From: Poecilobothrus nobilitatus
Lineage: Eukaryota; Arthropoda; Insecta; Diptera; Dolichopodidae
Direction of reading: 5' to 3'
Assembly (NCBI GenBank): GCA_947095535.1
Contig: OX352772.1
Span: 260,024,793-260,088,792, forward strand
DNA: 64,000 nt
The position numbers were made by a program, and so were the translations under genes. Below, one piece after another: positions 1 through 64,000 of the stretch. Below the pieces are notes generated by a model, which saw only the letters and a program-made list of their open reading frames with translations, was not told the origin of the DNA and did not search any database. Numbering within the stretch: the stretch's first letter is position 1; the number at the start of each line of letters is the position of its first letter.

Positions 1-1
1 G

Positions 2-586
2 CATATATATGAATTACTTAAATTACAAGATTACTATAATAATACAAATATTATTTTTAACGTTCAAATTCCTAATATTTCTAAATTATCCTATTCCTTA
101 TTTCCTATTAATGATACTAAATCCATAATACAAAAACAACCTTATATTCTAATGGGTAATAATAGTACGTTTTCTATAAATGAAAAGTGTCCAAAAATAG
201 AAAGCACTTACGTTTGCTCTGAACCAGTTCATCAGGAATCTAATTTTTTTTGCATTGAAAATTTAATAAAAAATAAACCTGCTAAATGTGAATTACAAGA
301 ATTGGAGAAATCAATAGAAATTTACACACCCGAACCTGGCTACATCATCTTAATAAATATTCCCGAAAAAAAAATACAAACAAGCTGTAATTCTAATATC
401 AACAGTTTAAAGGGAAGTAAACTTATTCACTATGACAATTGCCAAATTCAAATTAACTGTTTTATTTACTCTTCATTAGAAAATGATCATTGGGATGAAA
501 TTAATATCCATCCTACAACTTTCAACGGATTAAATATTACTTTCAATCATAATAGCACAAAATTAACGACAATCGAAAACTATTAA
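2..586 (+). CDS. Partial envelope fusion protein, C-terminal part (baculovirus F / errantivirus Env type)
   Basis: The frame is open from the first bases of the window to a TAA at 584-586, so the 5' part lies outside. The pattern of spaced cysteines (SKC.. YVCS, FFCIENL, AKCELQ, then QTSC, DNCQIQINC) after an L/I-rich ectodomain stretch fits the Baculo_F family used as Env by insect errantiviruses. In that family the protein is a membrane fusion glycoprotein; no fusion peptide or transmembrane segment is visible here. A purine-rich tract follows the stop, but at about 612 the sequence switches abruptly to Polinton homology and no LTR is seen. The fragment is probably from a truncated endogenous retrovirus. 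A Polinton-borne envelope is less likely but not excluded. Confidence 0.55.
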   Translation, partial: HIYELLKLQDYYNNTNIIFNVQIPNISKLSYSLFPINDTKSIIQKQPYILMGNNSTFSINEKCPKIESTYVCSEPVHQESNFFCIENLIKNKPAKCELQELEKSIEIYTPEPGYIILINIPEKKIQTSCNSNINSLKGSKLIHYDNCQIQINCFIYSSLENDHWDEINIHPTTFNGLNITFNHNSTKLTTIENY

Positions 587-699
587 TTTATCAAAAGGAA
601 AAGAAATGAAGAAAAATGCAGACGTTGAACTCAATGATAAAATTATTTAAAAATTGGATAAAATTTAGAAAAAAATATTGATAAATAAACATCTTACGA

Positions 700-1128
700 A
701 CATTTAAAAATGGTATTTATACAGACAAAATCTATTTTCCCGAATATAAAGATGTTGGAATACAAGTTGTACCTGAAGAACAAGAAGTACATGAAAAAGA
801 AGCTGATGAAGAAGTATTTGATGATGAAATTCAAGAAAATGTTTTAACAAAAGCATTGTCAGCTATTTCAGTTGGAGAACGTCTTAGAAAAAGAAAATCA
901 ATTAGAAATCAAAATGTACAAATTTTTGAAACTGATACAGGAGACATTATAACTGTTCCTTTAGATATTCCAAGCCCACCAACGAAAAAAGCAAAAAGTA
1001 TAAATAGCAAAGCGTTGAATAATTCATCAAGACGTGTTTTAAGGTCAGCTATATCAGGTAATACTCAAACAGAATTTAATTTTCCAATTCGTAAGAATAA
1101 ATCCGCAAGCTCATGAACAACATACAAG
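700..1128 (+). pseudogene. Polinton GDIIT-type protein, P1 copy (function unknown)
   Basis: An acidic N-terminal half (EEQEVHEKEADEEVFDDE) is followed by a basic patch (RLRKRKS), the motif TGDIITVP, a PSPPTKKAK stretch and an RNTQTEFNFPIRK-like tail. Paralogues lie at 39,142-39,778 and 29,827-30,182 (minus), and a scrap at 16,060-16,420. In all complete copies it sits directly before the penton-like gene. The P1 copy stops at 1114-1116 with TGA where P2 has TGG, four codons before the shared TTYK end. The basic, proline-rich sequence suggests a nucleic-acid-associated or scaffold protein, which is inference only. Confidence 0.6.
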
Positions 1129-1130
1129 TA

Positions 1131-1593
1131 ATGATTAATTTTATGTCACTTTAGTTAGTTCTTCATCTTTGAACTATTATCCAGAAAATTTATTATCATC
1201 TTTTACAAATAAAATGAAAAAATACATGTGTGATCCAAGGTCGGTATTTCAGAAAGTTTAATGATTTCGTTCTAAATGTGTATGGTGAAGAATGGGAAAA
1301 AAGTACTCAAATATTTACTAAAAGTATGCAAAAGATATGATAGGAGTTGGAACATCATATATCCCATACATAGAAAAACAAAATATATGCGACTGAAAAG
1401 TTTTTCTACTACCAACACTAATTCAGAACATACGACCACTTAATAGGTTTAGAAGAAAATAAGTTGAACGACAGTTGATTTGGGGAGTTTTTAATTTTAT
1501 AAACGATGATGTTAATTATATACAATCAGCAAAAGTTGAGGGATGCCTAAAAATATAAGTTACACTACAATATGTGCCTAAAACAGATATAAA
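1131..1593 (+). pseudogene. Penton-like minor capsid protein, 5' fragment (P1)
   Basis: Nucleotide similarity to the P2 gene at 39,771-40,549 is clear, including the segments for FYVSLLSDSS, EEWEK and SYTTICV. Several in-frame stops and shifts break it. The gene stops at about 1593, where the foldback element begins, and resumes at about 3597. The intact family member is at 28,865-29,821 on the minus strand. Confidence 0.65.
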
Positions 1594-1994
1594 AATATGT
1601 AAAAAAAATATTTTTTAAAATATGCTTTTATCGAAACCAAATTCGCCCCCTAAAAAGTAGAAAATAAAATTGATTGCAAAACTTTAGCTTTTTTGACTGT
1701 TATAATATAAAAGTGAATTGCTAGTGCAAGCATTTTGGACTGTTATAATATAAAAGTAAATTGCTGGAATAAAGTTAAATAAAAATCTAGGAAATTTGAG
1801 GTTCGTGTTTCTTTTTTATTCCAGCAATTTACTTTTATATTATAACAGTCCAAAATGCTTGCACTAACAATTGACTTTTATATTATAACAGTCAAAAAAG
1901 CTAAAGTTTTGCAATCAATTTTATTTTCTACTTTTTAGGGGGCGAATTTGGTTTCGATAAAAGCATATTTTAAAAAATATTTTTTTTACATATT
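1594..1994. repeat. Long foldback (hairpin) element, arms about 175 bp
   Basis: Two nearly identical arms (about 1594-1775 and 1812-1994) lie in inverted orientation around a spacer of about 40 bp. Each arm contains two direct copies of a motif beginning GACTGTTATAATATAAAAGT. The outer ends read ATATGTAAAAAAAAT and its complement. No coding capacity is seen. It interrupts the P1 penton-like gene, so it is a mobile foldback or MITE-type insertion rather than part of the Polinton. Confidence 0.8.
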
Positions 1995-2505
1995 ATTTTA
2001 TTTTATACTTTTTAGTTTTAAATGAAACACATAATTTGAATTTAAAAATATGGGATATTTTTTATTCATACATACATTAATTATTGTTTCTTATATAAAA
2101 TACGTTTTATAATTTTATACCAAATGTTTAAGTAAATTAAGAGATGTTAAATCGATTCCATTACAGCAAGAGTAAAAATTTTTTATTCCAGTATGTAATT
2201 CATAAATAAAGAAAGTACCTCGCAGGGTAAAATATGTACCAAAATACTGTGATTATATAAATATTACAATCCAACAACATAACTCGAATGAAAATGATAT
2301 ACATAAATGTACTTTACTGTATATTTCTATAGTATACTATTAGTAGTATATCGTATATCCAAATAAACATTTAACTTCAACACCTACCTACATACCTAAT
2401 CCCTTAATAAGATCATGCAGTAAAAAATGTTGACAAATATCTTGATTTAAATTATAAACAAATGGAGCGGAACAAAATAATTTAGGAAATTAGTTTAACA
2501 TAATA
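1995..2505. other. Non-coding AT-rich stretch
   Basis: No gene, RNA or clear repeat seen. It lies inside the block that splits the P1 penton-like gene and contains short poly-A and TATA-rich tracts only. Confidence 0.6.
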
Positions 2506-2507
2506 TT

Positions 2508-2751
2508 ATGTGTATCCAGCCATTGGTGCAGTGGTTGACGCACCGCTTCTCATTCATAAGGGAATGAGAGGTCACGGGTTCGATTCCCGGCTGGGTACAA
2601 TAATTATAAAAAAAAAAAATTCATATATCGCAATATGTAAATACTTTATAATATATCATTATATCACGTACACATTCCTACCAGGAAACAAGGGTTATAG
2701 CTACCACATTTATGTACCACGGTACCTGAATATAAATAAATAAATAAATAT
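2508..2751 (+). repeat. tRNA-derived SINE-like repeat
   Basis: Positions 2508-2600 carry tRNA-type features: an acceptor-like pair (GTATCCAG with CTGGGTAC), a D-arm with A-and-B-box-like AGTGGTTGAC between GTGC and GCAC, and a T-loop GGGTTCGATTCCC. The middle arm is an 8-bp stem (TCTCATTC/GAATGAGA) with a 6-nt loop rather than a normal anticodon arm. An AT-rich body and a (TAAA)n tail follow. This is the layout of a tRNA-derived SINE transcribed by RNA polymerase III from internal boxes, not of a working tRNA gene. Confidence 0.6.
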
Positions 2752-3002
2752 TATGTACATACGTACGTACATATTTACATACGTAGTTTTAATTTTTTGT
2801 GTTGACAAATCATAATGCGTAATAGATTTTTTGTTTGTAAATCATAATGCGTAATGCGCAAAAGCATAATTTTGTAATGATCTTTACTTTTTATATTCTT
2901 TTCTATGTACAAAAATAATATTATGTAGGTACATAAAATTTCATTTAAAAAATATTGATGAATAGAGTTAAAAAAAAAAAAAAAAAAAATTATACATATA
3001 TA

Positions 3003-3080
3003 CGAATTGGATTCGAACCACAGTCCACACATTAACACTCACTTTCAAGACCTGTACACTTTCCTCTACACCATATATGC
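3003..3080 (-). repeat. tRNA-like repeat fragment
   Basis: Read on the minus strand this has TGGTGTAGAGGAAAGTGTAC (D-arm-like) and a B-box GGTTCGAATCC. It is closely related to the fragment at 3372-3440 and more distantly to the one at 2508. It is a SINE head fragment and no full cloverleaf folds by eye. Confidence 0.5.
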
Positions 3081-3371
3081 ATTAATTCAATATGCATTAA
3101 AGAATGTTGACAGCAAATATTTTGATTTAAATACTAAACAAATGTTGCAAACAAAATAACTTAGCAACATACATAAAAATATTATATGTATGGATTGTGT
3201 TTTGCTAATTATGCTAATACAAAACACCAGGAAAGGTCAAAAATATAATGTGTATGTTTGTATGCATGAATAAGAGATAAAAATGTAAGTTTTAAATTGA
3301 TATATACAAAAATGTATACATATTTTATTCAAAAAATGTTGATGAATAGATAGTTAAAAAAAAAAAAATGT

Positions 3372-3440
3372 TGCATGTGAACTGGATTCGAACAACATGA
3401 TCCCCACTTTTGAAACCTGTACACTATCCTCTGCACCATA
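3372..3440 (-). repeat. tRNA-like repeat fragment
   Basis: The minus strand reads TGGTGCAGAGGATAGTGTAC and GTTCGAATCCAG, matching the unit at 3003-3080. A poly-A tract lies just outside it (3355-3368). Probable second copy of the same SINE family. Confidence 0.5.
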
Positions 3441-3498
3441 CTACACTTACAAATGTTGCTAACAGATTACGAAGATAATAAAAAGCGTGACAGAATGA

Positions 3499-3502
3499 CA
3501 AA

Positions 3503-3565
<63 letters not shown>

Positions 3566-3567
3566 AC
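3499..3567. repeat. (AAAT)n microsatellite
   Basis: About 17 tandem copies of AAAT/TTTA. It yields a spurious FIYLFIYL-repeat reading frame on the minus strand, which is not a gene. Confidence 0.9.
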
Positions 3568-3596
3568 CGACAGCGACGAGTTAATATAAAAGCATA

Positions 3597-4010
3597 TAAA
3601 ATAAGAGCAAATTACTCTTATACTCTGGAAGGACTTTTGATAACATGTTTCAATCAAGTATCTTTGAAAGTTACAGATTTTAAAAAATATAAATGACGTG
3701 TAATATAAACTTTCAACACTTTTATAGATAGTGTACAATTGATTCCAATTATTAAACCAGTTATGTTTTTTGTATAAACAGATATAATTGAACCGCAAAA
3801 TAATAAGTGATAAAGATGTAAGATGCTTAAGATCTGTTTCCATACAAAATGCTTTCACTGATACTGTAAACGAATTCAGTAATATTAAATATTGCAATGT
3901 GAAAAATCATTTAATAACAGTCAATTACTTTTATGTGATAAATATGGATAAAAATAAACTTTTCCAATAGTTCAATTCCAACAAAAATTGTATTACATTT
4001 TAAAAAAGTA
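3597..4010 (+). pseudogene. Penton-like minor capsid protein, 3' fragment (P1)
   Basis: Resumes similarity to P2 from about 40,230: the segments for RTFDNMFQSSIFES, GDKDVRCLRSV.IQNAF and TVNEFSNI are recognisable. Several shifts and stops break it. The end, with PTKIVLHFKK, matches the C-terminus of the intact copy at 28,865 (minus). Confidence 0.65.
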
Positions 4011-4059
4011 TAAATAAAAGCGATTTTACAAAATTATATATTATTTTATTTTATTCATT

Positions 4060-4496
4060 TTGGAAAGAGTATACATAAGTATTATTTAATTCAACCTGGA
4101 AGTGGACTTGATGATATCGCTCCCTTATTACAATCAACCGTATCTTTTCAAAGAGGTCGTGGATTGGGAAGTTTTTTTGGGGGACTTTTTAGATATTTGA
4201 AACCATTATTTACTTCAGGCGCTGATATTTTGAAAAAGGAGGTTATTAACTCTGTTATCAATGCTTTATCTGATATTGCATCTAGTGCAAATGTAAAAGA
4301 AGTTATGCAAGATCCTAGTAAAGAGATTGTAAAAAATGTACGACATGGTGCCGTACGAAAACTAAATGAAATGTATGGTTCTGGCATAAGAAAACGAAAA
4401 GCTATAAAAAGACCATTCATTAAAAACTTAAACCATTTTACGTCAAAACGACGCAAAGATAATAACAAAAAGAAACAAAGAGATATTTTTGATTAA
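4060..4496 (+). pseudogene. Polinton virion-type protein with GRG..G..RYLKP motif, P1 copy
   Basis: The body (4164-4496) is open and reads GLGSFFGGLFRYLKPLFTSG, then an amphipathic helix-rich region and a very basic tail ending KKQRDIFD. The start seen in P2 (ATG at 40,611) is TTG here, and one base is missing a few codons later, so the N-terminus is broken. The family always sits between the penton-like and capsid genes. The glycine-rich hydrophobic start and basic tail suggest an internal virion or core protein. I do not know its function. Confidence 0.65.
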
Positions 4497-4498
4497 TT

Positions 4499-5232
4499 AT
4501 GATTGACTGTAGGAAATCTGAGTTGGATATTTTCAAAACCCAAACCATTCAGTCTAGCATTTTATGATCTAAAGAAGTTTCCTACAATCCTATTGCTTCT
4601 TTAGACAACCCTTCTATATAGATTTGTCTTCTACACATTTGAGATTAAAAGTACAGATCTTAAAGAAAGATCTGACACATTGGAATAATGATAAAACTGC
4701 TCACGGAAAAATAATAATACAACCAAGTGTAGTTAATACAATTTTACATTCTTTAATAAAACAATGTAATGTTCAATTAAATGGCAAAAATATAACACCA
4801 TCCGATGGAAATTATCACTATAGAGCTTATATTGAATCATTATTAAATTATGGTACAGAAAAAAAAAAAAAAAATTGTATCATAATAGTAATATTGTATC
4901 ATAATAGTAGTGTAGTGGAACTTATGGGTAAACTGCACATAGATTTGTTTAATCAACCTGCTCTACTTATAAATAATGTTTACATTCGTATACTTTTAAC
5001 ACTTGAAAAACCAGATTTTTATCTTTTTGCAGACGCTTCTGATGAATCACAATTAAAAATTATAGAAGCCACGTTTTTTGTGAGGCATGTTACAGCTAAT
5101 TCAAGCGCACTGTTAGCACACAATGCTGTGCTTGGGAAATCCAATGCTAAATATAATTATAAACGCGTTGAAGTAAAAAGTTTTACAATTGCAATGAACA
5201 GCTCATTAATATCACTTGAAAACATTCATGCG
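4499..5232 (+). pseudogene. Polinton capsid protein, F54H12.2 family, 5' two thirds (P1)
   Basis: It opens like the copy in element A (SELD.F, then NP.ASL) and continues LHSLIKQCNVQLNGKNITPS, YRAYIESLLNYGTE, LMGKLHIDLFNQPALLINNV and FFVRHVTANSSALLAHNAVL. This is the F54H12.2 family, most likely the Polinton double-jelly-roll major capsid protein. Two in-frame stops lie near the start (about 4565 and 4620). A shift-prone A-run at about 4860 precedes a scrambled segment. Similarity ends at 5229/5230, exactly where the GCGCACATT end of an inserted repeat starts. The 230-codon frame open from 4624 runs into that repeat. Confidence 0.75.
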
Positions 5233-6800
5233 CACATTTTCAAAATACAATACAAACTGTTTAGAATTGTGACTTGCACAAAAATTTGGAAATTTAAAAA
5301 ATAAAATTTAATAAATTTTTTGAAATAAGAAAATATGTGAAAATAACACTTTTCTAGAATTTTGAGGGGCTGCAAGCCTTTATAACTAAAAAAAACCGTT
5401 AACACACGTAAAAATATATTACTTGAGCTTTATTTTTTATGTCTTGCCGAAGAAAAATTTTTACAGGTGCTTAAGTTACAAGTGCCTAAAAATAGCAAAT
5501 TTTCAACTTTTCAGCCCTAATACCCCTTAAACAGGAGGTGTTGAAAAAAAATTTTTTAAAGAAACTTATATTAATTCTTAAAGTTCTTTCTTGCCTTAAA
5601 ATTTCAAGCCTCTATCTAAAAACGTGCCGGAGTTATGAAAGTAGAAAAATCAAGCAAACTTTGGTTTTCACATAACGGTAAATTTAAATACTAAATTTAA
5701 AAAAATTGTATAATTTTGATATTGATTTACAAAGTTAAAAAAAATACTTGTTGCATCACTTTTCAGATTGAAAAAGCCTTAAGCAGAACGTAAGATACAT
5801 GCATTTAAAAATAGGGCTTTTTAAAAGTTTGAGGGGCTGTACCTCCGTAATGGATGGGGCTACATGAAAAAGTTGTTCCACAAAATTATTTTTTTTATGA
5901 GACCTACCCATGGTTAAATTTTTTATACCCGTATGAACTATGTTCAAGGGTATAATAAATTTGCCATTACGTTTGTGACACCTTAAAGGAGTCGAGCTAG
6001 ATATAGTGTCAAAGGTATGGATCGGCTCAGAATCGAATTCTGAGTCGATTAAGCCGTGTACGTCCGTCCGTCCGTCCGCACGATAACTCAAAAAATAAAG
6101 GAGCTAGGAGGCTGAAATTTTTTTGACGTCACTTGCAAAATTGTTAGTTTTGCTATTTAAATCCAACATTTTCGGTCGGCGGGTTCGAGTACCTGCCATA
6201 CAACTTCCTTCTTTAAATGGAAATAACCCAGTGTCTATTCAATCTAGGTATCTGAAATTTTGCAAATGATGATCCGGTTTTATGGCAACAACTTCTGTAA
6301 AATTTGGTTGTGATGATATGATAGGTTCGGATAGTTGCCATACAACTTCTCTTTTTAAATGAAAATAACTCAGTGTCTATTGAAGCTAGCTATCTGAAAT
6401 TTAGTGAAAAAGTGTCGAGTTGCATGCCAAAAAGTTTTGTAAAATTTGATTGGTCTAAAGCAGCCGTTTCAGGCTGCTTGCATATCTTGGAACTTAATGA
6501 AGCTAGGCGCAATAGATTCGTGTACCTGTCATACAACTCCACAATTTACATAAATATATCTCTGTAGTTCGGTACTAAAACATCTGAATGTTTTTAAAAG
6601 ATGATCAAGTTTTATAGAAACAGGATATATTACGTTCATACGGGTATCCCAGAGTTGACACAGTCTACTCTGCTGCACTCTTCCTCGTTTATCTCTATCT
6701 TTAACGGTATAGAAGTTTTGTATACAGACGGACGGGCGGACAGAGTGAAAGTAATAAGCACATTTTTTCAAAATTTTTTTGGAAATGTGCTAAAAAAAAG
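5230..6800 (+). mobile_element. Terminal-inverted-repeat element, copy R1
   Basis: It begins GCGCACATTTTCAAA and ends TTTGGAAATGTGCTAAA, a matching inverted end. Sequence from 5230 to about 5890 matches copy R2 (14,265-15,532) in the opposite orientation at high similarity. The middle holds a TATACCCGTA...GGGTATAAT motif (about 5930), a CGTCCGTCCGTCCG run (6061-6080) and about three degenerate 180-bp units (6130-6600). There is no transposase frame, so it is non-autonomous. It separates the P1 capsid and protease genes. Confidence 0.7.
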
Positions 6801-6852
6801 TTTTTAATGAACTACGTTAATGTAGAGTGTATGATTTGAGTCAGTTTAAGTT

Positions 6853-7316
6853 ATGAACACTTTAGAAATAAGTGTTCATATACTAGCGTCTTAAAAAGTA
6901 ACAAATTTACCAACAAATATTTTAAGGGAGATTTTGCTTTAGATAAACTTGCAAAAATAATAAAAAACCTACTTTTTTAATTGTAAACACTGAGAAGATA
7001 AAAGATCCAGGAACGCATTGGTTTGCGCTTTATATTCCAAAGCATGGTTGCACAGAATATTTTGATTCGTATGGTGGAGTTCCAGATAAACTAGAAATTT
7101 TGAAATATTTGAAAAATCAGTGTATAGTTTTTAATAATTGTCAGATACAGGGTGGCCTTTCGAATGTATATGGACAATACTGATGCGTTTATAGCTGGTA
7201 TAGATTTTTTGGTTAAAGTATGAAGACTTTTTTGAATGAATTTAGCAATAATATAGAAAACGACAATCTGATTATTAATATGTTTTACAACCTATTTGGC
7301 AATTAAAATTTTTCAC
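6853..7316 (+). pseudogene. Adenain-like cysteine protease fossil (P1)
   Basis: Segments LDKLAKIIKKP, IVNTEKIKDPGTHWFALYIP, CTEYFDSYGG and NVYGQY parallel the protease of element A. GTHW supplies the catalytic histidine and EYFDSYG the acidic residue; the Cys of the expected GQYC is followed by a stop. Several in-frame stops and shifts make it inactive. The family processes capsid precursors in adenoviruses and Polintons. Confidence 0.7.
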
Positions 7317-8889
7317 AATCTTGTGTACCTAAGCAATATTATTGGCCGATGTCGTTCAATGCAATTATTCTAGATTGTTTTTTGAAATACCTGTACTACT
7401 AGCAAATAAAATCTCTAATATTTTAAGCAAGAACAACAAGAAACGAAAAAAAATTTAAATTTTATTTAATTTGTTTTTTATTATGAATTACTTATATATA
7501 GTAGATACACATACATTTACACAAATATTCTTATATATTATTTTAGGCTATAAATTATTTCTAAAAAATTCTGAAAAAAATACAAAAACCAACGAAAAAC
7601 GTTGTACTAAAAGCTCCTTCACATTGAAATTCACAAATCTACATTGAAAATTTTTCAACAATGTAGTATAGACACAGAGCAAATTTCAACAATATAGTAT
7701 AGAGACACACCAAATTCCCAAATTTTAACAATATAGTATAGACACCCACCAAATTTCAACAATATAGTATAGACAAAAACCAAATTTCAACAATATAGTA
7801 GAGACACAGCTCATTCACGCGGAACCGAAAAAGCCCTATTAAAAGCTCCTCCAGGCGGAACCGCCATAGAAAAAGCTCTATTAAAAGCTCCTTAAGGCGG
7901 AGCCGCCATAGTCTAACTACTTTCCCATAACTTTAGACTAAAGTTCTTAAACAATTAAAATATTATAAAAATTACTTTGTTATATTTTATCATTATAATT
8001 AGAAATAAAGAATAAAAAGAATTCACTTTGTTAATACCTTATTATTTACTACAAATGGTATATTAAAATCTATTTATAATGTTTGTATTTTTATATTTGG
8101 AAACTGGTTAGAAGAGTTGTCTATCAATGATTTTGATTGTATTTCTTCGTTTTTAATTTTAAATATTTTATTTATTCAAAAAATAATGCAAAAAACGTAT
8201 TTTAACATTTTTCTTTCAATCTAACTTTTTCGCATAAAGAGTTTTTAATATCTTTTGTATTTAAAAATTGAAGTAAAGCACATAAATATCTTAATATAAT
8301 AAAAGACACTCTCCTGCTGTTGCTGCTGCTGCTGCTATTCGCGTGCTCTCTTTTTTAATTTTAGAACACACACAATCACAATATGAGCTAGAGAAAAACG
8401 TTGTTATTATTTTGTTTGGTTTAAAAAAAAAAAAAAAAAAAAACAATAATAAATTTCATATCAAAGATTATCTATTACGATAAGATGGGTCACACTCACC
8501 ACGTGACTAAAAATTTCTATGCTACTCAAAAATATAAAAAAAACAACAAAATTGAAAGAAATAGATACTAATAAGATTTTATCATGTGAAAAGAAGACAA
8601 AAAACTGATATGAAACGATTTGGCATATGAAATCTCACTATACTACACAGACTATACAGCAAAGTGTGTCGAAAGTGTAAAACGCAAAGTAAATTTAAAT
8701 AAATTGTAGTTTTTAGATTTGAAAAAAAATTTCTTTTTTTCGACTATTTTATCCAAAATTTTAAAAACAAATAATTTAAAGCTGTAAAGAAAAGTCAAAA
8801 TAAAATAAAATTTTAAAATATATTATATTTATTTTTTACAAATGTTGAACACTTAACATTTTATGTCTTATATCAAATTCTTTTACATT
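7317..8889. other. Non-coding stretch with short tandem repeats
   Basis: No gene seen. It holds about five 34-38 bp units around TTTCAACAATATAGTATAGACAC (7645-7806), two or three units of AAAAGCTCC..GGCGGAACCGCC (7822-7906; the GGCGGARCCGCC core is self-complementary), and a CTG-rich microsatellite (8312-8337). Confidence 0.7.
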
Positions 8890-10906
8890 CACCCATGTTC
8901 CAGCATTCACATTCTCCCATAAAAAGAGAATTCGACAGGAGAATGGGAATATTAGTGTTCCAACAGTCTCCTAGAGAATATTACATTCTCCTATAGAGAA
9001 TAAAATTTTCGAAAATGAATAATTATGTTCTATCATTCTCTTTTTGAGAATACAGATATACCTTCAAAGGTATGGATCGGATCAGAAAAAAATTCTAAGT
9101 CGATTGAGCCATGTCCGTCCGTCAGCACGCTAACTCAAAAACTAAAAAAGCTAGAATCTTGAAATTTACACAAAATATTCTGGGAGCAATTTCTAGGTTC
9201 TCTATTTTTTTTGGTTGAGTTCCGACGAAAACTTCGGATAGCTCTCAAGCACCTAACTTTTAGATCTCCACATTTTTTCTGAAATAGAACTATGAAATTT
9301 TAAATGCTGATAGATCTCACAAAAATATTAATTTTATTTTTAATAACTTCTTTTTGTAGTTCCACCCGTTACGGAGCAACAGCTCCTCAAAGGTTAAAAA
9401 TAGCTCTATATTTAAATTGTTATAACACAAGTTGCATAAGGTATATCTCCATTTTGAAAATGCCAAACAATTACTACTTTTATTGGCTTTAAAAGTATTT
9501 ATACAATAAATATATACTTGTGGCATACGGTGTCTTAATTTACCGTTATGCGAAACTCAAATTTTGCAAAATCCTTTAACCCTTCTATCTTCTAAACGGT
9601 TTAAGTTGGAAACTTGACAGAAGTTAGAAAATTTTGACAGAAGTTAGATCTTTGAAAATAGGTATGGGTCATTTCAGAACTTTTTTTTGTATCACCCCCC
9701 GTTTAGGAGCTGTAAGGGGTCGAAAACTGAAAATTTCCTATTTTTAAACACCTGTAACTTGAACACCTGTTAAAATTTTTTAAGTAATACATAAAAATTA
9801 AAGCTTCAACAGTATACTCTTATTTCAGTTAACAACTTTTTTTAATAATATAGGGTTACTTTATAATTGACGAAAGTGTTACTTGATTTTTTCAAATTTT
9901 CTAACAAATTTCTTTAACGAATTTTTTGCATTTTGTTTTACTCGATAATTTGAAATTGTTGAGGATATAATGCGTAGTACAAAAAAAATGTAAATAAATA
10001 AACAACATAACAGTTGCTTGAAGAATTTTTATTATTTATATGATATTGATATACATACATACTTATATAATATCATGTTTATTTACATATCGTATATGTC
10101 ACTGATGAATGAATGATAAGAGTATAGATGTAAATTATATAGCGCCGTATTTACATACATACGAGTATATGTATTTTATAAGAAATTATTCTACGAATGG
10201 AAATATTTTTAAAGAAATATTGAAATGTATGGCTATATACTTATAACAATATAAATATACGTGCGCATTAATATAATATAATATTTAAAATTATATTTAC
10301 TATTTTGTAATTTAATATACATTTACCGCGTAGTATTAAATGGTACTATAGAATATTTTAAAAAGTTTTGGATTGATAATCGTTATGTGGAAGGTTAAAA
10401 TCTGCTTTTGAAGAATGTATAAACATATAGTTTGAATATATGTACAACCCATAGTTGTAGAAATTATAAAATTCACCCAAATTATTTTAAGCAAAGTGAC
10501 AAGCTGTGAACATACTAACCGTTCGTACGGGTATCTAAGAGTTGACAAAGGCAACTGTATTCTTTCTGGTTTTGCGTTGCGAATACTAACTTAAATTTAA
10601 AATTGATATATGTTGTTTATTTTTTTGAAATTTTAAATTTAAATTGCCATTTTTGCCTTTTTTTGAAATTTTATAAAAATAATTTTGTAATTAATCCATA
10701 TTTTTGTTTTTGTTAATACTCTTTTTAAAAACAAAATATTAAATGATTATTTTAAAAACATAAGTTTCTTTAAATAATTTACAAAACTATATGTTTTGAC
10801 ATTTCGAAATTGAGAATAAATTTTTCGAATACGGGAGAATGCTGGAACACCAATTTCGAATTCGAGAGAATGTCAATTCACATTCTCGAGAATTCTAGAA
10901 CATGGG
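8890..10906. mobile_element. About 2-kb inverted-repeat block containing repeat copy R3
   Basis: The two ends are inverted relatives: CCCATGTTCCAGCATTC at 8893 against GAATTCTAGAACATGGG near 10,900, both rich in GAATGT/ACATTC and AGAAT boxes. Inside, 9053-9670 is about 90% similar by eye to 57,360-57,990, including AAAGGTATGGATCGGATCAG, CATGTCCGTCCGTCAGCACG and a repeated GACAGAAGTTAGA. Near 10,520 a TACGGGTATCTAAGAGTTGAC end resembles R1 near 6640. No convincing reading frame. Confidence 0.5.
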
Positions 10907-12229
10907 CGATTATTATTAAAATTTTTTATTAAATTATGAATTCTGACTCCAATATACTCCTTTCACTTCAAATTCGCCCTTTTTAACATTATATCTATCG
11001 TTTTTCAAAATCAAATTCGTACAAATTTTCAAAAACAATTTCGTCTTTTTTCAAAATCAAATTCGTCAAAACTTTCAAAATGAATTTCGTCCTAGTTTAG
11101 AAATTTAATTTTTTCTTTTATAAAAAAAATTGATTTTAAAAATAGACAAAATTAATTTTGAAAGTTTGGACGAATTTGATTTTGAAAAAAGATAAATATA
11201 TGTTAAAAAGAATACATTTGAAGTGAAGAGTATATATATATACATAGTTTTATAAAATAAGATTTATTACAACAGTCATAATTAAAATCATTTTTTAAAC
11301 GTTCATATAATTTATATTCTAAATCTTTTTCCGTACTAATTTTACTAAAATATTTATAAATTTTTTTTCCAAACTATCTAAATAACTTCTACATAAAATT
11401 TTCAATTAAAATACATTAGATTAAAATACATTTTTCATAGTCAAATTTCAATAAACAATTTAAAATGTTTTCGATTATTACTTTTTTATTTAATTTCAAA
11501 AAATTTCAATTAACAATTTAAAATAGTTCCGATTATTTTTTACCACTATGTACATTATGTATAAAATTAAACAAAGTTGCGCCTTTAAAAATACATTGCA
11601 ATTCAATTTCAAATATCCCTATACTTTTTATTATAACAACACATAGACACAGTAAAAAAGTTGCGCCTTTCAAAAAGCATTGTAAAAATACTAGCTAAAC
11701 AAAATTTTTTCTTCATTTTCTCCTTATATTAATTTAGATAACAGAATGGTTTTGAAACGAAGTAACATATATTTTACCTACTTTTACTAATGGTTTTTTT
11801 TTGTTTAGGTAGTAAAAAATGCATTAATATGTGTAAAAAAAGAGTGGCCCATCTTATTGTAATACATAATCTTCATTTCATATTTCATAATATTGTATTG
11901 TATTGAGTAATGAGTATTGTGTGGTTGACATTGACAATTGACATTTGTTTTTATATTTGTTTGTTTAAATCATAGGATCTCAAGATGGACAGTTTGAACA
12001 TTAAGAGATTTGGTGAAATTAGTGCTTTGGTAGTATGATTTTAAAGGGGCCCTTTGGCAGTAGCAAGGACCGAAGCGAACCCGCCGAAGTTATTGGGAGC
12101 ATGTATCACCGATCTTAGATTTTAAGTAGACTATATTATATTGGTTTGTATAGTGTTATGAAATTATCAAAAATATCCTATAGTATGTAGTGAAGGTTTA
12201 TGGTTTTGCGATAAAAATTGAAAAATGTT
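10907..12229. other. Non-coding stretch with an imperfect palindrome
   Basis: No gene seen. Positions 10,966-11,232 form an imperfect inverted repeat (TTCACTTCAAATTCG against ATACATTTGAAGTGAAG) whose arms contain repeated CAAATTCGT..AAAACTTTCAAAA units. Two GTTGCGCCTTT..AAAA..CATTG units occur near 11,576 and 11,660. GATTATGTATTACAATAAGATGG (complement of about 11,850-11,880) resembles 8467-8495 in inverted orientation. Confidence 0.6.
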
Positions 12230-14060
12230 AATTAAATGGAAAATTTTGAGAAAATGTTCAGAAATAGAAAAACTTAATGAATTTAATGAATACTACAGTA
12301 CTATTGGCGAAAAAATGGCAAAAAAATTGAAAATGTATACTTTCCTCAAATTAAAACGACAAAGCTATTTAAATTTCCACTGATTAACAAAGTTGAATGT
12401 ACAAAACTAATAAATGGTCTTTCTAATAGTACTTCAGCAGGCCCTGATAAGATATCTCCTTATATGTTTAAGATATGTAAAAATGATATTAATACAAGGT
12501 CATATGACAAAAATAATAAAAATCAAAAAATTATACCAATTTATAAAAACTCAGGTAATATAAATGATATAAATAATTGAATAGACCTATTTCAATTGCG
12601 TCATCATTTAGCAATTGTTGAATGTTAATTAATAAACAATAATTGATAATGTTAATTAATAAACAATTCACGTCATATTTAGAAAAAGAAAAATTAATAA
12701 CTCGAAAACAATATGGCTTTAGGGAACAATCGAACGCACAAGCAACATTATTTGATTGTGATTCTAAAATTCAACATGGAATTGACAATAACAAAAAAGT
12801 AGCAATATTTTCTTTGATTTAACGAAAGCTTTTGATTCTATTGATGGAAACACACTCTTAAAAATACTATATGAACTGGAAGTTAAAGGAAATGAATATT
12901 TATGGTTTAAAAGCTATTTGTCGAATCGTATGCAATATGCTGAGTATGAAGGAAAAAGTAGTTAAATGCAAAGTATCGATTATGGTGTTATACAAGGCGC
13001 TTGGCCCAACTTTGTTTACTTGCTATGTTAACGAACTACAGATCGTAGATTTATATGGAGATTCGTTCATGTATGTGGATGATCTAGCGATTGTTTATCA
13101 AGCTAGTTCATATAGCCAGTTGGAAAATGTAATGAATGAAGATTTATTGAAAATAAATTCCTGGATGAATAGACATAAATTAACAATAAACTCAAAGAAA
13201 ACCAAGTACATATTGTTTCAAAAAAGAACTACGTCCAATATTAACATTAAATTAAACAATTTTGAGATAGAAAAGGTAAAACATTATAAATATTTAGGTA
13301 AATTAAATATTAGATATTTAGGTTTAGGTATATTAGACGAAAAGTTAAATTGGGAACCGTAAATTTTTGAACAATTGAAAAAGAGAAGCAAAATTGCAGG
13401 AATATTTCGAGCGATCCGAGATAGAATTCCGTATAAAAGCAAACGTGAGTTATATTATAGCATGTACCACTCCATATTAACATACGCAATTCATTTTTGG
13501 GAAAATGCTTTTGGTGAAGATTTATCTCTGCTTCAAAGATTGCAAAATAAAGCCATCAAAAATTTATTTGGCTACAAAAGTAGAACGTCAACGCTGGGAA
13601 TACATAAAAAACTCAGAATTTTGCTAGTAAAAGATCTGGTAAAAAGTAAACTAGTTATCCAAACACACTTAATAATTAAAAATAAAATCAACACAAAATG
13701 TTAATATAATATTAAATAATGAATGTCATAATTATAATACTAGGCAAGTTGATAGTATAAGAATCATATCATCCAAAATAAGGTTCAACAATAACGATGC
13801 AATACATAATTTAGCATATAAAAATTATAATGATCTACCTGATAAATTAAAAGAAATCGATAACATAAATAAATTTAAAATTAAATAAAAAGCACATTAT
13901 TTAAATTTAATATGAAATATGTGAATAATAATAATATAAAAAAAAAGGTAAAGAAATAAAATAAATAATAATAATTTAAATTGTTAAATTAAGAAGTAAA
14001 TTTTAGCTTAAAAATTTTTAATAGAATAGAATTTCTGGTCATAAAAAAAAAAAAAAAAAA
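12230..14060 (+). mobile_element. Decayed non-LTR retrotransposon (LINE), reverse transcriptase region and 3' end
   Basis: Reverse transcriptase blocks occur in order: SAGPDKISPYMFK, NRPISI, RKQYGFR..SNAQATL, a damaged FDLTKAFDSIDG, the catalytic box YVDDLAIV (about 13,073), then the thumb KINSWMNRHKLTINSKKTKYILF and YLG. A C-terminal part (LQRLQNKAIKNLFGY; HNYNTRQ) and a poly-A tail (14,044-14,060) follow. The longest open parts are 12,871-13,362 and 13,375-13,704. Many shifts make it dead. The YNTRQ region suggests a CR1/Jockey-superfamily LINE; the exact clade is not certain. Confidence 0.75.
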
Positions 14061-14264
14061 TTATTAAACTAATTTTGTCGAATTTTTGCATACTAATTTT
14101 TATTACAATTTTTTGCACTGATTTGTATTGTTGTATATTGTATTTTGTATTTTGTATAATAATAATATACTCTACACGAGCGATCGGGCTCTTTGGAGAT
14201 GATGAGACAAAAAAAAAAAAAACAAAATGTACATTAACTTGGTTATTTTAAGCTATTTTAATTC

Positions 14265-15532
14265 TTTTTAGCACATTTCCAAAAAAATTTTGAAAAATGT
14301 GTTTATTAGTTTCACTCTGTCCGTCCGTCCGTCCGTCTGTTTACAAAACTTCTACACCGTTAAAGATAGAGAAAAAAAATTTTAACCATGGGTAGGTCTC
14401 GTAAAAAAAATAATTTTGTGGAACAACTTTTTCATGTAGCCCCTCCCATTACGGGGCTACACCCCCTCAAACTTTGAAAAAGCCTTATTTTTAAATACAT
14501 ATATCTTATGTTCTGCTTAAGATTTTTTCAATCTGAAAACGTCATTCGACAGGTATTTCTTTTATCTTTGTAAATTAATATCAAAATTATACAATTTTTT
14601 TAAATTTAGTATTTAAATTTACCGATATGAGAAATCCAAATTTTGCATGATTTTTCTACTTTCATAATTCCGGCACGCTTTTAGATAGAGGCTTAAAATT
14701 TTGAGGCAAGAAAGAACTTTTACAATTAGTATAAGTTTGCTCAGAAAATTTTTTTAGACCACCCTCTGTTTATGAGATATGAGGGCTTATAAATTGAAAA
14801 TTTGCTATTTTTAAACACCTGTAACTTAGGAACCTGTACACATTTTCCTTCTGCAAGATATAAAATTTAAAGCTACAGTAATATATTTTAATGTGCGTTA
14901 AAGGTTTGTTTTAGTTGTAAAAGGTTCCAAAGTTTCAGCTCTTCAAAATTGCGAAAAAGTCCCATTTTCAGATGTATATATCTCAGGTCCTGCGTAATAG
15001 TTTTACAATCTAAAACCGCTAGAAGATCGAAAATTTTATTATCTATATAAAACAATATCAAAATTATGTAATATTTTGTAATTTACCATTTAAATTTACC
15101 GTTATGGGAAAACCATATTTTGCATGAAATTTCTTTTTTCATAACTCCGGCACGTCTTTAGATAGAAACCTGAAATTTTAAGACAAGAAAGAACTTTTAG
15201 AATTAGTATAAGTTTCCTCAGAAAATTTTTTGGTGGCACCCCCTCTTTAAGAGTTATTACGCCTCAAAAATTGAAAATTTGCAATTTTTGGACACCTGTA
15301 ACTTAGGCACCTGTAAACATTTTTCTTCGGCAAGACATGAAAATTAAAGGTTCAATAATATATTTTTACGCGTGTTAACGGCTTTTCTTAGTTATATAGG
15401 GTTCCGGATTTACGGCCCCTCAAAATTTCAAAAATGTCCTATTTTCACGTTTTTTCTTATTACATGAAATTTTCAAATTTTTGTGCAAGTCACAATTCTA
15501 AACAGTTTGTATTGAGTTTGGAAATGTGCGCT
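14265..15532 (-). mobile_element. Terminal-inverted-repeat element, copy R2
   Basis: The left end TTTTAGCACATTTCCAAA and right end TTTGGAAATGTGCGC mirror R1. A CGTCCGTCCGTCCGTCTG run lies at about 14,321. The rest matches R1 in reverse orientation, with an internally repeated unit of about 430 bp (AAACACCTGTAACTTAGG.ACCTGTA occurs near 14,813 and 15,291). No coding capacity. Confidence 0.65.
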
Positions 15533-15914
15533 TTTAAAAACCGTTGGTTTACATTCTACCTTGTTTAGTTCTTTTTTAAAACATAAAACAGGTGTATTTT
15601 GTGCGGGGTCGTATGTATAAAATCGTGACTAAAATGACTAATGAACTTAATCATGAACTTGATTGGAATTCAGAATTAAATACATACAAAATGAAAAAAA
15701 AATTAATAAAGAATTTTTGTAAAATTACTTTCATTTATGCAAACTTGAGGTATGTTATTGGCAACTAATACTATATATAATGCAAATAATTAAATAAATA
15801 CAAAATAAAAAAAAACCTTTTGGGATAAATGTATAATATTAAAATCATATTATTAATTTTACTAAAACTAAACTTTTAGAAAAACTAAAATATTTTAAAT
15901 ATGTGTAGAGTGTG

Positions 15915-16030
15915 AAGCAATATCTTCTTTGTTTATCCATGAATCATGCTTTTTATCAAAACCAAGGCATCTAACTAAAACATGATTTCCCTTTTTTTTT
16001 TTAAATTAAGTAATAAAAATAGAAGGAGTA
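15915..16030 (-). pseudogene. Polinton integrase, C-terminal chromodomain scrap
   Basis: The minus strand reads KKGNHVLVRCLGFDKKHDSWIN, nearly the same as the end of the integrase in element A (32,100-32,186). Only the last 35 or so codons remain. Confidence 0.65.
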
Positions 16031-16059
16031 CATCTCAAAATAAAAACGATGTTATGTTT

Positions 16060-16420
16060 AGTAAATAAACAGAAAAATATAAAGTATTACGAATCAAAAG
16101 GTGTTCAAACTCGTCCTAAACCATTTTACGCGATGCAGAAACTCAGTCGGAACATATACAAACATTTTGGCATGCATTTTCTCATATAGGAGATTTATAA
16201 AAAGGAACTACTTGACGAAGACGAAGTATTTATTGATGATGAAAAAGAAGAGAAATATATTCAAAAGCAATCTCATATATTCAAAATCTCATATATTCAA
16301 TTCAAAAGTATCTTTAGACAGTCCAAGTTCACCTCAAAAAAAAGAAAATACTATAAATAGTAATTGCAAAATCAAAACTATGTTCCTCTACTATTTCATT
16401 ATAATAGACGGGCTTCAAAA
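16060..16420 (+). pseudogene. Polinton GDIIT-type protein scrap
   Basis: The segment with GVQTRP.PFYADAETQSE parallels the P2 copy near 39,330-39,380 (CAKPIYIDAETQS), and SPSSPQKKENTIN parallels its PSPPTKKEKTIN. Frames are broken. It lies next to the integrase scrap, so this is a rearranged leftover of another A-lineage Polinton. Confidence 0.5.
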
Positions 16421-16836
16421 TAAAAAAAAAATTAATTTAGTCCTAGGATACTACAAGGATACTACAAATAAAATAAATGTTTGGTGGTTAGATAGAACAT
16501 AGTATATTACATTAAGAATATACAAATTAGTTTTAGGAATTAGGTTAGAACTTTGTTAAGGTTAATAGAGTAAGTTTTAAGTTGAAGTATAAGTAAGATG
16601 TAATAATGATTTTTTTCAAATTTTTCACCAATAATTAAAACTAAAAAATATGTATGCTTAATATGTCATCATAAATATAAAAATATTATAAAAAAAATTA
16701 AAATATTGATGAAAATTAACAAAGAAAATACTATTATTTACATGTTAATCTTCATATTAATAAAAATAAATAAAAATATATATTTTGTAAACTTCTTATG
16801 ATAAAAAATGTAAGAATTTTAAATTGCAAATAAAAG
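16421..16836. other. Non-coding AT-rich stretch
   Basis: Nothing recognisable; A/T-rich simple sequence. Confidence 0.5.
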
Positions 16837-17079
16837 TTGAAAAATAAAGAAAGAGATAGGTTCATTTTGGCAGATGACTTTAACGCCAAACATTTCAACT
16901 GGAGTTCTAGATTAACCTCAACAAGAGGAAGAGAGTTAAGAAAAGCTATTAGAGAGTTGGTTTGTCATTTTCATTCAATGGGCAAACTAACTTATTGGCC
17001 TACTGATACAAATAAAATATGGGATTTCTATACATCCATTTCTTTCACTTTAAAAATTTCTTTTGATTACTGTTGTTAA
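16837..17079 (+). pseudogene. Jockey-type endonuclease fragment
   Basis: Reads ADDFNAKHFNWSSRLT, then RGRELRKAI and LTYWPTDTNKI. This is the APE-type endonuclease core (GDFNAKH..W.SR) of Jockey LINEs and parallels the better copy near 35,700-35,830 (minus). The catalytic GD is AD here. Fragment only. Confidence 0.7.
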
Positions 17080-18278
17080 TGGTGTTAAATTCATTTAATA
17101 ACTTTTATTTTTTTGTTATCACTACCGTACCTTCTCCTTTACCTTGCTTGGTTGACTTGATAGTATCATTTTTCCGGTTGTATTCTCCGTGTTAAAGAAA
17201 ATGTTTGCGCTTTCTTTTAAATTATTTGGTTCCTGTGTAAATAATTCCTCCATTTCTTGTGTAGAAAAAATATTCTTAGGGTTATAATTTTCTGATTGGA
17301 AATTCATCTTCTAGTGAACTGGTTCTTGTTCTGTTTGATTTCTGACTAATAACTTTTTAGGGCAATATTGTACTATTTATAGTAGTTATTACAGTTTAAA
17401 TTATAATTATTTATCATTCAAATACAATAAAACAGAAATTTTATTATATTTTAGTATTTTCCTTTGCCTATGTTTAATTGATTGAAGTATGAGAAAAACC
17501 GTTAAAAAATAACGAAATTTTTCTTTTAAAAACAATACATTAAAAAGTTGATAATTTTTAATTCAAATTTAACTTTATTTGTTAAATATTTTTGTACTTG
17601 TTGAACATTTTATTATTTGTTAAACAACTTTTTTATTTGTTGAACATTTATTGTAAACTTTATGAAAAGTTTTAACCGCAAATTTTAATTCAAAAATTTT
17701 TTTTATCTATTTTCCTTTAACTATAATCAATTGTAATATGTGAAAAATCGTTAAAATGTTTAGTAATGATCTTGAAATTTAATATCTACTCTTAGTCATA
17801 CTGAAAGACATTAGGGTGATCTTATAATATTTTAACTGTCTTTTTATTTTAAAAACTAGTAGGGGGATAATATTTCAAAATAGTTATTTTGAAATTTTTT
17901 ATATACATAATTTACAGAAAAACTCTCTTTTGTTTTAAAACTATAGTAGGAGGATAAATTTTGAAGTAGTTATACTAAAGTTTAACCTTTTTTTACTCTT
18001 TCATATTAAATTGACTTTTTTTATTCCTTTTCATATTAAACTGACTTTTTTTTTATTTCCTTTCATATTAAACTAATCTATTCTTTTTTATTTTCACCAC
18101 TTTTTTTACTTTTTCATATTAAACTGACATCTTTTATTCCTTTTCATATTAAACTGATCTTTTCACCCATTTTTTTATTTTTTATTTATTTCCTAACAAA
18201 TACTGATATCTAGTAATATCAATAACAATTCCTGTTAACTATCCATTAAAAATCATTTCAAGACATTTTATTCTCAAG
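17080..18278. repeat. Non-coding stretch with degenerate tandem repeats
   Basis: No gene seen. Positions 17,998-18,165 hold about five units of CTTTTTCATATTAAACTGA with T-rich spacers. Two larger, looser repeats (TTGTTAAACATTTTT... and AAACTAGTAGGGGGATAA / AAACTATAGTAGGAGGATAA, 17,850-17,960) are also present. Confidence 0.55.
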
Positions 18279-18532
18279 ACACGTAGGCCAAGAAGTTAGC
18301 AAACCAACTTATTGGCCTACTGATACAAAATTCCAGATCTACTGGATTTTTTATAACAAAAAAATATCGCCAAACTTCATTAGCCTAGAAGATAATCAAG
18401 ATCTAGACTCAAACCATTCTGCTGAGGTACTGAACCTGAACGAAAAGATTGTCGAAAAACTATCAAAAGCTTTAAGCTTTCCCGGTAAAGATATGGCGGT
18501 GCAAATGGCGGAGCTTTTAATCAGCAAAGCTT
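18279..18532 (+). pseudogene. Jockey LINE fragment forming the left flank of Polinton A
   Basis: Reads TYWPTDT, then KKISPNFISLEDNQDLDSNH, AEVLNLNEK and finally LLISKA, where it stops at CAAAGCTT (18,525-18,532). The right flank of Polinton A starts with the same CAAAGCTT and continues YELLLKSVKPLIESKNIIPN, the next part of a Jockey reverse transcriptase. The endonuclease-to-transcriptase interval is mostly missing. Confidence 0.65.
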
Positions 18533-19060
18533 ACCATTATTTAAAGATTTATTTTTATTAATAAAAGTTTTATTGATCTTGGAACTTAAGTTTAAACTTG
18601 ATTTAATGTTTATATAAAAAATTTAAAAAAGTTTTTAAAGCTGGATTAAAAATTGTAGAATTATTATTATCTTTGAGAAGCTTAATAATTTTTATTATAA
18701 AAAAATTTTCTTGATTATGGAACTTAAGTTTAAACTTGATTTAATGTTTATATAAAAAAAGTTTTTAAAGCTGGATTAAAATTTAGTATTATCTTTGAGA
18801 AGCTTTAAAATTGCTAAATATTTAGATAAATTCAACAACTTCAATATGGAAAGTTTTTAAAGTTTGGTTTGAATACTTCATTAAAAAATTTAAGGTTTTA
18901 AAAGCTTGATTTAAAATTGATGAATTATTATGATCTTTGAGAAGCTTTATAGTTAAATTAAAAGTACTAATATTTTAAACTAGAGTGAAGATATGAAAAG
19001 TTTTTTAAAGTTTGGTTATTATAAATCCAAGTATTCTTAATACTGTAAAATTTGTGTTCA
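18533..19060. repeat. Left terminal inverted repeat of Polinton A
   Basis: Contains about 2.5 tandem units built around AAGTTTAAACTTGATTTAATG, AGTTTTTAAAGCTGGATTAAA and ATCTTTGAGAAGCTT. The stretch from about 18,596 is almost identical, in inverted orientation, to the sequence ending at 33,720. The outermost 60 bp are an extra partial unit not present on the right. Confidence 0.85.
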
Positions 19061-19224
19061 AAAAGTTATTTTTATAAGTAAAAAACAGTTTGCATTTCAT
19101 AATAAAAGTTTGTTTTGTTTTTTCATTAAAAACTATACTAATAATTTTAATTATAAATTTCCTTAAATTAAGCTTGCATTAGTTACAAAATGTCTACAAT
19201 AATTACAATAAAGTTTATATAAAT

Positions 19225-22200
19225 TAATTTAATTTACAATGACCCCATGCAAGGGTATGAATTTTATCATGTAATCTATCTATCTAAAGAACTTAAAGCT
19301 ATTTTATTTAAGTTTTGAGTGTAAATTACATGTAAATATGATTTAAAATTAATTCATTTCTCTATATATAATTTTATTTTTTAATAGACAGTCTTTAGAA
19401 TTATTTAAATTTAGGTCATTTACAACATATTTTTTCACACCTTTTGCCTTTTTTACCTGATCACCCTGAACCGATTCAAGGTAATACATTTTTGATCTTA
19501 AACCAATAAATTCAGAAACAATTCTACCGTTGAATTTATTTAATAAAGGGAATTTGTATGGGTTTTCAGGAGTATAATCAGAAGTATCAAAATGTATGGC
19601 TAAATCTTTATGTATATCAGAATAAAAATCATCTGTTTGTATAGTATAAATGAAACTGTCGGTATCAGTATAATTTAAATAAACTCTATTACCATATTTT
19701 CGTTTAATATAATTATAGTGAAAATCATACATTAGAATTTTGGATTGTTCTAACACACAGAAACCTAAATATATCGGTTTGTTATAAAGAACTTGGGATT
19801 TATTAAGTTGAATTGCAATTAAATTTTCAGCAAATCTAGATGAACTATGGTAATTAGGTTTTGCTATTAGAGCTCAAGCACCCGAATGTCTCTCTTCACT
19901 TTCCCATGAAGTAGCTATTTTCACATTGACTCTCTTGTCAACATTCTCCATAGTTTTAACATTCTCCATAGCATGAACTTTTTGAAGTACTATACCATTT
20001 TGAAGGCATTGTTTTAAATTTCGGTAATGAATAGCATATTTATATTTATTATTTAGATCAAGCAACAATTTTCGTATTTTGCTACCGATCGGAATTTTAT
20101 TTTCTGCACAAAACGGAAAATCATTATGCAGATCATGAAGATTCTGTGGTTATTCTAAATCTACTTCTAAAACATACCCTATTTCCGAATCATCTGGAAT
20201 TTCTATTACATTAATACTATCGGGATTGTCAACCCACTGAAAACTTTTATATGGTACATATTGAGACATTGCCCAGCCATATAAATTATTTGCATCTAAA
20301 TAAACAATATATGTTGAATTTTCTTCTTTTTTATAATATTCCCCCATATATTTATTGTTGGCTTTTGAATGTCTTAAGGAACATTGACTAATACCACCAC
20401 GTATTCCTTTTTGGAAAAAATTGTACATATTAATATCAGTTAATAACTCTAACTCAACACCTGTATATTTTAACATAGCAGCCCAAGTAAGGCCCGGTGC
20501 AGTGTAAAAATTAGTAGGATTTAGTTCATAAATTTTTCTACATATTTTTCGGAAATTTTCAAAAACATCTGTCAATATTAACACATCAGTTTTTAAGTAT
20601 ATTTTCATGTAATCCGCGAGATTTTTACAATTAAATGTGTGCCATACGGTAGTTGCGTGATTATAGTCAGTATTAGAACAAGCGGTATTTGTCATTCGGT
20701 TCTTAAATGCTTCCTGATGTGGTAAACATTCCTCATAAAGTTTTTCTATCGAATCAATGTATTCATACGGGTAAACTCCTTTCCGTCTCATTAATTCAAA
20801 TTTTTCCTCAGAATCAAATGCTTTTCTGACGTGTTCTACATTCTCTTTATTTAAATTCCTACATAATGATTCAAGGCTTGAGGGCATAAATCTAAAATTA
20901 TCAAGAAAACGTAAATAAAAATGATTGTCTCCGTCAAGACTAATTTGTTTGGTCAGTGAAATGTAAAGTTCTTTATTTAAAGGTAATACAGCAATATTAC
21001 CTTTAATTTCATTCAAGGCCCTAAACAATAAATGACAATCGTATTTTGAAAAATTATGGAAAAATATAGGAAAAAAATTAGGTCGTCTATATAATATGTT
21101 ACATGAAAAATGTGCAGGGCCTCTATATCTACCTGAAAAATGACAATGATCTCTTACTCTATCAATATAGTCTAAAGACTTACTACAAATGTGACAATTC
21201 CTCTCTGTTAATTGGTGTAATTCTTCGTCCAATGTTAGATTTGCCATTGATTTCGGTGCCATGTGATGATTTTGAAATATGTTTGTGCATTTATTTACCA
21301 ACGATGTTATAAACTCCTTAGCACAATCAACTCCTACAAACTCCTCATAACCACTCAAAGAATCATCGAAAGTACATTTAAAATAATATGAAAATGCTAT
21401 TGGTACATGCATATATATATATATAGTTGATGAAATTTCTGGATTAGGGTTACATGTGGAAATTGGTGATAAAATACTTTCAGCATCAGCATAAATCACA
21501 AAAGGAGCTTCCATTTGTTGTTAGTAATTTTTATATATTAGAGTGTTGTTGTCTTCAGTAGGAAGTATCGCAACAATTTTCTTACACTCCTCCTTGTGTA
21601 TAGTAAGCTGTTGAGAATCATAGAAATGTTGCAAACAAGAATTACATATGTATATTTGATGTTCATGATATGTTATAGAATTCCGTAATAACTTTGAGAT
21701 ATGCTTTATATAAACAAAATGGAAGTTCTCATCTTTTTCAAGTAATAGTAGATTTACATGATTTAGTTTTTCTTCTTTGTTTATATAAAAAGGTCCAACA
21801 ATTTGATGTTCTGCATTCTTATACTCCAATCCAAAAACATTAATGCTTATATCATCATTAATTTCTTCAAAAATACGTAATTCGCTTAACTGTGCTGGAA
21901 ATGACATACCCTCAAAATGCAGTTGACGTACATAACCATATTCTAAATCAACAGTTGGGGATGTTATATCACTAATTTTATACGATGATGTTTCATATTC
22001 ACTAGATTGTGATGCAAGTCGTTGCATAGCTGATATCATACTCCACTTGAAACAGTATACGTCTTCATTTCGTACATTTATACAGGCTCTCCTTCTAAAA
22101 ATTGATCTTGGGAGAGCGATATATGATGATCCACGGATTGGTTGATATTTATTTATATTTATTTCAACCCGGAAAATTTGTATTATCGCCCAACCACCAT

Positions 22201-22680
22201 CTTTTTCCTGAAATTCTTCAGCTTGTTGTTGGATCTTCTCTGTTATATTATCATATATAGAAGAAAGATCATCCGCACGTGTAGCAATTTTCATTTGGGT
22301 TTGAAAAGATTTGGTTGATAAACTTTCTGTATCATCATCAATCGGCTTTATATAATCTCCAAAGAGTTCAAGATTGAATTTTATAGCATTATGCTTTCTT
22401 ACTGAGCATTGTAGTGTAGTAACTCAATAATCTCATGTTTGATACAATCGAGAAACTTTCTGGGATTTAAAATAGCTTCATTTTCATTATCGCGCAGGTA
22501 TGTTTCCAATCTACCATCAAAAGACTGGTTAATTTTCCGTAAATTTTTAGTAAGATGTTCAGCTGAATTCATTTTATGTGAATTTGTACGCAGATGTGCA
22601 GCTTGGAACTTTTTAGAGATGTATTTTCCACAGGGGGTGCAAAACAAATCTTCTTTTTCAGCATTATGTACCAATTTCAC
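19225..22680 (-). pseudogene. polB: Protein-primed family B DNA polymerase of Polinton A
   Basis: N-terminal C2H2 finger (CTPCGKYISKKFQAAHLRTNSH), GWAI..IFRV.ININKYQP..GSSYI, a second CxxC..H region, FVIYADAES (exonuclease I), a treble-clef CHICSKSLDYIDRVRDHCH, HNFSKYDCH, YLDANNLYGWAMSQ (palm motif A) and YTDTDS (motif C) appear in order. The C-terminus with LAWGH lies near 19,225. Lesions: one base missing near 22,400, TAA at 21,521, TAA at 20,150, TGA near 19,875, and a deletion near 19,900-20,000 that removes palm motif B. It would copy the element from a terminal-protein primer; this copy cannot be active. The first two lesions also occur in the duplicated copy. Confidence 0.85.
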
Positions 22681-23551
22681 AAGCTAATTTTGATCTCTTG
22701 TTTTGTGAGTTCATTTTTTTTGTTTTTGTTTTTATAAAAAATAACTTTATGTTATGCTATTAATATAACTTTATATAATGAATCGATTTTAAATTACACA
22801 AATTCTTTTATGCTTTTTTGAAATTGTTATAATGGATTTATTAAGATTTAAAAATAATACAGTAAGTATGTCATAATGTTAATTTTTAAGATTTTTTTAT
22901 GTAATTCATATATGTATACATAAACTATAAAAATAATACATTTGGAATATTTTTATTTCACTTGAAATTAATTAATAAAATAAAAGCGGAATTCATAAAT
23001 CAATTTATAATAATAGAAAAATGTTACAAAAGTCCTTGACAACTTTTCAAATACTAGAACAATGTTGGATCATATTATATTGATATTGAATTTATTATAA
23101 ATTAAATTCTATGCTACAAATTTTAGGTGTGTTTTTAAAAATAAAATGAATAATGATTAAATAAATTAAATATAAATAAATGCAACAATGTAATGTATTT
23201 TTTTTTTTTTTCATTCTGTTAAAAATTAATTGTTGCATTGAAAATTCCATGTGTTATTGAATTATTATCTACTCACGATTATTTAATCAATATATATATA
23301 TTTTTTTTTTTTACAACATTGTATTATTAATTTTTTTTTATTTTTATATCAAGTTTGAGATGTGTCACGTATTGAAGTCAATGTTGAAAACGCAACTTGT
23401 AAGTTAATGAAAAGATTTATTGTTTTCACAAAAGAATTTATGAATAAATTTAGTTTAGTTCCTGGTTGCTATAAATAATAATTCAAGGTACATATGTGTC
23501 ATGCAATTATTTAAGAAATTACATGATAATTGACATAGTTCTATTGCATTA
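20908..23551. repeat. 2,644-bp tandem duplication, copy 1
   Basis: Identical by eye to 23,555-26,198 apart from three substitutions (near 21,186, 21,732 and 22,474), with all long homopolymers of equal length. The unit covers the N-terminal half of polB and its upstream non-coding DNA. A 3-base CGT lies at the junction. Confidence 0.9.
22681..23540. other. Non-coding AT-rich upstream region of polB
   Basis: No frame of note; several poly-T tracts and TA repeats. The same sequence recurs at 25,328-26,187 as part of the tandem duplication. Confidence 0.6.
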
Positions 23552-25327
23552 CGTAACGTAAATAAAAATGATTGTCTCCGTCAAGACTAATTTGTTTGGT
23601 CAGTGAAATGTAAAGTTCTTTATTTAAAGGTAATACAGCAATATTACCTTTAATTTCATTCAAGGCCCTAAACAATAAATGACAATCGTATTTTGAAAAA
23701 TTATGGAAAAATATAGGAAAAAAATTAGGTCGTCTATATAATATGTTACATGAAAAATGTGCAGGGCCTCTATATCTACCTGAAAAATGACAATGATCTC
23801 TTACTCTATCAATATAGTCTAAAGACTTACTAAAAATGTGACAATTCCTCTCTGTTAATTGGTGTAATTCTTCGTCCAATGTTAGATTTGCCATTGATTT
23901 CGGTGCCATGTGATGATTTTGAAATATGTTTGTGCATTTATTTACCAACGATGTTATAAACTCCTTAGCACAATCAACTCCTACAAACTCCTCATAACCA
24001 CTCAAAGAATCATCGAAAGTACATTTAAAATAATATGAAAATGCTATTGGTACATGCATATATATATATATAGTTGATGAAATTTCTGGATTAGGGTTAC
24101 ATGTGGAAATTGGTGATAAAATACTTTCAGCATCAGCATAAATCACAAAAGGAGCTTCCATTTGTTGTTAGTAATTTTTATATATTAGAGTGTTGTTGTC
24201 TTCAGTAGGAAGTATCGCAACAATTTTCTTACACTCCTCCTTGTGTATAGTAAGCTGTTGAGAATCATAGAAATGTTGCAAACAAGAATTACATATGTAT
24301 ATTTGATGTTCATGATATGTTATAGAATTCCGTAATAACTTTGAGATATGCTTTATATAAACAAAATGGAAGTTCTCACCTTTTTCAAGTAATAGTAGAT
24401 TTACATGATTTAGTTTTTCTTCTTTGTTTATATAAAAAGGTCCAACAATTTGATGTTCTGCATTCTTATACTCCAATCCAAAAACATTAATGCTTATATC
24501 ATCATTAATTTCTTCAAAAATACGTAATTCGCTTAACTGTGCTGGAAATGACATACCCTCAAAATGCAGTTGACGTACATAACCATATTCTAAATCAACA
24601 GTTGGGGATGTTATATCACTAATTTTATACGATGATGTTTCATATTCACTAGATTGTGATGCAAGTCGTTGCATAGCTGATATCATACTCCACTTGAAAC
24701 AGTATACGTCTTCATTTCGTACATTTATACAGGCTCTCCTTCTAAAAATTGATCTTGGGAGAGCGATATATGATGATCCACGGATTGGTTGATATTTATT
24801 TATATTTATTTCAACCCGGAAAATTTGTATTATCGCCCAACCACCATCTTTTTCCTGAAATTCTTCAGCTTGTTGTTGGATCTTCTCTGTTATATTATCA
24901 TATATAGAAGAAAGATCATCCGCACGTGTAGCAATTTTCATTTGGGTTTGAAAAGATTTGGTTGATAAACTTTCTGTATCATCATCAATCGGCTTTATAT
25001 AATCTCCAAAGAGTTCAAGATTGAATTTTATAGCATTATGCTTTCTTACTGAGCATTGTAGTGTAGTAACTCAATAATCTCATGTTTGATACAATCGAGA
25101 AACTTTCTGGGATTTAAAATCGCTTCATTTTCATTATCGCGCAGGTATGTTTCCAATCTACCATCAAAAGACTGGTTAATTTTCCGTAAATTTTTAGTAA
25201 GATGTTCAGCTGAATTCATTTTATGTGAATTTGTACGCAGATGTGCAGCTTGGAACTTTTTAGAGATGTATTTTCCACAGGGGGTGCAAAACAAATCTTC
25301 TTTTTCAGCATTATGTACCAATTTCAC
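23541..25327 (-). pseudogene. Duplicated N-terminal half of the Polinton A polymerase
   Basis: Carries the same finger domain, the same frameshift near 25,047 and the same TAA (24,168-24,170) as the main gene. It ends after NHFYLR where the unit joins copy 1, so it lacks the whole palm. One substitution changes CHICS to CHIFS in the treble clef. It adds nothing catalytic. Confidence 0.85.
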
Positions 25328-26198
25328 AAGCTAATTTTGATCTCTTGTTTTGTGAGTTCATTTTTTTTGTTTTTGTTTTTATAAAAAATAACTTTATGTT
25401 ATGCTATTAATATAACTTTATATAATGAATCGATTTTAAATTACACAAATTCTTTTATGCTTTTTTGAAATTGTTATAATGGATTTATTAAGATTTAAAA
25501 ATAATACAGTAAGTATGTCATAATGTTAATTTTTAAGATTTTTTTATGTAATTCATATATGTATACATAAACTATAAAAATAATACATTTGGAATATTTT
25601 TATTTCACTTGAAATTAATTAATAAAATAAAAGCGGAATTCATAAATCAATTTATAATAATAGAAAAATGTTACAAAAGTCCTTGACAACTTTTCAAATA
25701 CTAGAACAATGTTGGATCATATTATATTGATATTGAATTTATTATAAATTAAATTCTATGCTACAAATTTTAGGTGTGTTTTTAAAAATAAAATGAATAA
25801 TGATTAAATAAATTAAATATAAATAAATGCAACAATGTAATGTATTTTTTTTTTTTTTCATTCTGTTAAAAATTAATTGTTGCATTGAAAATTCCATGTG
25901 TTATTGAATTATTATCTACTCACGATTATTTAATCAATATATATATATTTTTTTTTTTTACAACATTGTATTATTAATTTTTTTTTATTTTTATATCAAG
26001 TTTGAGATGTGTCACGTATTGAAGTCAATGTTGAAAACGCAACTTGTAAGTTAATGAAAAGATTTATTGTTTTCACAAAAGAATTTATGAATAAATTTAG
26101 TTTAGTTCCTGGTTGCTATAAATAATAATTCAAGGTACATATGTGTCATGCAATTATTTAAGAAATTACATGATAATTGACATAGTTCTATTGCATTA
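23555..26198. repeat. 2,644-bp tandem duplication, copy 2
   Basis: Second copy of the unit at 20,908-23,551. The very high identity implies a recent event or an assembly duplication. After 26,198 the sequence leaves the unit (AGATATAAAC). Confidence 0.9.
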
Positions 26199-26425
26199 GA
26201 TATAAACTATTAATTACTTAGTTTATGCAGTTTTTTTTTTTTTTTTAATTAATCAGAATAAAGAAACTATGCGTGCATTATATATTTCTAAAAAAAAAAG
26301 AAGTAGTGGGTATTTGTTTTTAAACAGTAGGTATATAATGCTTTGAAAATTCAAAATAGTTCTTTACTTTACTTTGAAAAACGAATAAATTTAAAATCAA
26401 ATCCAATACAAAATATAAATTGAAA

Positions 26426-26801
26426 ATGGTAAGATATTTTTTCAATCAATATTATTTCTGTTATCCTTATTATTTTCAACATTCTAGGTTTTCATTAATG
26501 AATTAATAGCATTGGGAAAGGGTGAACAAGAACTTTTTAAAAATATTGATGTCCTCGCCAAAGACAAGATGTATGAAGTTATAACGTTTAAATTTTTAGA
26601 TACAAAACGAGGGCAAAAAGCACTACTTTGTGATCCACTATAAAGGATCATAGCACTATAAAGGATCCGTTCGATAATGAAAAAATAACGTTTTACATGC
26701 CGGATAGACTTAACAAAAAAGTGTCAACAGATTCTGAATTAAGCGAATTAAACAAAGTACGTTTCTATATTAACTTTTTGGGAAGAGACGAACCCAGATG
26801 A
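26426..26801 (+). pseudogene. Small conserved Polinton protein (MYEV..TKRG..FYMP type), broken
   Basis: ATG at 26,426 is followed at once by GTAAGAT and, 59 nt later, TTCTAG, a good GT-AG intron (26,429-26,487). The second exon reads FINELIALGKGEQ, KDKMYEVITFKFLDTKRGQ and then hits TAA. A short duplicated piece (CACTATAAAGGAT occurs twice at 26,636-26,670) introduces that stop. The frame after it continues ITFYMPDRL to TGA at 26,801. Element B1 has a relative at 51,501-51,974. A DNA-binding or replication accessory role is possible but unproven. Confidence 0.55.
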
Positions 26802-27172
26802 AACATGGCTCTATTCGAGTTAATACCAATGACTAGTATCGATTCCCAAAAGAAACTATTGAAATATGTTAAATTACTTTGTAAACGCTTATTGTTGAAA
26901 ACAAAACATTTCGATTGATTTTCTAGAAATTTTATAATCTCATTGTGAAACGGAGGATTTCCAAATGAATCAAAATATTCTGCACAGCCTTGAACTGGAA
27001 CAAATAGTGCTAACCAATGTGTTCTCTTTTCATTAGAATTATCGGTATTTACCACCAAAATACTAGGTTTTAAAACTTGTTCTGGTAATTTATCAAGAGC
27101 ATAAACGCCTCTAAATATTTTCTGTGTTAACTTATTACATTTCAGAACCTTTGAAATCTGAAGTGTATTCAT
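26765..27172 (-). pseudogene. Adenain-like cysteine protease (Polinton A)
   Basis: Start taken at the MNTLQIS methionine, which aligns with the P1 copy. RGVYALDKLP, RTHWLALFVP (catalytic His) and EYFDSFGNPP (acidic residue and oxyanion region) are present. After LQSNL the expected Asn-Val-Cys-Gly-Gln-type segment with the nucleophilic cysteine is absent and the tail reads unrelated sequence, so the enzyme should be dead. The family matures capsid precursors. The 3' end overlaps the oppositely oriented 26,426 gene by about 35 bp. Confidence 0.7.
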
Positions 27173-27501
27173 TATCTTGCAAACGTGAAATATCAATTAG
27201 TCGAGTATTTCCTCGTATAAATGCTATCAAAAATTCTGATTTAAGTTTTCCATTTGTTAAGACTATATCGAATTTTACAAGCAAATTTATTAAGTTATTA
27301 GTTATTTTTTCGTTATCGATATGTCCAAAAGAGTAATTCTCAATATCTGTTTTTTTTCAAATCTCTTACAGGAAATTTATACTTTAATTCTTTTACAATA
27401 GTTTTACATTTTTCTTTTATACCAGCCACAGCAATATTTTTTACAAATATTGTACTGTTATCGTCCGTACAGAACGATAAATCTACTAGAGCACATGTCA
27501 T
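27135..27501 (-). pseudogene. Unknown Polinton A gene, frameshifted
   Basis: ATG at 27,501 opens MTCALVDLSFCTDD and runs to a stop near 27,340. The neighbouring frame then continues with IDNEKITNNLINLL, GKLKSEFLIAFIRGNTRLIDISRL and ends at 27,135. One base accounts for the break. It would encode about 120 residues and overlap the protease start. No domain recognised; its place between capsid and protease suggests a late virion gene. Confidence 0.45.
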
Positions 27502-27537
27502 TTTGAAATGAATAGAGGTGGTTCACTGAACTTCCTT

Positions 27538-28371
27538 TTATATGTTCACGTAGACGTTACGATTTTTATCAATTTCGATGTTAGCCTCGAATTCTGCAAA
27601 TACAATACAAGTTAATGTTGAAGTTAATGGAGAGCTGAGTCTTGCTTCAATCTTTACTACTCCCTGGTTTAATAAACTCTGACATGTATCTGTTGCCGAG
27701 CCGTCTGGTGATAAATCAAAAGCCAGTATTGTATAACCTTTTGAAAATAATTCTTTTGAAATTTGATGTCCTCTATCAGAATGATGTATACCTGTTCCGC
27801 TAAATAATGTTAAATATGCTCGAGAATTAGAAGAATTATTCGGTGTAAAATTTGTTTCAATTGCAGAGTTTGGTGTAGGCACTCCATTCACATATAATTG
27901 AAATTGTGTGAGAGCTAAAGCAATTCGAATGTCAACATTCTCTGTACCATAATTTAGTAAATCTGTACCATAATTTAGTAAAGTGGTTAAGTATGCTTTA
28001 TAATGGTATAAGGAGTCTGAAGGAGTGATGTTTTTTCCGTTTAGAGTTACATTACATTGTTTAATTAAAGAGTGTAATACATTATTTACAACACTGGCCT
28101 GCGAAGCTGCCCTTGCTTCAGTTCCAGATCCTACTTTATCATTTGCACTCCAAACTGATCCATCTTTTTTTAATATTTGAACTTTAAATTTTATAAAGGT
28201 TGAGGATAAATCTCGATATGTATCTCCATTTCCAAGTGAAACAAATTCTATAGTTGACGGTAATGCTTCTAAAGAAGCTAAAGGATTGTATGCTACCTCT
28301 TCTGAACGCAAAATACTTGTTTGTACGGGTAATGACGCAAAAAGATCAAGTTCAGATTTCATACATTCCAT
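27538..28371 (-). CDS. Polinton capsid protein (F54H12.2 family) with a large in-frame deletion
   Basis: 277 residues. The N-terminus MECMKSELDLFASLPVQTS, LHSLIKQCNVTLNGKNITPS and YKAYLTTLLNYG match the family; the C-terminus has FSGTG, GYTILAFDLSPDG and FAEFEANIEIDKNRNVYV. The family is usually around 450 residues. Here the middle (present in P1 as the LMGKLHIDLF to LAHNAVL part) is missing, and the junction shows a duplicated LLNYGT. The frame is preserved, so a shortened protein could still be made. The start lies 2 bp after the stop of the upstream virion-type gene. A folded double jelly roll is unlikely. Confidence 0.7.
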   Translation of the reverse strand: MECMKSELDLFASLPVQTSILRSEEVAYNPLASLEALPSTIEFVSLGNGDTYRDLSSTFIKFKVQILKKDGSVWSANDKVGSGTEARAASQASVVNNVLHSLIKQCNVTLNGKNITPSDSLYHYKAYLTTLLNYGTDLLNYGTENVDIRIALALTQFQLYVNGVPTPNSAIETNFTPNNSSNSRAYLTLFSGTGIHHSDRGHQISKELFSKGYTILAFDLSPDGSATDTCQSLLNQGVVKIEARLSSPLTSTLTCIVFAEFEANIEIDKNRNVYVNI

Positions 28372-28373
28372 TT

Positions 28374-28814
28374 TTAATTGAATATGTCGGAGGTTTTACT
28401 TTGCTTTTTTCGTCGTTTCGACTTCAAATGTGTCTTTTTAGAAACTGTTCGTCTTTTAATAGCTCTTTGTTTTATTATAGTTCTTTGTCTTCCACCATAC
28501 ATCGAATGCAGTTGGTTAACTACTGATTTCCGTAAATTTTTTATACCGCCTTTGCTTTGATCAATTACAGCTTCTTTTATGTTTGCACCATATGCTATAT
28601 CATTAAAAATATTTTTACTTGTGTTTACAGCCTCTTTTTTAATTAAGTCCCAACCTGATGTAAAAACTGGTTTTAAGTAACGAATTAAACTTCCGAATAT
28701 ATTTCCAAAACCACGACCTCTTTGTATAGCTGGATAAAATTGTAATAAAGACCCAATATCGTTGACTCCTCCACCTACTTGAGAGGAATAATATCTCACG
28801 TAAGCTCTTTCCAT
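28374..28814 (-). CDS. Polinton virion-type protein (GRG.G..IRYLKP), intact
   Basis: The start is MERAYVRYY at 28,814, matching the P2 start; an upstream ATG at 28,868 would add 18 residues. It reads IQRGRGFGNIFGSLIRYLKPVFTSG, a helical middle, and a lysine/arginine-rich tail ending KTSDIFN, about 146 residues. A TATAAATA sits 29 bp upstream of the ATG. Always next to the capsid gene in A, P1 and P2. The basic tail suggests a genome-bound core protein; the family role is not known to me. Confidence 0.65.
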   Translation of the reverse strand: MERAYVRYYSSQVGGGVNDIGSLLQFYPAIQRGRGFGNIFGSLIRYLKPVFTSGWDLIKKEAVNTSKNIFNDIAYGANIKEAVIDQSKGGIKNLRKSVVNQLHSMYGGRQRTIIKQRAIKRRTVSKKTHLKSKRRKKQSKTSDIFN

Positions 28815-28842
28815 GTTTGATAGGATACCATATTTGAGTAAG

Positions 28843-28850
28843 TATTTATA
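28843..28850 (-). promoter_or_regulatory. TATA box of the virion-type gene
   Basis: TATAAATA on the minus strand, 29 bp from the MERAY start codon and followed by ACTTACTC. The same TATAAATACTT string precedes the penton-like gene. Confidence 0.45.
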
Positions 28851-28864
28851 TTGTTTTTGGGGAA

Positions 28865-29821
28865 TCAATGCTTTTTAAAGTGTAATACAATTTTTGTTGG
28901 ATAGTAACTGGAAACAAAATTTATTTCATCACCGTATTGGTTACAAATTTTCATTGCTATTGTTTCAAAACAATTTTTTTCTATGGGTATGTAATGAACA
29001 TTTTCAAATTCAATATTTGTAGGTATTCTACACTTTTCTATGTTGATAGCTCTCAACCCTCGCACTTTGCTACTTCCAAAAACAGATGATTGAATGATAT
29101 CTGAATAAATCACCACCATTCCATTCAATTCATCTTTATTATTAGCAACAGCTAATTTGAATAGTAATTTTGGTAATTGGTAAACAAGGAATTTTGTTTT
29201 GAAATTTTTTATATTTTTTTTCTGTTGAAAGAATTCAGTTAGTAATGTTTTTACATTATAACTTTGATTAACTTTTATATAGAAACTGTCTTCATCAAAA
29301 GTCTGCGATATTCGAATTAAATCCCCTCGGTTAGATTCTGACACTTTTTTAAATCTTACATCATCGTAATTTTTAGGAGTAGAGATATATGTCAAAACTT
29401 CATTAAAAAATTCTTTGAAAACTTGATTTCGAGTAAACCCGGGATTAGGAGTTATATTTTTAATAATCTTTGGCAAAAAATTAAACTTCCAATTATCCAA
29501 ATGTAATTCTGAATCGTCATATGAATAATATGTGTAGCCTATAGATTTGGTTACTTTAATTTTTTCTAGAGGTTTTTCAATATTTGTTACATAAACATTA
29601 TACTGTCCAATATTAATAAAAGCACATTTCTCTTTGTTAAATTCTTCGATTTGTAGGAAACCGTTCAGATATATTTCTGAAAGACCAACTTTCCAATTTC
29701 CATTTCTTAAATCAAAGTGAATAGGTAATTTATTTTCGAATGAAACTAAAGTGTTATCTGGAAACAGTGTTAATTTATCATTACTAAACAATGTTACATA
29801 GAAGTCATCTTGACTATTCAT
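28865..29821 (-). CDS. Penton-like / minor capsid protein (Polinton A), intact
   Basis: 318 residues, one open frame. The N-terminus DDFYVTLFSNDKLTLFPDNTLVSFENKLP followed by GNWKVGLSEI is the hallmark of the Polinton family that reads FY.TL.S.SS...YP.N....F...LP...L...W.V.L.E, usually regarded as the minor capsid (penton-type) or a spike-related protein. The C-terminal part has VRGLRAINIEKC and PTKIVLHFKKH. Copies in P1 (1131-4010, broken) and P2 (39,771-40,549, broken). The function is assigned by position and family, not by visible catalytic residues. Confidence 0.65.
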   Translation of the reverse strand: MNSQDDFYVTLFSNDKLTLFPDNTLVSFENKLPIHFDLRNGNWKVGLSEIYLNGFLQIEEFNKEKCAFINIGQYNVYVTNIEKPLEKIKVTKSIGYTYYSYDDSELHLDNWKFNFLPKIIKNITPNPGFTRNQVFKEFFNEVLTYISTPKNYDDVRFKKVSESNRGDLIRISQTFDEDSFYIKVNQSYNVKTLLTEFFQQKKNIKNFKTKFLVYQLPKLLFKLAVANNKDELNGMVVIYSDIIQSSVFGSSKVRGLRAINIEKCRIPTNIEFENVHYIPIEKNCFETIAMKICNQYGDEINFVSSYYPTKIVLHFKKH

Positions 29822-29826
29822 CTTTG

Positions 29827-30182
29827 TTAACTTCTACGAAAACATAAAACGTTGAAGTATTTATATGTTGTCCATTCCGGTGTTGATGAAGTTCTTAGTT
29901 TTGGACTTCTTAGTAAAGGTTTTAGTTTTCTTTTTTTTGTTTCAGGAAACTGTGAAAGTATAGTTGAGGAAATTGAACTACCGACCGATCTTAGTGTCTT
30001 CTTTTTTTCAGGAGATGGTACAGCAACGGTAATTACATCACCACTTGGTTTTCAAACATTCGATAATCAGAGCTTAGAGATGGTCTTTCGACTAATTTTT
30101 CATCTTTCAACATTTCAGTTTGAGCTAATTTTTTAAATGAATTTTCATCATCCAAATCGTAATGTGTTAAATCGATATCCAT
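29827..30182 (-). pseudogene. GDIIT-type Polinton protein (A copy), frameshifted
   Basis: ATG at 30,182 gives MDIDLTHYDLDDENSFKKLA and ends early near 30,033. The next frame holds GDVITVAVPSPEKKKTLRS and a basic tail ending with WTTYK, matching P1 and P2. One base separates the two. TATAAAAG at 30,207-30,214 lies only 25 bp before the start codon. Confidence 0.55.
29858..29865 (-). promoter_or_regulatory. TATA box of the penton-like gene
   Basis: TATAAATACTTC on the minus strand, 37 bp upstream of the ATG at 29,821; the same extended string precedes the 28,814 gene. Confidence 0.45.
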
Positions 30183-30450
30183 GTTGAACTAATATTTTTC
30201 GTTTGGCTTTTATACTTTTCTTAGCACAGGCTAGGAATCTTAATTTTTTTTTATGTTTTCTTAATTTAGCTTTTTTTGCTGGTGAAATTTTATTATTACC
30301 ATTTAATATATTGATTGCAATTTCAGCCATAGTTTTTATAATATCATCATCACAAAATTTAAGAATATTTTTACGAAATTTCTTCTTCTTGCACTTTCCT
30401 AGTACATGTAATATATGTTGGTTTTTCTTCAATCGTTTCATACTTTTCAC
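30148..30450 (-). CDS. Small basic conserved Polinton protein
   Basis: 100 residues, very basic, reading MKRLKKNQHILHVLGKC, FCDDDIIKTMAEIAINILNG, ISPAKKAKLRKHKKKLR and ending KRKILVQHG. In Polinton relatives, including P2 at 38,762-39,091, the tail continues into a hydrophobic GFLLTLLGAVLSG segment. Here that tail is replaced after QHG by sequence overlapping the next gene, so the C-terminus is probably truncated. The combination of a basic body and hydrophobic tail suggests a DNA-packing or core peptide. Confidence 0.6.
   Translation of the reverse strand: MKSMKRLKKNQHILHVLGKCKKKKFRKNILKFCDDDIIKTMAEIAINILNGNNKISPAKKAKLRKHKKKLRFLACAKKSIKAKRKILVQHGYRFNTLRFG
30207..30214 (-). promoter_or_regulatory. 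TATA box of the 30,182 gene
   Basis: TATAAAAG on the minus strand, 25 bp before the ATG, implying an extremely short leader or a downstream start. Confidence 0.4.
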
Positions 30451-30968
30451 AGTTACTCAAATCACTCGTATCACAGAAGCATATGCAATATTCTTTTAAA
30501 AAAATATTAGTTCTAATACGAAACAAATCGTTAACGTCTTGTGTTAAATCCAACACAATATAACCATGTGGACTTGAGGTTGATTCATTATATACTCCCA
30601 GGAAATCTTTTATATTTTCCGGATATAGTTGTCTAGCAAGAGGAAAAATCTGTGATTTGCGAACCTTTAGTAAATAATTCGCATACCTGTTTATTTGAAG
30701 AATCTAACATTAAATCATCTAAAACAATTAAAGTGGGTCTATTTTCATTCCCACTGAACTCTTTGGGAATACTGGTATAAAAGTCTATATCAGGAAAATC
30801 TATATTTTTCTGAACAGCATATATTTCTGGGTTACACCATTTTATTTTTTCAATTTTCGGATAAATCAATCGGTCTATATTTTCAATTAAATTATATACA
30901 AATGTTATTTTCCTACAACCAGATGGTCCCGCAATCATCATTGTAAATGGATGAATAAAGTTAATCAT
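30371..30968 (-). pseudogene. Packaging ATPase (FtsK/HerA, A32-like) of Polinton A
   Basis: The N-terminus FIHPFTMMIAGPSGC is followed by RKITF where a P-loop needs GK[ST], so Walker A is damaged. Walker B is TLIVLDDLML. After FTKGSQI about 50 residues present in P2, including the VTQNIF sensor region, are deleted with a frameshift; the other frame then gives LARQLYPENIKDF and GYIVLDLTQDVNDLF. In the family this enzyme pumps DNA into capsids. This copy is inactive. Confidence 0.75.
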
Positions 30969-31020
30969 TTTTTGTCTGTGTCTGATAAGAAACTAAATTT
31001 AAAATACAATTCAGAAATTA

Positions 31021-31028
31021 TATAAAAG
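31021..31028 (+). promoter_or_regulatory. TATA box of the 31,064 gene
   Basis: TATAAAAG 35 bp before the ATG at 31,064, with an initiator-like ACAGTCATT about 25 bp downstream. It lies in the divergent gap between the ATPase (minus) and the small gene plus integrase (plus). Confidence 0.5.
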
Positions 31029-31063
31029 CAGCGAACATATTCTTAGTACAGTCATTTTAAATT

Positions 31064-31300
31064 ATGGAAGTAGAGGAGTTCTTAAATATTTATTCCTCCG
31101 TCTTATTAGATGATCAGAAGAAACTAATATTACATCTATACACACACATTAAAAATTATTCTGTAGTAAATAAGTACACTTCAATTTATGGTACTCATTT
31201 TACCCTTTGTCCATGGCCATATGATAATTCTAAAATAATAAATTTAATTAAATGGTACGAGAATAATGTCAAGATTACAAGTTGTATCAGAAATTCATAG
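31064..31300 (+). CDS. Small unknown Polinton protein upstream of the integrase
   Basis: 78 residues. FLNIYSSVLLDDQKKLILHLYTHIKN followed by YGTHFTLCPWPYDN resembles the small genes next to the integrase in B1 (44,673) and B2 (62,203): NNFL..YEDILLEEHY..L..HF, then YG.H..ICPY. It overlaps the integrase start by 35 bp. Function unknown; conserved linkage across two Polinton lineages suggests a real role. Confidence 0.5.
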   Translation: MEVEEFLNIYSSVLLDDQKKLILHLYTHIKNYSVVNKYTSIYGTHFTLCPWPYDNSKIINLIKWYENNVKITSCIRNS

Positions 31301-32186
31301 AGGTGCTAGAAGAAAATTTACGCGAAGAAAATTTATTCAAAAGGGTTTAAATGATACTTGGCAAATTGATTTGGTTGAAATGATTCCATATGCAAAATTC
31401 AACAAGGGATATAAATATTTATTAACAGTAATTGATACATTTTCAAAATTTGCGTATGCTGAACCAGTTAAAAACAAACGTGCTGATAATGTTTTAATCG
31501 CAATGAAAAATATTTTTAAGCGAGCTGGTAAAAAACCAAAAAATTTACAATCTGATCAAGGTATGGAATTTTTCAACAAAAAATTTCAAAATCTAATGAG
31601 GAAAAATAAAATTAACCATTATCATACATATTCAGAACTAAAAGCATCAAATGTAGAACGTTTCAATCGTACGCTAAAAAACACGATGTGGAAACAATTT
31701 AGTTTACAAGGCACATATAAATGTTTAACTATTCTACCATCGCTAATAGAAAAATATAACTCAACATACCATCATAAAATTAAACTTCCACCTAAAAAGG
31801 TTACAAAGAAAAATTAGAAATTATTATTAAAAACTGTATTCAATAAATTAAAAGTATTCCGAAAAGCAAAATACAAAATTGGAGATTTTGTTCGTATAAG
31901 TAAATTTAAAGGTATATTTGAAAAAGGTTATCAACCTAATTGGTCAACAGAAATTTATACCATTGCAAAAATAAAAAGAACTGATCCAATAACATACAAT
32001 TTACTCGATTACACACAAAAACCAATAAAAGGCAGTTTTTATGAACCTGCACTTACATCTGTTAAATTTCCTAATGTTTACCTTGTAGAAAAAATAATAA
32101 GAAAAAAAGGAAATCAAGTTTTGGTTAGGTGGCTTGGTTTTGATAAAAAACATGATTCATGGATAAATAAACGAGATATTATTTAA
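31266..32186 (+). pseudogene. int: Polinton integrase (rve, DDE) with chromodomain; single nonsense codon
   Basis: The retroviral-type core has WQIDLVEM (first Asp), SDQGMEFFN (second Asp) and ASNVERFNRTLK (Glu). A basic linker and SH3/chromodomain-type C-terminus follow (KYKIGDFVRISKFKG, NWSTEIYTI, RWLGFDKKHDSWIN). TAG at 31,815-31,817 is the only break; the same frame is open before and after it up to TAA at 32,184. The family inserts the element DNA into the host genome. A single stop in an otherwise clean frame suggests recent loss, or possibly readthrough. Confidence 0.85.
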
Positions 32187-33720
32187 TGAATAAAAATTTA
32201 TAAACTTTTAGTAAAAAATGCAATGCTATTATTTAATATTAAAAACAACTTTTTAAACCCAAGTTTTTTTTCATTTTTTTTGTTTACTTTTAACTTGAAC
32301 TTGATCATGTTTTCAATTTGTATTTCATAATCATATTATTAATTGTATTTCATTCAGCTTATATTATTAACAATATAATTTCAACCGTTAACTCAAAGCT
32401 TTTATTAAAGTAAAAACATATTTACCAAAAGTCTAATTTACATTGTATTACGAGAATAACAAAACGTTCCATTTAAAAATTATTTTGTATTCATTATGTG
32501 TTCAAATCAAGTTTTAAAAACTTTTTAAAATATTTTTCAGATAAATATTAAATCAAGTTTAAATTTTAATAATAAAAAATTGGTATTTAAACCAAACTTT
32601 AAATTTTTTTTTCAACTTTAAACTTTTCATATGTTTTTAGTCTAATTTAGAATATTCAGCACTTTAAATAAAATATTAGATCATTTCACGAATTTAAAAT
32701 ATCAAAGACATAAATTTTTTTTTTTACTCATTCTTTATGCTTTAAAAGCATTTTGATCATATTTATAAAAAGTTTATAAGCAATAATTTTGCATAATAAA
32801 TAAAAAAAAAAAAAAAAAATTCATTTAAATTATGTTCATAAATAAAATTTGTTTAAGTTACTTTTATTTGTTTTTTTCCCATCCAATATTATAAAAACTT
32901 TTTATTATTTTTATATTAGCTTTTAAACTCTACATTTTCTTAAATATCATTTCAAAACAACATGGGTTTTTGTTTACGAAAAAAGAACTAGTCAACAGAA
33001 TATTTCATTTTATTTTTTATAATAATTTTATTTTTATAATACATTCTATATTTTATATTTAAACCAAGCTTTATTTTAATATACTAAATTTTTAATGAAG
33101 TATTTAAACCAAATTTAAAAAACTTTTCAAAATGAAATGCTTGAATTTATCTGAATATTTAGCAATTTTAAAGCTTCTCATCTCATCCAGCTTTAAAAAC
33201 TTTTTATATAAATATTAACTTTTAATAAAATAGAAACTTTTATTAATAAAAATTATTAAGCTTCTTAAAGATAATAAAAATTCAACACTTTTTAATCCAG
33301 CTTTAAAAACTTTTTATATAAATATTAAATCAAGTTTAAACTTAAATTCCAAAATAAATAAAACTTTTATTAATAAAAATTATTAAGCTTCTCAAAGATA
33401 ATAATAATTCACCAAATTTTAATCCAGCTTTAAAAACTTTTTTTATATAAACATTAAATCAAGTTTAAACTTAAGTTCCATAATCAAGAAAATTTTTTTA
33501 TAATAAAAATTTTAAAGCTTCTCAAAGATAATACCAAATTTTAATCCAGCTTTAAAAACTTTTTTTATATAAACATTAAATCAAGTTTAAACTTAAGTTC
33601 CGTAATCAAGAAAATTTTTTTTATAATAAAAATTATTAAGCTTCTCAAAGATAATAATAATTCTACAATTTTTAATCCAGCTTTAAAAACTTTTTTAAAT
33701 TTTTTATATAAACATTAAAT
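32187..33720. repeat. Subterminal region and right terminal inverted repeat of Polinton A
   Basis: 32,187-32,500 is AT-rich without a gene. From about 33,100 there are five tandem units of roughly 110-150 bp, each with AATCCAGCTTTAAAAACTTT, TATATAAACATTAAATCAAG, TTTAAACTTAAGTTCC and AAGCTTCTCAAAGATAATA. In inverted orientation they match the left end. The right end has about five units against about 2.5 on the left. Confidence 0.85.
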
Positions 33721-33881
33721 CAAAGCTTTTACGAATTATTATTAAAAAGTGTGAAACCGTTAATAGAAAGTAAGAATATAATTCCAAACTATCAGTTTGG
33801 ATTTAGAGGAACACATTGCACCATTGACCAAGTGCATAGAATTACAGATATTATTGAAAAAGCTCTAGAAGAAAAGTAGGT
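33721..33881 (+). pseudogene. Jockey reverse transcriptase fragment, right flank of Polinton A
   Basis: After CAAAGCTT it reads YELLLKSVKPLIESKNIIPN, YQFGFRGTHCTIDQVHRI and IIEKALEEK, the RT block 1-2 region of Jockey elements. It is in the same orientation as the left-flank fragment at 18,279-18,532. Confidence 0.75.
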
Positions 33882-34360
33882 AACCCTGCACTTTGGGATG
33901 GGCAAAAAAATTAACCCATATCGCACGACATGCTGACCTACACTTTGATTGATGGGTTCAATGTAGGTCATGCTTGGTTAGTAAGCCAAGAACTTGTTTT
34001 GATTGCTTTGGTTTAGGTTTTTAGTTAGGTTGTATGTGTGCGTTGTTAACTTATAAGTTCCAAATAGTTTTATAGTAGGAAGGAAAGGCTGTTGATATTG
34101 TTAAAAATTTATTTTTGTTGAGGTTTTAAGTTAGGTTGTATGTGTGGGTTATTAACGTAAAGGTCGAAATGGTTGTATAGAAGGAAGTCAAGTGTTAAGC
34201 AATTTAAAGCAGATCGGCAAACAAATAAACAAAATTGTATAAATTCGGTTTAAATACTATGCGCACATATAAAAGTAGTAAGAAAATTTCTTATATGAAA
34301 ATAAAAAACAGAAAAAAATTTTTAATTTTTAAATTTACGGAGCTTTACAGATCTTTAACA
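33882..34360. other. Non-coding, with a two-unit tandem repeat
   Basis: TTTAGTTAGGTTGTATGTGTG.GTT.TTAAC recurs after about 112 bp (34,016 and 34,130). No gene seen. Confidence 0.5.
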
Positions 34361-35140
34361 TTAAAAAGAAAAAAACTTTGCATTTAAAGGAAATGAAAAT
34401 AAAAAACTTGTTCTTAAATGCTTACATAAAAATGTGGTCTCTTCTAGTGCAATATCATTTATTGTGACAGACGGAGCAACATCTAATTTTCTTTCTGTAA
34501 AATTAACATGAATAAATTTTGCTTCATGAAGTTTCATTTTCCATCTTTTGCACCAAATCGATATTTTATTATTTGCTCTTTGCAACGTTGTTATAGCTTC
34601 TTCAACGTTTTTATCTTTTGCCCTAATGGCCGTATCATCTGCAAATGTGGCTAGCGTGACTTCATCAGTTTCAGGAATATTACTTGTGTAGAGAACATAC
34701 AATATTGGCCCAAGTATGTAAGCTGTACCCCAGCATTTACTTTTTTGATTTCAGAATATTCTTAACCTTGTTATACTCTGAATACTCTATCTATTAGATA
34801 TGATGCTATAATTTCTACAAAGTTTTTCGGTAACATTTTATTCAATTTATAGATAAGGCCTTCATGCCACACTTTATCAAAAGCTTGTGCAGCATCCAGG
34901 AATACAGCAGAGCAGATGCTTTTCTCTTCCCGGGAGCCTTTTTTGAATTCATACCTTTGATTGTTTTAATTAGTTCTTTATTTTCTACTAATTCAATATT
35001 AACATCTGACTCTATATCGTTTGGATTGAAAGTTCCAAAAAGATGCTCAGCAAACGTTTCAGCTTTTTCTTTATCACTTCGTGCTCAGGAAGCATAATTT
35101 TTTTTAAGTGGAGCAGAATGCCTTACTGGTCTTCTATATT
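34361..35140 (-). pseudogene. Jockey reverse transcriptase domain
   Basis: 34,361-34,702 is open and holds LATFADDTAIRAKDKNVEEA, ISIWCKRWKMKLHEAKF and HVNFTERK. The preceding frame (34,720-34,940) contains the Asp-box AFDKVWHEG and YLIDRVFRVY. Stops near 34,740 and 35,090 break it. Confidence 0.75.
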
Positions 35141-35459
35141 TACTTATTGCCTTTCACAAGGAATAATTGGTATCTTTAGTATTTGAGAGCTTTTCTAAAT
35201 ATTTACGAAAATGATCTTCATTTAATTTCTTTATTTCTCTTTTTAGATTATTGCTCTTTATTATTAAGAATAGTTTTATGTGCTGGATCACGAGATTGTG
35301 GCCATCTTCTTCGAGCTTTAAGTTTGCTTTTAATTTTATCAATATTATACCTTGGAAAATTATAGGCTTTTTTTCTTGTTGTATTTTTCATAGTACAACA
35401 CCACGTCGCATTTTGAATAATTTTTATAAAATCTTCAGCAGCTGTTTCTAATTCTTCCA

Positions 35460-36190
35460 GCTAATAACGGTATTCAAATTAACGTTTTCATGTAAATATA
35501 TTTTGAAACTGGCCCAATTTGTTGTAGCATTAGTTAGCGAAGGTTTAATAGATTTTAAGGCTACTGATTCGAGCAATGTTAATATAACTGCAGAATGATC
35601 TGAATTTAAATCAAAACTTTCTTCAATAGTAATGAAGTTTGAGGATACTTTATTTATTATAAAGAAGTCGAGCAGATCAGGAATTTTATTCCTATCTGTA
35701 GGCCAATATGTCGGTTTACCAGTAGAATGACATTGATAACCTGATTGTTTTATTGCCGCTCTTAGTTCTTTACCTCATGTCAGAGTTAATCTTGAGCCCC
35801 AATTAACATGTTTAGCATTAAAATCGCCTCCAACAATAAATCGTTCACCTACATATGAGAACATATCTTTGAACAACTGTTTCTTTATGGTGTAGTTAGG
35901 CGGACAGTATAATGCTCCGACATTCAATTTCTGTTTATTGGCTATAATTTTAACTGCCACAAGCTGTAGTTCTTCATTTTCTATTTTGCAAAACTCATAG
36001 TGATTAATATTATCATTTATAATTATTGCACTGCCATCATAGTTGGATGAGATGCAATATATATTTTATAATTTTTAAGTTGTAAATTTTTGCAATTGTG
36101 TGATTCAGACACGAGGCGTATATCAATATTTTTCAATTTTAAAAATGTTTCTAGTTCTAATTTTTTATTTAGGATGCCATTGGCATTGCA
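35460..36190 (-). pseudogene. Jockey endonuclease domain
   Basis: The best frame is 35,775-35,960 (LNVGALYCPPNYTIKK, FIVGGDFNAKHVNWGSRLT). A stop at 35,775 interrupts it before GKELRAAIKQ, PTYWPTDRNKIPDLLDFFI and NSDHSAVILT, so one nonsense codon splits an otherwise recognisable nuclease. Confidence 0.75.
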
Positions 36191-36200
36191 CGTTACTATT

Positions 36201-36919
36201 TTAATTTTGTTTACAACCTTTATTTTGTCGACGTATATAGGCTCTGCGTGGGATATTTTTATGGTCGTTTATATTTCTTTGTTCAAAATTATCTAACCAT
36301 GAGGAGATTCTATCCATAATACCCATCATTCTTTCAATGCCAATTTTTAATTGTTTGTTTAGAACTTTAAAATTATACTTCATATTTTGGGACTGCAGTA
36401 TTTTTGTAACTTGATTATAATTATTTATATTACTCAATATGACTGGTGGCGGTTTGCATTTGAATTGCTTTTCTATTGGGTTTTTGCATTTTGTTAAATT
36501 TAGACTTTCTGTTGAATTCACAACATTTAAATTAATCTTCTTAACTGTAGAATCATTATCATCTAGTATTTTAAATGGATTTCCGTTTTTTACATAACAT
36601 TTTTTTTTACATAACACTTGCATTTGTTGATCGGTGACATTTTCTGTGTTATTTAATTTTTCACTGCCACTCTTTGGTGGCATTTTACTAACTTCTTTTT
36701 TATTTTTATCATAATCCTTTTCAAAAGGATTTACTAATTTGCTATATGATTTGCACTTTTCTGTAACTTCCTGTGGCGGTGGTGAACGTGAGACCCTAGA
36801 ACTTTTTCCCCCAGCATCCAACTGGAAGCTTCCGAAGAGGGTGGATTTTCCAGATTACCTGGTCTGCCACCGTGGGTAATATTTCTTTTTGTTTTATTTG
36901 CTGCCATGCTTTGTATCAT
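36201..36919 (-). pseudogene. Jockey ORF1 (gag-like)
   Basis: ATG at 36,919 opens MIQSMAANKTKRNITHGGRP, and the frame shifts near 36,820 into the 206-residue frame ending at 36,201. KPPPVILSNINNYNQVTKIL is the start of the PRE/C2HC-type gag region, but most of that domain and the zinc knuckles are missing before the closing SSWLDNFEQRN. It would be an RNA-binding protein in an active element. Confidence 0.65.
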
Positions 36920-38142
36920 TAGATTTTAGTGTTTTATGAGATTAAGTTGATAATTCCATAACCCCATGACTGGCATAACCGCTCACTGTGAGTTTCGACG
37001 CATGTTGCAGCCGCTTCTTTGAAGTACAGACGCTACTAAGAAACAGGATAGAACAAATGAATCAAAAAATATGATGGTCAAAAATTATGAATAAAAAGAA
37101 AACAAACAGCAAATCAAAAATATGGAACTGGTTAAACGAAAGATATACACTTTACCCTTGATATGCATTTATGTTTATTTTTTTTGTTTCTTTTGTTTTG
37201 TATGGAATAAAAATAATTCAAAGATAGTTAAGTGATTTTGATATTTATTATGAAAACATAAGATAAAAATAAAACATTTATTTTTAGGTTTAAAATCCTT
37301 TATTATTATGTTTTTATTTAAATTTAAGTTAAACATTTTCTTACGATCATCAGATGTTAAAATTACAAAAATAGTGAGACCAACTTTTTCGTCTTTGAAA
37401 TTTACTTCTATCACGTGCGTATTCTTCCCAATGACCTTTCTGTACTGATCTGTAAGCATACTCCTATACATGCTTAACGTGAATTTCTTGTTTAATGTTG
37501 AAGTGAACTTTTTTAGTTTTGTTATTTAAATTCATATCGTGCGAGTATGAAAACTGAAAGTCTTAATCTGACATTTTTTCCTTTAAAAGATGTAATGTAT
37601 GTATTGTATGTATGTAACAATTTTTAACAGCACATCTGAAATATTTGTTTCATAAGTGTATACGACAATTTGATTTAAAGTTATCAATCTTTTGCAATGA
37701 CGGCAAGTTTCTGCTTAGAACTTCTATTTTAACATTGTTAATGTACTTTTGAAGGAAAACGTTAAAATGTACTTTTGAAGGAAAACATACATTTTTTCAG
37801 CTGACTCTAAATAGTGACTTAATATACATTTTACATCTAAATATTTATTTTATTGTTATATTTCATATCCTGACTAAGTTCTGCTGCGGGATACGGTGTT
37901 TTGAAGTGATACGTAGTTGGAATTAAACTTCCTTTTTGAAGTATGGCTAACTCTTTTAACAAATATTGCTTTTCATTTCCTTGTAAAAATTGTAGGTGCA
38001 CTAAGAGAACTTGTTTAAACTTATCGAAGGTTTATGGAAGAATGTTCCATAGACTACCTAAATTTACATTTATATTCACTTCGGAAAAAGAGCTTTTCGT
38101 ATAAATATAGGTTAGCAGTGTTAGCTTTTAACTAATACAACT
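36920..38142. other. Mostly non-coding stretch before Polinton P2
   Basis: It starts with the GC-richer 5' untranslated region of the Jockey element (to about 37,050). A 98-codon minus-strand frame at 37,175-37,471 (DQYRKVIGKNTHVIEV, LTIFVILTSDDRKK) is less repetitive than chance frames here but unrecognised; it may be a scrap of a Polinton gene. A short direct repeat (GTACTTTTGAAGGAAAAC) occurs at 37,743 and 37,769. Confidence 0.4.
38100..38107 (+). promoter_or_regulatory. TATA box of the P2 ATPase
   Basis: TATAAATA 35 bp before the ATG at 38,143, followed by TTAGCAGTG and TTAGC initiator-like sequence. Spacing matches that seen in Polinton A. Confidence 0.45.
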
Positions 38143-38703
38143 ATGCTGTTTCACCCGTTTACTATGATGGTGGCGGGTCCATCATGCTGTGGTAAATCCA
38201 CTTTTATTCATAATTTAATAAAATTATAATTTAAAAAAAAGAAAATATACAACCACATAATACACAATAGAATAATTTGGTCTAATCCAAACAAAACTTC
38301 CGGTCCAAAATTTATCAAAGATGTGGAATATTGTAACACTATTCCAGATTTTAATAATAATCAAAAACCTTTGCTAATTATTATCGATGATATGATGTTA
38401 AATTCTCATGATAAGTATGTATGTGATTTATTTACTAGGAAATGACATCATAGAAATTTATCTGTAATATTTGTAACACAAAATATTTTTCACCAGGGTG
38501 AATTTTCAAGAGATGTTTCACTTTACTGTAAATATTTAGTACTTTTCAAAAACCCAAAAGATACATCGCAGATATTACGTCTAGCTCGCCAAATATATCC
38601 CAATCAAATCAAAGCATTTAAAAAAGTATATAATGATGTGACGTCAGTCCCATATGGCTATATATTAATAAATCTTACTCAAGACGCTAATGATATATTT
38701 TGA
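38143..38703 (+). pseudogene. Packaging ATPase (P2)
   Basis: FHPFTMMVAGPSCCGKSTF is a complete Walker A, LLIIIDDMML a Walker B, then VIFVTQNIFHQGEFSRDVS, LVLFKNPKDTSQILRLARQIYP and GYILINLTQDANDIF. Two internal stops (TAA near 38,226 and TGA near 38,443) break a nearly full-length gene of about 186 codons. The best-preserved ATPase of this lineage in the window. Confidence 0.8.
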
Positions 38704-38761
38704 TTAAGAAAAGGTTTGTTTTATTGTACGAGATATCAATTAGAACAATTTGGGGAGGAAT

Positions 38762-39091
38762 ATGAAACGTTTCAAGACCAATCGACATATATTGCAGCTT
38801 TTAAAAACCTCTAAACTAAAATTCCAGAAAGTAATTATAAAACACTGTGACCCTAAAGTAATAAAAACATTTTGCGAAATCTCTTTAAATGTTATAAAAG
38901 GTAATTTTAATCTGAGTAAAACAGCAACAACCCAATTACGAAAATATAAAAAAGAATTAAGATCACTTATTTCTTTGAAAAATCTATAAATAGAGAAAGA
39001 AAAATCATTAATCATTAATCAACGTGCTGGATTTTTACTTACACTTCTTGGTGCAGTGCTATCAGGGATAATGGGAAATTTTATAAAATGA
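38762..39091 (+). pseudogene. Small basic conserved Polinton protein (P2)
   Basis: Open from ATG 38,762 to 38,989: MKRFKTNRHILQLLKTSKLK, IKHCDPKVIKTFCEISLNVI and TQLRKYKKELRSL. A frame change near 38,985 is followed by NQRAGFLLTLLGAVLSGIMG and TGA at 39,091, the hydrophobic C-terminal tail typical of the family. Paralogue at 30,148-30,450. Confidence 0.65.
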
Positions 39092-39141
39092 ATAATACAA
39101 CCTTTAATAAAATAATTATTTTAAAACCTGAGATTTATTAG

Positions 39142-39778
39142 AAAATAAAACAAAATGCGGACGTTGAATTTAATGAGTTGGATAAATAATGAAAAAAATA
39201 TTGTTAAATAAATATCTCACGGACACTCAAAAATAGTATTTATACAGACAAAATCTATTTAAAATAAGAAACAGAAAGCGACAACTTCCTAAAAATAAAT
39301 AATAGAAAGTAAAAATTCCGGAAACAACAGGTACTTAAACTTGTGCAAAACCAATTTATATAGATGCGGAAACTCAATCGCATTTTTCTGATTATAAGAA
39401 TTTTGGAATACAAGTTGCTCCTCAGGAAGAAGAAGTATATGAAAAAGAAGCTGATGACGAAATATTTGACGATGAAATTCAAGAAAATGTTTTAACAAAA
39501 GCATTGTCAGGTGCTTCAGCTGAAGATCGTCTTAGAAAAAGAAAATCAATTAAAAATCAAAACGTACAAGTTTTTAAACTGATACAGGAGACATTATAAC
39601 TGTTCCTTTAGTTAGCCCAAGCCCACCAACGAAAAAAGAAAAAACTATAAATTGCAAAGAGTTGAATAATTCATCAAGACATGTTTTAAGGTCAGCTATA
39701 GCAGGTAATACTCAAACAGAAGTTAATTTTCCAATTCGTAAGAATAAATCCGCAAACTCATGGACAACATACAAGTAA
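39142..39778 (+). pseudogene. GDIIT-type Polinton protein (P2)
   Basis: Recognisable in shifting frames: CAKPIYIDAETQS, EEEVYEKEADDEIFDDE, RLRKRKSI, DTGDIITVPL, PSPPTKKEK and the end NSWTTYK-stop at 39,778. It shares the extended acidic N-terminus with P1. Several indels. Confidence 0.6.
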
Positions 39779-40549
39779 ATTATGAATTTTATGTCTCTTT
39801 ACTCAGTGATTCATCTATGAACTATTATCGAGAAAATTCATTATCAACTTTTACAAATAAAATGAATAAAAACATGTGTGATTCAATGTGGTTCAATGTG
39901 ATTTCGTTTGAAATATGTATGGTGAAGAATGCGAAAAAATAACCAAATATTAAAAAGTTATGCAGAAAGACATGATAGGAATTGACATCATATATTCCAT
40001 ACATAGAACAACAAATGATATGCGGCTGGAAAGTTTTTCTACTACCAATACTAATTCAAAATATATGCCCACTTAATAGATTTACAAGAAAAGAAGATGA
40101 ACGACAGTTGATTTGGCGAATTTTTAATTTAAACGATGAAGTTCATTGTACACATCAAGCAAAAGCTGAGAGGATGCTTAAAAATATAAGTTACACTACA
40201 ATATGTGTTACTAGGCCTAAAATAGATATAAAAATAAGAGCGTACTTATACCTTCGAAGGACTTTTGACAACATGTTTCAATCAAGTATCTTCGAAAGTT
40301 ACAGATTTTAAAAAATATAAATCACGTGTAATAGAAGCCTTCAAAACTGTTATAGATAGTGTACAATTGATTCCAATTATTAAACCAGATATGTTTTTTA
40401 TATACACAGATATAATTGAATCGCAAAAAATAGGTGATAAAGATGTAAGGTGTTTAAGATCTGTTAACATACAAAATGCTTTCTCTGAAACTGTAAATGA
40501 ATTCAGTAATATTCAATATTGCAATGTCATAAATATGGATACAAAATAA
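39771..40549 (+). pseudogene. Penton-like minor capsid protein (P2)
   Basis: VNYEFYVSLLSDSSMNYYRENSLSTFTNKM matches the N-terminus of the intact copy (28,865-29,821). Later parts are in other frames: GWKVFLLP.LIQNI, FTRKEDERQLIW, SYTTICV and GDKDVRCLRSVNIQNAF. At least three shifts. Confidence 0.7.
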
Positions 40550-40610
40550 ACTTTTCCAATAGTTCAATTCGCGATTTTACAAAACTATATATTATTTTAT
40601 TTTATTCATT

Positions 40611-40853
40611 ATGGAGAGAGTATACTATAAGTATTATTTAATTCAATCTGGTAGAGAACTGGATGATATTGGCCCTTTATTACATTCAACCGTATCTTTT
40701 CAAAGAGGTCGTGGAATGGGAAGCGTTTTTTGGGGCACTTTTTAGATATTTGAAACCAATATTTACTTCAGGCGCTGATATTTTGAAAAAAGTGGTTATT
40801 AACTCTGGTATCAATGCTTTATCTGATATTGCACCTGGTGCATTAGTATGTAT
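40611..40853 (+). pseudogene. Virion-type protein (P2), truncated by B1
   Basis: ATG at 40,611 (MERVYYKYYLIQ) and FQRGRGMGS are followed by a one-base shift in a T/G run; the other frame gives FRYLKPIFTSGADILKK, then INALSDIAPG. Similarity to P1 ends at about 40,850, where the GTATATGAGAGTTCTGTGACAC repeat starts. Confidence 0.7.
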
Positions 40854-41160
40854 ATGAGAGTTCTGTGACACTTTTGTGTTTTGCCGTCGGTAAAACATAA
40901 AATTTTTGCCGTCGGTAAATGTGTATGAGAGTTCTATGACACTTTTAACATTTTGCCGTCGGTAAAACAAAAAATTTAAAAAAATTTTATAAGAAAAAAA
41001 TATAAAGAGAAAAAAAATATAAAGAGAAAAGATAAGAACAAAATTATATATTACAAAAATTATTTTTTTTATCTGTATTACTTAGTAGTAGTATACAATT
41101 TTTAAAAGCTAAAATGACGTCAGGGAATTTCTTTAAAATTTTTGTTCAGGGAATTCCTTT
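40853..41160. repeat. Left terminal region of B1
   Basis: Two units of ATGAGAGTTCT.TGACACTTTT with TTTGCCGTCGGTAAAAC (40,857-40,970), then the AAGATAAGAAC..ATATATTACAAAAATTA block and AGTATACAATTTTTAAAAGC. No gene. Confidence 0.75.
41115..41131. promoter_or_regulatory. Abutting CRE/ATF-type and NF-kappaB-type sites, left end of B1
   Basis: TGACGTCA (41,115-41,122), a perfect CRE palindrome, is followed without a gap by GGGAATTTC. A further GGGAATTCC lies at 41,149-41,157. The same compound occurs at the right end of B1 and in B2. Confidence 0.5.
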
Positions 41161-41173
41161 AAAAATTTTTTTC

Positions 41174-41528
41174 TTATCTGCATTGGGATTCAAAAAGGAA
41201 AAAGCAAAATATATTATTATTATAAAGTTTTAATTTATTTTTAAACGTTTTTCGATATTTATAATTATTTTCTTTAAATTTTTTTATGATATTAGCTAAT
41301 CGTAATAAAGATATTTTAAAAAAATTTGGTTGAATTGTGTGTAACCAAATCCGTCCATTTATCATCTTGACCCTCTTTGAGTGAATTAAATTGAATTAGT
41401 GTTGAATCAGCATAATTTTTCAGAAACTTAATATGATACTTAATTTCCTTCTTGTATCTCTTTCTAAAATTTATTTTATTTTCAAAATAAAATTTATTAA
41501 ACATATGAATTGTTCTTGTGAACTCCAT
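41174..41528 (-). pseudogene. Unknown small basic gene at the left end of B1, frameshifted
   Basis: ATG at 41,528 gives MEFTRTIHMFNKFYFENKIN and FLKNYADSTLIQF. The frame ends just after KFF, and the +1 frame continues ISLLRLANIIKKFKENN. The shift falls at a run of seven T in the sense strand (41,318-41,324). No domain recognised. Confidence 0.4.
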
Positions 41529-41731
41529 TATACGATTAAAACTAATTAAACCACTAATTTAGAAATAAAATATAAAAATAGCAAGTGTTAACTAAAATAT
41601 TCTGTGGGTAGGAGTGCAGATAAAATCTATTAGGTAAATTTATTAGTATAAGGTTCGATTCTAATGCTATGCTCTTACCCAGAGAATATTTTTTAATTTT
41701 TTCTAAAGAATTTAGTTAATCAAAGACATTC

Positions 41732-42034
41732 ATGGATTCATCATCATCATACAACATAAACCAAGGATGTATTGGTTCAACTGTATTTGTACGACAAGCA
41801 TTTAAAATATCATTTGGACCTTATCCCCAAGTTGCAATATGTTTCAATTGTGGTGAAAGAAATGTAACGACAGTTGAATATGAAAATGCTAACAAAACTC
41901 ATATTGCAGCTCTATTAATGTGTTTGATAGGATTATGGTGTTGTTGTTGTATCCCATATTGTACTGATAACATCAAAAATATAAATCATTATTGTTTGAA
42001 ATGTAACAATTTTTTGGGTGTTTATAATAAATAA
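41732..42034 (+). CDS. LITAF-domain protein (captured host-type gene)
   Basis: 100 residues, uninterrupted. The order CFNCGERNVTTVEYE, a membrane-embedded helix THIAALLMCLIGLWCCCCIPYC, then NHYCLKCNNFLGVY is the complete LITAF domain: two CxxC half-sites forming one zinc site around a monotopic membrane helix. Cellular LITAF proteins sit on late endosomes and affect protein sorting and inflammatory signalling. The usual PPxY/PTAP-rich N-terminus is absent; only about 30 residues precede the domain. Ranaviruses are known to encode LITAF-like proteins. Absent from the matching place in B2, so it is probably cargo of B1. Confidence 0.9.
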   Translation: MDSSSSYNINQGCIGSTVFVRQAFKISFGPYPQVAICFNCGERNVTTVEYENANKTHIAALLMCLIGLWCCCCIPYCTDNIKNINHYCLKCNNFLGVYNK

Positions 42035-42071
42035 ATTATTTAAAGAAAAAGATTTTATGTCTATGCTATTG

Positions 42072-42079
42072 TATAAAAG
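42072..42079 (+). promoter_or_regulatory. TATA box before the 42,139 gene
   Basis: TATAAAAG 60 bp before the ATG at 42,139, in the gap after the LITAF gene. Confidence 0.4.
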
Positions 42080-42138
42080 CTAATCTTAATATTGAAAAGC
42101 GTCATAACACGATAAGCTTAGTAAATAACACGATCATA

Positions 42139-42868
42139 ATGTTTTGGGCTGAGAATATTTTACATGGGTATAAATATTGTATTTGTGGGCGGAAATGGGC
42201 TTCAATTAAAATAATTAATTGGAGAATATTTCACGATTTTTTGGAGGTATATATAACTCCAGAAGGTGGTGAAAAAAATTTGTTTATTTAAAATTAGAAA
42301 TGGTGAATCATTTACTAATCAATTCGATTTATCTTCTTTGGATTGGCAACATCTAAAAATAGAAGTATATGGTGGTGATATATCTATTATTGGTAAAATA
42401 AGAGGTTTAACGAATAAAAAAAAGCAAGCACCTAATCATTTTAATGCTGATTGTCCATTTTCTGAAGAAGATGATTGGGAGATGATTGAAAAGAATATTT
42501 CAAATGTTCTGCCAGTTGGTAAGAATAAAGGAATTACTGAAAATATTGATGCATTATCACTGACAAACAATGAATATGAAGAAAATCAGAATGAATTGAA
42601 AAAGTCGATGATAAGGAAACGAATCGATGAAGGAATTATATTTATATATTCAATAGAAAATAAATATAATGCAAAAAATAAAAAATCAAAAATTGGTGAC
42701 ATGTTAACTAATTTTAGAAAATTACTTGAAAATTTAAAAGAGGAATATTTAGATTATATGGAAGCTTTTTCAGATGGAAGAGATAGATTTTCATCACTCT
42801 TTATATATGTATGTTCTATTATAAGTCAAGTAAAGTTTGTACATAATAAAGAACTTTCTAGAAAATAA
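42139..42868 (+). pseudogene. Unknown Polinton B gene (HGYKYCICG family), one frameshift
   Basis: Paralogue of 59,292-60,023, which is intact. ATG at 42,139 starts MFWAENILHGYKYCICGRKW. The frame breaks at a run of seven A (42,272-42,278) and continues in the next frame to 42,868. Shared blocks: HDFLE.Y.TPE, IEVYGGDI.IIG.IR, DADCPF.EE(D)DWEMIE, then a long helical region with MEAFSDGRDR and a C-terminal hydrophobic YVC.IISQVKF. No known domain recognised; the CxC pair alone is not enough for zinc binding. Confidence 0.6.
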
Positions 42869-42955
42869 AAAGTATAAGTTATATATTTATAATTTCCAAT
42901 CGCACATTACTGTATAAACCTTGAATGAAGATAGATCAAAGTTTTTTTTGTAACA

Positions 42956-43591
42956 ATGAAATCATTTTTAATTTTAATATTTTGCTTGTTTACTATTCAA
43001 GCAAATTCAGCTCCAACTTCTAATATTAGATTGGATGAATCAGCTTTTGGGAGCACATATTTTAATATATTACTTCCAAATAATGAAACTGTTAAAGTAA
43101 ATTTACCAGTTCAGTTTTTAAAACATGTAATTTCCTCAGAAACAAATACTATTGAAATTACAACAACAACTACAATACAACCATTAACTACTTTGCAAGC
43201 AGTTAATCAATTTTTATCAGATAAAGCTGATTCAGTACCGCAATATGCATCTATAGATGATGCTATTAAAGCTTTTAGAAATGAATTAGTTTTAAAAGAG
43301 CAGAATATTGGTGGAATAATAAATAGTCAGCATATATTTTATAGGCATTTTGTATTGAATTTTGGTGAGAATCAAAAACTTACTGTGAGATGTGAATATG
43401 AAAGCATTTTTATTGAAATGTATCTTAAAATTCAGTGTCATGAATATCGAGAAATATTAGTTGAAAGAATTACAGGTGATGGAGAAGCAGAAAAAATTAT
43501 GATGGCAGATACAGAATATAAATCTGATTTCACTGTAATTGATTTAAGAACAATCAAACAGGATCCGACATATCAAATGGAAATTCATTAA
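42956..43591 (+). CDS. Secreted protein of unknown family (B1)
   Basis: 211 residues. A clear signal peptide (MKSFLILIFCLFTIQANSA) precedes PTSNIRLDESAFGSTYFNIL, a Thr-rich linker (ITTTTTIQPLTT), ADSVPQYASIDDAIKAFR and a C-terminal beta-rich part with RCEYE..KIQCHEY cysteines. No transmembrane anchor, so secreted or luminal. Paralogue in B2 at 60,182-60,829, also directly before the converging integrase. Could be a host-interaction factor or a virion surface component; neither is shown. Confidence 0.7.
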   Translation: MKSFLILIFCLFTIQANSAPTSNIRLDESAFGSTYFNILLPNNETVKVNLPVQFLKHVISSETNTIEITTTTTIQPLTTLQAVNQFLSDKADSVPQYASIDDAIKAFRNELVLKEQNIGGIINSQHIFYRHFVLNFGENQKLTVRCEYESIFIEMYLKIQCHEYREILVERITGDGEAEKIMMADTEYKSDFTVIDLRTIKQDPTYQMEIH

Positions 43592-43646
43592 AAAACAAAA
43601 AAATGTAATTAAAAAAAAATAATATGAAATAAAAAAAAAATTTTCT

Positions 43647-44567
43647 CTATATTAAATCAGTTTTATTTATCCATGAATTATGATCAGATGAGAATCCAAG
43701 CCATTTTACAAAAATCTTATTATCTTTACTTTTAATAACTTTTTCAACTAGGTAAATATTATTATGTTTAGATTTTAACAATTCATATTCATAGAAGCTT
43801 CCTTGTATAGGTTGACCTTGATAATCTTCCAGTAAATATGTGACAGGGTTAGTGATTTGAACTTTTCTTATCTTGAATATTTCAGTTGTCCAATTTGGTG
43901 TGTAGCCTTTTTCAAAAACATGTTTATACTTGCCTATTCGAACTAAGTCACCAATTTTAAATTTGTATGATGGTGAAATTTTAATATGATTATATATAGT
44001 TTTAAGTAAATTTTCAGCATTATCTTTATTAACATCAGATGGTCGTTTTTGAATTGTTCGATGTTTAGTGTTGTTATATTGTTTTGTTAATTCTTGAATT
44101 AGGTTAATCCATTTATAATTTCCATTAAAACTAAATTCTTTCCACATCTTTTCTTTTAAAGTTCTATTAAAACGTTCAACAATAGAGGCTTTTAATATGC
44201 TAAATGTTGAATAATGATTTATATGATATTTATCCATTAATTTTTTGAATATTTTATTAAAAAATTCTTTCCCATCATCTGTTTGTAAATTTTGCGGATG
44301 TCTTTTAGAAGTTAGAAAAATATTTTGCATTGCTTTTGTAACGTTCTCTGAAGTTTTTGCTTTTATAGGAATTGCCCAAGCATACTTAGAAAAGCAGTCA
44401 ATCACAGTTAATAAAAATTTAAATCCTTTGTTCTCTTTAGCATATGAACCCATTTCTACTAAATCAGCTTGCCAAAGATCATCAAATCCTTTAATTATAA
44501 CTCTACGTCGTTTAAAATTTCTTCGTGCAGGCTTATGCAGCGCTTCAACCACCTCTCTTTTACTCAT
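43647..44567 (-). CDS. int: Polinton integrase (rve, DDE) with chromodomain (B1)
   Basis: 306 residues from MSKREVVEAL (44,567); an upstream in-frame ATG at 44,615 adds only a hydrophobic leader and is not conserved in B2. Catalytic residues: WQADLVEM (Asp), TDDGKEFFN (Asp), ASIVERFNRTLKEKMW (Glu). Then KFKIGDLVRIGKYKHVFEKG, NWTTEIFKI and chromodomain KWLGFSSDHNSWINK. Intact, unlike most B1 genes. Close paralogue in B2. It joins element ends to host DNA. Confidence 0.9.
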   Translation of the reverse strand: MSKREVVEALHKPARRNFKRRRVIIKGFDDLWQADLVEMGSYAKENKGFKFLLTVIDCFSKYAWAIPIKAKTSENVTKAMQNIFLTSKRHPQNLQTDDGKEFFNKIFKKLMDKYHINHYSTFSILKASIVERFNRTLKEKMWKEFSFNGNYKWINLIQELTKQYNNTKHRTIQKRPSDVNKDNAENLLKTIYNHIKISPSYKFKIGDLVRIGKYKHVFEKGYTPNWTTEIFKIRKVQITNPVTYLLEDYQGQPIQGSFYEYELLKSKHNNIYLVEKVIKSKDNKIFVKWLGFSSDHNSWINKTDLI

Positions 44568-44672
44568 TTTTAAATAAAATGTGCCTATATAATTTATATA
44601 TATAATAAAAAGCAAATAATAAAATGTATTTAAAATTTATATTCTTTATTTATGTATGTATATAAAGTTATA

Positions 44673-44966
44673 TTATGATTTATTTTTTATTCTTTTATAT
44701 AAATCCATTAGTTTGGAACATTTTAACATATGATGTTCTGCTGAATGACAAGGACAAGTATCTGGAACAGTTGTGATGTTGTCTGATGTATAGGGACATA
44801 TATCCCAATGATATCCATACTCTTTTGTTTCAATTTGCATAGAATTTTTAAATAATTTTAAAAAATTAAAGTGAATTTTTAATTGGTCATAATGTTCCTC
44901 CAATAAAATATCCTCATATTTATCTAAAAAATTATTTAAAGTATATCCGATTTGATGTATATCCAT
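44673..44966 (-). CDS. Small unknown Polinton protein with CPCH motif
   Basis: 97 residues: NNFLDKYEDILLEEHYDQLKIHF, YGYHWDICPY, DTCPCHSAEHHMLKC, ending with basic residues. Paralogue 62,203-62,493 and, more distantly, 31,064-31,300. The conserved Cys/His cluster could bind zinc. Located directly upstream of the integrase in all three elements. Confidence 0.6.
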   Translation of the reverse strand: MDIHQIGYTLNNFLDKYEDILLEEHYDQLKIHFNFLKLFKNSMQIETKEYGYHWDICPYTSDNITTVPDTCPCHSAEHHMLKCSKLMDLYKRIKNKS

Positions 44967-44995
44967 TTCGAAAAGTAAATGAAAACTGATCTCAA

Positions 44996-45499
44996 TTATT
45001 TTTTTTTAAGTTCTAAACCACTTAATAAATCCAATGCTGATTGAGCTTGCGCTTCAGCTTTTTGTAGTCTCTCATTAATAAATTTAATTGGTTTTTTAAT
45101 TTGAAATTCAATAAAATCATTCATTTGTGAAAATTTTTCATTTAACAATTGTGAGAATTTAATATGGATTTCCTCTAAATTAATTTGTATTTTTTCTTCT
45201 AATATTTTTAATTTTTCTTCTGCTAATTTAAGTTCTATAGATACTGATGTCTCTAAATGATCAATCATTTTTCTCATTTCGTTTTGTAATAGATCTTTCT
45301 GAAAGAAAATATGGTTATTTACAAAATTTTGTGTTGCTGCATCACGCCCATCAATTGGTTCTTGAACATTTGATAAAATTTTGTTATCTAAATCATAATT
45401 TCCTTCAGAATTTAATTTGAAACCTATACCTGGAGGACCTTGAGTATGTAGTTTTCTAGAAGAAGAAGCTATACTACGTCCAAATTTATCGAGCGACAT
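44996..45499 (-). CDS. Fibre-like / attachment-type structural protein (B1)
   Basis: 167 residues. The N-terminal part has FKLNSEGNYDLDNKILSNVQ, EPIDGRDAATQNFV, a pattern also seen in tail-fibre-type domains (YD..NK.L.NV..P....DA.T..YV). The remainder is a long heptad-rich coiled coil (EMRKMIDHLE to SALDLLSGLE). Paralogue at 62,536-63,028. A trimeric fibre stalk is a reasonable guess from sequence form; no receptor-binding head is present. Confidence 0.55.
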   Translation of the reverse strand: MSLDKFGRSIASSSRKLHTQGPPGIGFKLNSEGNYDLDNKILSNVQEPIDGRDAATQNFVNNHIFFQKDLLQNEMRKMIDHLETSVSIELKLAEEKLKILEEKIQINLEEIHIKFSQLLNEKFSQMNDFIEFQIKKPIKFINERLQKAEAQAQSALDLLSGLELKKK

Positions 45500-45530
45500 T
45501 GTGGTTTTAACTGATTGTTAATGTAAATAG

Positions 45531-46491
45531 TTATTGTATTATATTTGCTTCTCTCAACTCTTCAATTATAGATACAATTTCATTGTGATGATTGTTGTTA
45601 CCAGCTGTTTCTGATGCAATTAAAAGTCTTAATCTATCAACTAATTCATTAGGATCATCCCAATAAACATACTGATTTGATTGATTTGTATAATTTAAAT
45701 GAGTTTGCGGATTTATGAAAATAATTTGTAAAATTTTTTTTCGAACAACCTGAAGCAGTTTTTTTATGTCTAGTGTTATAATCATGTTCATATAATTTTC
45801 TTAATATATTTTTGTATTTAAAACCTTTGTTTCCTTTTATTTGCTCTAAATGATCATAATTTCTACTATGCGCATTCGTTTTGTTCAGTATTTGATGATA
45901 TGTTTTTAAATCATTTTCAATATAGTTTATAGGTTTTTTTTTAAATATCAATTCATATAGACCATCAGTTCCTTTAAAAACTTCATTATCAATCGAAATA
46001 TTTTTAGTAATTTCATCTATTTGAAAATTAGCATTCCCAAGTTTTCGAACATTTAATGACTTATCAAAATATGGCCCATATGTCTTATCAAGTTCTGACT
46101 TGTTAAGAACAGGAAATTGTGAAATTGATGATTCACCAATAGATGAAGTCTCAAATTTTATAGTATTTGGTGTTGAAGTTATAAATTTACTGAGAGTATT
46201 ACTTTTGCTTACTTTGCTAGGCGTTTTAACTTCCGGCTTAAATGATCTCAATAATTTTAAGGTGTTATCATCACTAGCAGGCATTTTAATTTCAGGTTTG
46301 ATAACATTATTTGAAAATTGTTGTTGTTGTTGTTTGACAACATTTGTTAATTCTTTCAATGGTTTTGTAATTGGAATGAAAGCTTCTTCTCGATTACGGT
46401 CTTCTGATAGCTTCTGAACTTTTAAAGATTGAAATTTCCTTTTTAAATTTTTACGAGTTTTCATTAAATCTTTCATAAGTTGTTCATCCAT
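45531..46491 (-). pseudogene. Conserved Polinton B protein (YGPYFD..NVRKLGN / YWDDPNELVDRL), one frameshift
   Basis: The first frame (46,491-45,655) has a basic start, a Ser/Thr-rich linker, ELDKTYGPYFDKSLNVRKLGN, FKGTDGLYELIFKKKP, TNAHSRNYD and GNKGFKYKNILRKLY. The +1 frame carries QYVYWDDPNELVDRLRLLIAS, NHHNEIVSIIEELREANII. The break lies at an A8 run in sense (45,734-45,741). The family is widespread in insect genomes as uncharacterised Polinton genes. A virion or scaffold function is possible. Confidence 0.7.
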
Positions 46492-46510
46492 TTTTTTAAT
46501 AATAATTTAA

Positions 46511-46660
46511 TTAACTGTAAATTATCGACTGAACTGTTCTCTTGCTAACTGCTAACTGATAATCCCTAACTGCTGACTGGTAACTGCTATCTGCTATCTG
46601 CTAACTGCATACTACTAACTGATATCTATTAAATAACCTGTTTAGTTAGTAACTGCCAAC
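46511..46660. promoter_or_regulatory. Cluster of TAACTG (Myb-type) motifs
   Basis: Eight copies of TAACTG and one CAACTG, all on the plus strand within about 150 bp between the ATPase end and the start of the 46,491 gene, with degenerate relatives (TATCTGC, TGACTGG). TAACTG is the classical Myb recognition core. The spacing is irregular (7-25 bp), so this is a degenerate short-unit array rather than a strict satellite. Confidence 0.45.
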
Positions 46661-46681
46661 TGCTAACAGATCTTGGTTTAA

Positions 46682-47308
46682 CTAAAATTTAGCAAATGCA
46701 TCAAAATTTTTTCTATATCGCCCATTATTTAAACCACTATCTTTGTCAATTAATAGAAAACCATAATTATCATTCCAGCAGCATGCACTCAATTTTTTAA
46801 ATTCATTAAATGTCATATCAGAATTTACATGATCATTAAATATATGTTTTAAATTTAAATCATCTTGCTTAAATATAATTAAAAAATTAGCATTATCTCT
46901 AACTAAATGCTTTGGAATTCTTGTATATGACTGACATAAATAAAAGCTATCTACTTCTTGGTGACGTCCCATACAAAAATAGGCTCTTATATTATCTTGT
47001 TTATCACAAGCAACATCATCAAAAATAAATATTGAGTTTGGTTGTGAGGCTGATGGTTCAATTACATCAGCATTATTTGAAAATTCGTTATATCCCATTC
47101 CTTTGATTGGTTTTATTAATTTTTTTAAATATTCATATTTAGGTTGATGCAATGATTTCGAGTAGATATATATGTTTTGAAATTTGAGCCCTTTAGGATC
47201 TAAAAGCATACTTATCATAGCATTAGTTTTACCGCAATTTGAAGGCCCGACTATTAATCCTCTTATACTATCCGGAAAACATTCACCATGTCTTTTTATT
47301 TTCTTTTT
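46682..47308 (-). CDS. Packaging ATPase (FtsK/HerA type) of B1
   Basis: Open from 47,308; an in-frame TGA sits just upstream (47,309-47,311), and the first internal ATG (47,218) would miss the P-loop. Walker A GPSNCGKTN, then PKGLKFQNIYIYSKSLHQPKYEYL, Walker B NSIFIFDDVACDKQ, CMGRHQEVDSFYLCQSYTRIPKHLVRDNAN and GFLLIDKD. The basic KRHGE start block is present, so either the TGA is a lesion or the start lies elsewhere. It translocates the genome into the capsid in this family. Confidence 0.75.
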   Translation of the reverse strand, partial: KKKIKRHGECFPDSIRGLIVGPSNCGKTNAMISMLLDPKGLKFQNIYIYSKSLHQPKYEYLKKLIKPIKGMGYNEFSNNADVIEPSASQPNSIFIFDDVACDKQDNIRAYFCMGRHQEVDSFYLCQSYTRIPKHLVRDNANFLIIFKQDDLNLKHIFNDHVNSDMTFNEFKKLSACCWNDNYGFLLIDKDSGLNNGRYRKNFDAFAKF

Positions 47309-47421
47309 TCAATTTTGATCGAAATTTTTAATTTTAACTGCATTATCTAGTTTTATAAATTTCTTTTTATAAAATGTGATAAGTATTTGAGTGACTTTCT
47401 TAAACTAAACAACTTAATATT

Positions 47422-47820
47422 ATGCCACTTCATAATAAATATTCAATCAGTAACCAAAAAACTGTTAATGGAAAAGGTGTAGTTAATTCTCTAATTAATA
47501 AACTACTATTTGAAGCACATTTACCTGGCTCTAATTATTGTGGTCCAGGGACAAAACTAGCAAAACGATTAGCACGAGGTGATAAAGGAATTAATGGTTT
47601 AGATGAGGCTTGTCGAGAGCATGACATAGCATATTCTCAAAATATTGATCAAAATCAACGTCATATAGCTGATAAAATATTGGCAGAGAAAGCTTGGCAA
47701 AGGATAAAAGCTAAAGACTCAAGTTTTGGCGAACGGTTAAATTCATACCTAGTTACAAACTCAATGAAAGCTAAAGTTAGGCTCGGTATGGGATTAAAAA
47801 AGAAAAAAAGAAAATTTTAA
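47422..47820 (+). CDS. Phospholipase A2-domain protein (parvovirus VP1u type)
   Basis: 132 residues. PGSNYCGPGTKL is the calcium-binding loop and LDEACREHDIAY carries the catalytic His-Asp pair, the signature of the compact PLA2 found in parvovirus VP1 unique regions and noted in adintovirus-like elements. There it breaches endosomal membranes during entry. The protein ends in a run of lysines. The 47,835 frame starts right after in the -1 phase and its content usually belongs to the same protein in relatives, so the two are likely one gene. Confidence 0.85.
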   Translation: MPLHNKYSISNQKTVNGKGVVNSLINKLLFEAHLPGSNYCGPGTKLAKRLARGDKGINGLDEACREHDIAYSQNIDQNQRHIADKILAEKAWQRIKAKDSSFGERLNSYLVTNSMKAKVRLGMGLKKKKRKF

Positions 47821-47834
47821 GAAAAAAGAAAACT

Positions 47835-48251
47835 TTGAGAAAAAAATTCTTGAAAAATGTTATAAAGGAAGCTAAACTAGCTGTTAAAACTATAAAAAAA
47901 CCGACGAATGATAAGAATATTATAAAAACTGCTTTGCATGCTGCTAGAAAGTTTTCTAAAGGACAGAAACAAAATATTAACATTCCTCGAATAATTCCTG
48001 TACCAAAAATTGGAGGAGTTTTACCTTTAATCCCTATATTTGCTGCTCTATCTGCTATTGGAGCACTTTCAGGCGGCGCTGCAGGAATAACTAAAGCTGT
48101 TAACGATGCTAAAAATGCTCACAAAGAGTTAAAAGAAAGTCAACGTCATAATAAAATGATGGAAGCGATTGCATTAAAAGGAGGTAATGGATTGCATTTA
48201 AAAACATATAAAACAGGATTAGGTCTTTATTTGAATCCAAAAAACCATTAA
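47835..48251 (+). CDS. Basic/hydrophobic C-terminal part of the PLA2 protein (separate frame)
   Basis: 138 residues. Basic N-terminal third, then PVPKIGGVLPLIPIFAALSAIGALSGGAAGI (hydrophobic, glycine-rich), AVNDAKNAHKELKES, and the tail LKTYKTGLGLYLNP. The segment order is what follows the PLA2 domain in relatives known to me. The PLA2 frame has an in-phase A AAA AAG at 47,796-47,802, so -1 frameshifting, a one-base deletion or an assembly error would each explain the split. Confidence 0.65.
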   Translation: MRKKFLKNVIKEAKLAVKTIKKPTNDKNIIKTALHAARKFSKGQKQNINIPRIIPVPKIGGVLPLIPIFAALSAIGALSGGAAGITKAVNDAKNAHKELKESQRHNKMMEAIALKGGNGLHLKTYKTGLGLYLNPKNH

Positions 48252-48631
48252 CCAAGCTACCCAATAGAGCTCTTACAAATATTGATTTAGAAAACTTTGG
48301 TAAAAAATACTTAAAACATTTTCGAGGACTTTTTATGAGAGATAATTTACCAATACGTAGACCTTGGAAATATGAATGTGGTATAATAAATTTGGATAAT
48401 TCTATTGGATATGGAACGCATTGGGTAGCTTATTTTAAAAATGATGAAATAACTCATTATTTTGATAGTTTTGGAAATTTAAGACCACCATTAGAAGTAA
48501 TAAAATATTTAGGAGATAAGCTTACATATAATTATAATAAATATCAAAATTTTAATTCTTACAATTGTGGACATTTATGCTTAGAATTTTTATTTCATAT
48601 TCTTAAGAAAAAAATTATTATCAGTAAATAA
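48245..48631 (+). CDS. Adenain-like cysteine protease (B1), N-terminus uncertain
   Basis: The frame opens without ATG near 48,245 (LTKLPNRALTNIDLENFGKK) and the first ATG is at 48,335. The full catalytic set is visible: YGTHWVAYFK (His), HYFDSFGNLRPP (Asp and oxyanion region) and NSYNCGHLCLEFL (Cys). In relatives the protein begins shortly before LPNRAL, so only the start codon is missing. It would mature virion proteins. Directly follows the PLA2 C-terminal frame, overlapping its end. Confidence 0.75.
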   Translation, partial: PLTKLPNRALTNIDLENFGKKYLKHFRGLFMRDNLPIRRPWKYECGIINLDNSIGYGTHWVAYFKNDEITHYFDSFGNLRPPLEVIKYLGDKLTYNYNKYQNFNSYNCGHLCLEFLFHILKKKIIISK

Positions 48632-48892
48632 AACATAATAAAAAATAAAAAAAATTTTTTATTCTTAGTCTAGCTTTATTTAAACTGACCAACATTAATA
48701 ATTTTGTTGAAGTTCAAGGTTATTTCTCTATATTTGAACATAAATGAAATAAAAAACTAACTGATAAAGAATAATTAGAATTTAGTTATAACAAAAGAAA
48801 TTTAAACGAAAGATTTTTGTATATATGTATATATTATATATTAATGTGTATTAGCCTTAAATCTAAATCATTGAATTTTGGATTTAAAAACC

Positions 48893-48900
48893 TATAAAAA
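48893..48900 (+). promoter_or_regulatory. TATA box before the penton-like gene of B1
   Basis: TATAAAAA 43 bp before the ATG at 48,943. Confidence 0.35.
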
Positions 48901-48942
48901 CAGAATACACAACTGAAATATCTCATTATATCGATTAAAGAC

Positions 48943-49355
48943 ATGTCAATAACATTAACTTTAAACGGAAACTCTTCCACATTGACAACTAATTATTTTC
49001 CCCCTATAGATCTAAAGGGAAGAGAATACACCTGCGGTTTAGTTGATTTTCAAACGTATAACTCAATACCTAATATAGATGAGGAGAATAATACATTTAT
49101 TATTGATGATAAACCTATTACAATTCCAACAGATTAACAGATTAACAATAAGATTACACTTAAAGCTTTAGAATGATCGTATTTAATCAAAATTATCAAT
49201 CTAATATAAATTCACAGAATGATGAACATCATCTTAATTCTTTAAAGACAGTCGAAGGAGGAGGTGTAACACAGCATTTAAAATACAAAAAACAATTATC
49301 ATTTGAAAATAAAGAATATTTAAAATCTCTTGGATATCTACTAAAAGTAACTTAA
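48943..49355 (+). pseudogene. Penton-like minor capsid protein of B1, internally deleted
   Basis: The N-terminus (48,943-49,137) reads LTLNGNSSTLTTNYFPPIDL, YTCGLVDFQTYNSIPNIDEEN, a conserved minor-capsid start in insect Polintons. It stops after ITIPTD. The second frame (49,173-49,355) ends NKEYLKSLGYLL, resembling a short gene that normally follows. About 150-200 codons of the penton gene appear lost between them. Confidence 0.6.
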
Positions 49356-50463
49356 ATGGTGCTCTTTAATGATCCTATTTTTGATGAAACTATAACTAGT
49401 GCTCATTGGCATTCATATTCACCATTCTTAAACACATTCGGATTAAGTGATATTATACGAATACAAATACAAAATCAAAACTTAAATATATCACCCTCAA
49501 CAAGTCTAATCTACATTGAAGGTTATGTATCAAAACATGATGGAACAACTGTTACTCACACTAAACTAGTTAATAATGCTATACCATTTCTATTTGATGA
49601 AATTCGCTATGAACTTAATGGTAAGGAAATTGATCATAATCGTAATGTTGGAATAACTTCAACATTAAAAAACTATATTTCACTCAACCGAAATGAAAGT
49701 GCAGCTTTATACAATGGAAGTTGGTCACCTGATGCATCAATTAAAATAAATAATTTGTACTCTAATTTTTGTATACCCTTAAAAAAGATTAATAGGATTT
49801 GCTGAAGACTACAAAAACATTATTCCAAATGCAAAACATGAATTAATATTAACTCGCTCTCGATCTAATGATAATTCATTATTATGCGCCATTGCTAATG
49901 CAAATGAAAAACCGAAAATTACTATTACAAAAATATATTGGAAGGTTCAACATTTTAACTTAGCTGATAATCTTAAATTAAATTTATACAAAAGTATTGA
50001 AAATGGGTCAGTTATGAAAATTCCTTTTAGAAATTGGGAATTACATGAATATCCTACATTACCATCTGGAACTATACATCATATTTGCAATGTTAAAACA
50101 GCCTCACAACTTGAAAAACCTCGTTTTATTGTTTTTGCTCTACAAACTGGCAAACAAAATAAGCTGGAAGAAGATCCTTCAACTTTTAATTATTGTGATA
50201 TTGAAAATATAAAAGTATATTTAAATTCAGAATCATACCCATATGAAGATATGAATTTAGATTTTGCAAAAAATCGTTATGCTTTAGCATATGAAGCATA
50301 TTCGAATTTTAGAAGCTTTTATTATAATAACTCAATATCAGAGCCTTTAGTTTCATGCGATCACTTTAAAACTGATTCTCCAATCTTCATAATTGATACT
50401 CGTTATCAAAATGATAATCTTAAAATGGGGCCAGTTGATGTTAAAATTGAAATAAAAACTTAA
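49356..50463 (+). pseudogene. Major capsid protein, double jelly-roll-like family (B1), one frameshift
   Basis: First frame: NTFGLSDIIRIQIQNQ, LIYIEGYVSK, NNAIPFLFDEIRYELNGKEI, LNRNESAALYNGSW and FCIPLKK. After a run of six A (49,781-49,786) the +1 frame continues GFAEDYKNIIPNAKHELILT, KIPFRNWELHEYPTLPSGT, FIVFALQTGK, VYLNSESYPYEDMNLDFAKN and GPVDVKIEIKT to TAA. This is the insect double-jelly-roll-like (DJR) family, distinct from the F54H12.2-type capsid in A. Apart from the single base it looks complete. Confidence 0.8.
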
Positions 50464-50489
50464 AAGAAAAAAAAAAATTAATAAATTTA

Positions 50490-50912
50490 TTTTAAAAGAA
50501 ATTGCTATTCTTTCATCAAATGATGAAATTCAACATTTTATAATAAGATCACCTTACAGTTACCATTATTTAGACGCAAAAGCAAAAACCACCAATAAAT
50601 GGCTCACTAAAAATCATCGCGGGTTTAAATGGAGCGATGGCAAAACAAATTTTCATGATGTCATCATTTTTTTAAAGTTATTCGTAAAAAATAATAAAAT
50701 TTATGTTAAGGGAGATGAGAAAAAATCCTGGCATTTTAAAACAAAATAATGTAATCGATTTAAATGAACACGATTTAACAAGTTTAAAAGTAATGAAAGA
50801 TCAGCACATTCATTCTAATACAAAACGATGTTCCTTTAATCATGTTGGGATTTGTTCGCTTGAAAATATTCAAATAATAAAAATGCTGATTAATCAAAAT
50901 AATCCTATTTAA
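50490..50912 (+). pseudogene. Unknown conserved Polinton B gene, frameshifted
   Basis: A frame without ATG (about 50,496-50,750) has FIIRSPYSYHYLDAKAKTTN, GFKWSDGKTNFHDVI and YVKGDEKKSWHF. It shifts near 50,730 into the frame 50,703-50,912 with LNEHDLTSLKVMKDQ, CSFNHVGICSLENIQIIKML. The YVKG..K..W...DL..L..L pattern with C....C..N recurs in insect Polintons. Function unknown. Confidence 0.5.
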
Positions 50913-51500
50913 GAAGAAAAATATTTCCATTCAATATCAGTGTGAGGAGATCAATCAAACGTTATTGATCGATAATTATCATAACAATACGGATAAATAT
51001 ACTAAGCAAGCATCTAAACAGAAATATGAAAAGCTAGCTAATACTTCAACGGAATCAACTAAAAGTTGGAAGGAAGAAATAAAACAGAATAATTCTAACA
51101 ATGATAAAACTAAAACTAAGAAGTAAAAAAAAGGAGAGTTTCGATTTTATCATCATATTTAACAATTGGGAAGCCCTCAACCTCATCAACAGCTTCATCA
51201 TCTAACAACTTGAGGAAAGAAAATAATAAAAAAATTTTTTATTAACAATAATCTAAAAATCTGTAAATTAAAAAGAAAAAAATAATAAAAATTTAAATAT
51301 GAAAAAATATTTTTTTTTGCTTTTTATTTATTTAATTCTTTCTTCAATTTTTTGTATGATATATAAAAAAAATAAAAATTTTATAAATGTAAAAAATAAA
51401 AAATCAAATTTAAAATAACATACATATTCCTTTTTATTTACTTTTATTTTAAAAAAACATATATATATAAATAATTATATATATATTGAATGATTTTAAT
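50913..51500. other. Non-coding stretch, possible gene scrap
   Basis: 50,970-51,130 contains a short open stretch (ASKQKYEKLANTSTESTKSW) without a recognisable family. The rest is A/T-rich poly-A/poly-T. Confidence 0.4.
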
Positions 51501-51974
51501 TTATAATTTTTCAATTTTAAATTTTAAATTTATAATATTATTTTGCTTAGAAGTAATTACAAAATGGTATTTTATTTTGTTATTGGAAATTTTATTGTTT
51601 AAATTTTTTATTAACTTTCCTGTATATTTAATACTGTATTGCCTTGGTAAGTAAGTATAAAAATTTACTCCTTCTACCATTATGCACTTAACTGTTTCAT
51701 TGTCAGGAGTCCTGAACTTCGAATCCTTTTCCTCAAGTTTTATAATGTTATATTCCTTATTTTTCTTTAACATAGCTATCGCACAATATTTTTTATGTGA
51801 TTGCTGAACATCATTAATATCAGCAACCAATTCTGCCATATCACTATCGCTCATTTCATCAGATGAACTGTCTAGTGACACTGCTTCTTTAAAACGTTTT
51901 CCAGCAGGCCTATTCATTCTTAAAATTTCCTCTTCATCATCAGTGAAATTTCCATTTTCTCCCATTCTTTTCAT
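51501..51974 (-). CDS. Small conserved Polinton protein (LKKNKEYNI...LPRQ type)
   Basis: 157 residues. The N-terminal half is acidic and Ser/Asp-rich (DDEEEIL, SSSDEMSDSDMAELVADI). The C-terminal half reads MLKKNKEYNIIKLEEKDSKF, VEGVNFYTYLPRQY and ends in beta-type sequence. It shares the Y.I/V..F, then YMP.R / YLP.Q pattern with the broken gene at 26,426 in element A. The short beta-rich domain recalls a single-strand-binding or transcription accessory fold, a tentative reading. Convergent with the capsid operon. Confidence 0.5.
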   Translation of the reverse strand: MKRMGENGNFTDDEEEILRMNRPAGKRFKEAVSLDSSSDEMSDSDMAELVADINDVQQSHKKYCAIAMLKKNKEYNIIKLEEKDSKFRTPDNETVKCIMVEGVNFYTYLPRQYSIKYTGKLIKNLNNKISNNKIKYHFVITSKQNNIINLKFKIEKL

Positions 51975-52772
51975 TTTTTTTTGTGTACTTAGCGAAAGTA
52001 TATTGGATACTAAATTACAATTTGTATTGAATCTATCTTTTTATAAATAAGAAAAAAAAGCTTTGTATGAAATACTGAATATACATATGTTTTTTCAGTA
52101 TTAAAAATTTTTTTTCTTTTTTACTAATTTGTTAATAGTAGTACTGATAAGGATTAGTTCTAAAACATAGAAAAATGTTTTTTATCCTAATAATAAGGAG
52201 GATGTATGTGGTTTTATAGTTCTCATATTCTTAAATTTTTAAAGCAATTCATCTAATACAAAAAACTATCTGTATTTCACATTTTTGACAAATTTTAAGA
52301 AATACGTTTTCTATTTTTTTTATAAGAAAAAGCTTGTACAAAAATATACATATATTTTTTTAGTATAAAAAATTATTTTTTTCATTTGTGGTAATTGTTA
52401 ATAGTAGTGCTGATAACCTGATAAGGATTAGTTTTTAAAAAGAAAAAAATTATATTAAAATCATATTCTTATTTCTTTTTTTTTATTAAATATAATTAAA
52501 CTAAACATAAGTTTTTACAATTTATCTACAATTAATTATTTCAATGAAAATTCTAAGATTCAGTAGTTCAGTATTGATAAAAAATTTTGTTTTATTAATA
52601 CTGAAAAAAAAACATTCTGTTTAATATTTTAAAGCAATTAAAAACATTAGAGGAAGTATGTGGTTTTATAGTACTGAAAAATAACTTAAAATTTATGTAG
52701 ATTTTTGTGGTATAAAACTGAGTAACTTTTATATTAATCAAATAGTTTGATTCTTAAAAAATAACGCAAAAG
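51975..52772. other. Non-coding stretch with a duplicated segment
   Basis: TTAATAGTAGT.CTGATAA...GGATTAGTT with its upstream TTTTTTAGTATTAAAAA occurs at about 52,090-52,165 and again at 52,355-52,440. No gene seen. Confidence 0.5.
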
Positions 52773-53235
52773 ATGTATACCAGAGAAGAAATAATAAAGA
52801 TGGGCTTTAGCGCTTATGGTATTCCTAATGAATATCAAATTTTTGAGGCCGGAAATGCTGATCAAACATATGCAGTGTTCTACAGATTTTTCGATATTGA
52901 AAATCTTACTTTTAACAGTGGTCATGATTTTGTAGAAGCTTGTCAAAAAACTCCAATGGCAGACGTGTTCTGCTATAAATGTTTCATAAACATGGATAAT
53001 GAACATCAGGAAGAAAAGCAAAAAACTCTGCAAGGAACTTTCAGCTTGTACAGTTGTACAGCAAATTGATGGTTGTACAGCAACCCACCTGGTAGACGTA
53101 GAAGAATTCATAAAGAATTATGGTCCAATCTGCATTAATTGTCATTCCTCTAGCGTCATGCTAAAAATGATGAAAAAGAAAGTAATTTCAAAATTATATA
53201 GAAATATAAAAACAAAATACAATAATTTAAGTTAA
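52773..53235 (+). pseudogene. Unknown cysteine-rich gene of B1, one frameshift
   Basis: Frame 1 (52,773-53,069) starts MYTREEIIKMGFSAYGI and holds DVFCYKCFINMD. Frame 2 from about 53,020 has CKELSACTVVQQIDGC, VEEFIKNYGPICINCHSSSV and a basic tail to 53,235. The break lies in a run of six A (53,020-53,025). CYKC and CINC could form a zinc ribbon. It lies just downstream of PolB in opposite orientation. Unknown family. Confidence 0.45.
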
Positions 53236-53305
53236 TAACAATTTTTTTATTTTAATAATAAAAATACAATTGAATCATAGTTTATTTTTTTTTTTTGTAT
53301 TTACA

Positions 53306-56300
53306 TTAGTTTTCAGTTATAGAAATATGATAATGACCCCATGGTAATGTATTAAATGAATTCTGAATCAAATATCTCTTGTTATCAAAAGGACTTAATG
53401 TTATTTTTTTCTGCAAACATGTAAAGAGCTTATGATTTGGAGATTTGATATTACTTTGCTCATGTGTATATTCTAAATTTTGATCAACACATATTTTATA
53501 ATCTTCAAAAGTTATCTCATTTTTTAAAACACTATTTTTAACTCCTTTAGCTTTTTTTGTTGATTCAGGTTGAAAATCTTCATTTAATACTTCAAGAGCA
53601 TACATTTTTGCACGCAGTCCGACAAATTTATGCATCAGTTTACCACAATTTTCATCTTTCATTAATCCAGGAATTTTTTTATTTATTTGAGGTATTCCAT
53701 AAATATTATTATTAGGATATTCAGATGTATCAAAGCGATTATTATCTTGTAGAATATCCATATAAACATCATTTGTTTTTATGCTATATATTAAAGATCA
53801 GTATCTGTATAGCATAGCTGACAATTATTATCATATTTTTTCTTCATATAATTATAATGGAATTCATACAATTTTGTTTTAGATATATCAAGAATTGCCA
53901 TTCCAATATAAACTGGTTTATCGAAGATTACTTCTGTTTTAAGTAATTCAATTGCCGCTAAATTTTCATCAAAAATTTTACAAGAATGAAAATTAGGTTT
54001 TGAAATTAAAAATTCACCTCCATGACGCCCCTTCCACTATGAAACAAGCTTTATATCTCTTCGTAGGCGAACATTTTCCATAGTTTTTCCGAAAATAGCA
54101 TTACACATTAATTTAAATAGATTTTTTTCAAAATCATTCTTCGAATTTTTTCTCAAATTTGAATTTAATTCAATAAATGATCTCATCCAATCACTTTGCT
54201 GAAATTTAATAGCGCGATGAATTTTCGTTAATTTCATCCCTTCACGTAAATATTGTTTTAAATTAATATAATAATATTAACTGGATACTCGAGGTCTACT
54301 TCTAAAATATATCCAAATTCTGAATCATTTGGAATATTGAAATCTAAGTTGTTGACGTCATCAACCCATTGAAGATTCTTGTACGGTAAATATTGAATCA
54401 TAGCCCAAGAGTACATCGCATTAATATCGTAATACATAAGATATATAGAATCTTTTTTATCATCATACTGTGGAAGATATTTGTTGTTGGCTTCTGCATA
54501 TCTCTTGGAACATTGGGTAAGTCCGCCTCTAATACCTTTTTCTATAAGTAGTAACATATCGACATCATCAATCAAATCGATTTCTATACTTGTATATTTT
54601 AACATGGCATCCCATGCAAGACCTGGAACAGTGAAATAATGAGCTGGATCTAATCCGTAATTCTTTATACAACCTTCTCTAAAATTTTCGAAAACATCAG
54701 CAAGTAGAAGTATGTCAACTTTCATATAAATATCGCTATATTCACCAAGATTTTTAATGTTAAAACTTTTCCATATATTTTGCGCATATTCATAATCCTC
54801 ATCACTTATATGATTTTTATTTAAAGAACTATAAAATTCACATTTTTCAGGCAGCTGAATTTCATCTAAATTTGACCAATTTTTAATATAATCATACGGA
54901 AAAACACCCTTTCTAGTTAGCAGTTTGAGCTTATCTTCATTTATATCTTGAAATTGAGATTGTAAAATTTTTTTTTCACTTAAATAAGAAGATAATTTGT
55001 CTAATGATGCAGCCATGAAACGAAATGAATCAATAAATTTGAAAATAATTTTACTGTTTTTTATATATTTAATTATTGCTATATAATTTTCAGTGTTATT
55101 TGGTATTATTTTGATTTGTCCTTCGATACTATTAGATATATCTAATATAAGTAAGTGGGCATCATATTTAGTTAAATTTTGGAATACAATTGGGATTGTA
55201 TTTGAAACCTTATAGTTTAGGTTGCATGCTTGGTGTGCCGCTTCTCTATAATGACCCAGTCAAATGACAATGATCTTTTACTTTTATATCAGATTTATTA
55301 AATAGTTGTTCACATATATAACATGTATTAGATAGGTAAAATTCTTCAATCTGTGCTTTCGTTAGCGTTGGCATAGGATGTGAATTAAGGAAAATAGTTT
55401 CAACTTCATATGCAATTTTTTCCAGTTCTTTAGCAAACCATTTAGCACAATTAAAGCCTCTGTAGTTTCTATAAAAGCATAATGATTCATCATAAGATGT
55501 TTTGAAATAAAAACCAACACTATGCGCTTTATGTTGCTGATATTGCTTTGTATTTCGGATTATTTTTGATACTGGCTTGAGGAAACATTCGAAATCTGCA
55601 TATATTATAAATGGTACTCGTTCTTTTTTTCTAAAATTCGTAAATTTTATAGTTTTATTTTTGGAACACTAACCTTATATTCGTTGAAATTTTTGCAATT
55701 TTCCAAATGATTTTGCAATTTAACATTATTATAAAAAAAATGAAGACATATATCGCAAATAAATTTTTTCCCATTATGTTTTGATCCTTGTTTACATATA
55801 AGCCTAGAAAGATCTTTTATCCAAACATAATGGTAAAATATTGGTTCATTATTAATATTAATATCATCATTAATATTATCAAAATCTTCACCTACACCAT
55901 CATCATATCTATTCTGAATCAATAATAAATTTATGTGTCGTTCCTCTTTATTTTCTGTTAATCTAGTTGGTAAAATTTTAAAATTTTTTTTAATTTTAAC
56001 TAGTTCGTATAAGTTAACGCTTATTTTATTCATATTTTCAAATTTTTTTATATCTGTTCTAGCAACTGGAAATTTAATTTTATCTAATTTTAAAACAGAA
56101 GAGAAATGCGGATAGCTAGTTGTACGTTTTGGATTTAAACCAGACGATTTTGTAACTGGATAAAGAGCAGAAACTATTGCCCACGCAAAACAATAATTAT
56201 TTTTATTTTCAATATTTATGCATGCTTTTTTATTTTGAATAACTTTAGGTAAATTAATATATGTTGATCCATTTTGAGGTCTATAATAATTTATATTCAA

Positions 56301-56945
56301 AACTAAATTTATAGCTTGCTTTAATGCCCAACCTGAGTCTCTTTCTTGAAATTCTTCCAAATCTCTTAATATAACTCTAATTATACACTCTTTATACCAT
56401 GTTTTTAAATTAGTATCTCTTAATATTACATTGTTTTTAGTATTCATATACTTATAATCTTGAATTAAATCATTATTTGATCTTTTTATAAAATTTCCGC
56501 AAAATATAGCATTTACTTTAATAAAAGGTTCATTATTTAAAATTTTATTAACTTTACGGTAAAAAAATTTCTCACATAAAGTTAAAAAATTTAACGGATC
56601 CTTTATAAGCAAATTTATTATAACAAAAGTTTGTATTCTACTTTTAAACGCGCTATTTATAACCTTGCATTTTATATTTTTATTTTTGTATACACTTTGA
56701 TTTTTACTCAATGCTATTTGTTTTAATTTACACTTATATCCTTTACAAAGAGCTAATGAGTTAACTATTTTAAATTTTTTATTCGTTTTATTCACAGTTG
56801 TTAAAAGGCTTTTTAATTTTTTAATATATTTACTACTTTTAGTAATATATTTCTTGCATTTACGTTTATTTTTAGTTAACTCAGCCTTTGGTATTAAACA
56901 TTTTATTTTTTTAACAAGAGTTTCCGCGTTAGCCATGGTTATCAA
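53306..56945 (-). pseudogene. polB: Protein-primed family B DNA polymerase of B1
   Basis: In order: a lysine-rich N-terminus, GWALKQAINLVLNINYYRPQ, a CxxC..H finger (CDICLHFF), FIIYADFECF (exonuclease I), a treble clef with DHCHLTG, FDSFRFMAASLDKL (exonuclease II region), MYYDINAMYSWAM (palm A), [21 protein letters not shown] (motif B), CYTDTD (motif C) and C-terminal LPWGHY. Breaks: frame change at 55,647, an extra base at CCC 55,255-55,257, loss of about 45 codons plus a shift near 54,258, TAG near 54,034 and one base lost right after YTDTD (about 53,800). It replicates the element from a protein primer in the family; this copy is inactive. Confidence 0.85.
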
Positions 56946-57300
56946 TTGAATATTAAATATTGACTGCCAAAAAAGTAAAGTGTCACAGAACTCTCACATA
57001 AATCCTAAGGAATCCACATTGTTGAGCATTTTTATATATATATTATATATTATTTATACAGATAAGAAAAAAAAATGTTAAAGAAATTCCGTGACGTCAT
57101 TTTAGCTTTTAAAATTGTATTCTGATTTTTAAAAAAATTTTAGTCTAGAAATTCCCTGACGTCATTTGTTGCTTCTAAAAATTGTATACTAGCAATAAGA
57201 AAAACAATTTTTGTAATATATAATTTGTTCTTATCATACTAGCAATAAGAAAAACAATTTTTGTAATATATAATTTGTTCTTATCTTTTCTTTTTATATT
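56946..57300. repeat. Right terminal region of B1
   Basis: Inverted counterparts of the left end: AAAGTGTCACAGAACTCTCAC (56,979), two TGACGTCA sites, then two direct copies of CATACTAGCAATAAGAAAAACAATTTTTGTAATATATAATTTGTTCTTATC (57,183-57,285) and CTTTTCTTTTTATATT. Minus-strand frames here are chance. Confidence 0.75.
57092..57164. promoter_or_regulatory. Two CRE/ATF + kappaB-type compounds, right end of B1
   Basis: TGACGTCA at 57,157-57,164 preceded directly by GAAATTCCC (complement of GGGAATTTC), and TGACGTCA at 57,092-57,099 preceded by GAAATTCCG. Read outward-in, these mirror the left-end compound exactly in order and spacing. Confidence 0.5.
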
Positions 57301-57990
57301 TTTATACCCGTACGATAGGATTGTGTATAATAAAATTACTCCTCCGTTTGTAACACCTCGAAATAAGCGAGCTAGATATACCTTCAAAGGTATGGATCGG
57401 ATCAGAAAAAAATTCTAAGACTTTTGAGCCATGTCCGTCAGCACGCTAACTCAAAAACTAAGAAAGCTAGAATCTTGAAAATTATACAAAATATTCTGAG
57501 AGTAATTTGTAGGTTCCCTATTTTTTTTGGTTGAGTTTGGACCAAAACTTAGGGTAGCTCTCGAACACCTAACTTTTAGATCCCCACATTTTTTTTTGAA
57601 ATAGAGCTATGAAATTTTAACTGCTGATAGATCTCACAAAAATATTAATTTTATTTTTAATAACTTTTTTTTGTAGCCCCACCCGTTACGGAGCTACAGT
57701 TCCCCAAAGGTTCAAAAAAGCTCTATATTTAAATTGTTATAGCACAAGTTGTATAAGGTATATCTTCATTTTGAAAACGCCAAACGATTACTACTTTTAT
57801 TAGCTTTAAAAGTATATTTACAATAAATATATATTTGTGGCGTACGGTGTCTTAATTTACCGTTATGCGAAACTCAAATTTTGCAAAATCCTTTAACCCT
57901 TCTATCTTCTAAACGGTTTAAGTTGGAAACTTGACAGAAGTTAGAAAATTTTGACAGAAGTTAGATCTTTGAAAATAAGTATGAGTCGTT
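57301..57990 (+). repeat. Dispersed repeat copy R4
   Basis: Starts TTTATACCCGTACG; contains GTATAATAAAATTACTCCTCCG, AAAGGTATGGATCGGATCAG and a GTCCGTCAGCACG block; ends after two GACAGAAGTTAGA. About 90% similar to 9053-9670 and related to part of R1. Fills the gap between B1 and B2. Confidence 0.7.
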
Positions 57991-58354
57991 AGTAGATAGA
58001 ATCTGGCGATTCCAGCACAGTTTTGACAGCTGTCATTTATTTTGAGAGCTATAAAAAAAGTAGTTATAATTTATGCCTATAGAGGTTTCGCGTTAGTGGC
58101 GGTTAATTTTGAAATTTAAAAAAATTTGAATTTAAATTAGCGTTAGTGGCGGTTAATTTTGAAATTTAAAAAAATTTGAATTTAAATTCGCGTTAGTGGC
58201 GGTTAATTTTGAATTTAAAAAAATTTGAATTTAAAAAAATGTCAGTGTGGGGTATAATGGAATTGAATTTTAGTTTTGAAATGAATGCAGGTTTTTTTTG
58301 TTGCGGGTAGAGTTTTGTTGGCTAGAGTCTGGGTGCTAGAGGTTGGGTGGCTGA

Positions 58355-58387
58355 GGGTTGGGTGCTTAGGGGCTAGGGGTCTGGGGG
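58355..58387 (+). other. G-quadruplex-type sequence
   Basis: GGG-TT-GGG-TGCTTA-GGGG-CTA-GGGG-TCT-GGGGG: five G-runs with loops of 2-6 nt, fitting the standard quadruplex rule, inside a 100-bp G-rich island in otherwise very AT-rich DNA. Confidence 0.65.
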
Positions 58388-58914
58388 CCTGTAGCTGGTG
58401 GGGGGCTAGGTTCTGAGATATTGTCTAGATTGGAAACTGAGAGAAGTTAGGTTTGCCGATTCTAGTACAGTTGGGAGTATTATGAGATTGAATTTTTGTT
58501 TATGAAATGAGTTTACACACATAATAATAAAATATAATTTTTGCTTATTATTGAAAATGAAATTGTTGGGAATTGAGTAGCTTATAGTAGGTAGGTGTAT
58601 TATTGTGGTTTCTTTTGTGATAAGAATATAAAATTTAAATTCAAATTTCTTCTTATTAAAATAATATGTTATAGTGGTTTTCAAATATAAAATTAGATAA
58701 GAAAATTTAATAAAATTTAAATTCAAATTTTTTCTTAGTAAAATATGTTATAGTGGTTTTCAAATATAAAATTAGATAAGAAAATTTAATAAAATTTAAA
58801 TTCAAATTTTCAAATTTTTTCTTAGTAAAATATGTTATAGTGGTTTTCAAATATAAAATTAGATAAGAAAATTTTGATTTGAAGAATAAAAGAAAAAGTC
58901 TAATTTGTAAAAAA

Positions 58915-58931
58915 TTACGTCAGGGGATTCC
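58915..58931 (+). promoter_or_regulatory. CRE-like + kappaB-type compound in B2 (outer)
   Basis: TTACGTCA (one change from CRE) followed directly by GGGGATTCC. Confidence 0.45.
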
Positions 58932-59088
58932 GTAAACGTTTGGCTGATAAAAGTTTAATGAAATAAAAAGTTCATAGATTCATATAGAAAGTGAGTAAAG
59001 TAAAAAAAAAATTAAATTATGAAATATGTTTGGATTTAAAAAAAAAAGCTTTTGAATAAAAAAAAGAAATATATGAAGAAATGAATAA

Positions 59089-59105
59089 TGACGTCAGGGA
59101 ATTCC
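59089..59105 (+). promoter_or_regulatory. CRE/ATF + kappaB-type compound in B2 (inner)
   Basis: TGACGTCA followed directly by GGGAATTCC, 187 bp before the first gene of B2. Same order as in B1. Confidence 0.5.
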
Positions 59106-59291
59106 GATGAGTTATTGAATAATTGTTGATATAAAAATTGTTCAAATTTTAATATTGAAGAAATAAAAAGAAAAAGAGCAAAAACAAAATGTGATTTTTC
59201 TAAAGACTGTTAAAAATTTGTTGGTTAAAAGGGGTATTTGTAAGATTAAGATCATCATTACACAACAAGATTAGTAAGGATAGACATCATA

Positions 59292-60023
59292 ATGTTTTGG
59301 TGTGATATAATTGCACATGGGTATAAATATTGTATTTGTGGGCACAAATGGAAATCAATACAAATAATTAATTGGAAAATATTTCATGATTTTTTGGAGA
59401 TATACGTAACTCCAGAACAGGGACAAAGAGTTTGTGTATTTAAAATTAGAAACGGTGAGTCATCAACTGGCAAGTTAATGCTACCGCATTTTGATTGGCA
59501 ACATATAAAAATTGAAGTATATGGAGGAGATATTTGTATTATTGGAGCAATAAGAAACCCACAAAATAAAAACAAGCCTCAAATACCAAATAAGTTTGAT
59601 GCTGATTGCCCATTTGCAGAGGAAGAAGATTGGGAGATGATAGAGAAAAATATTTTAAGCATATTACCAAATGATTTCGGTAAGAATCTCAAACAACACA
59701 TTGAGTCAATGTCTTCTACATTTAATGAATATGAAGAGAATCAAAATGAGTCAAAAAAGTCAATGATAAGAAAACGAATTGATGACGGAATTTTATATAT
59801 ATCATCAATAGAACACATGTATAATGAAAAAAATAATAAATCAAAAGTTGGTGACATTTTAACTAAGTTTAGAATATTACTTGAAAAACTAAAAGATGAG
59901 TATTTAGATTTTATGGAAGCTTTTTCAGATGGAAGAGATCGCTATTTACCATTGTTTTTATACGTTTGCACTATCATAAGTCAAGTAAAATTTTTACATG
60001 ATAAAGAAAGTTCTAGAAAGTAA
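59292..60023 (+). CDS. Unknown Polinton B gene (HGYKYCICG family), intact
   Basis: 243 residues from MFWCDIIAHGYKYCICGHKW. Blocks shared with the B1 copy: FHDFLEIYVTPE, KIEVYGGDICIIGAIR, FDADCPFAEEEDWEMIE, MIRKRIDDGILYI and MEAFSDGRDR. The middle is acidic and the C-terminus ends with a hydrophobic helix and basic residues. No TATA within 40 bp. Family unknown; intact in B2, so probably expressed. Confidence 0.75.
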   Translation: MFWCDIIAHGYKYCICGHKWKSIQIINWKIFHDFLEIYVTPEQGQRVCVFKIRNGESSTGKLMLPHFDWQHIKIEVYGGDICIIGAIRNPQNKNKPQIPNKFDADCPFAEEEDWEMIEKNILSILPNDFGKNLKQHIESMSSTFNEYEENQNESKKSMIRKRIDDGILYISSIEHMYNEKNNKSKVGDILTKFRILLEKLKDEYLDFMEAFSDGRDRYLPLFLYVCTIISQVKFLHDKESSRK

Positions 60024-60181
60024 AAGAACAACAAAAAAAAGTTGAAAAAATTTATTTGGTTTTTTTACATATTACTAGAAATGAAAGTATTTTAAAGACA
60101 TTTCAAATTTAACTTTCGTAGAGTGAAGTGTTAATTCTGCATCATCATTATTATATTTACATATTAATTTTTACAAGCATT

Positions 60182-60829
60182 ATGAAATTATTTTATTTGT
60201 TGAGTTTATTACCCATTGGAATCTATTCAGCACCTACTCCTAATATAAGACTAGATCAGTCAGCTTATGGAAGCGCAAATTTCAATGTTATACTTCTAAA
60301 TAATGAAACTATTCAAATAAATTTATCTGTAAAATTGTTAAAACATGTACTTTCATCTGAAATTCCAACAACAACAACAATAACCACTCCAATAACATTT
60401 GATGGTATAACTGAAAAACTTATTGCTGATGATCAAATTATGAAAGCTGATTCAATTCCACAATATATAACAGCAGAGCAAGCAATTGAAGCATTTAGAC
60501 AAGATCTTTTGTTAAAGGAAAGAAGTATTGGTGGTATCATAGAAAGTGAAAACGTTTTTTATAGACATTTTCGTTTAGAATATGCTGAAAATGAAGAAAT
60601 AAAAGTTCGCTGTTCATATGATGCAAAATTTAAGCAACACTCGTTAAAAATTGAATGTTTGGAATACATGGAAATTGCTTCTAATAGAATTTTAAGTAAT
60701 GGAGAATTGAAAAAATATACGATTTATGATACTCTGTACAAATCACAGAATACTTTACGTAATTTTACGATATTTTACGATATTGATTTACGTAATATTA
60801 AGCAAACATATAATATGGATATATATTAA
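60182..60829 (+). CDS. Secreted protein of unknown family (B2)
   Basis: About 215 residues from MKLFYLLSLLPIGIYSA, a compact signal peptide that aligns with the B1 paralogue; an upstream ATG at 60,128 would add an unlikely leader. PTPNIRLDQSAYGSANFNVI, a Thr/Ile-rich linker, ADSIPQYITAEQAIEAFR, RSIGGII and two cysteines (VRCSY, IECLEY) are conserved with B1. Near the end a direct repeat (TTACGATATTTTACGATATT) adds a few residues absent from B1. Not anchored; function unknown. Confidence 0.7.
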   Translation: MKLFYLLSLLPIGIYSAPTPNIRLDQSAYGSANFNVILLNNETIQINLSVKLLKHVLSSEIPTTTTITTPITFDGITEKLIADDQIMKADSIPQYITAEQAIEAFRQDLLLKERSIGGIIESENVFYRHFRLEYAENEEIKVRCSYDAKFKQHSLKIECLEYMEIASNRILSNGELKKYTIYDTLYKSQNTLRNFTIFYDIDLRNIKQTYNMDIY

Positions 60830-60859
60830 ATATTTTTTATATAAATAAAATGAATTTTT

Positions 60860-61780
60860 TTAAATTAAATCTGTTTTATTTATCCATGAATTATGACTTG
60901 AAGGAAACCCAAGCCATTTAACAAAAGCTTTATCATCCTTATATTTTAATATTTTTTCAATTAAGTAAATATCTTTAATTTTTGTTTTTAATAGTTCTGC
61001 TTCATAAAAGCTTCCTTCTATTGGATTGTGTTGATAATCTTCTAGCAAATATGTTACGGGATTAGTAATTTGCACTTTCCTTATCTTAAATATTTCAGTT
61101 GTCCAATTGGGTGTATAACCTTTTTCAAAAACGTGTTTAAACTTGCTTATCCGAACTGAGTCACCAATTTTGAATTTAGCCGGTGGTGAAATTTTTATAT
61201 GATTATAAACACTTGACAGCAGCTCATTAGCATTTTTTTCATTTATATCTGATGGAGATCTTCCAATTGTGCGATGTTTTTTGTGATTATATTGATGAAC
61301 TAAACTTTCAATTATGCCTATCCATTTGTAATTTCCATTAAAGCTGAATTCTTTCCACATTTTTTCTTTTAAAGTACGATTAAAGCGCTCTACAATAGAT
61401 GCTTTTAATGAGCTAAAAGTTGAGTAATGATTGATTTTATAATTTCTCATTAAATTTTTAAAAGTTATGTTGAAGAATTCTTTTCCATCATCAGTCTGAA
61501 GATTTTTTGGATATCTGTTAAATTTTGTGAAAATTGATTGCATTGCCTGAGCAACATTTTGAGCTGTTTTATTTTTTATTGGAATAGCCCAGGCATATTT
61601 CGAAAAGGTATCGATTACGGTTAGTAAGAATCGAAATGTTTTATTTTCTTTAGCATATAAACCCATTTCTACCAAATCTGTTTGCCAGAGACCATCATAA
61701 CCTTTGATAATTACTCTACGCCTTTTAAAATTTTTTCGAGCTGGCTTATGTAATTCCTCAACAACCTCTCTCTTAGTCAT
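60860..61780 (-). CDS. int: Polinton integrase (rve, DDE) with chromodomain (B2)
   Basis: 306 residues, intact. WQTDLVEM, TDDGKEFFN and ASIVERFNRTLKEKMW give the DDE triad; KFKIGDSVRISKFKHVFEKG and KWLGFPSSHNSWINK form the C-terminal domains. The ATG overlaps the stop of the upstream 61,777-62,142 gene in an ATGA, so both could come from one message. Roughly 75-80% identical to the B1 integrase by eye. Confidence 0.9.
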   Translation of the reverse strand: MTKREVVEELHKPARKNFKRRRVIIKGYDGLWQTDLVEMGLYAKENKTFRFLLTVIDTFSKYAWAIPIKNKTAQNVAQAMQSIFTKFNRYPKNLQTDDGKEFFNITFKNLMRNYKINHYSTFSSLKASIVERFNRTLKEKMWKEFSFNGNYKWIGIIESLVHQYNHKKHRTIGRSPSDINEKNANELLSSVYNHIKISPPAKFKIGDSVRISKFKHVFEKGYTPNWTTEIFKIRKVQITNPVTYLLEDYQHNPIEGSFYEAELLKTKIKDIYLIEKILKYKDDKAFVKWLGFPSSHNSWINKTDLI

Positions 61781-62142
61781 GATGAATGATCTAGTTTTAT
61801 TTCTGTTATGAGGTTGTAATTAGAAAATCTGTCATTAAAAATATGCTGACGATGGTTTTTATTTAAAACTTTAGAGATAAGGTTATCAGTATTTTCAATT
61901 CTTTTATTAAATCTTACTCGATCTAGAGCTATAATCTCCCAATATTTTTGTCGAGCTAATTTATGCGCAGAGTTCCATGTGTACAATATATGGATTTGAG
62001 GTTTTAAATCAAAACGAACTCTTTTCATCAGCTTTTGGCCATCGTCTTTCACTTCCTCCTCCTCCTTCTCTACATCACTCTCTTCAGAGGAATCCAAAAT
62101 GTTAAGCCATTCAAATAAATCAACCACCTCACTCTGACTCAT
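61777..62142 (-). CDS. PPP1R15/GADD34-like protein (putative eIF2alpha phosphatase recruiter)
   Basis: 121 residues. An acidic Glu/Ser-rich N-terminus (residues 18-36) precedes KRVRF (40-44), the RVxF-type PP1-docking motif. Then come YTWNSAHKLARQKYW (54-68) and ALDRVRFNKRI (72-82), matching in order and spacing the conserved core of PPP1R15 proteins: RVxF, then Trp and an Ala-Arg motif, a second Trp, and DR.RF..R. Herpesvirus ICP34.5 and African swine fever virus DP71L carry the same core and use it to bring PP1 to eIF2alpha, reversing host translational arrest. No membrane segment. Absent from B1, so probably cargo. Assigned by motif alone. Confidence 0.75.
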   Translation of the reverse strand: MSQSEVVDLFEWLNILDSSEESDVEKEEEEVKDDGQKLMKRVRFDLKPQIHILYTWNSAHKLARQKYWEIIALDRVRFNKRIENTDNLISKVLNKNHRQHIFNDRFSNYNLITEIKLDHSS

Positions 62143-62202
62143 TTTAAATATAAAACAATAATTATAATGCTTATTTATTTTTTTTTTTTAATTTAAATAG
62201 TT

Positions 62203-62493
62203 TTATTTATTTTTAATTCTCTCATATAATTTCATTAATTTCACAATTCTTATCATTATTCGTTCAGCCGACATACATGGACATGTATCTGGGTATGAAT
62301 CAGATGAATCTGACGCATATGGGCATATAGTATAATGAATACCATGATTTCTTGTTTCCAACTGCACTGAATTTTTGAACTGCACCAAAAAATTAAAATG
62401 ATCTTTTAATTCAGTATAATGTTCTTCTAATAGAATATCTTCATATATATTTAGAAAATTATTCAATTTATATCCGATTCGTGATATATCCAT
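62203..62493 (-). CDS. Small unknown Polinton protein with CPC motif (B2)
   Basis: 96 residues: NNFLNIYEDILLEEHYTELK, HGIHYTICPYASD, DTCPCMSAERIMIRI. Same family as 44,673-44,966; here the His of CPCH is Met and the last Cys is lost, which weakens a zinc-binding reading. Confidence 0.6.
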   Translation of the reverse strand: MDISRIGYKLNNFLNIYEDILLEEHYTELKDHFNFLVQFKNSVQLETRNHGIHYTICPYASDSSDSYPDTCPCMSAERIMIRIVKLMKLYERIKNK

Positions 62494-62535
62494 GTTTAAT
62501 GCCTAAATCTTTAGTACAGACTGATTGTTACAAAT

Positions 62536-63028
62536 TTATTTACTATTTGTTTCCAAAAGTTTTATTCGAAGTTCAAAGTTTTTAAGAATTTCTGTAGCAT
62601 TCGTATCTACGAAATGCATAGTATTTTTAATTTCCTTTTCCATGCTGCTCCAGATAAACGACTTATGTCTTTCAATTTTTTCTTCAATAAAAGTTTTTAA
62701 TTTATTATCTAATTTGCTAATTTCATTTATATTGTTTTATGGTTTCATTTGCATCTGAAAGTTGTGTATTTACCCAGTCAGCATTTTCTCTTTGAAAATC
62801 TATAAAAAGATTTGTTATACTTTCATAATGAATATCGAATTGATTATAAATATAACTTTTTGTTACAACATCTGTTGGATTAATGGGTGTTCTAACATTT
62901 GCGAATTGCTTATTTTGAAGATCATAATTTCCTTCTGAAGTTAAAGGAAAACTTATTATATGGCTGTTTAACGGTTTATTTTTATATGGTTGAGCTCGAG
63001 TATGACCAAATTTGTCAATTGTCATCAT
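62536..63028 (-). pseudogene. Fibre-like structural protein (B2), frameshifted
   Basis: The N-terminal frame (63,028-62,723) has TIDKFGHTRAQP, FPLTSEGNYDLQNKQFANVR and NPTDVVTKSYIYNQFD, then ends after TIKQYK. The next frame continues NEISKLDNKLKTFIEEKIE, a coiled coil, to a stop at 62,536. Paralogue of the intact 44,996-45,499 gene. Confidence 0.55.
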
Positions 63029-63052
63029 GTAAGTGTTACTTTAAAATATTTA

Positions 63053-63632
63053 TTACTCAATTATATTAGCTTCTCTGAGTTCTTCAATAATGGAATTGAT
63101 TTCATTATGATGATTATTGTTACCAGACATTTCTGATGCAATCAAAAGCTCCAATCTATCAACTAATTCATTAGGGTCATCCCAATAAGTATATTGAATC
63201 GGGCGGTTTGAATATAACATATTAGAAGAGGGTGGCAATGCTAATAAATTTTTATTAGAATAAGAATTTCCTTTTTTTAGTTCTTGTATTATATTCATGT
63301 TTATACAGGTGTTTTATAATATTTTGATATTTATAACCCTTATTTCCTTTAATTTGTTCCAATGAATCATAATTTCTCCTATGAGCATTAGTTTTTTCCA
63401 AAATCCTTTGATACTGTTTTAAATCATTTTCAGTATAATTCACTGATTTCTTTTTAAATATAAGGTTATGCAAACCTTCAGTTCCCTCAAAGGTCTCACC
63501 ATTAATAATTATGTTATGATTATTTTCATTAATACTAAACGTTGAATTACCTAATTTTCTTATGTTCGATTTTAGGTCAAGATATGGTCCATAACTCTTA
63601 TCAATTTCTGATTTATTATAGCTGTATAAAGG

Positions 63633-63666
<34 letters not shown>

Positions 63667-64000
63667 TCGGCAGTCAATTTAGAAGTTGAAAATGTAGTAG
63701 TGTTAGGTGTTGATGTCTTAAAACTTTCAAAATCTCATTTCTTTTTCTTTGGTGTTTCCGTTTTTTGCATGAATGATGTCATACTAATTTTATCATTATC
63801 AGTAGTTTTGGATTCATCTTCCGGTTTCACTTCCTGCTTTTTCACAATATTAGTTAATTTTTTAATTGGCTCTACAATTGGCTTAAATGTTTCCTCCAAA
63901 TATTGCTCCTCTGCTATTTTTCCAGTTTTTAATGTTTTATATTTCCTTTGCAAATTTTTTCTCGTTTTAATTATGTCTTTTAAGACTCTTTCATTAAAGG
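63053..64000 (-). pseudogene. Conserved Polinton B protein (YWDDPNELVDRL family), cut by the window edge
   Basis: It starts beyond 64,000. The frame from 63,953 ends at TGA 63,735-63,737 after KKKK; the same frame resumes through a poly-Ser tract (from a GAT microsatellite, 63,632-63,665), KSYGPYLDLKSNIRKLGN and FEGTEGLHNLIFKKKS. At a run of seven A in sense (63,272-63,278) it shifts +1 into QYTYWDDPNELVDRLELLIA, NHHNEINSIIEELREANII. The B1 copy shifts in the same direction at nearly the same place. Confidence 0.7.

Follow-up and report, generated by a model that had tools for sequence, protein, structure and literature searches.

The window, a 64,000-nucleotide stretch of contig OX352772.1 of Poecilobothrus nobilitatus (assembly GCA_947095535.1), carries on the minus strand of positions 61777-62142 a single clean frame of 121 amino acids, which by its sequence is a Polinton-encoded core of PPP1R15 (hereafter R15), the PP1-docking protein that targets eIF2alpha. 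The gene is carried by several Polinton subfamilies of the same genome, mostly at one conserved position, and is under purifying selection. With a probability of about three in four, the encoded subunit directs PP1 to eIF2alpha and thereby undoes the integrated stress response.

The first-pass annotation of this DNA had proposed that element B2 carries a PPP1R15-type gene and had suggested a profile search as a check. This search gave a significant match: Pfam PF10488 (PPP1R15) aligned with residues 63-103 and scored 27.7 bits, only 1.6 bits above its cut-off of 26.1, and the RVxF half of the core lay outside the matched part. Searched with phmmer at E<=10, the full set of PDB sequences yielded four matches, namely PPP1R15A (twice), PPP1R15B and DP71L of ASFV, the best of which spans residues 40-94, RVxF included. 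When the human R15A core was compared with the 284 stop-to-stop frames of the window, the R15 frame was matched at E=1.2e-8 (29.1 bits) and the next frame at 1.8 bits, while the top of 10,000 shuffles scored 7.8 bits. Mononucleotide shuffles of the ORF DNA never remained open (0 of 4000). The alignment with human R15A covers 55 residues without gaps, 21 of them identical. A profile built from 15 distinct genomic copies obtained eight PDB matches, led by R15A (2e-5), R15B (4e-5) and DP71L (8e-4), and a profile search of proteins found 43, all with PF10488, the four named ones being rodent PPP1R15A/B. A single-sequence protein search with the ORF gave no match, and scans of IMG/VR with R15, the integrase, their alignments and the motif pattern detected no relative; the sole phage match (E=3) was not credible.

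Table 1. Features of the window that relate to the R15 gene and its carrier elements.
Feature	Position	Strand	Basis or remark
R15 ORF (PPP1R15-type, 121 aa)	coding 61780-62142, stop 61777-61779	minus	Pfam, PDB and R15A matches
R15 core, residues 40-106	61825..62025	minus	PP1-docking half, then actin/eIF2alpha helix half
RVxF PP1-docking motif KRVRF, residues 40-44	62011..62025	minus	motif comparison; V42 and F44 fixed in 43/43
Acidic linker, residues 17-38	62029..62094	minus	copy alignment; length varies among copies
N-terminal DLFEWL, residues 8-13, candidate eIF2gamma-docking helix	62104..62121	minus	F10, W12 and L13 fixed in 43/43
B2 integrase (rve; chromo below its cut-off)	60860..61780	minus	Pfam; overlaps R15 stop by ATGA
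P96, conserved Polinton gene (96 aa) upstream of R15	62203..62493	minus	locus comparison
P167 homologue, shortened	62723-63028		B2
P278 homologue, split	63255-63677 / 63735-63998		B2
Element B1, Polinton	41013..57303		inverted ends 41013-41183 / 57056-57303
B1 spacer without R15, between P96 homologue and integrase	44568..44672	minus
Decayed family-2 R15 core, in-frame stop	37371-37535	minus	near ATPase remnant 38146-38439 (plus)

The motif order read earlier from the letters (KRVRF, then W-x-x-A...AR, a second W and DR-x-RF-x-x-R) was borne out by the residue positions K40-R-V42-R-F44, W56-N-S-A59, A63-R64, W68 and D74-R75-x-R77-F78-x-x-R81, and the acidic N-terminus ahead of these motifs was confirmed. 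The other structural claims also held: the R15 stop (TGA) and the integrase ATG share four bases, ATGA, and the clean frame stands among neighbours that are partly decayed (P278 split, P167 shortened). Comparison with 12 function-tagged positions of human R15A revealed ten identical residues, namely V556 and F558 (RVxF), R578 (Arg pocket), W582, D588 and R591 (eIF2alpha), F592, R595 and R612 (actin) and I596, together with one conservative replacement (R594 to K80) and one loss (R587 to L73). The roles of these residues follow the available text of PMC4394352 and PMC8500838, R578 and I596 being mouse or R15B numbers transferred to human R15A via the common Trp. The ORF retains parts corresponding to the PP1, G-actin and eIF2alpha contacts. 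At the third position it departs from a strict eIF2alpha-motif consensus that reportedly goes back to Rojas in 2015.

A six-frame search of the species' own assembly (943.8 Mb, 84 contigs) with the R15 ORF gave at least 180 matches, a lower bound because scoring covered 150 of 2,027 first-look candidates. Sixty loci were fetched, comprising the top 20, with the window copy as L003, and 40 picked lower among the matches listed. At 48 of the 60, R15 is preceded by P96 and followed by the integrase, all on one strand; the others have the integrase only (1), P96 only (3) or neither (8). Besides this P96-R15-integrase order, copies were found at three further kinds of position. In L039, L043 and L044 (only L044 intact), R15 is flanked by ORF211 and by the integrase, towards which it faces, and in L029 and L035 (L029 intact) it lies ahead of ORF243/ORF200 at the element end, an arrangement visible in L061. 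The intact gene of L036 has a PolB match 1.7 kb off, and that of L037 an ORF243/ORF200 match 1.6-2 kb off, in the longer stretch L062; around R15 in L048, no element gene was detected within its stretch. These differing positions indicate that R15 has moved within the element and was kept. In 12 other copies of the B2 lineage the flanking DNA is 96.7-99.3% like that of the window copy (best alignments 1.8-3.4 kb long; a second flanking piece, in one case, at 94.6%), and these copies have therefore moved recently on an evolutionary scale. The identification of a PPP1R15-type gene in B2 is supported, but B2 is far from its only carrier, the gene being widespread in this Polinton clade.

R15 was counted as intact when an ATG stood at the expected place and the frame reached at least 95 amino acids, which was the case in 43 of the 60 fetched loci, window copy included, and not in 17. 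The 43 include near-copies, 13 in the B2 cluster and eight in another. Residues F10, W12, L13, V42, F44, R64, W68, L73, R77, F78, R81, I82 and F102 are unchanged in all 43, and D74 (42), W56 (42), R75 (41) and R98 (40) are near-invariant. Relatives without the RVxF and the paired residues behind it, which had been named as evidence against the assignment, were thus not seen: V42 and F44, the second Trp (W68) and R77, F78 and R81 are kept in 43 of 43. By function, the RVxF and PP1 Arg-pocket residues (V42, F44, R64) are present throughout; the invariant Trp and the actin-side residues W68, F78, R81, I82 and R98 are kept in 43, 43, 43, 43 and 40 copies; and among the eIF2alpha contacts (R15A R587, D588, R591, R594), the window ORF keeps D74 and R77, while K80 is conservative and L73 marks a loss. 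All 43 intact copies have Leu in place of R587, and the R594 position holds K in 19, Q in 20, E in two, N in one and R in one.

Taking one R15 per 95%-identity cluster left 17 copies, of which 15 were used, L017 and L034 being dropped for shifted C-termini. These 15 distinct copies are 60-77% identical to the window ORF, and in them the residues invariant in the 43, plus W56 and R98, are all invariant; conservation of single residues extends to R15 copies with as little as 52% identity. All but one of the 15 match PF10488 at E<=0.01. Median omega was 0.19 for the core (105 pairs of the 15 copies), 0.37 for the N-terminus (89 finite pairs), 0.52 for the linker (79) and 0.25 for the whole of R15 (104), and in the alignment the linker and the tail beyond the core differ among copies. 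Under another filter, which admitted intact copies paired at pS 0.1-0.5, median pN/pS was 0.45 for R15 (298 pairs), 0.33 for P96 (177) and 0.20 for the integrase (24), so that R15 shows the loosest constraint of the three genes compared, yet with a ratio below 1.

The carrier B2 is present only in part: its start falls within 57.3-59.2 kb (it is homologous to B1 from 59241 onward), its other end is cut by the window end, and it holds the integrase and homologues of B1 genes in the same order. The neighbouring element B1 encodes a double-jelly-roll (DJR) capsid protein, PolB, a PLA2-domain protein and an integrase, and has an A32-like ATPase match under the Pfam cut-off (20 against 22.8 bits). 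The features expected of a Polinton/Maverick (rve integrase, PolB, ATPase, DJR capsid and inverted repeats) are thus present in B1, with the ATPase match below cut-off. B1 is read from sequence as having lost R15 secondarily, since the integrase tree nests it among R15 carriers and the leader comparison agrees. In the tree (64 rows), B1 falls within the R15-carrying loci, in a group of six with P0001, P0002, L050, L053 and L055 (support 99/94; a 28-row group 97/97; bootstrap not fully settled). The loci of this tree were chosen for having R15, and it gives no frequency of R15 loss.

The leaders of the two genes resemble each other in B2: the first 23 nucleotides of R15 match the B1 integrase start at 20 of 23, and among 157 other ORF starts in the window the B1 integrase leader is the best match to the R15 leader. 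At the protein level R15 starts MSxxEVVD in B2 and the integrase MSKREVVE in B1. This common start may reflect either shared origin or chance. In L028, L040, L046, L047, L049, L050 and L053, R15 matches its own integrase leader at only 15-18 of 23. The B1 integrase leader is closer to the integrase than to the R15 leader in seven of eight loci, the exception being L002 of the B2 lineage; the values for integrase and R15 leaders were 92 vs 42 in L050 and 96 vs 43 in L049, whose R15 resembles that of L050. A reading of B1 as the empty site of an R15 capture, with duplication of the leader, was abandoned in view of these leader comparisons and of the integrase tree.

A scan of the whole genome with PF10488, in which 150 of 1,569 candidates were scored, placed all 150 above the cut-off (best 42.7 bits); 14 control genomes gave no match. 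Eighteen of the 150 (the best 10 and eight picked) were sorted by family. Fourteen belong to a second R15 family, with cores in open frames of 39 to 135 amino acids, and four (L065-L068) to a third, broken group; many of the remaining 132, viewed by eye, have frames of about 69-84 amino acids, like several of the 14. Two family-2 cores show 45-51% identity with three family-1 cores and 44% with human R15A. Fifteen of the 18 loci (all but L070, L078 and L079) have a Polinton ATPase close to R15, as has the decayed relic in the window. The 289-amino-acid frame of L074 was considered as host PPP1R15 and rejected as a decayed family-2 copy, and the host's own PPP1R15 was not found among the loci looked into. 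In L071 (R15 orientation, from about 775) and at about 37500-38100 (minus) of the window, the family-2 R15 seemingly stands at the end of a longer frame that lies upstream and has 205 amino acids in L071; R15 and the upstream frame perhaps formed one longer R15 protein that has since been broken.

According to the available text of PMC8500838, the human holophosphatase consists of PP1, R15 and G-actin, and eIF2alpha is gripped by the second half of the core, which actin holds. If the Polinton protein works as human R15 does in its solved complexes, its RVxF, hydrophobic stretch and R64 would wrap host PP1, the next helix (W68-F78-R81-I82...R98) would recruit G-actin, and the other face of that helix (D74, R77) would present phosphorylated eIF2alpha to PP1. 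Dephosphorylation of eIF2alpha would then maintain translation during expression of the element's capsid and replication genes, and would counter the host's eIF2alpha kinases. Insects have PERK and GCN2 and are not known to have PKR, so the opponent would be PERK or GCN2 if the host is an insect. The earlier interpretation of the gene as a countermeasure against the integrated stress response is supported, PP1 binding and eIF2alpha dephosphorylation being predicted from the residues retained.

The N-terminal segment may add a further contact. In the available text of PMC10998612 and PMC7615683, R15A and R15B are described as holding eIF2gamma via an N-terminal Phe/Trp helix (H1) followed by acidic ED residues, and conservation of the Phe/Trp helix is reported for Drosophila R15, ICP34 and DP71L. 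The DLFxWL segment is helical in both models, at low confidence, and is followed by the acidic linker, a similar layout; the F/W spacing differs, being i, i+2 in DLFxWL against i, i+4 in the solved FLKAWV helix. AF2 with 15 rows predicted residues 1-42 at pLDDT <50, a helix at 48-95, a break and a helix at 99-106, while the single long helix obtained by AF2 on one sequence was taken as an artefact. Foldseek of the R15 model against PDB gave no match. As a lead, DLFxWL and the acidic linker may grip eIF2gamma as H1 and ED do, in which case the helix would represent a new kind of anchor on eIF2gamma.

Other explanations of the gene differ in what they make of these observations. The idea of a chance resemblance in a low-complexity, AT-rich frame can draw on the shortness of the protein and its acidic N-terminus, but has a negligible probability, being already refuted by the shuffle and window controls, the specific PDB matches and the residue conservation down to 52% identity. 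That the element merely happens to carry along a fragment of host PPP1R15, for which it has no use, is very improbable: the gene persists, with omega well below 1, in 15 copies that share less than 95% identity, its key residues are unchanged and it is retained at different element positions. The loss of R15 in B1 and its weaker constraint relative to two neighbours speak for such a passenger, as do the 17 of 60 fetched copies that are not intact, although decayed copies are expected of inactive insertions. A similarly slight chance attaches to the idea that the host itself uses the copies, a scattered and domesticated reserve for tuning its stress response. Their high number, both by the ORF search and by PF10488, could be so explained, but R15 follows the element gene order in 48 of 60 loci, and the flanks shared by the 12 B2-lineage copies at 96.7-99.3% are what transposition gives.

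Changes at the substrate-facing side bear on the eIF2alpha target itself. A PP1-docking subunit of R15 descent could now be aimed mainly at another phosphoprotein, of the host or of the element, and the loss of R587, the replacement of R594 in all but one of the 43 intact copies (39 with K or Q) and the variable linker and post-core tail are consistent with this. Given the changes at R587 and R594, substrate-facing residues are less kept than those for PP1 and actin. We consider a changed target unlikely nonetheless, as the actin residues F78, R81 and I82 and the eIF2alpha residue R77 are conserved in 43 of 43 and D74 in 42, all of them part of the eIF2alpha-specific half rather than of generic PP1 binding. 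Under the preferred reading, in which PP1 is directed to eIF2alpha, natural variants of this kind (R587 lost, R594 replaced, a different N-terminal helix) would help to dissect how the holophosphatase targets eIF2.

Compared with known systems, the Polinton R15 shares with human PPP1R15A (GADD34) and PPP1R15B (CReP) the RVxF, the Arg-pocket R, the invariant W, the F/R/I helix, the R612 equivalent and an acidic stretch ahead of RVxF, and the last F of its core is as in R15B. It differs from them in its 121 amino acids against more than 600 (available text of PMC10998612), and from R15A in the lost R587 and a core identity of 38%. Like DP71L (ASFV) and ICP34.5 (HSV-1), it is a small protein cut down to the R15 core, DP71L being a direct sequence match and ICP34.5 likened by description only; those proteins belong to large DNA viruses, whereas the carrier here is an integrating Polinton repeated in the genome (at least 180 matches). 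Viral R15 proteins are on record for HSV-1 and an insect granulovirus (PMC4394352) and for ASFV (PMC5346070), as far as the accessible parts of these papers go. A PPP1R15 of an insect virus is accordingly already known, coGV-gp036, which by description is likewise an R15 in an insect DNA virus, although its carrier is a baculovirus, unlike a Polinton. Polintons/Mavericks with accessory regions are treated in PMC8097293 and resemble B1 in inverted ends, PolB, integrase, ATPase and DJR capsid, but the available part mentions no R15, and the word 'phosphatase' is absent from its main text. Among titles and opening lines of abstracts, in literature reaching few subscription journals, no report was found of a Polinton with an R15 gene. 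The phosphatase mentioned in the accessible text of PMC8504770 is a cited PP2C, and the main text of PMC11071296, on gene transfer among animal viruses, contains no PP1, GADD34, PPP1R15 or eIF2.

The known use of R15 is relief from translation arrest induced by stress or infection, and its retention by selection over many Polinton lineages is indirect evidence of a protein-producing, infection-like phase; as of 2021, no Maverick viral particles had been observed (available text of PMC8097293). Self-synthesising transposons would join the carriers of R15, and the host pathway that they meet would be indicated. Tentatively, and at somewhat less than even odds, translation rescue of the R15 type may belong to the regular accessory functions of at least two Polinton groups here, kept by selection at several element sites. 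In that case these Polintons would have a productive phase of protein synthesis that provokes the host integrated stress response, and would act as true viruses with an immune-evasion gene.

Several other features were observed. The integrases P0001 and P0002, which are nearest to that of B1 and 78% identical to that of B2, come from public metagenome- and SRA-type protein sets, and relatives of this clade are therefore present in other data. The phospholipase A2-like domain protein of B1 (47422-47820, plus; PF08398, E=4e-15) adjoins the structural genes and is presumably of a kind found in parvovirus capsids. ORF211, a conserved Polinton ORF with no Pfam match above cut-off in either copy (42956-43591 and 60128-60829, plus), lies tail to tail with the integrase, and its start resembles a signal peptide by eye. 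In two partial PolB copies of element A, positions 20908-21207 and 23555-23854 are identical 300-base stretches 2,647 bases apart, which looks like a recent tandem duplication.
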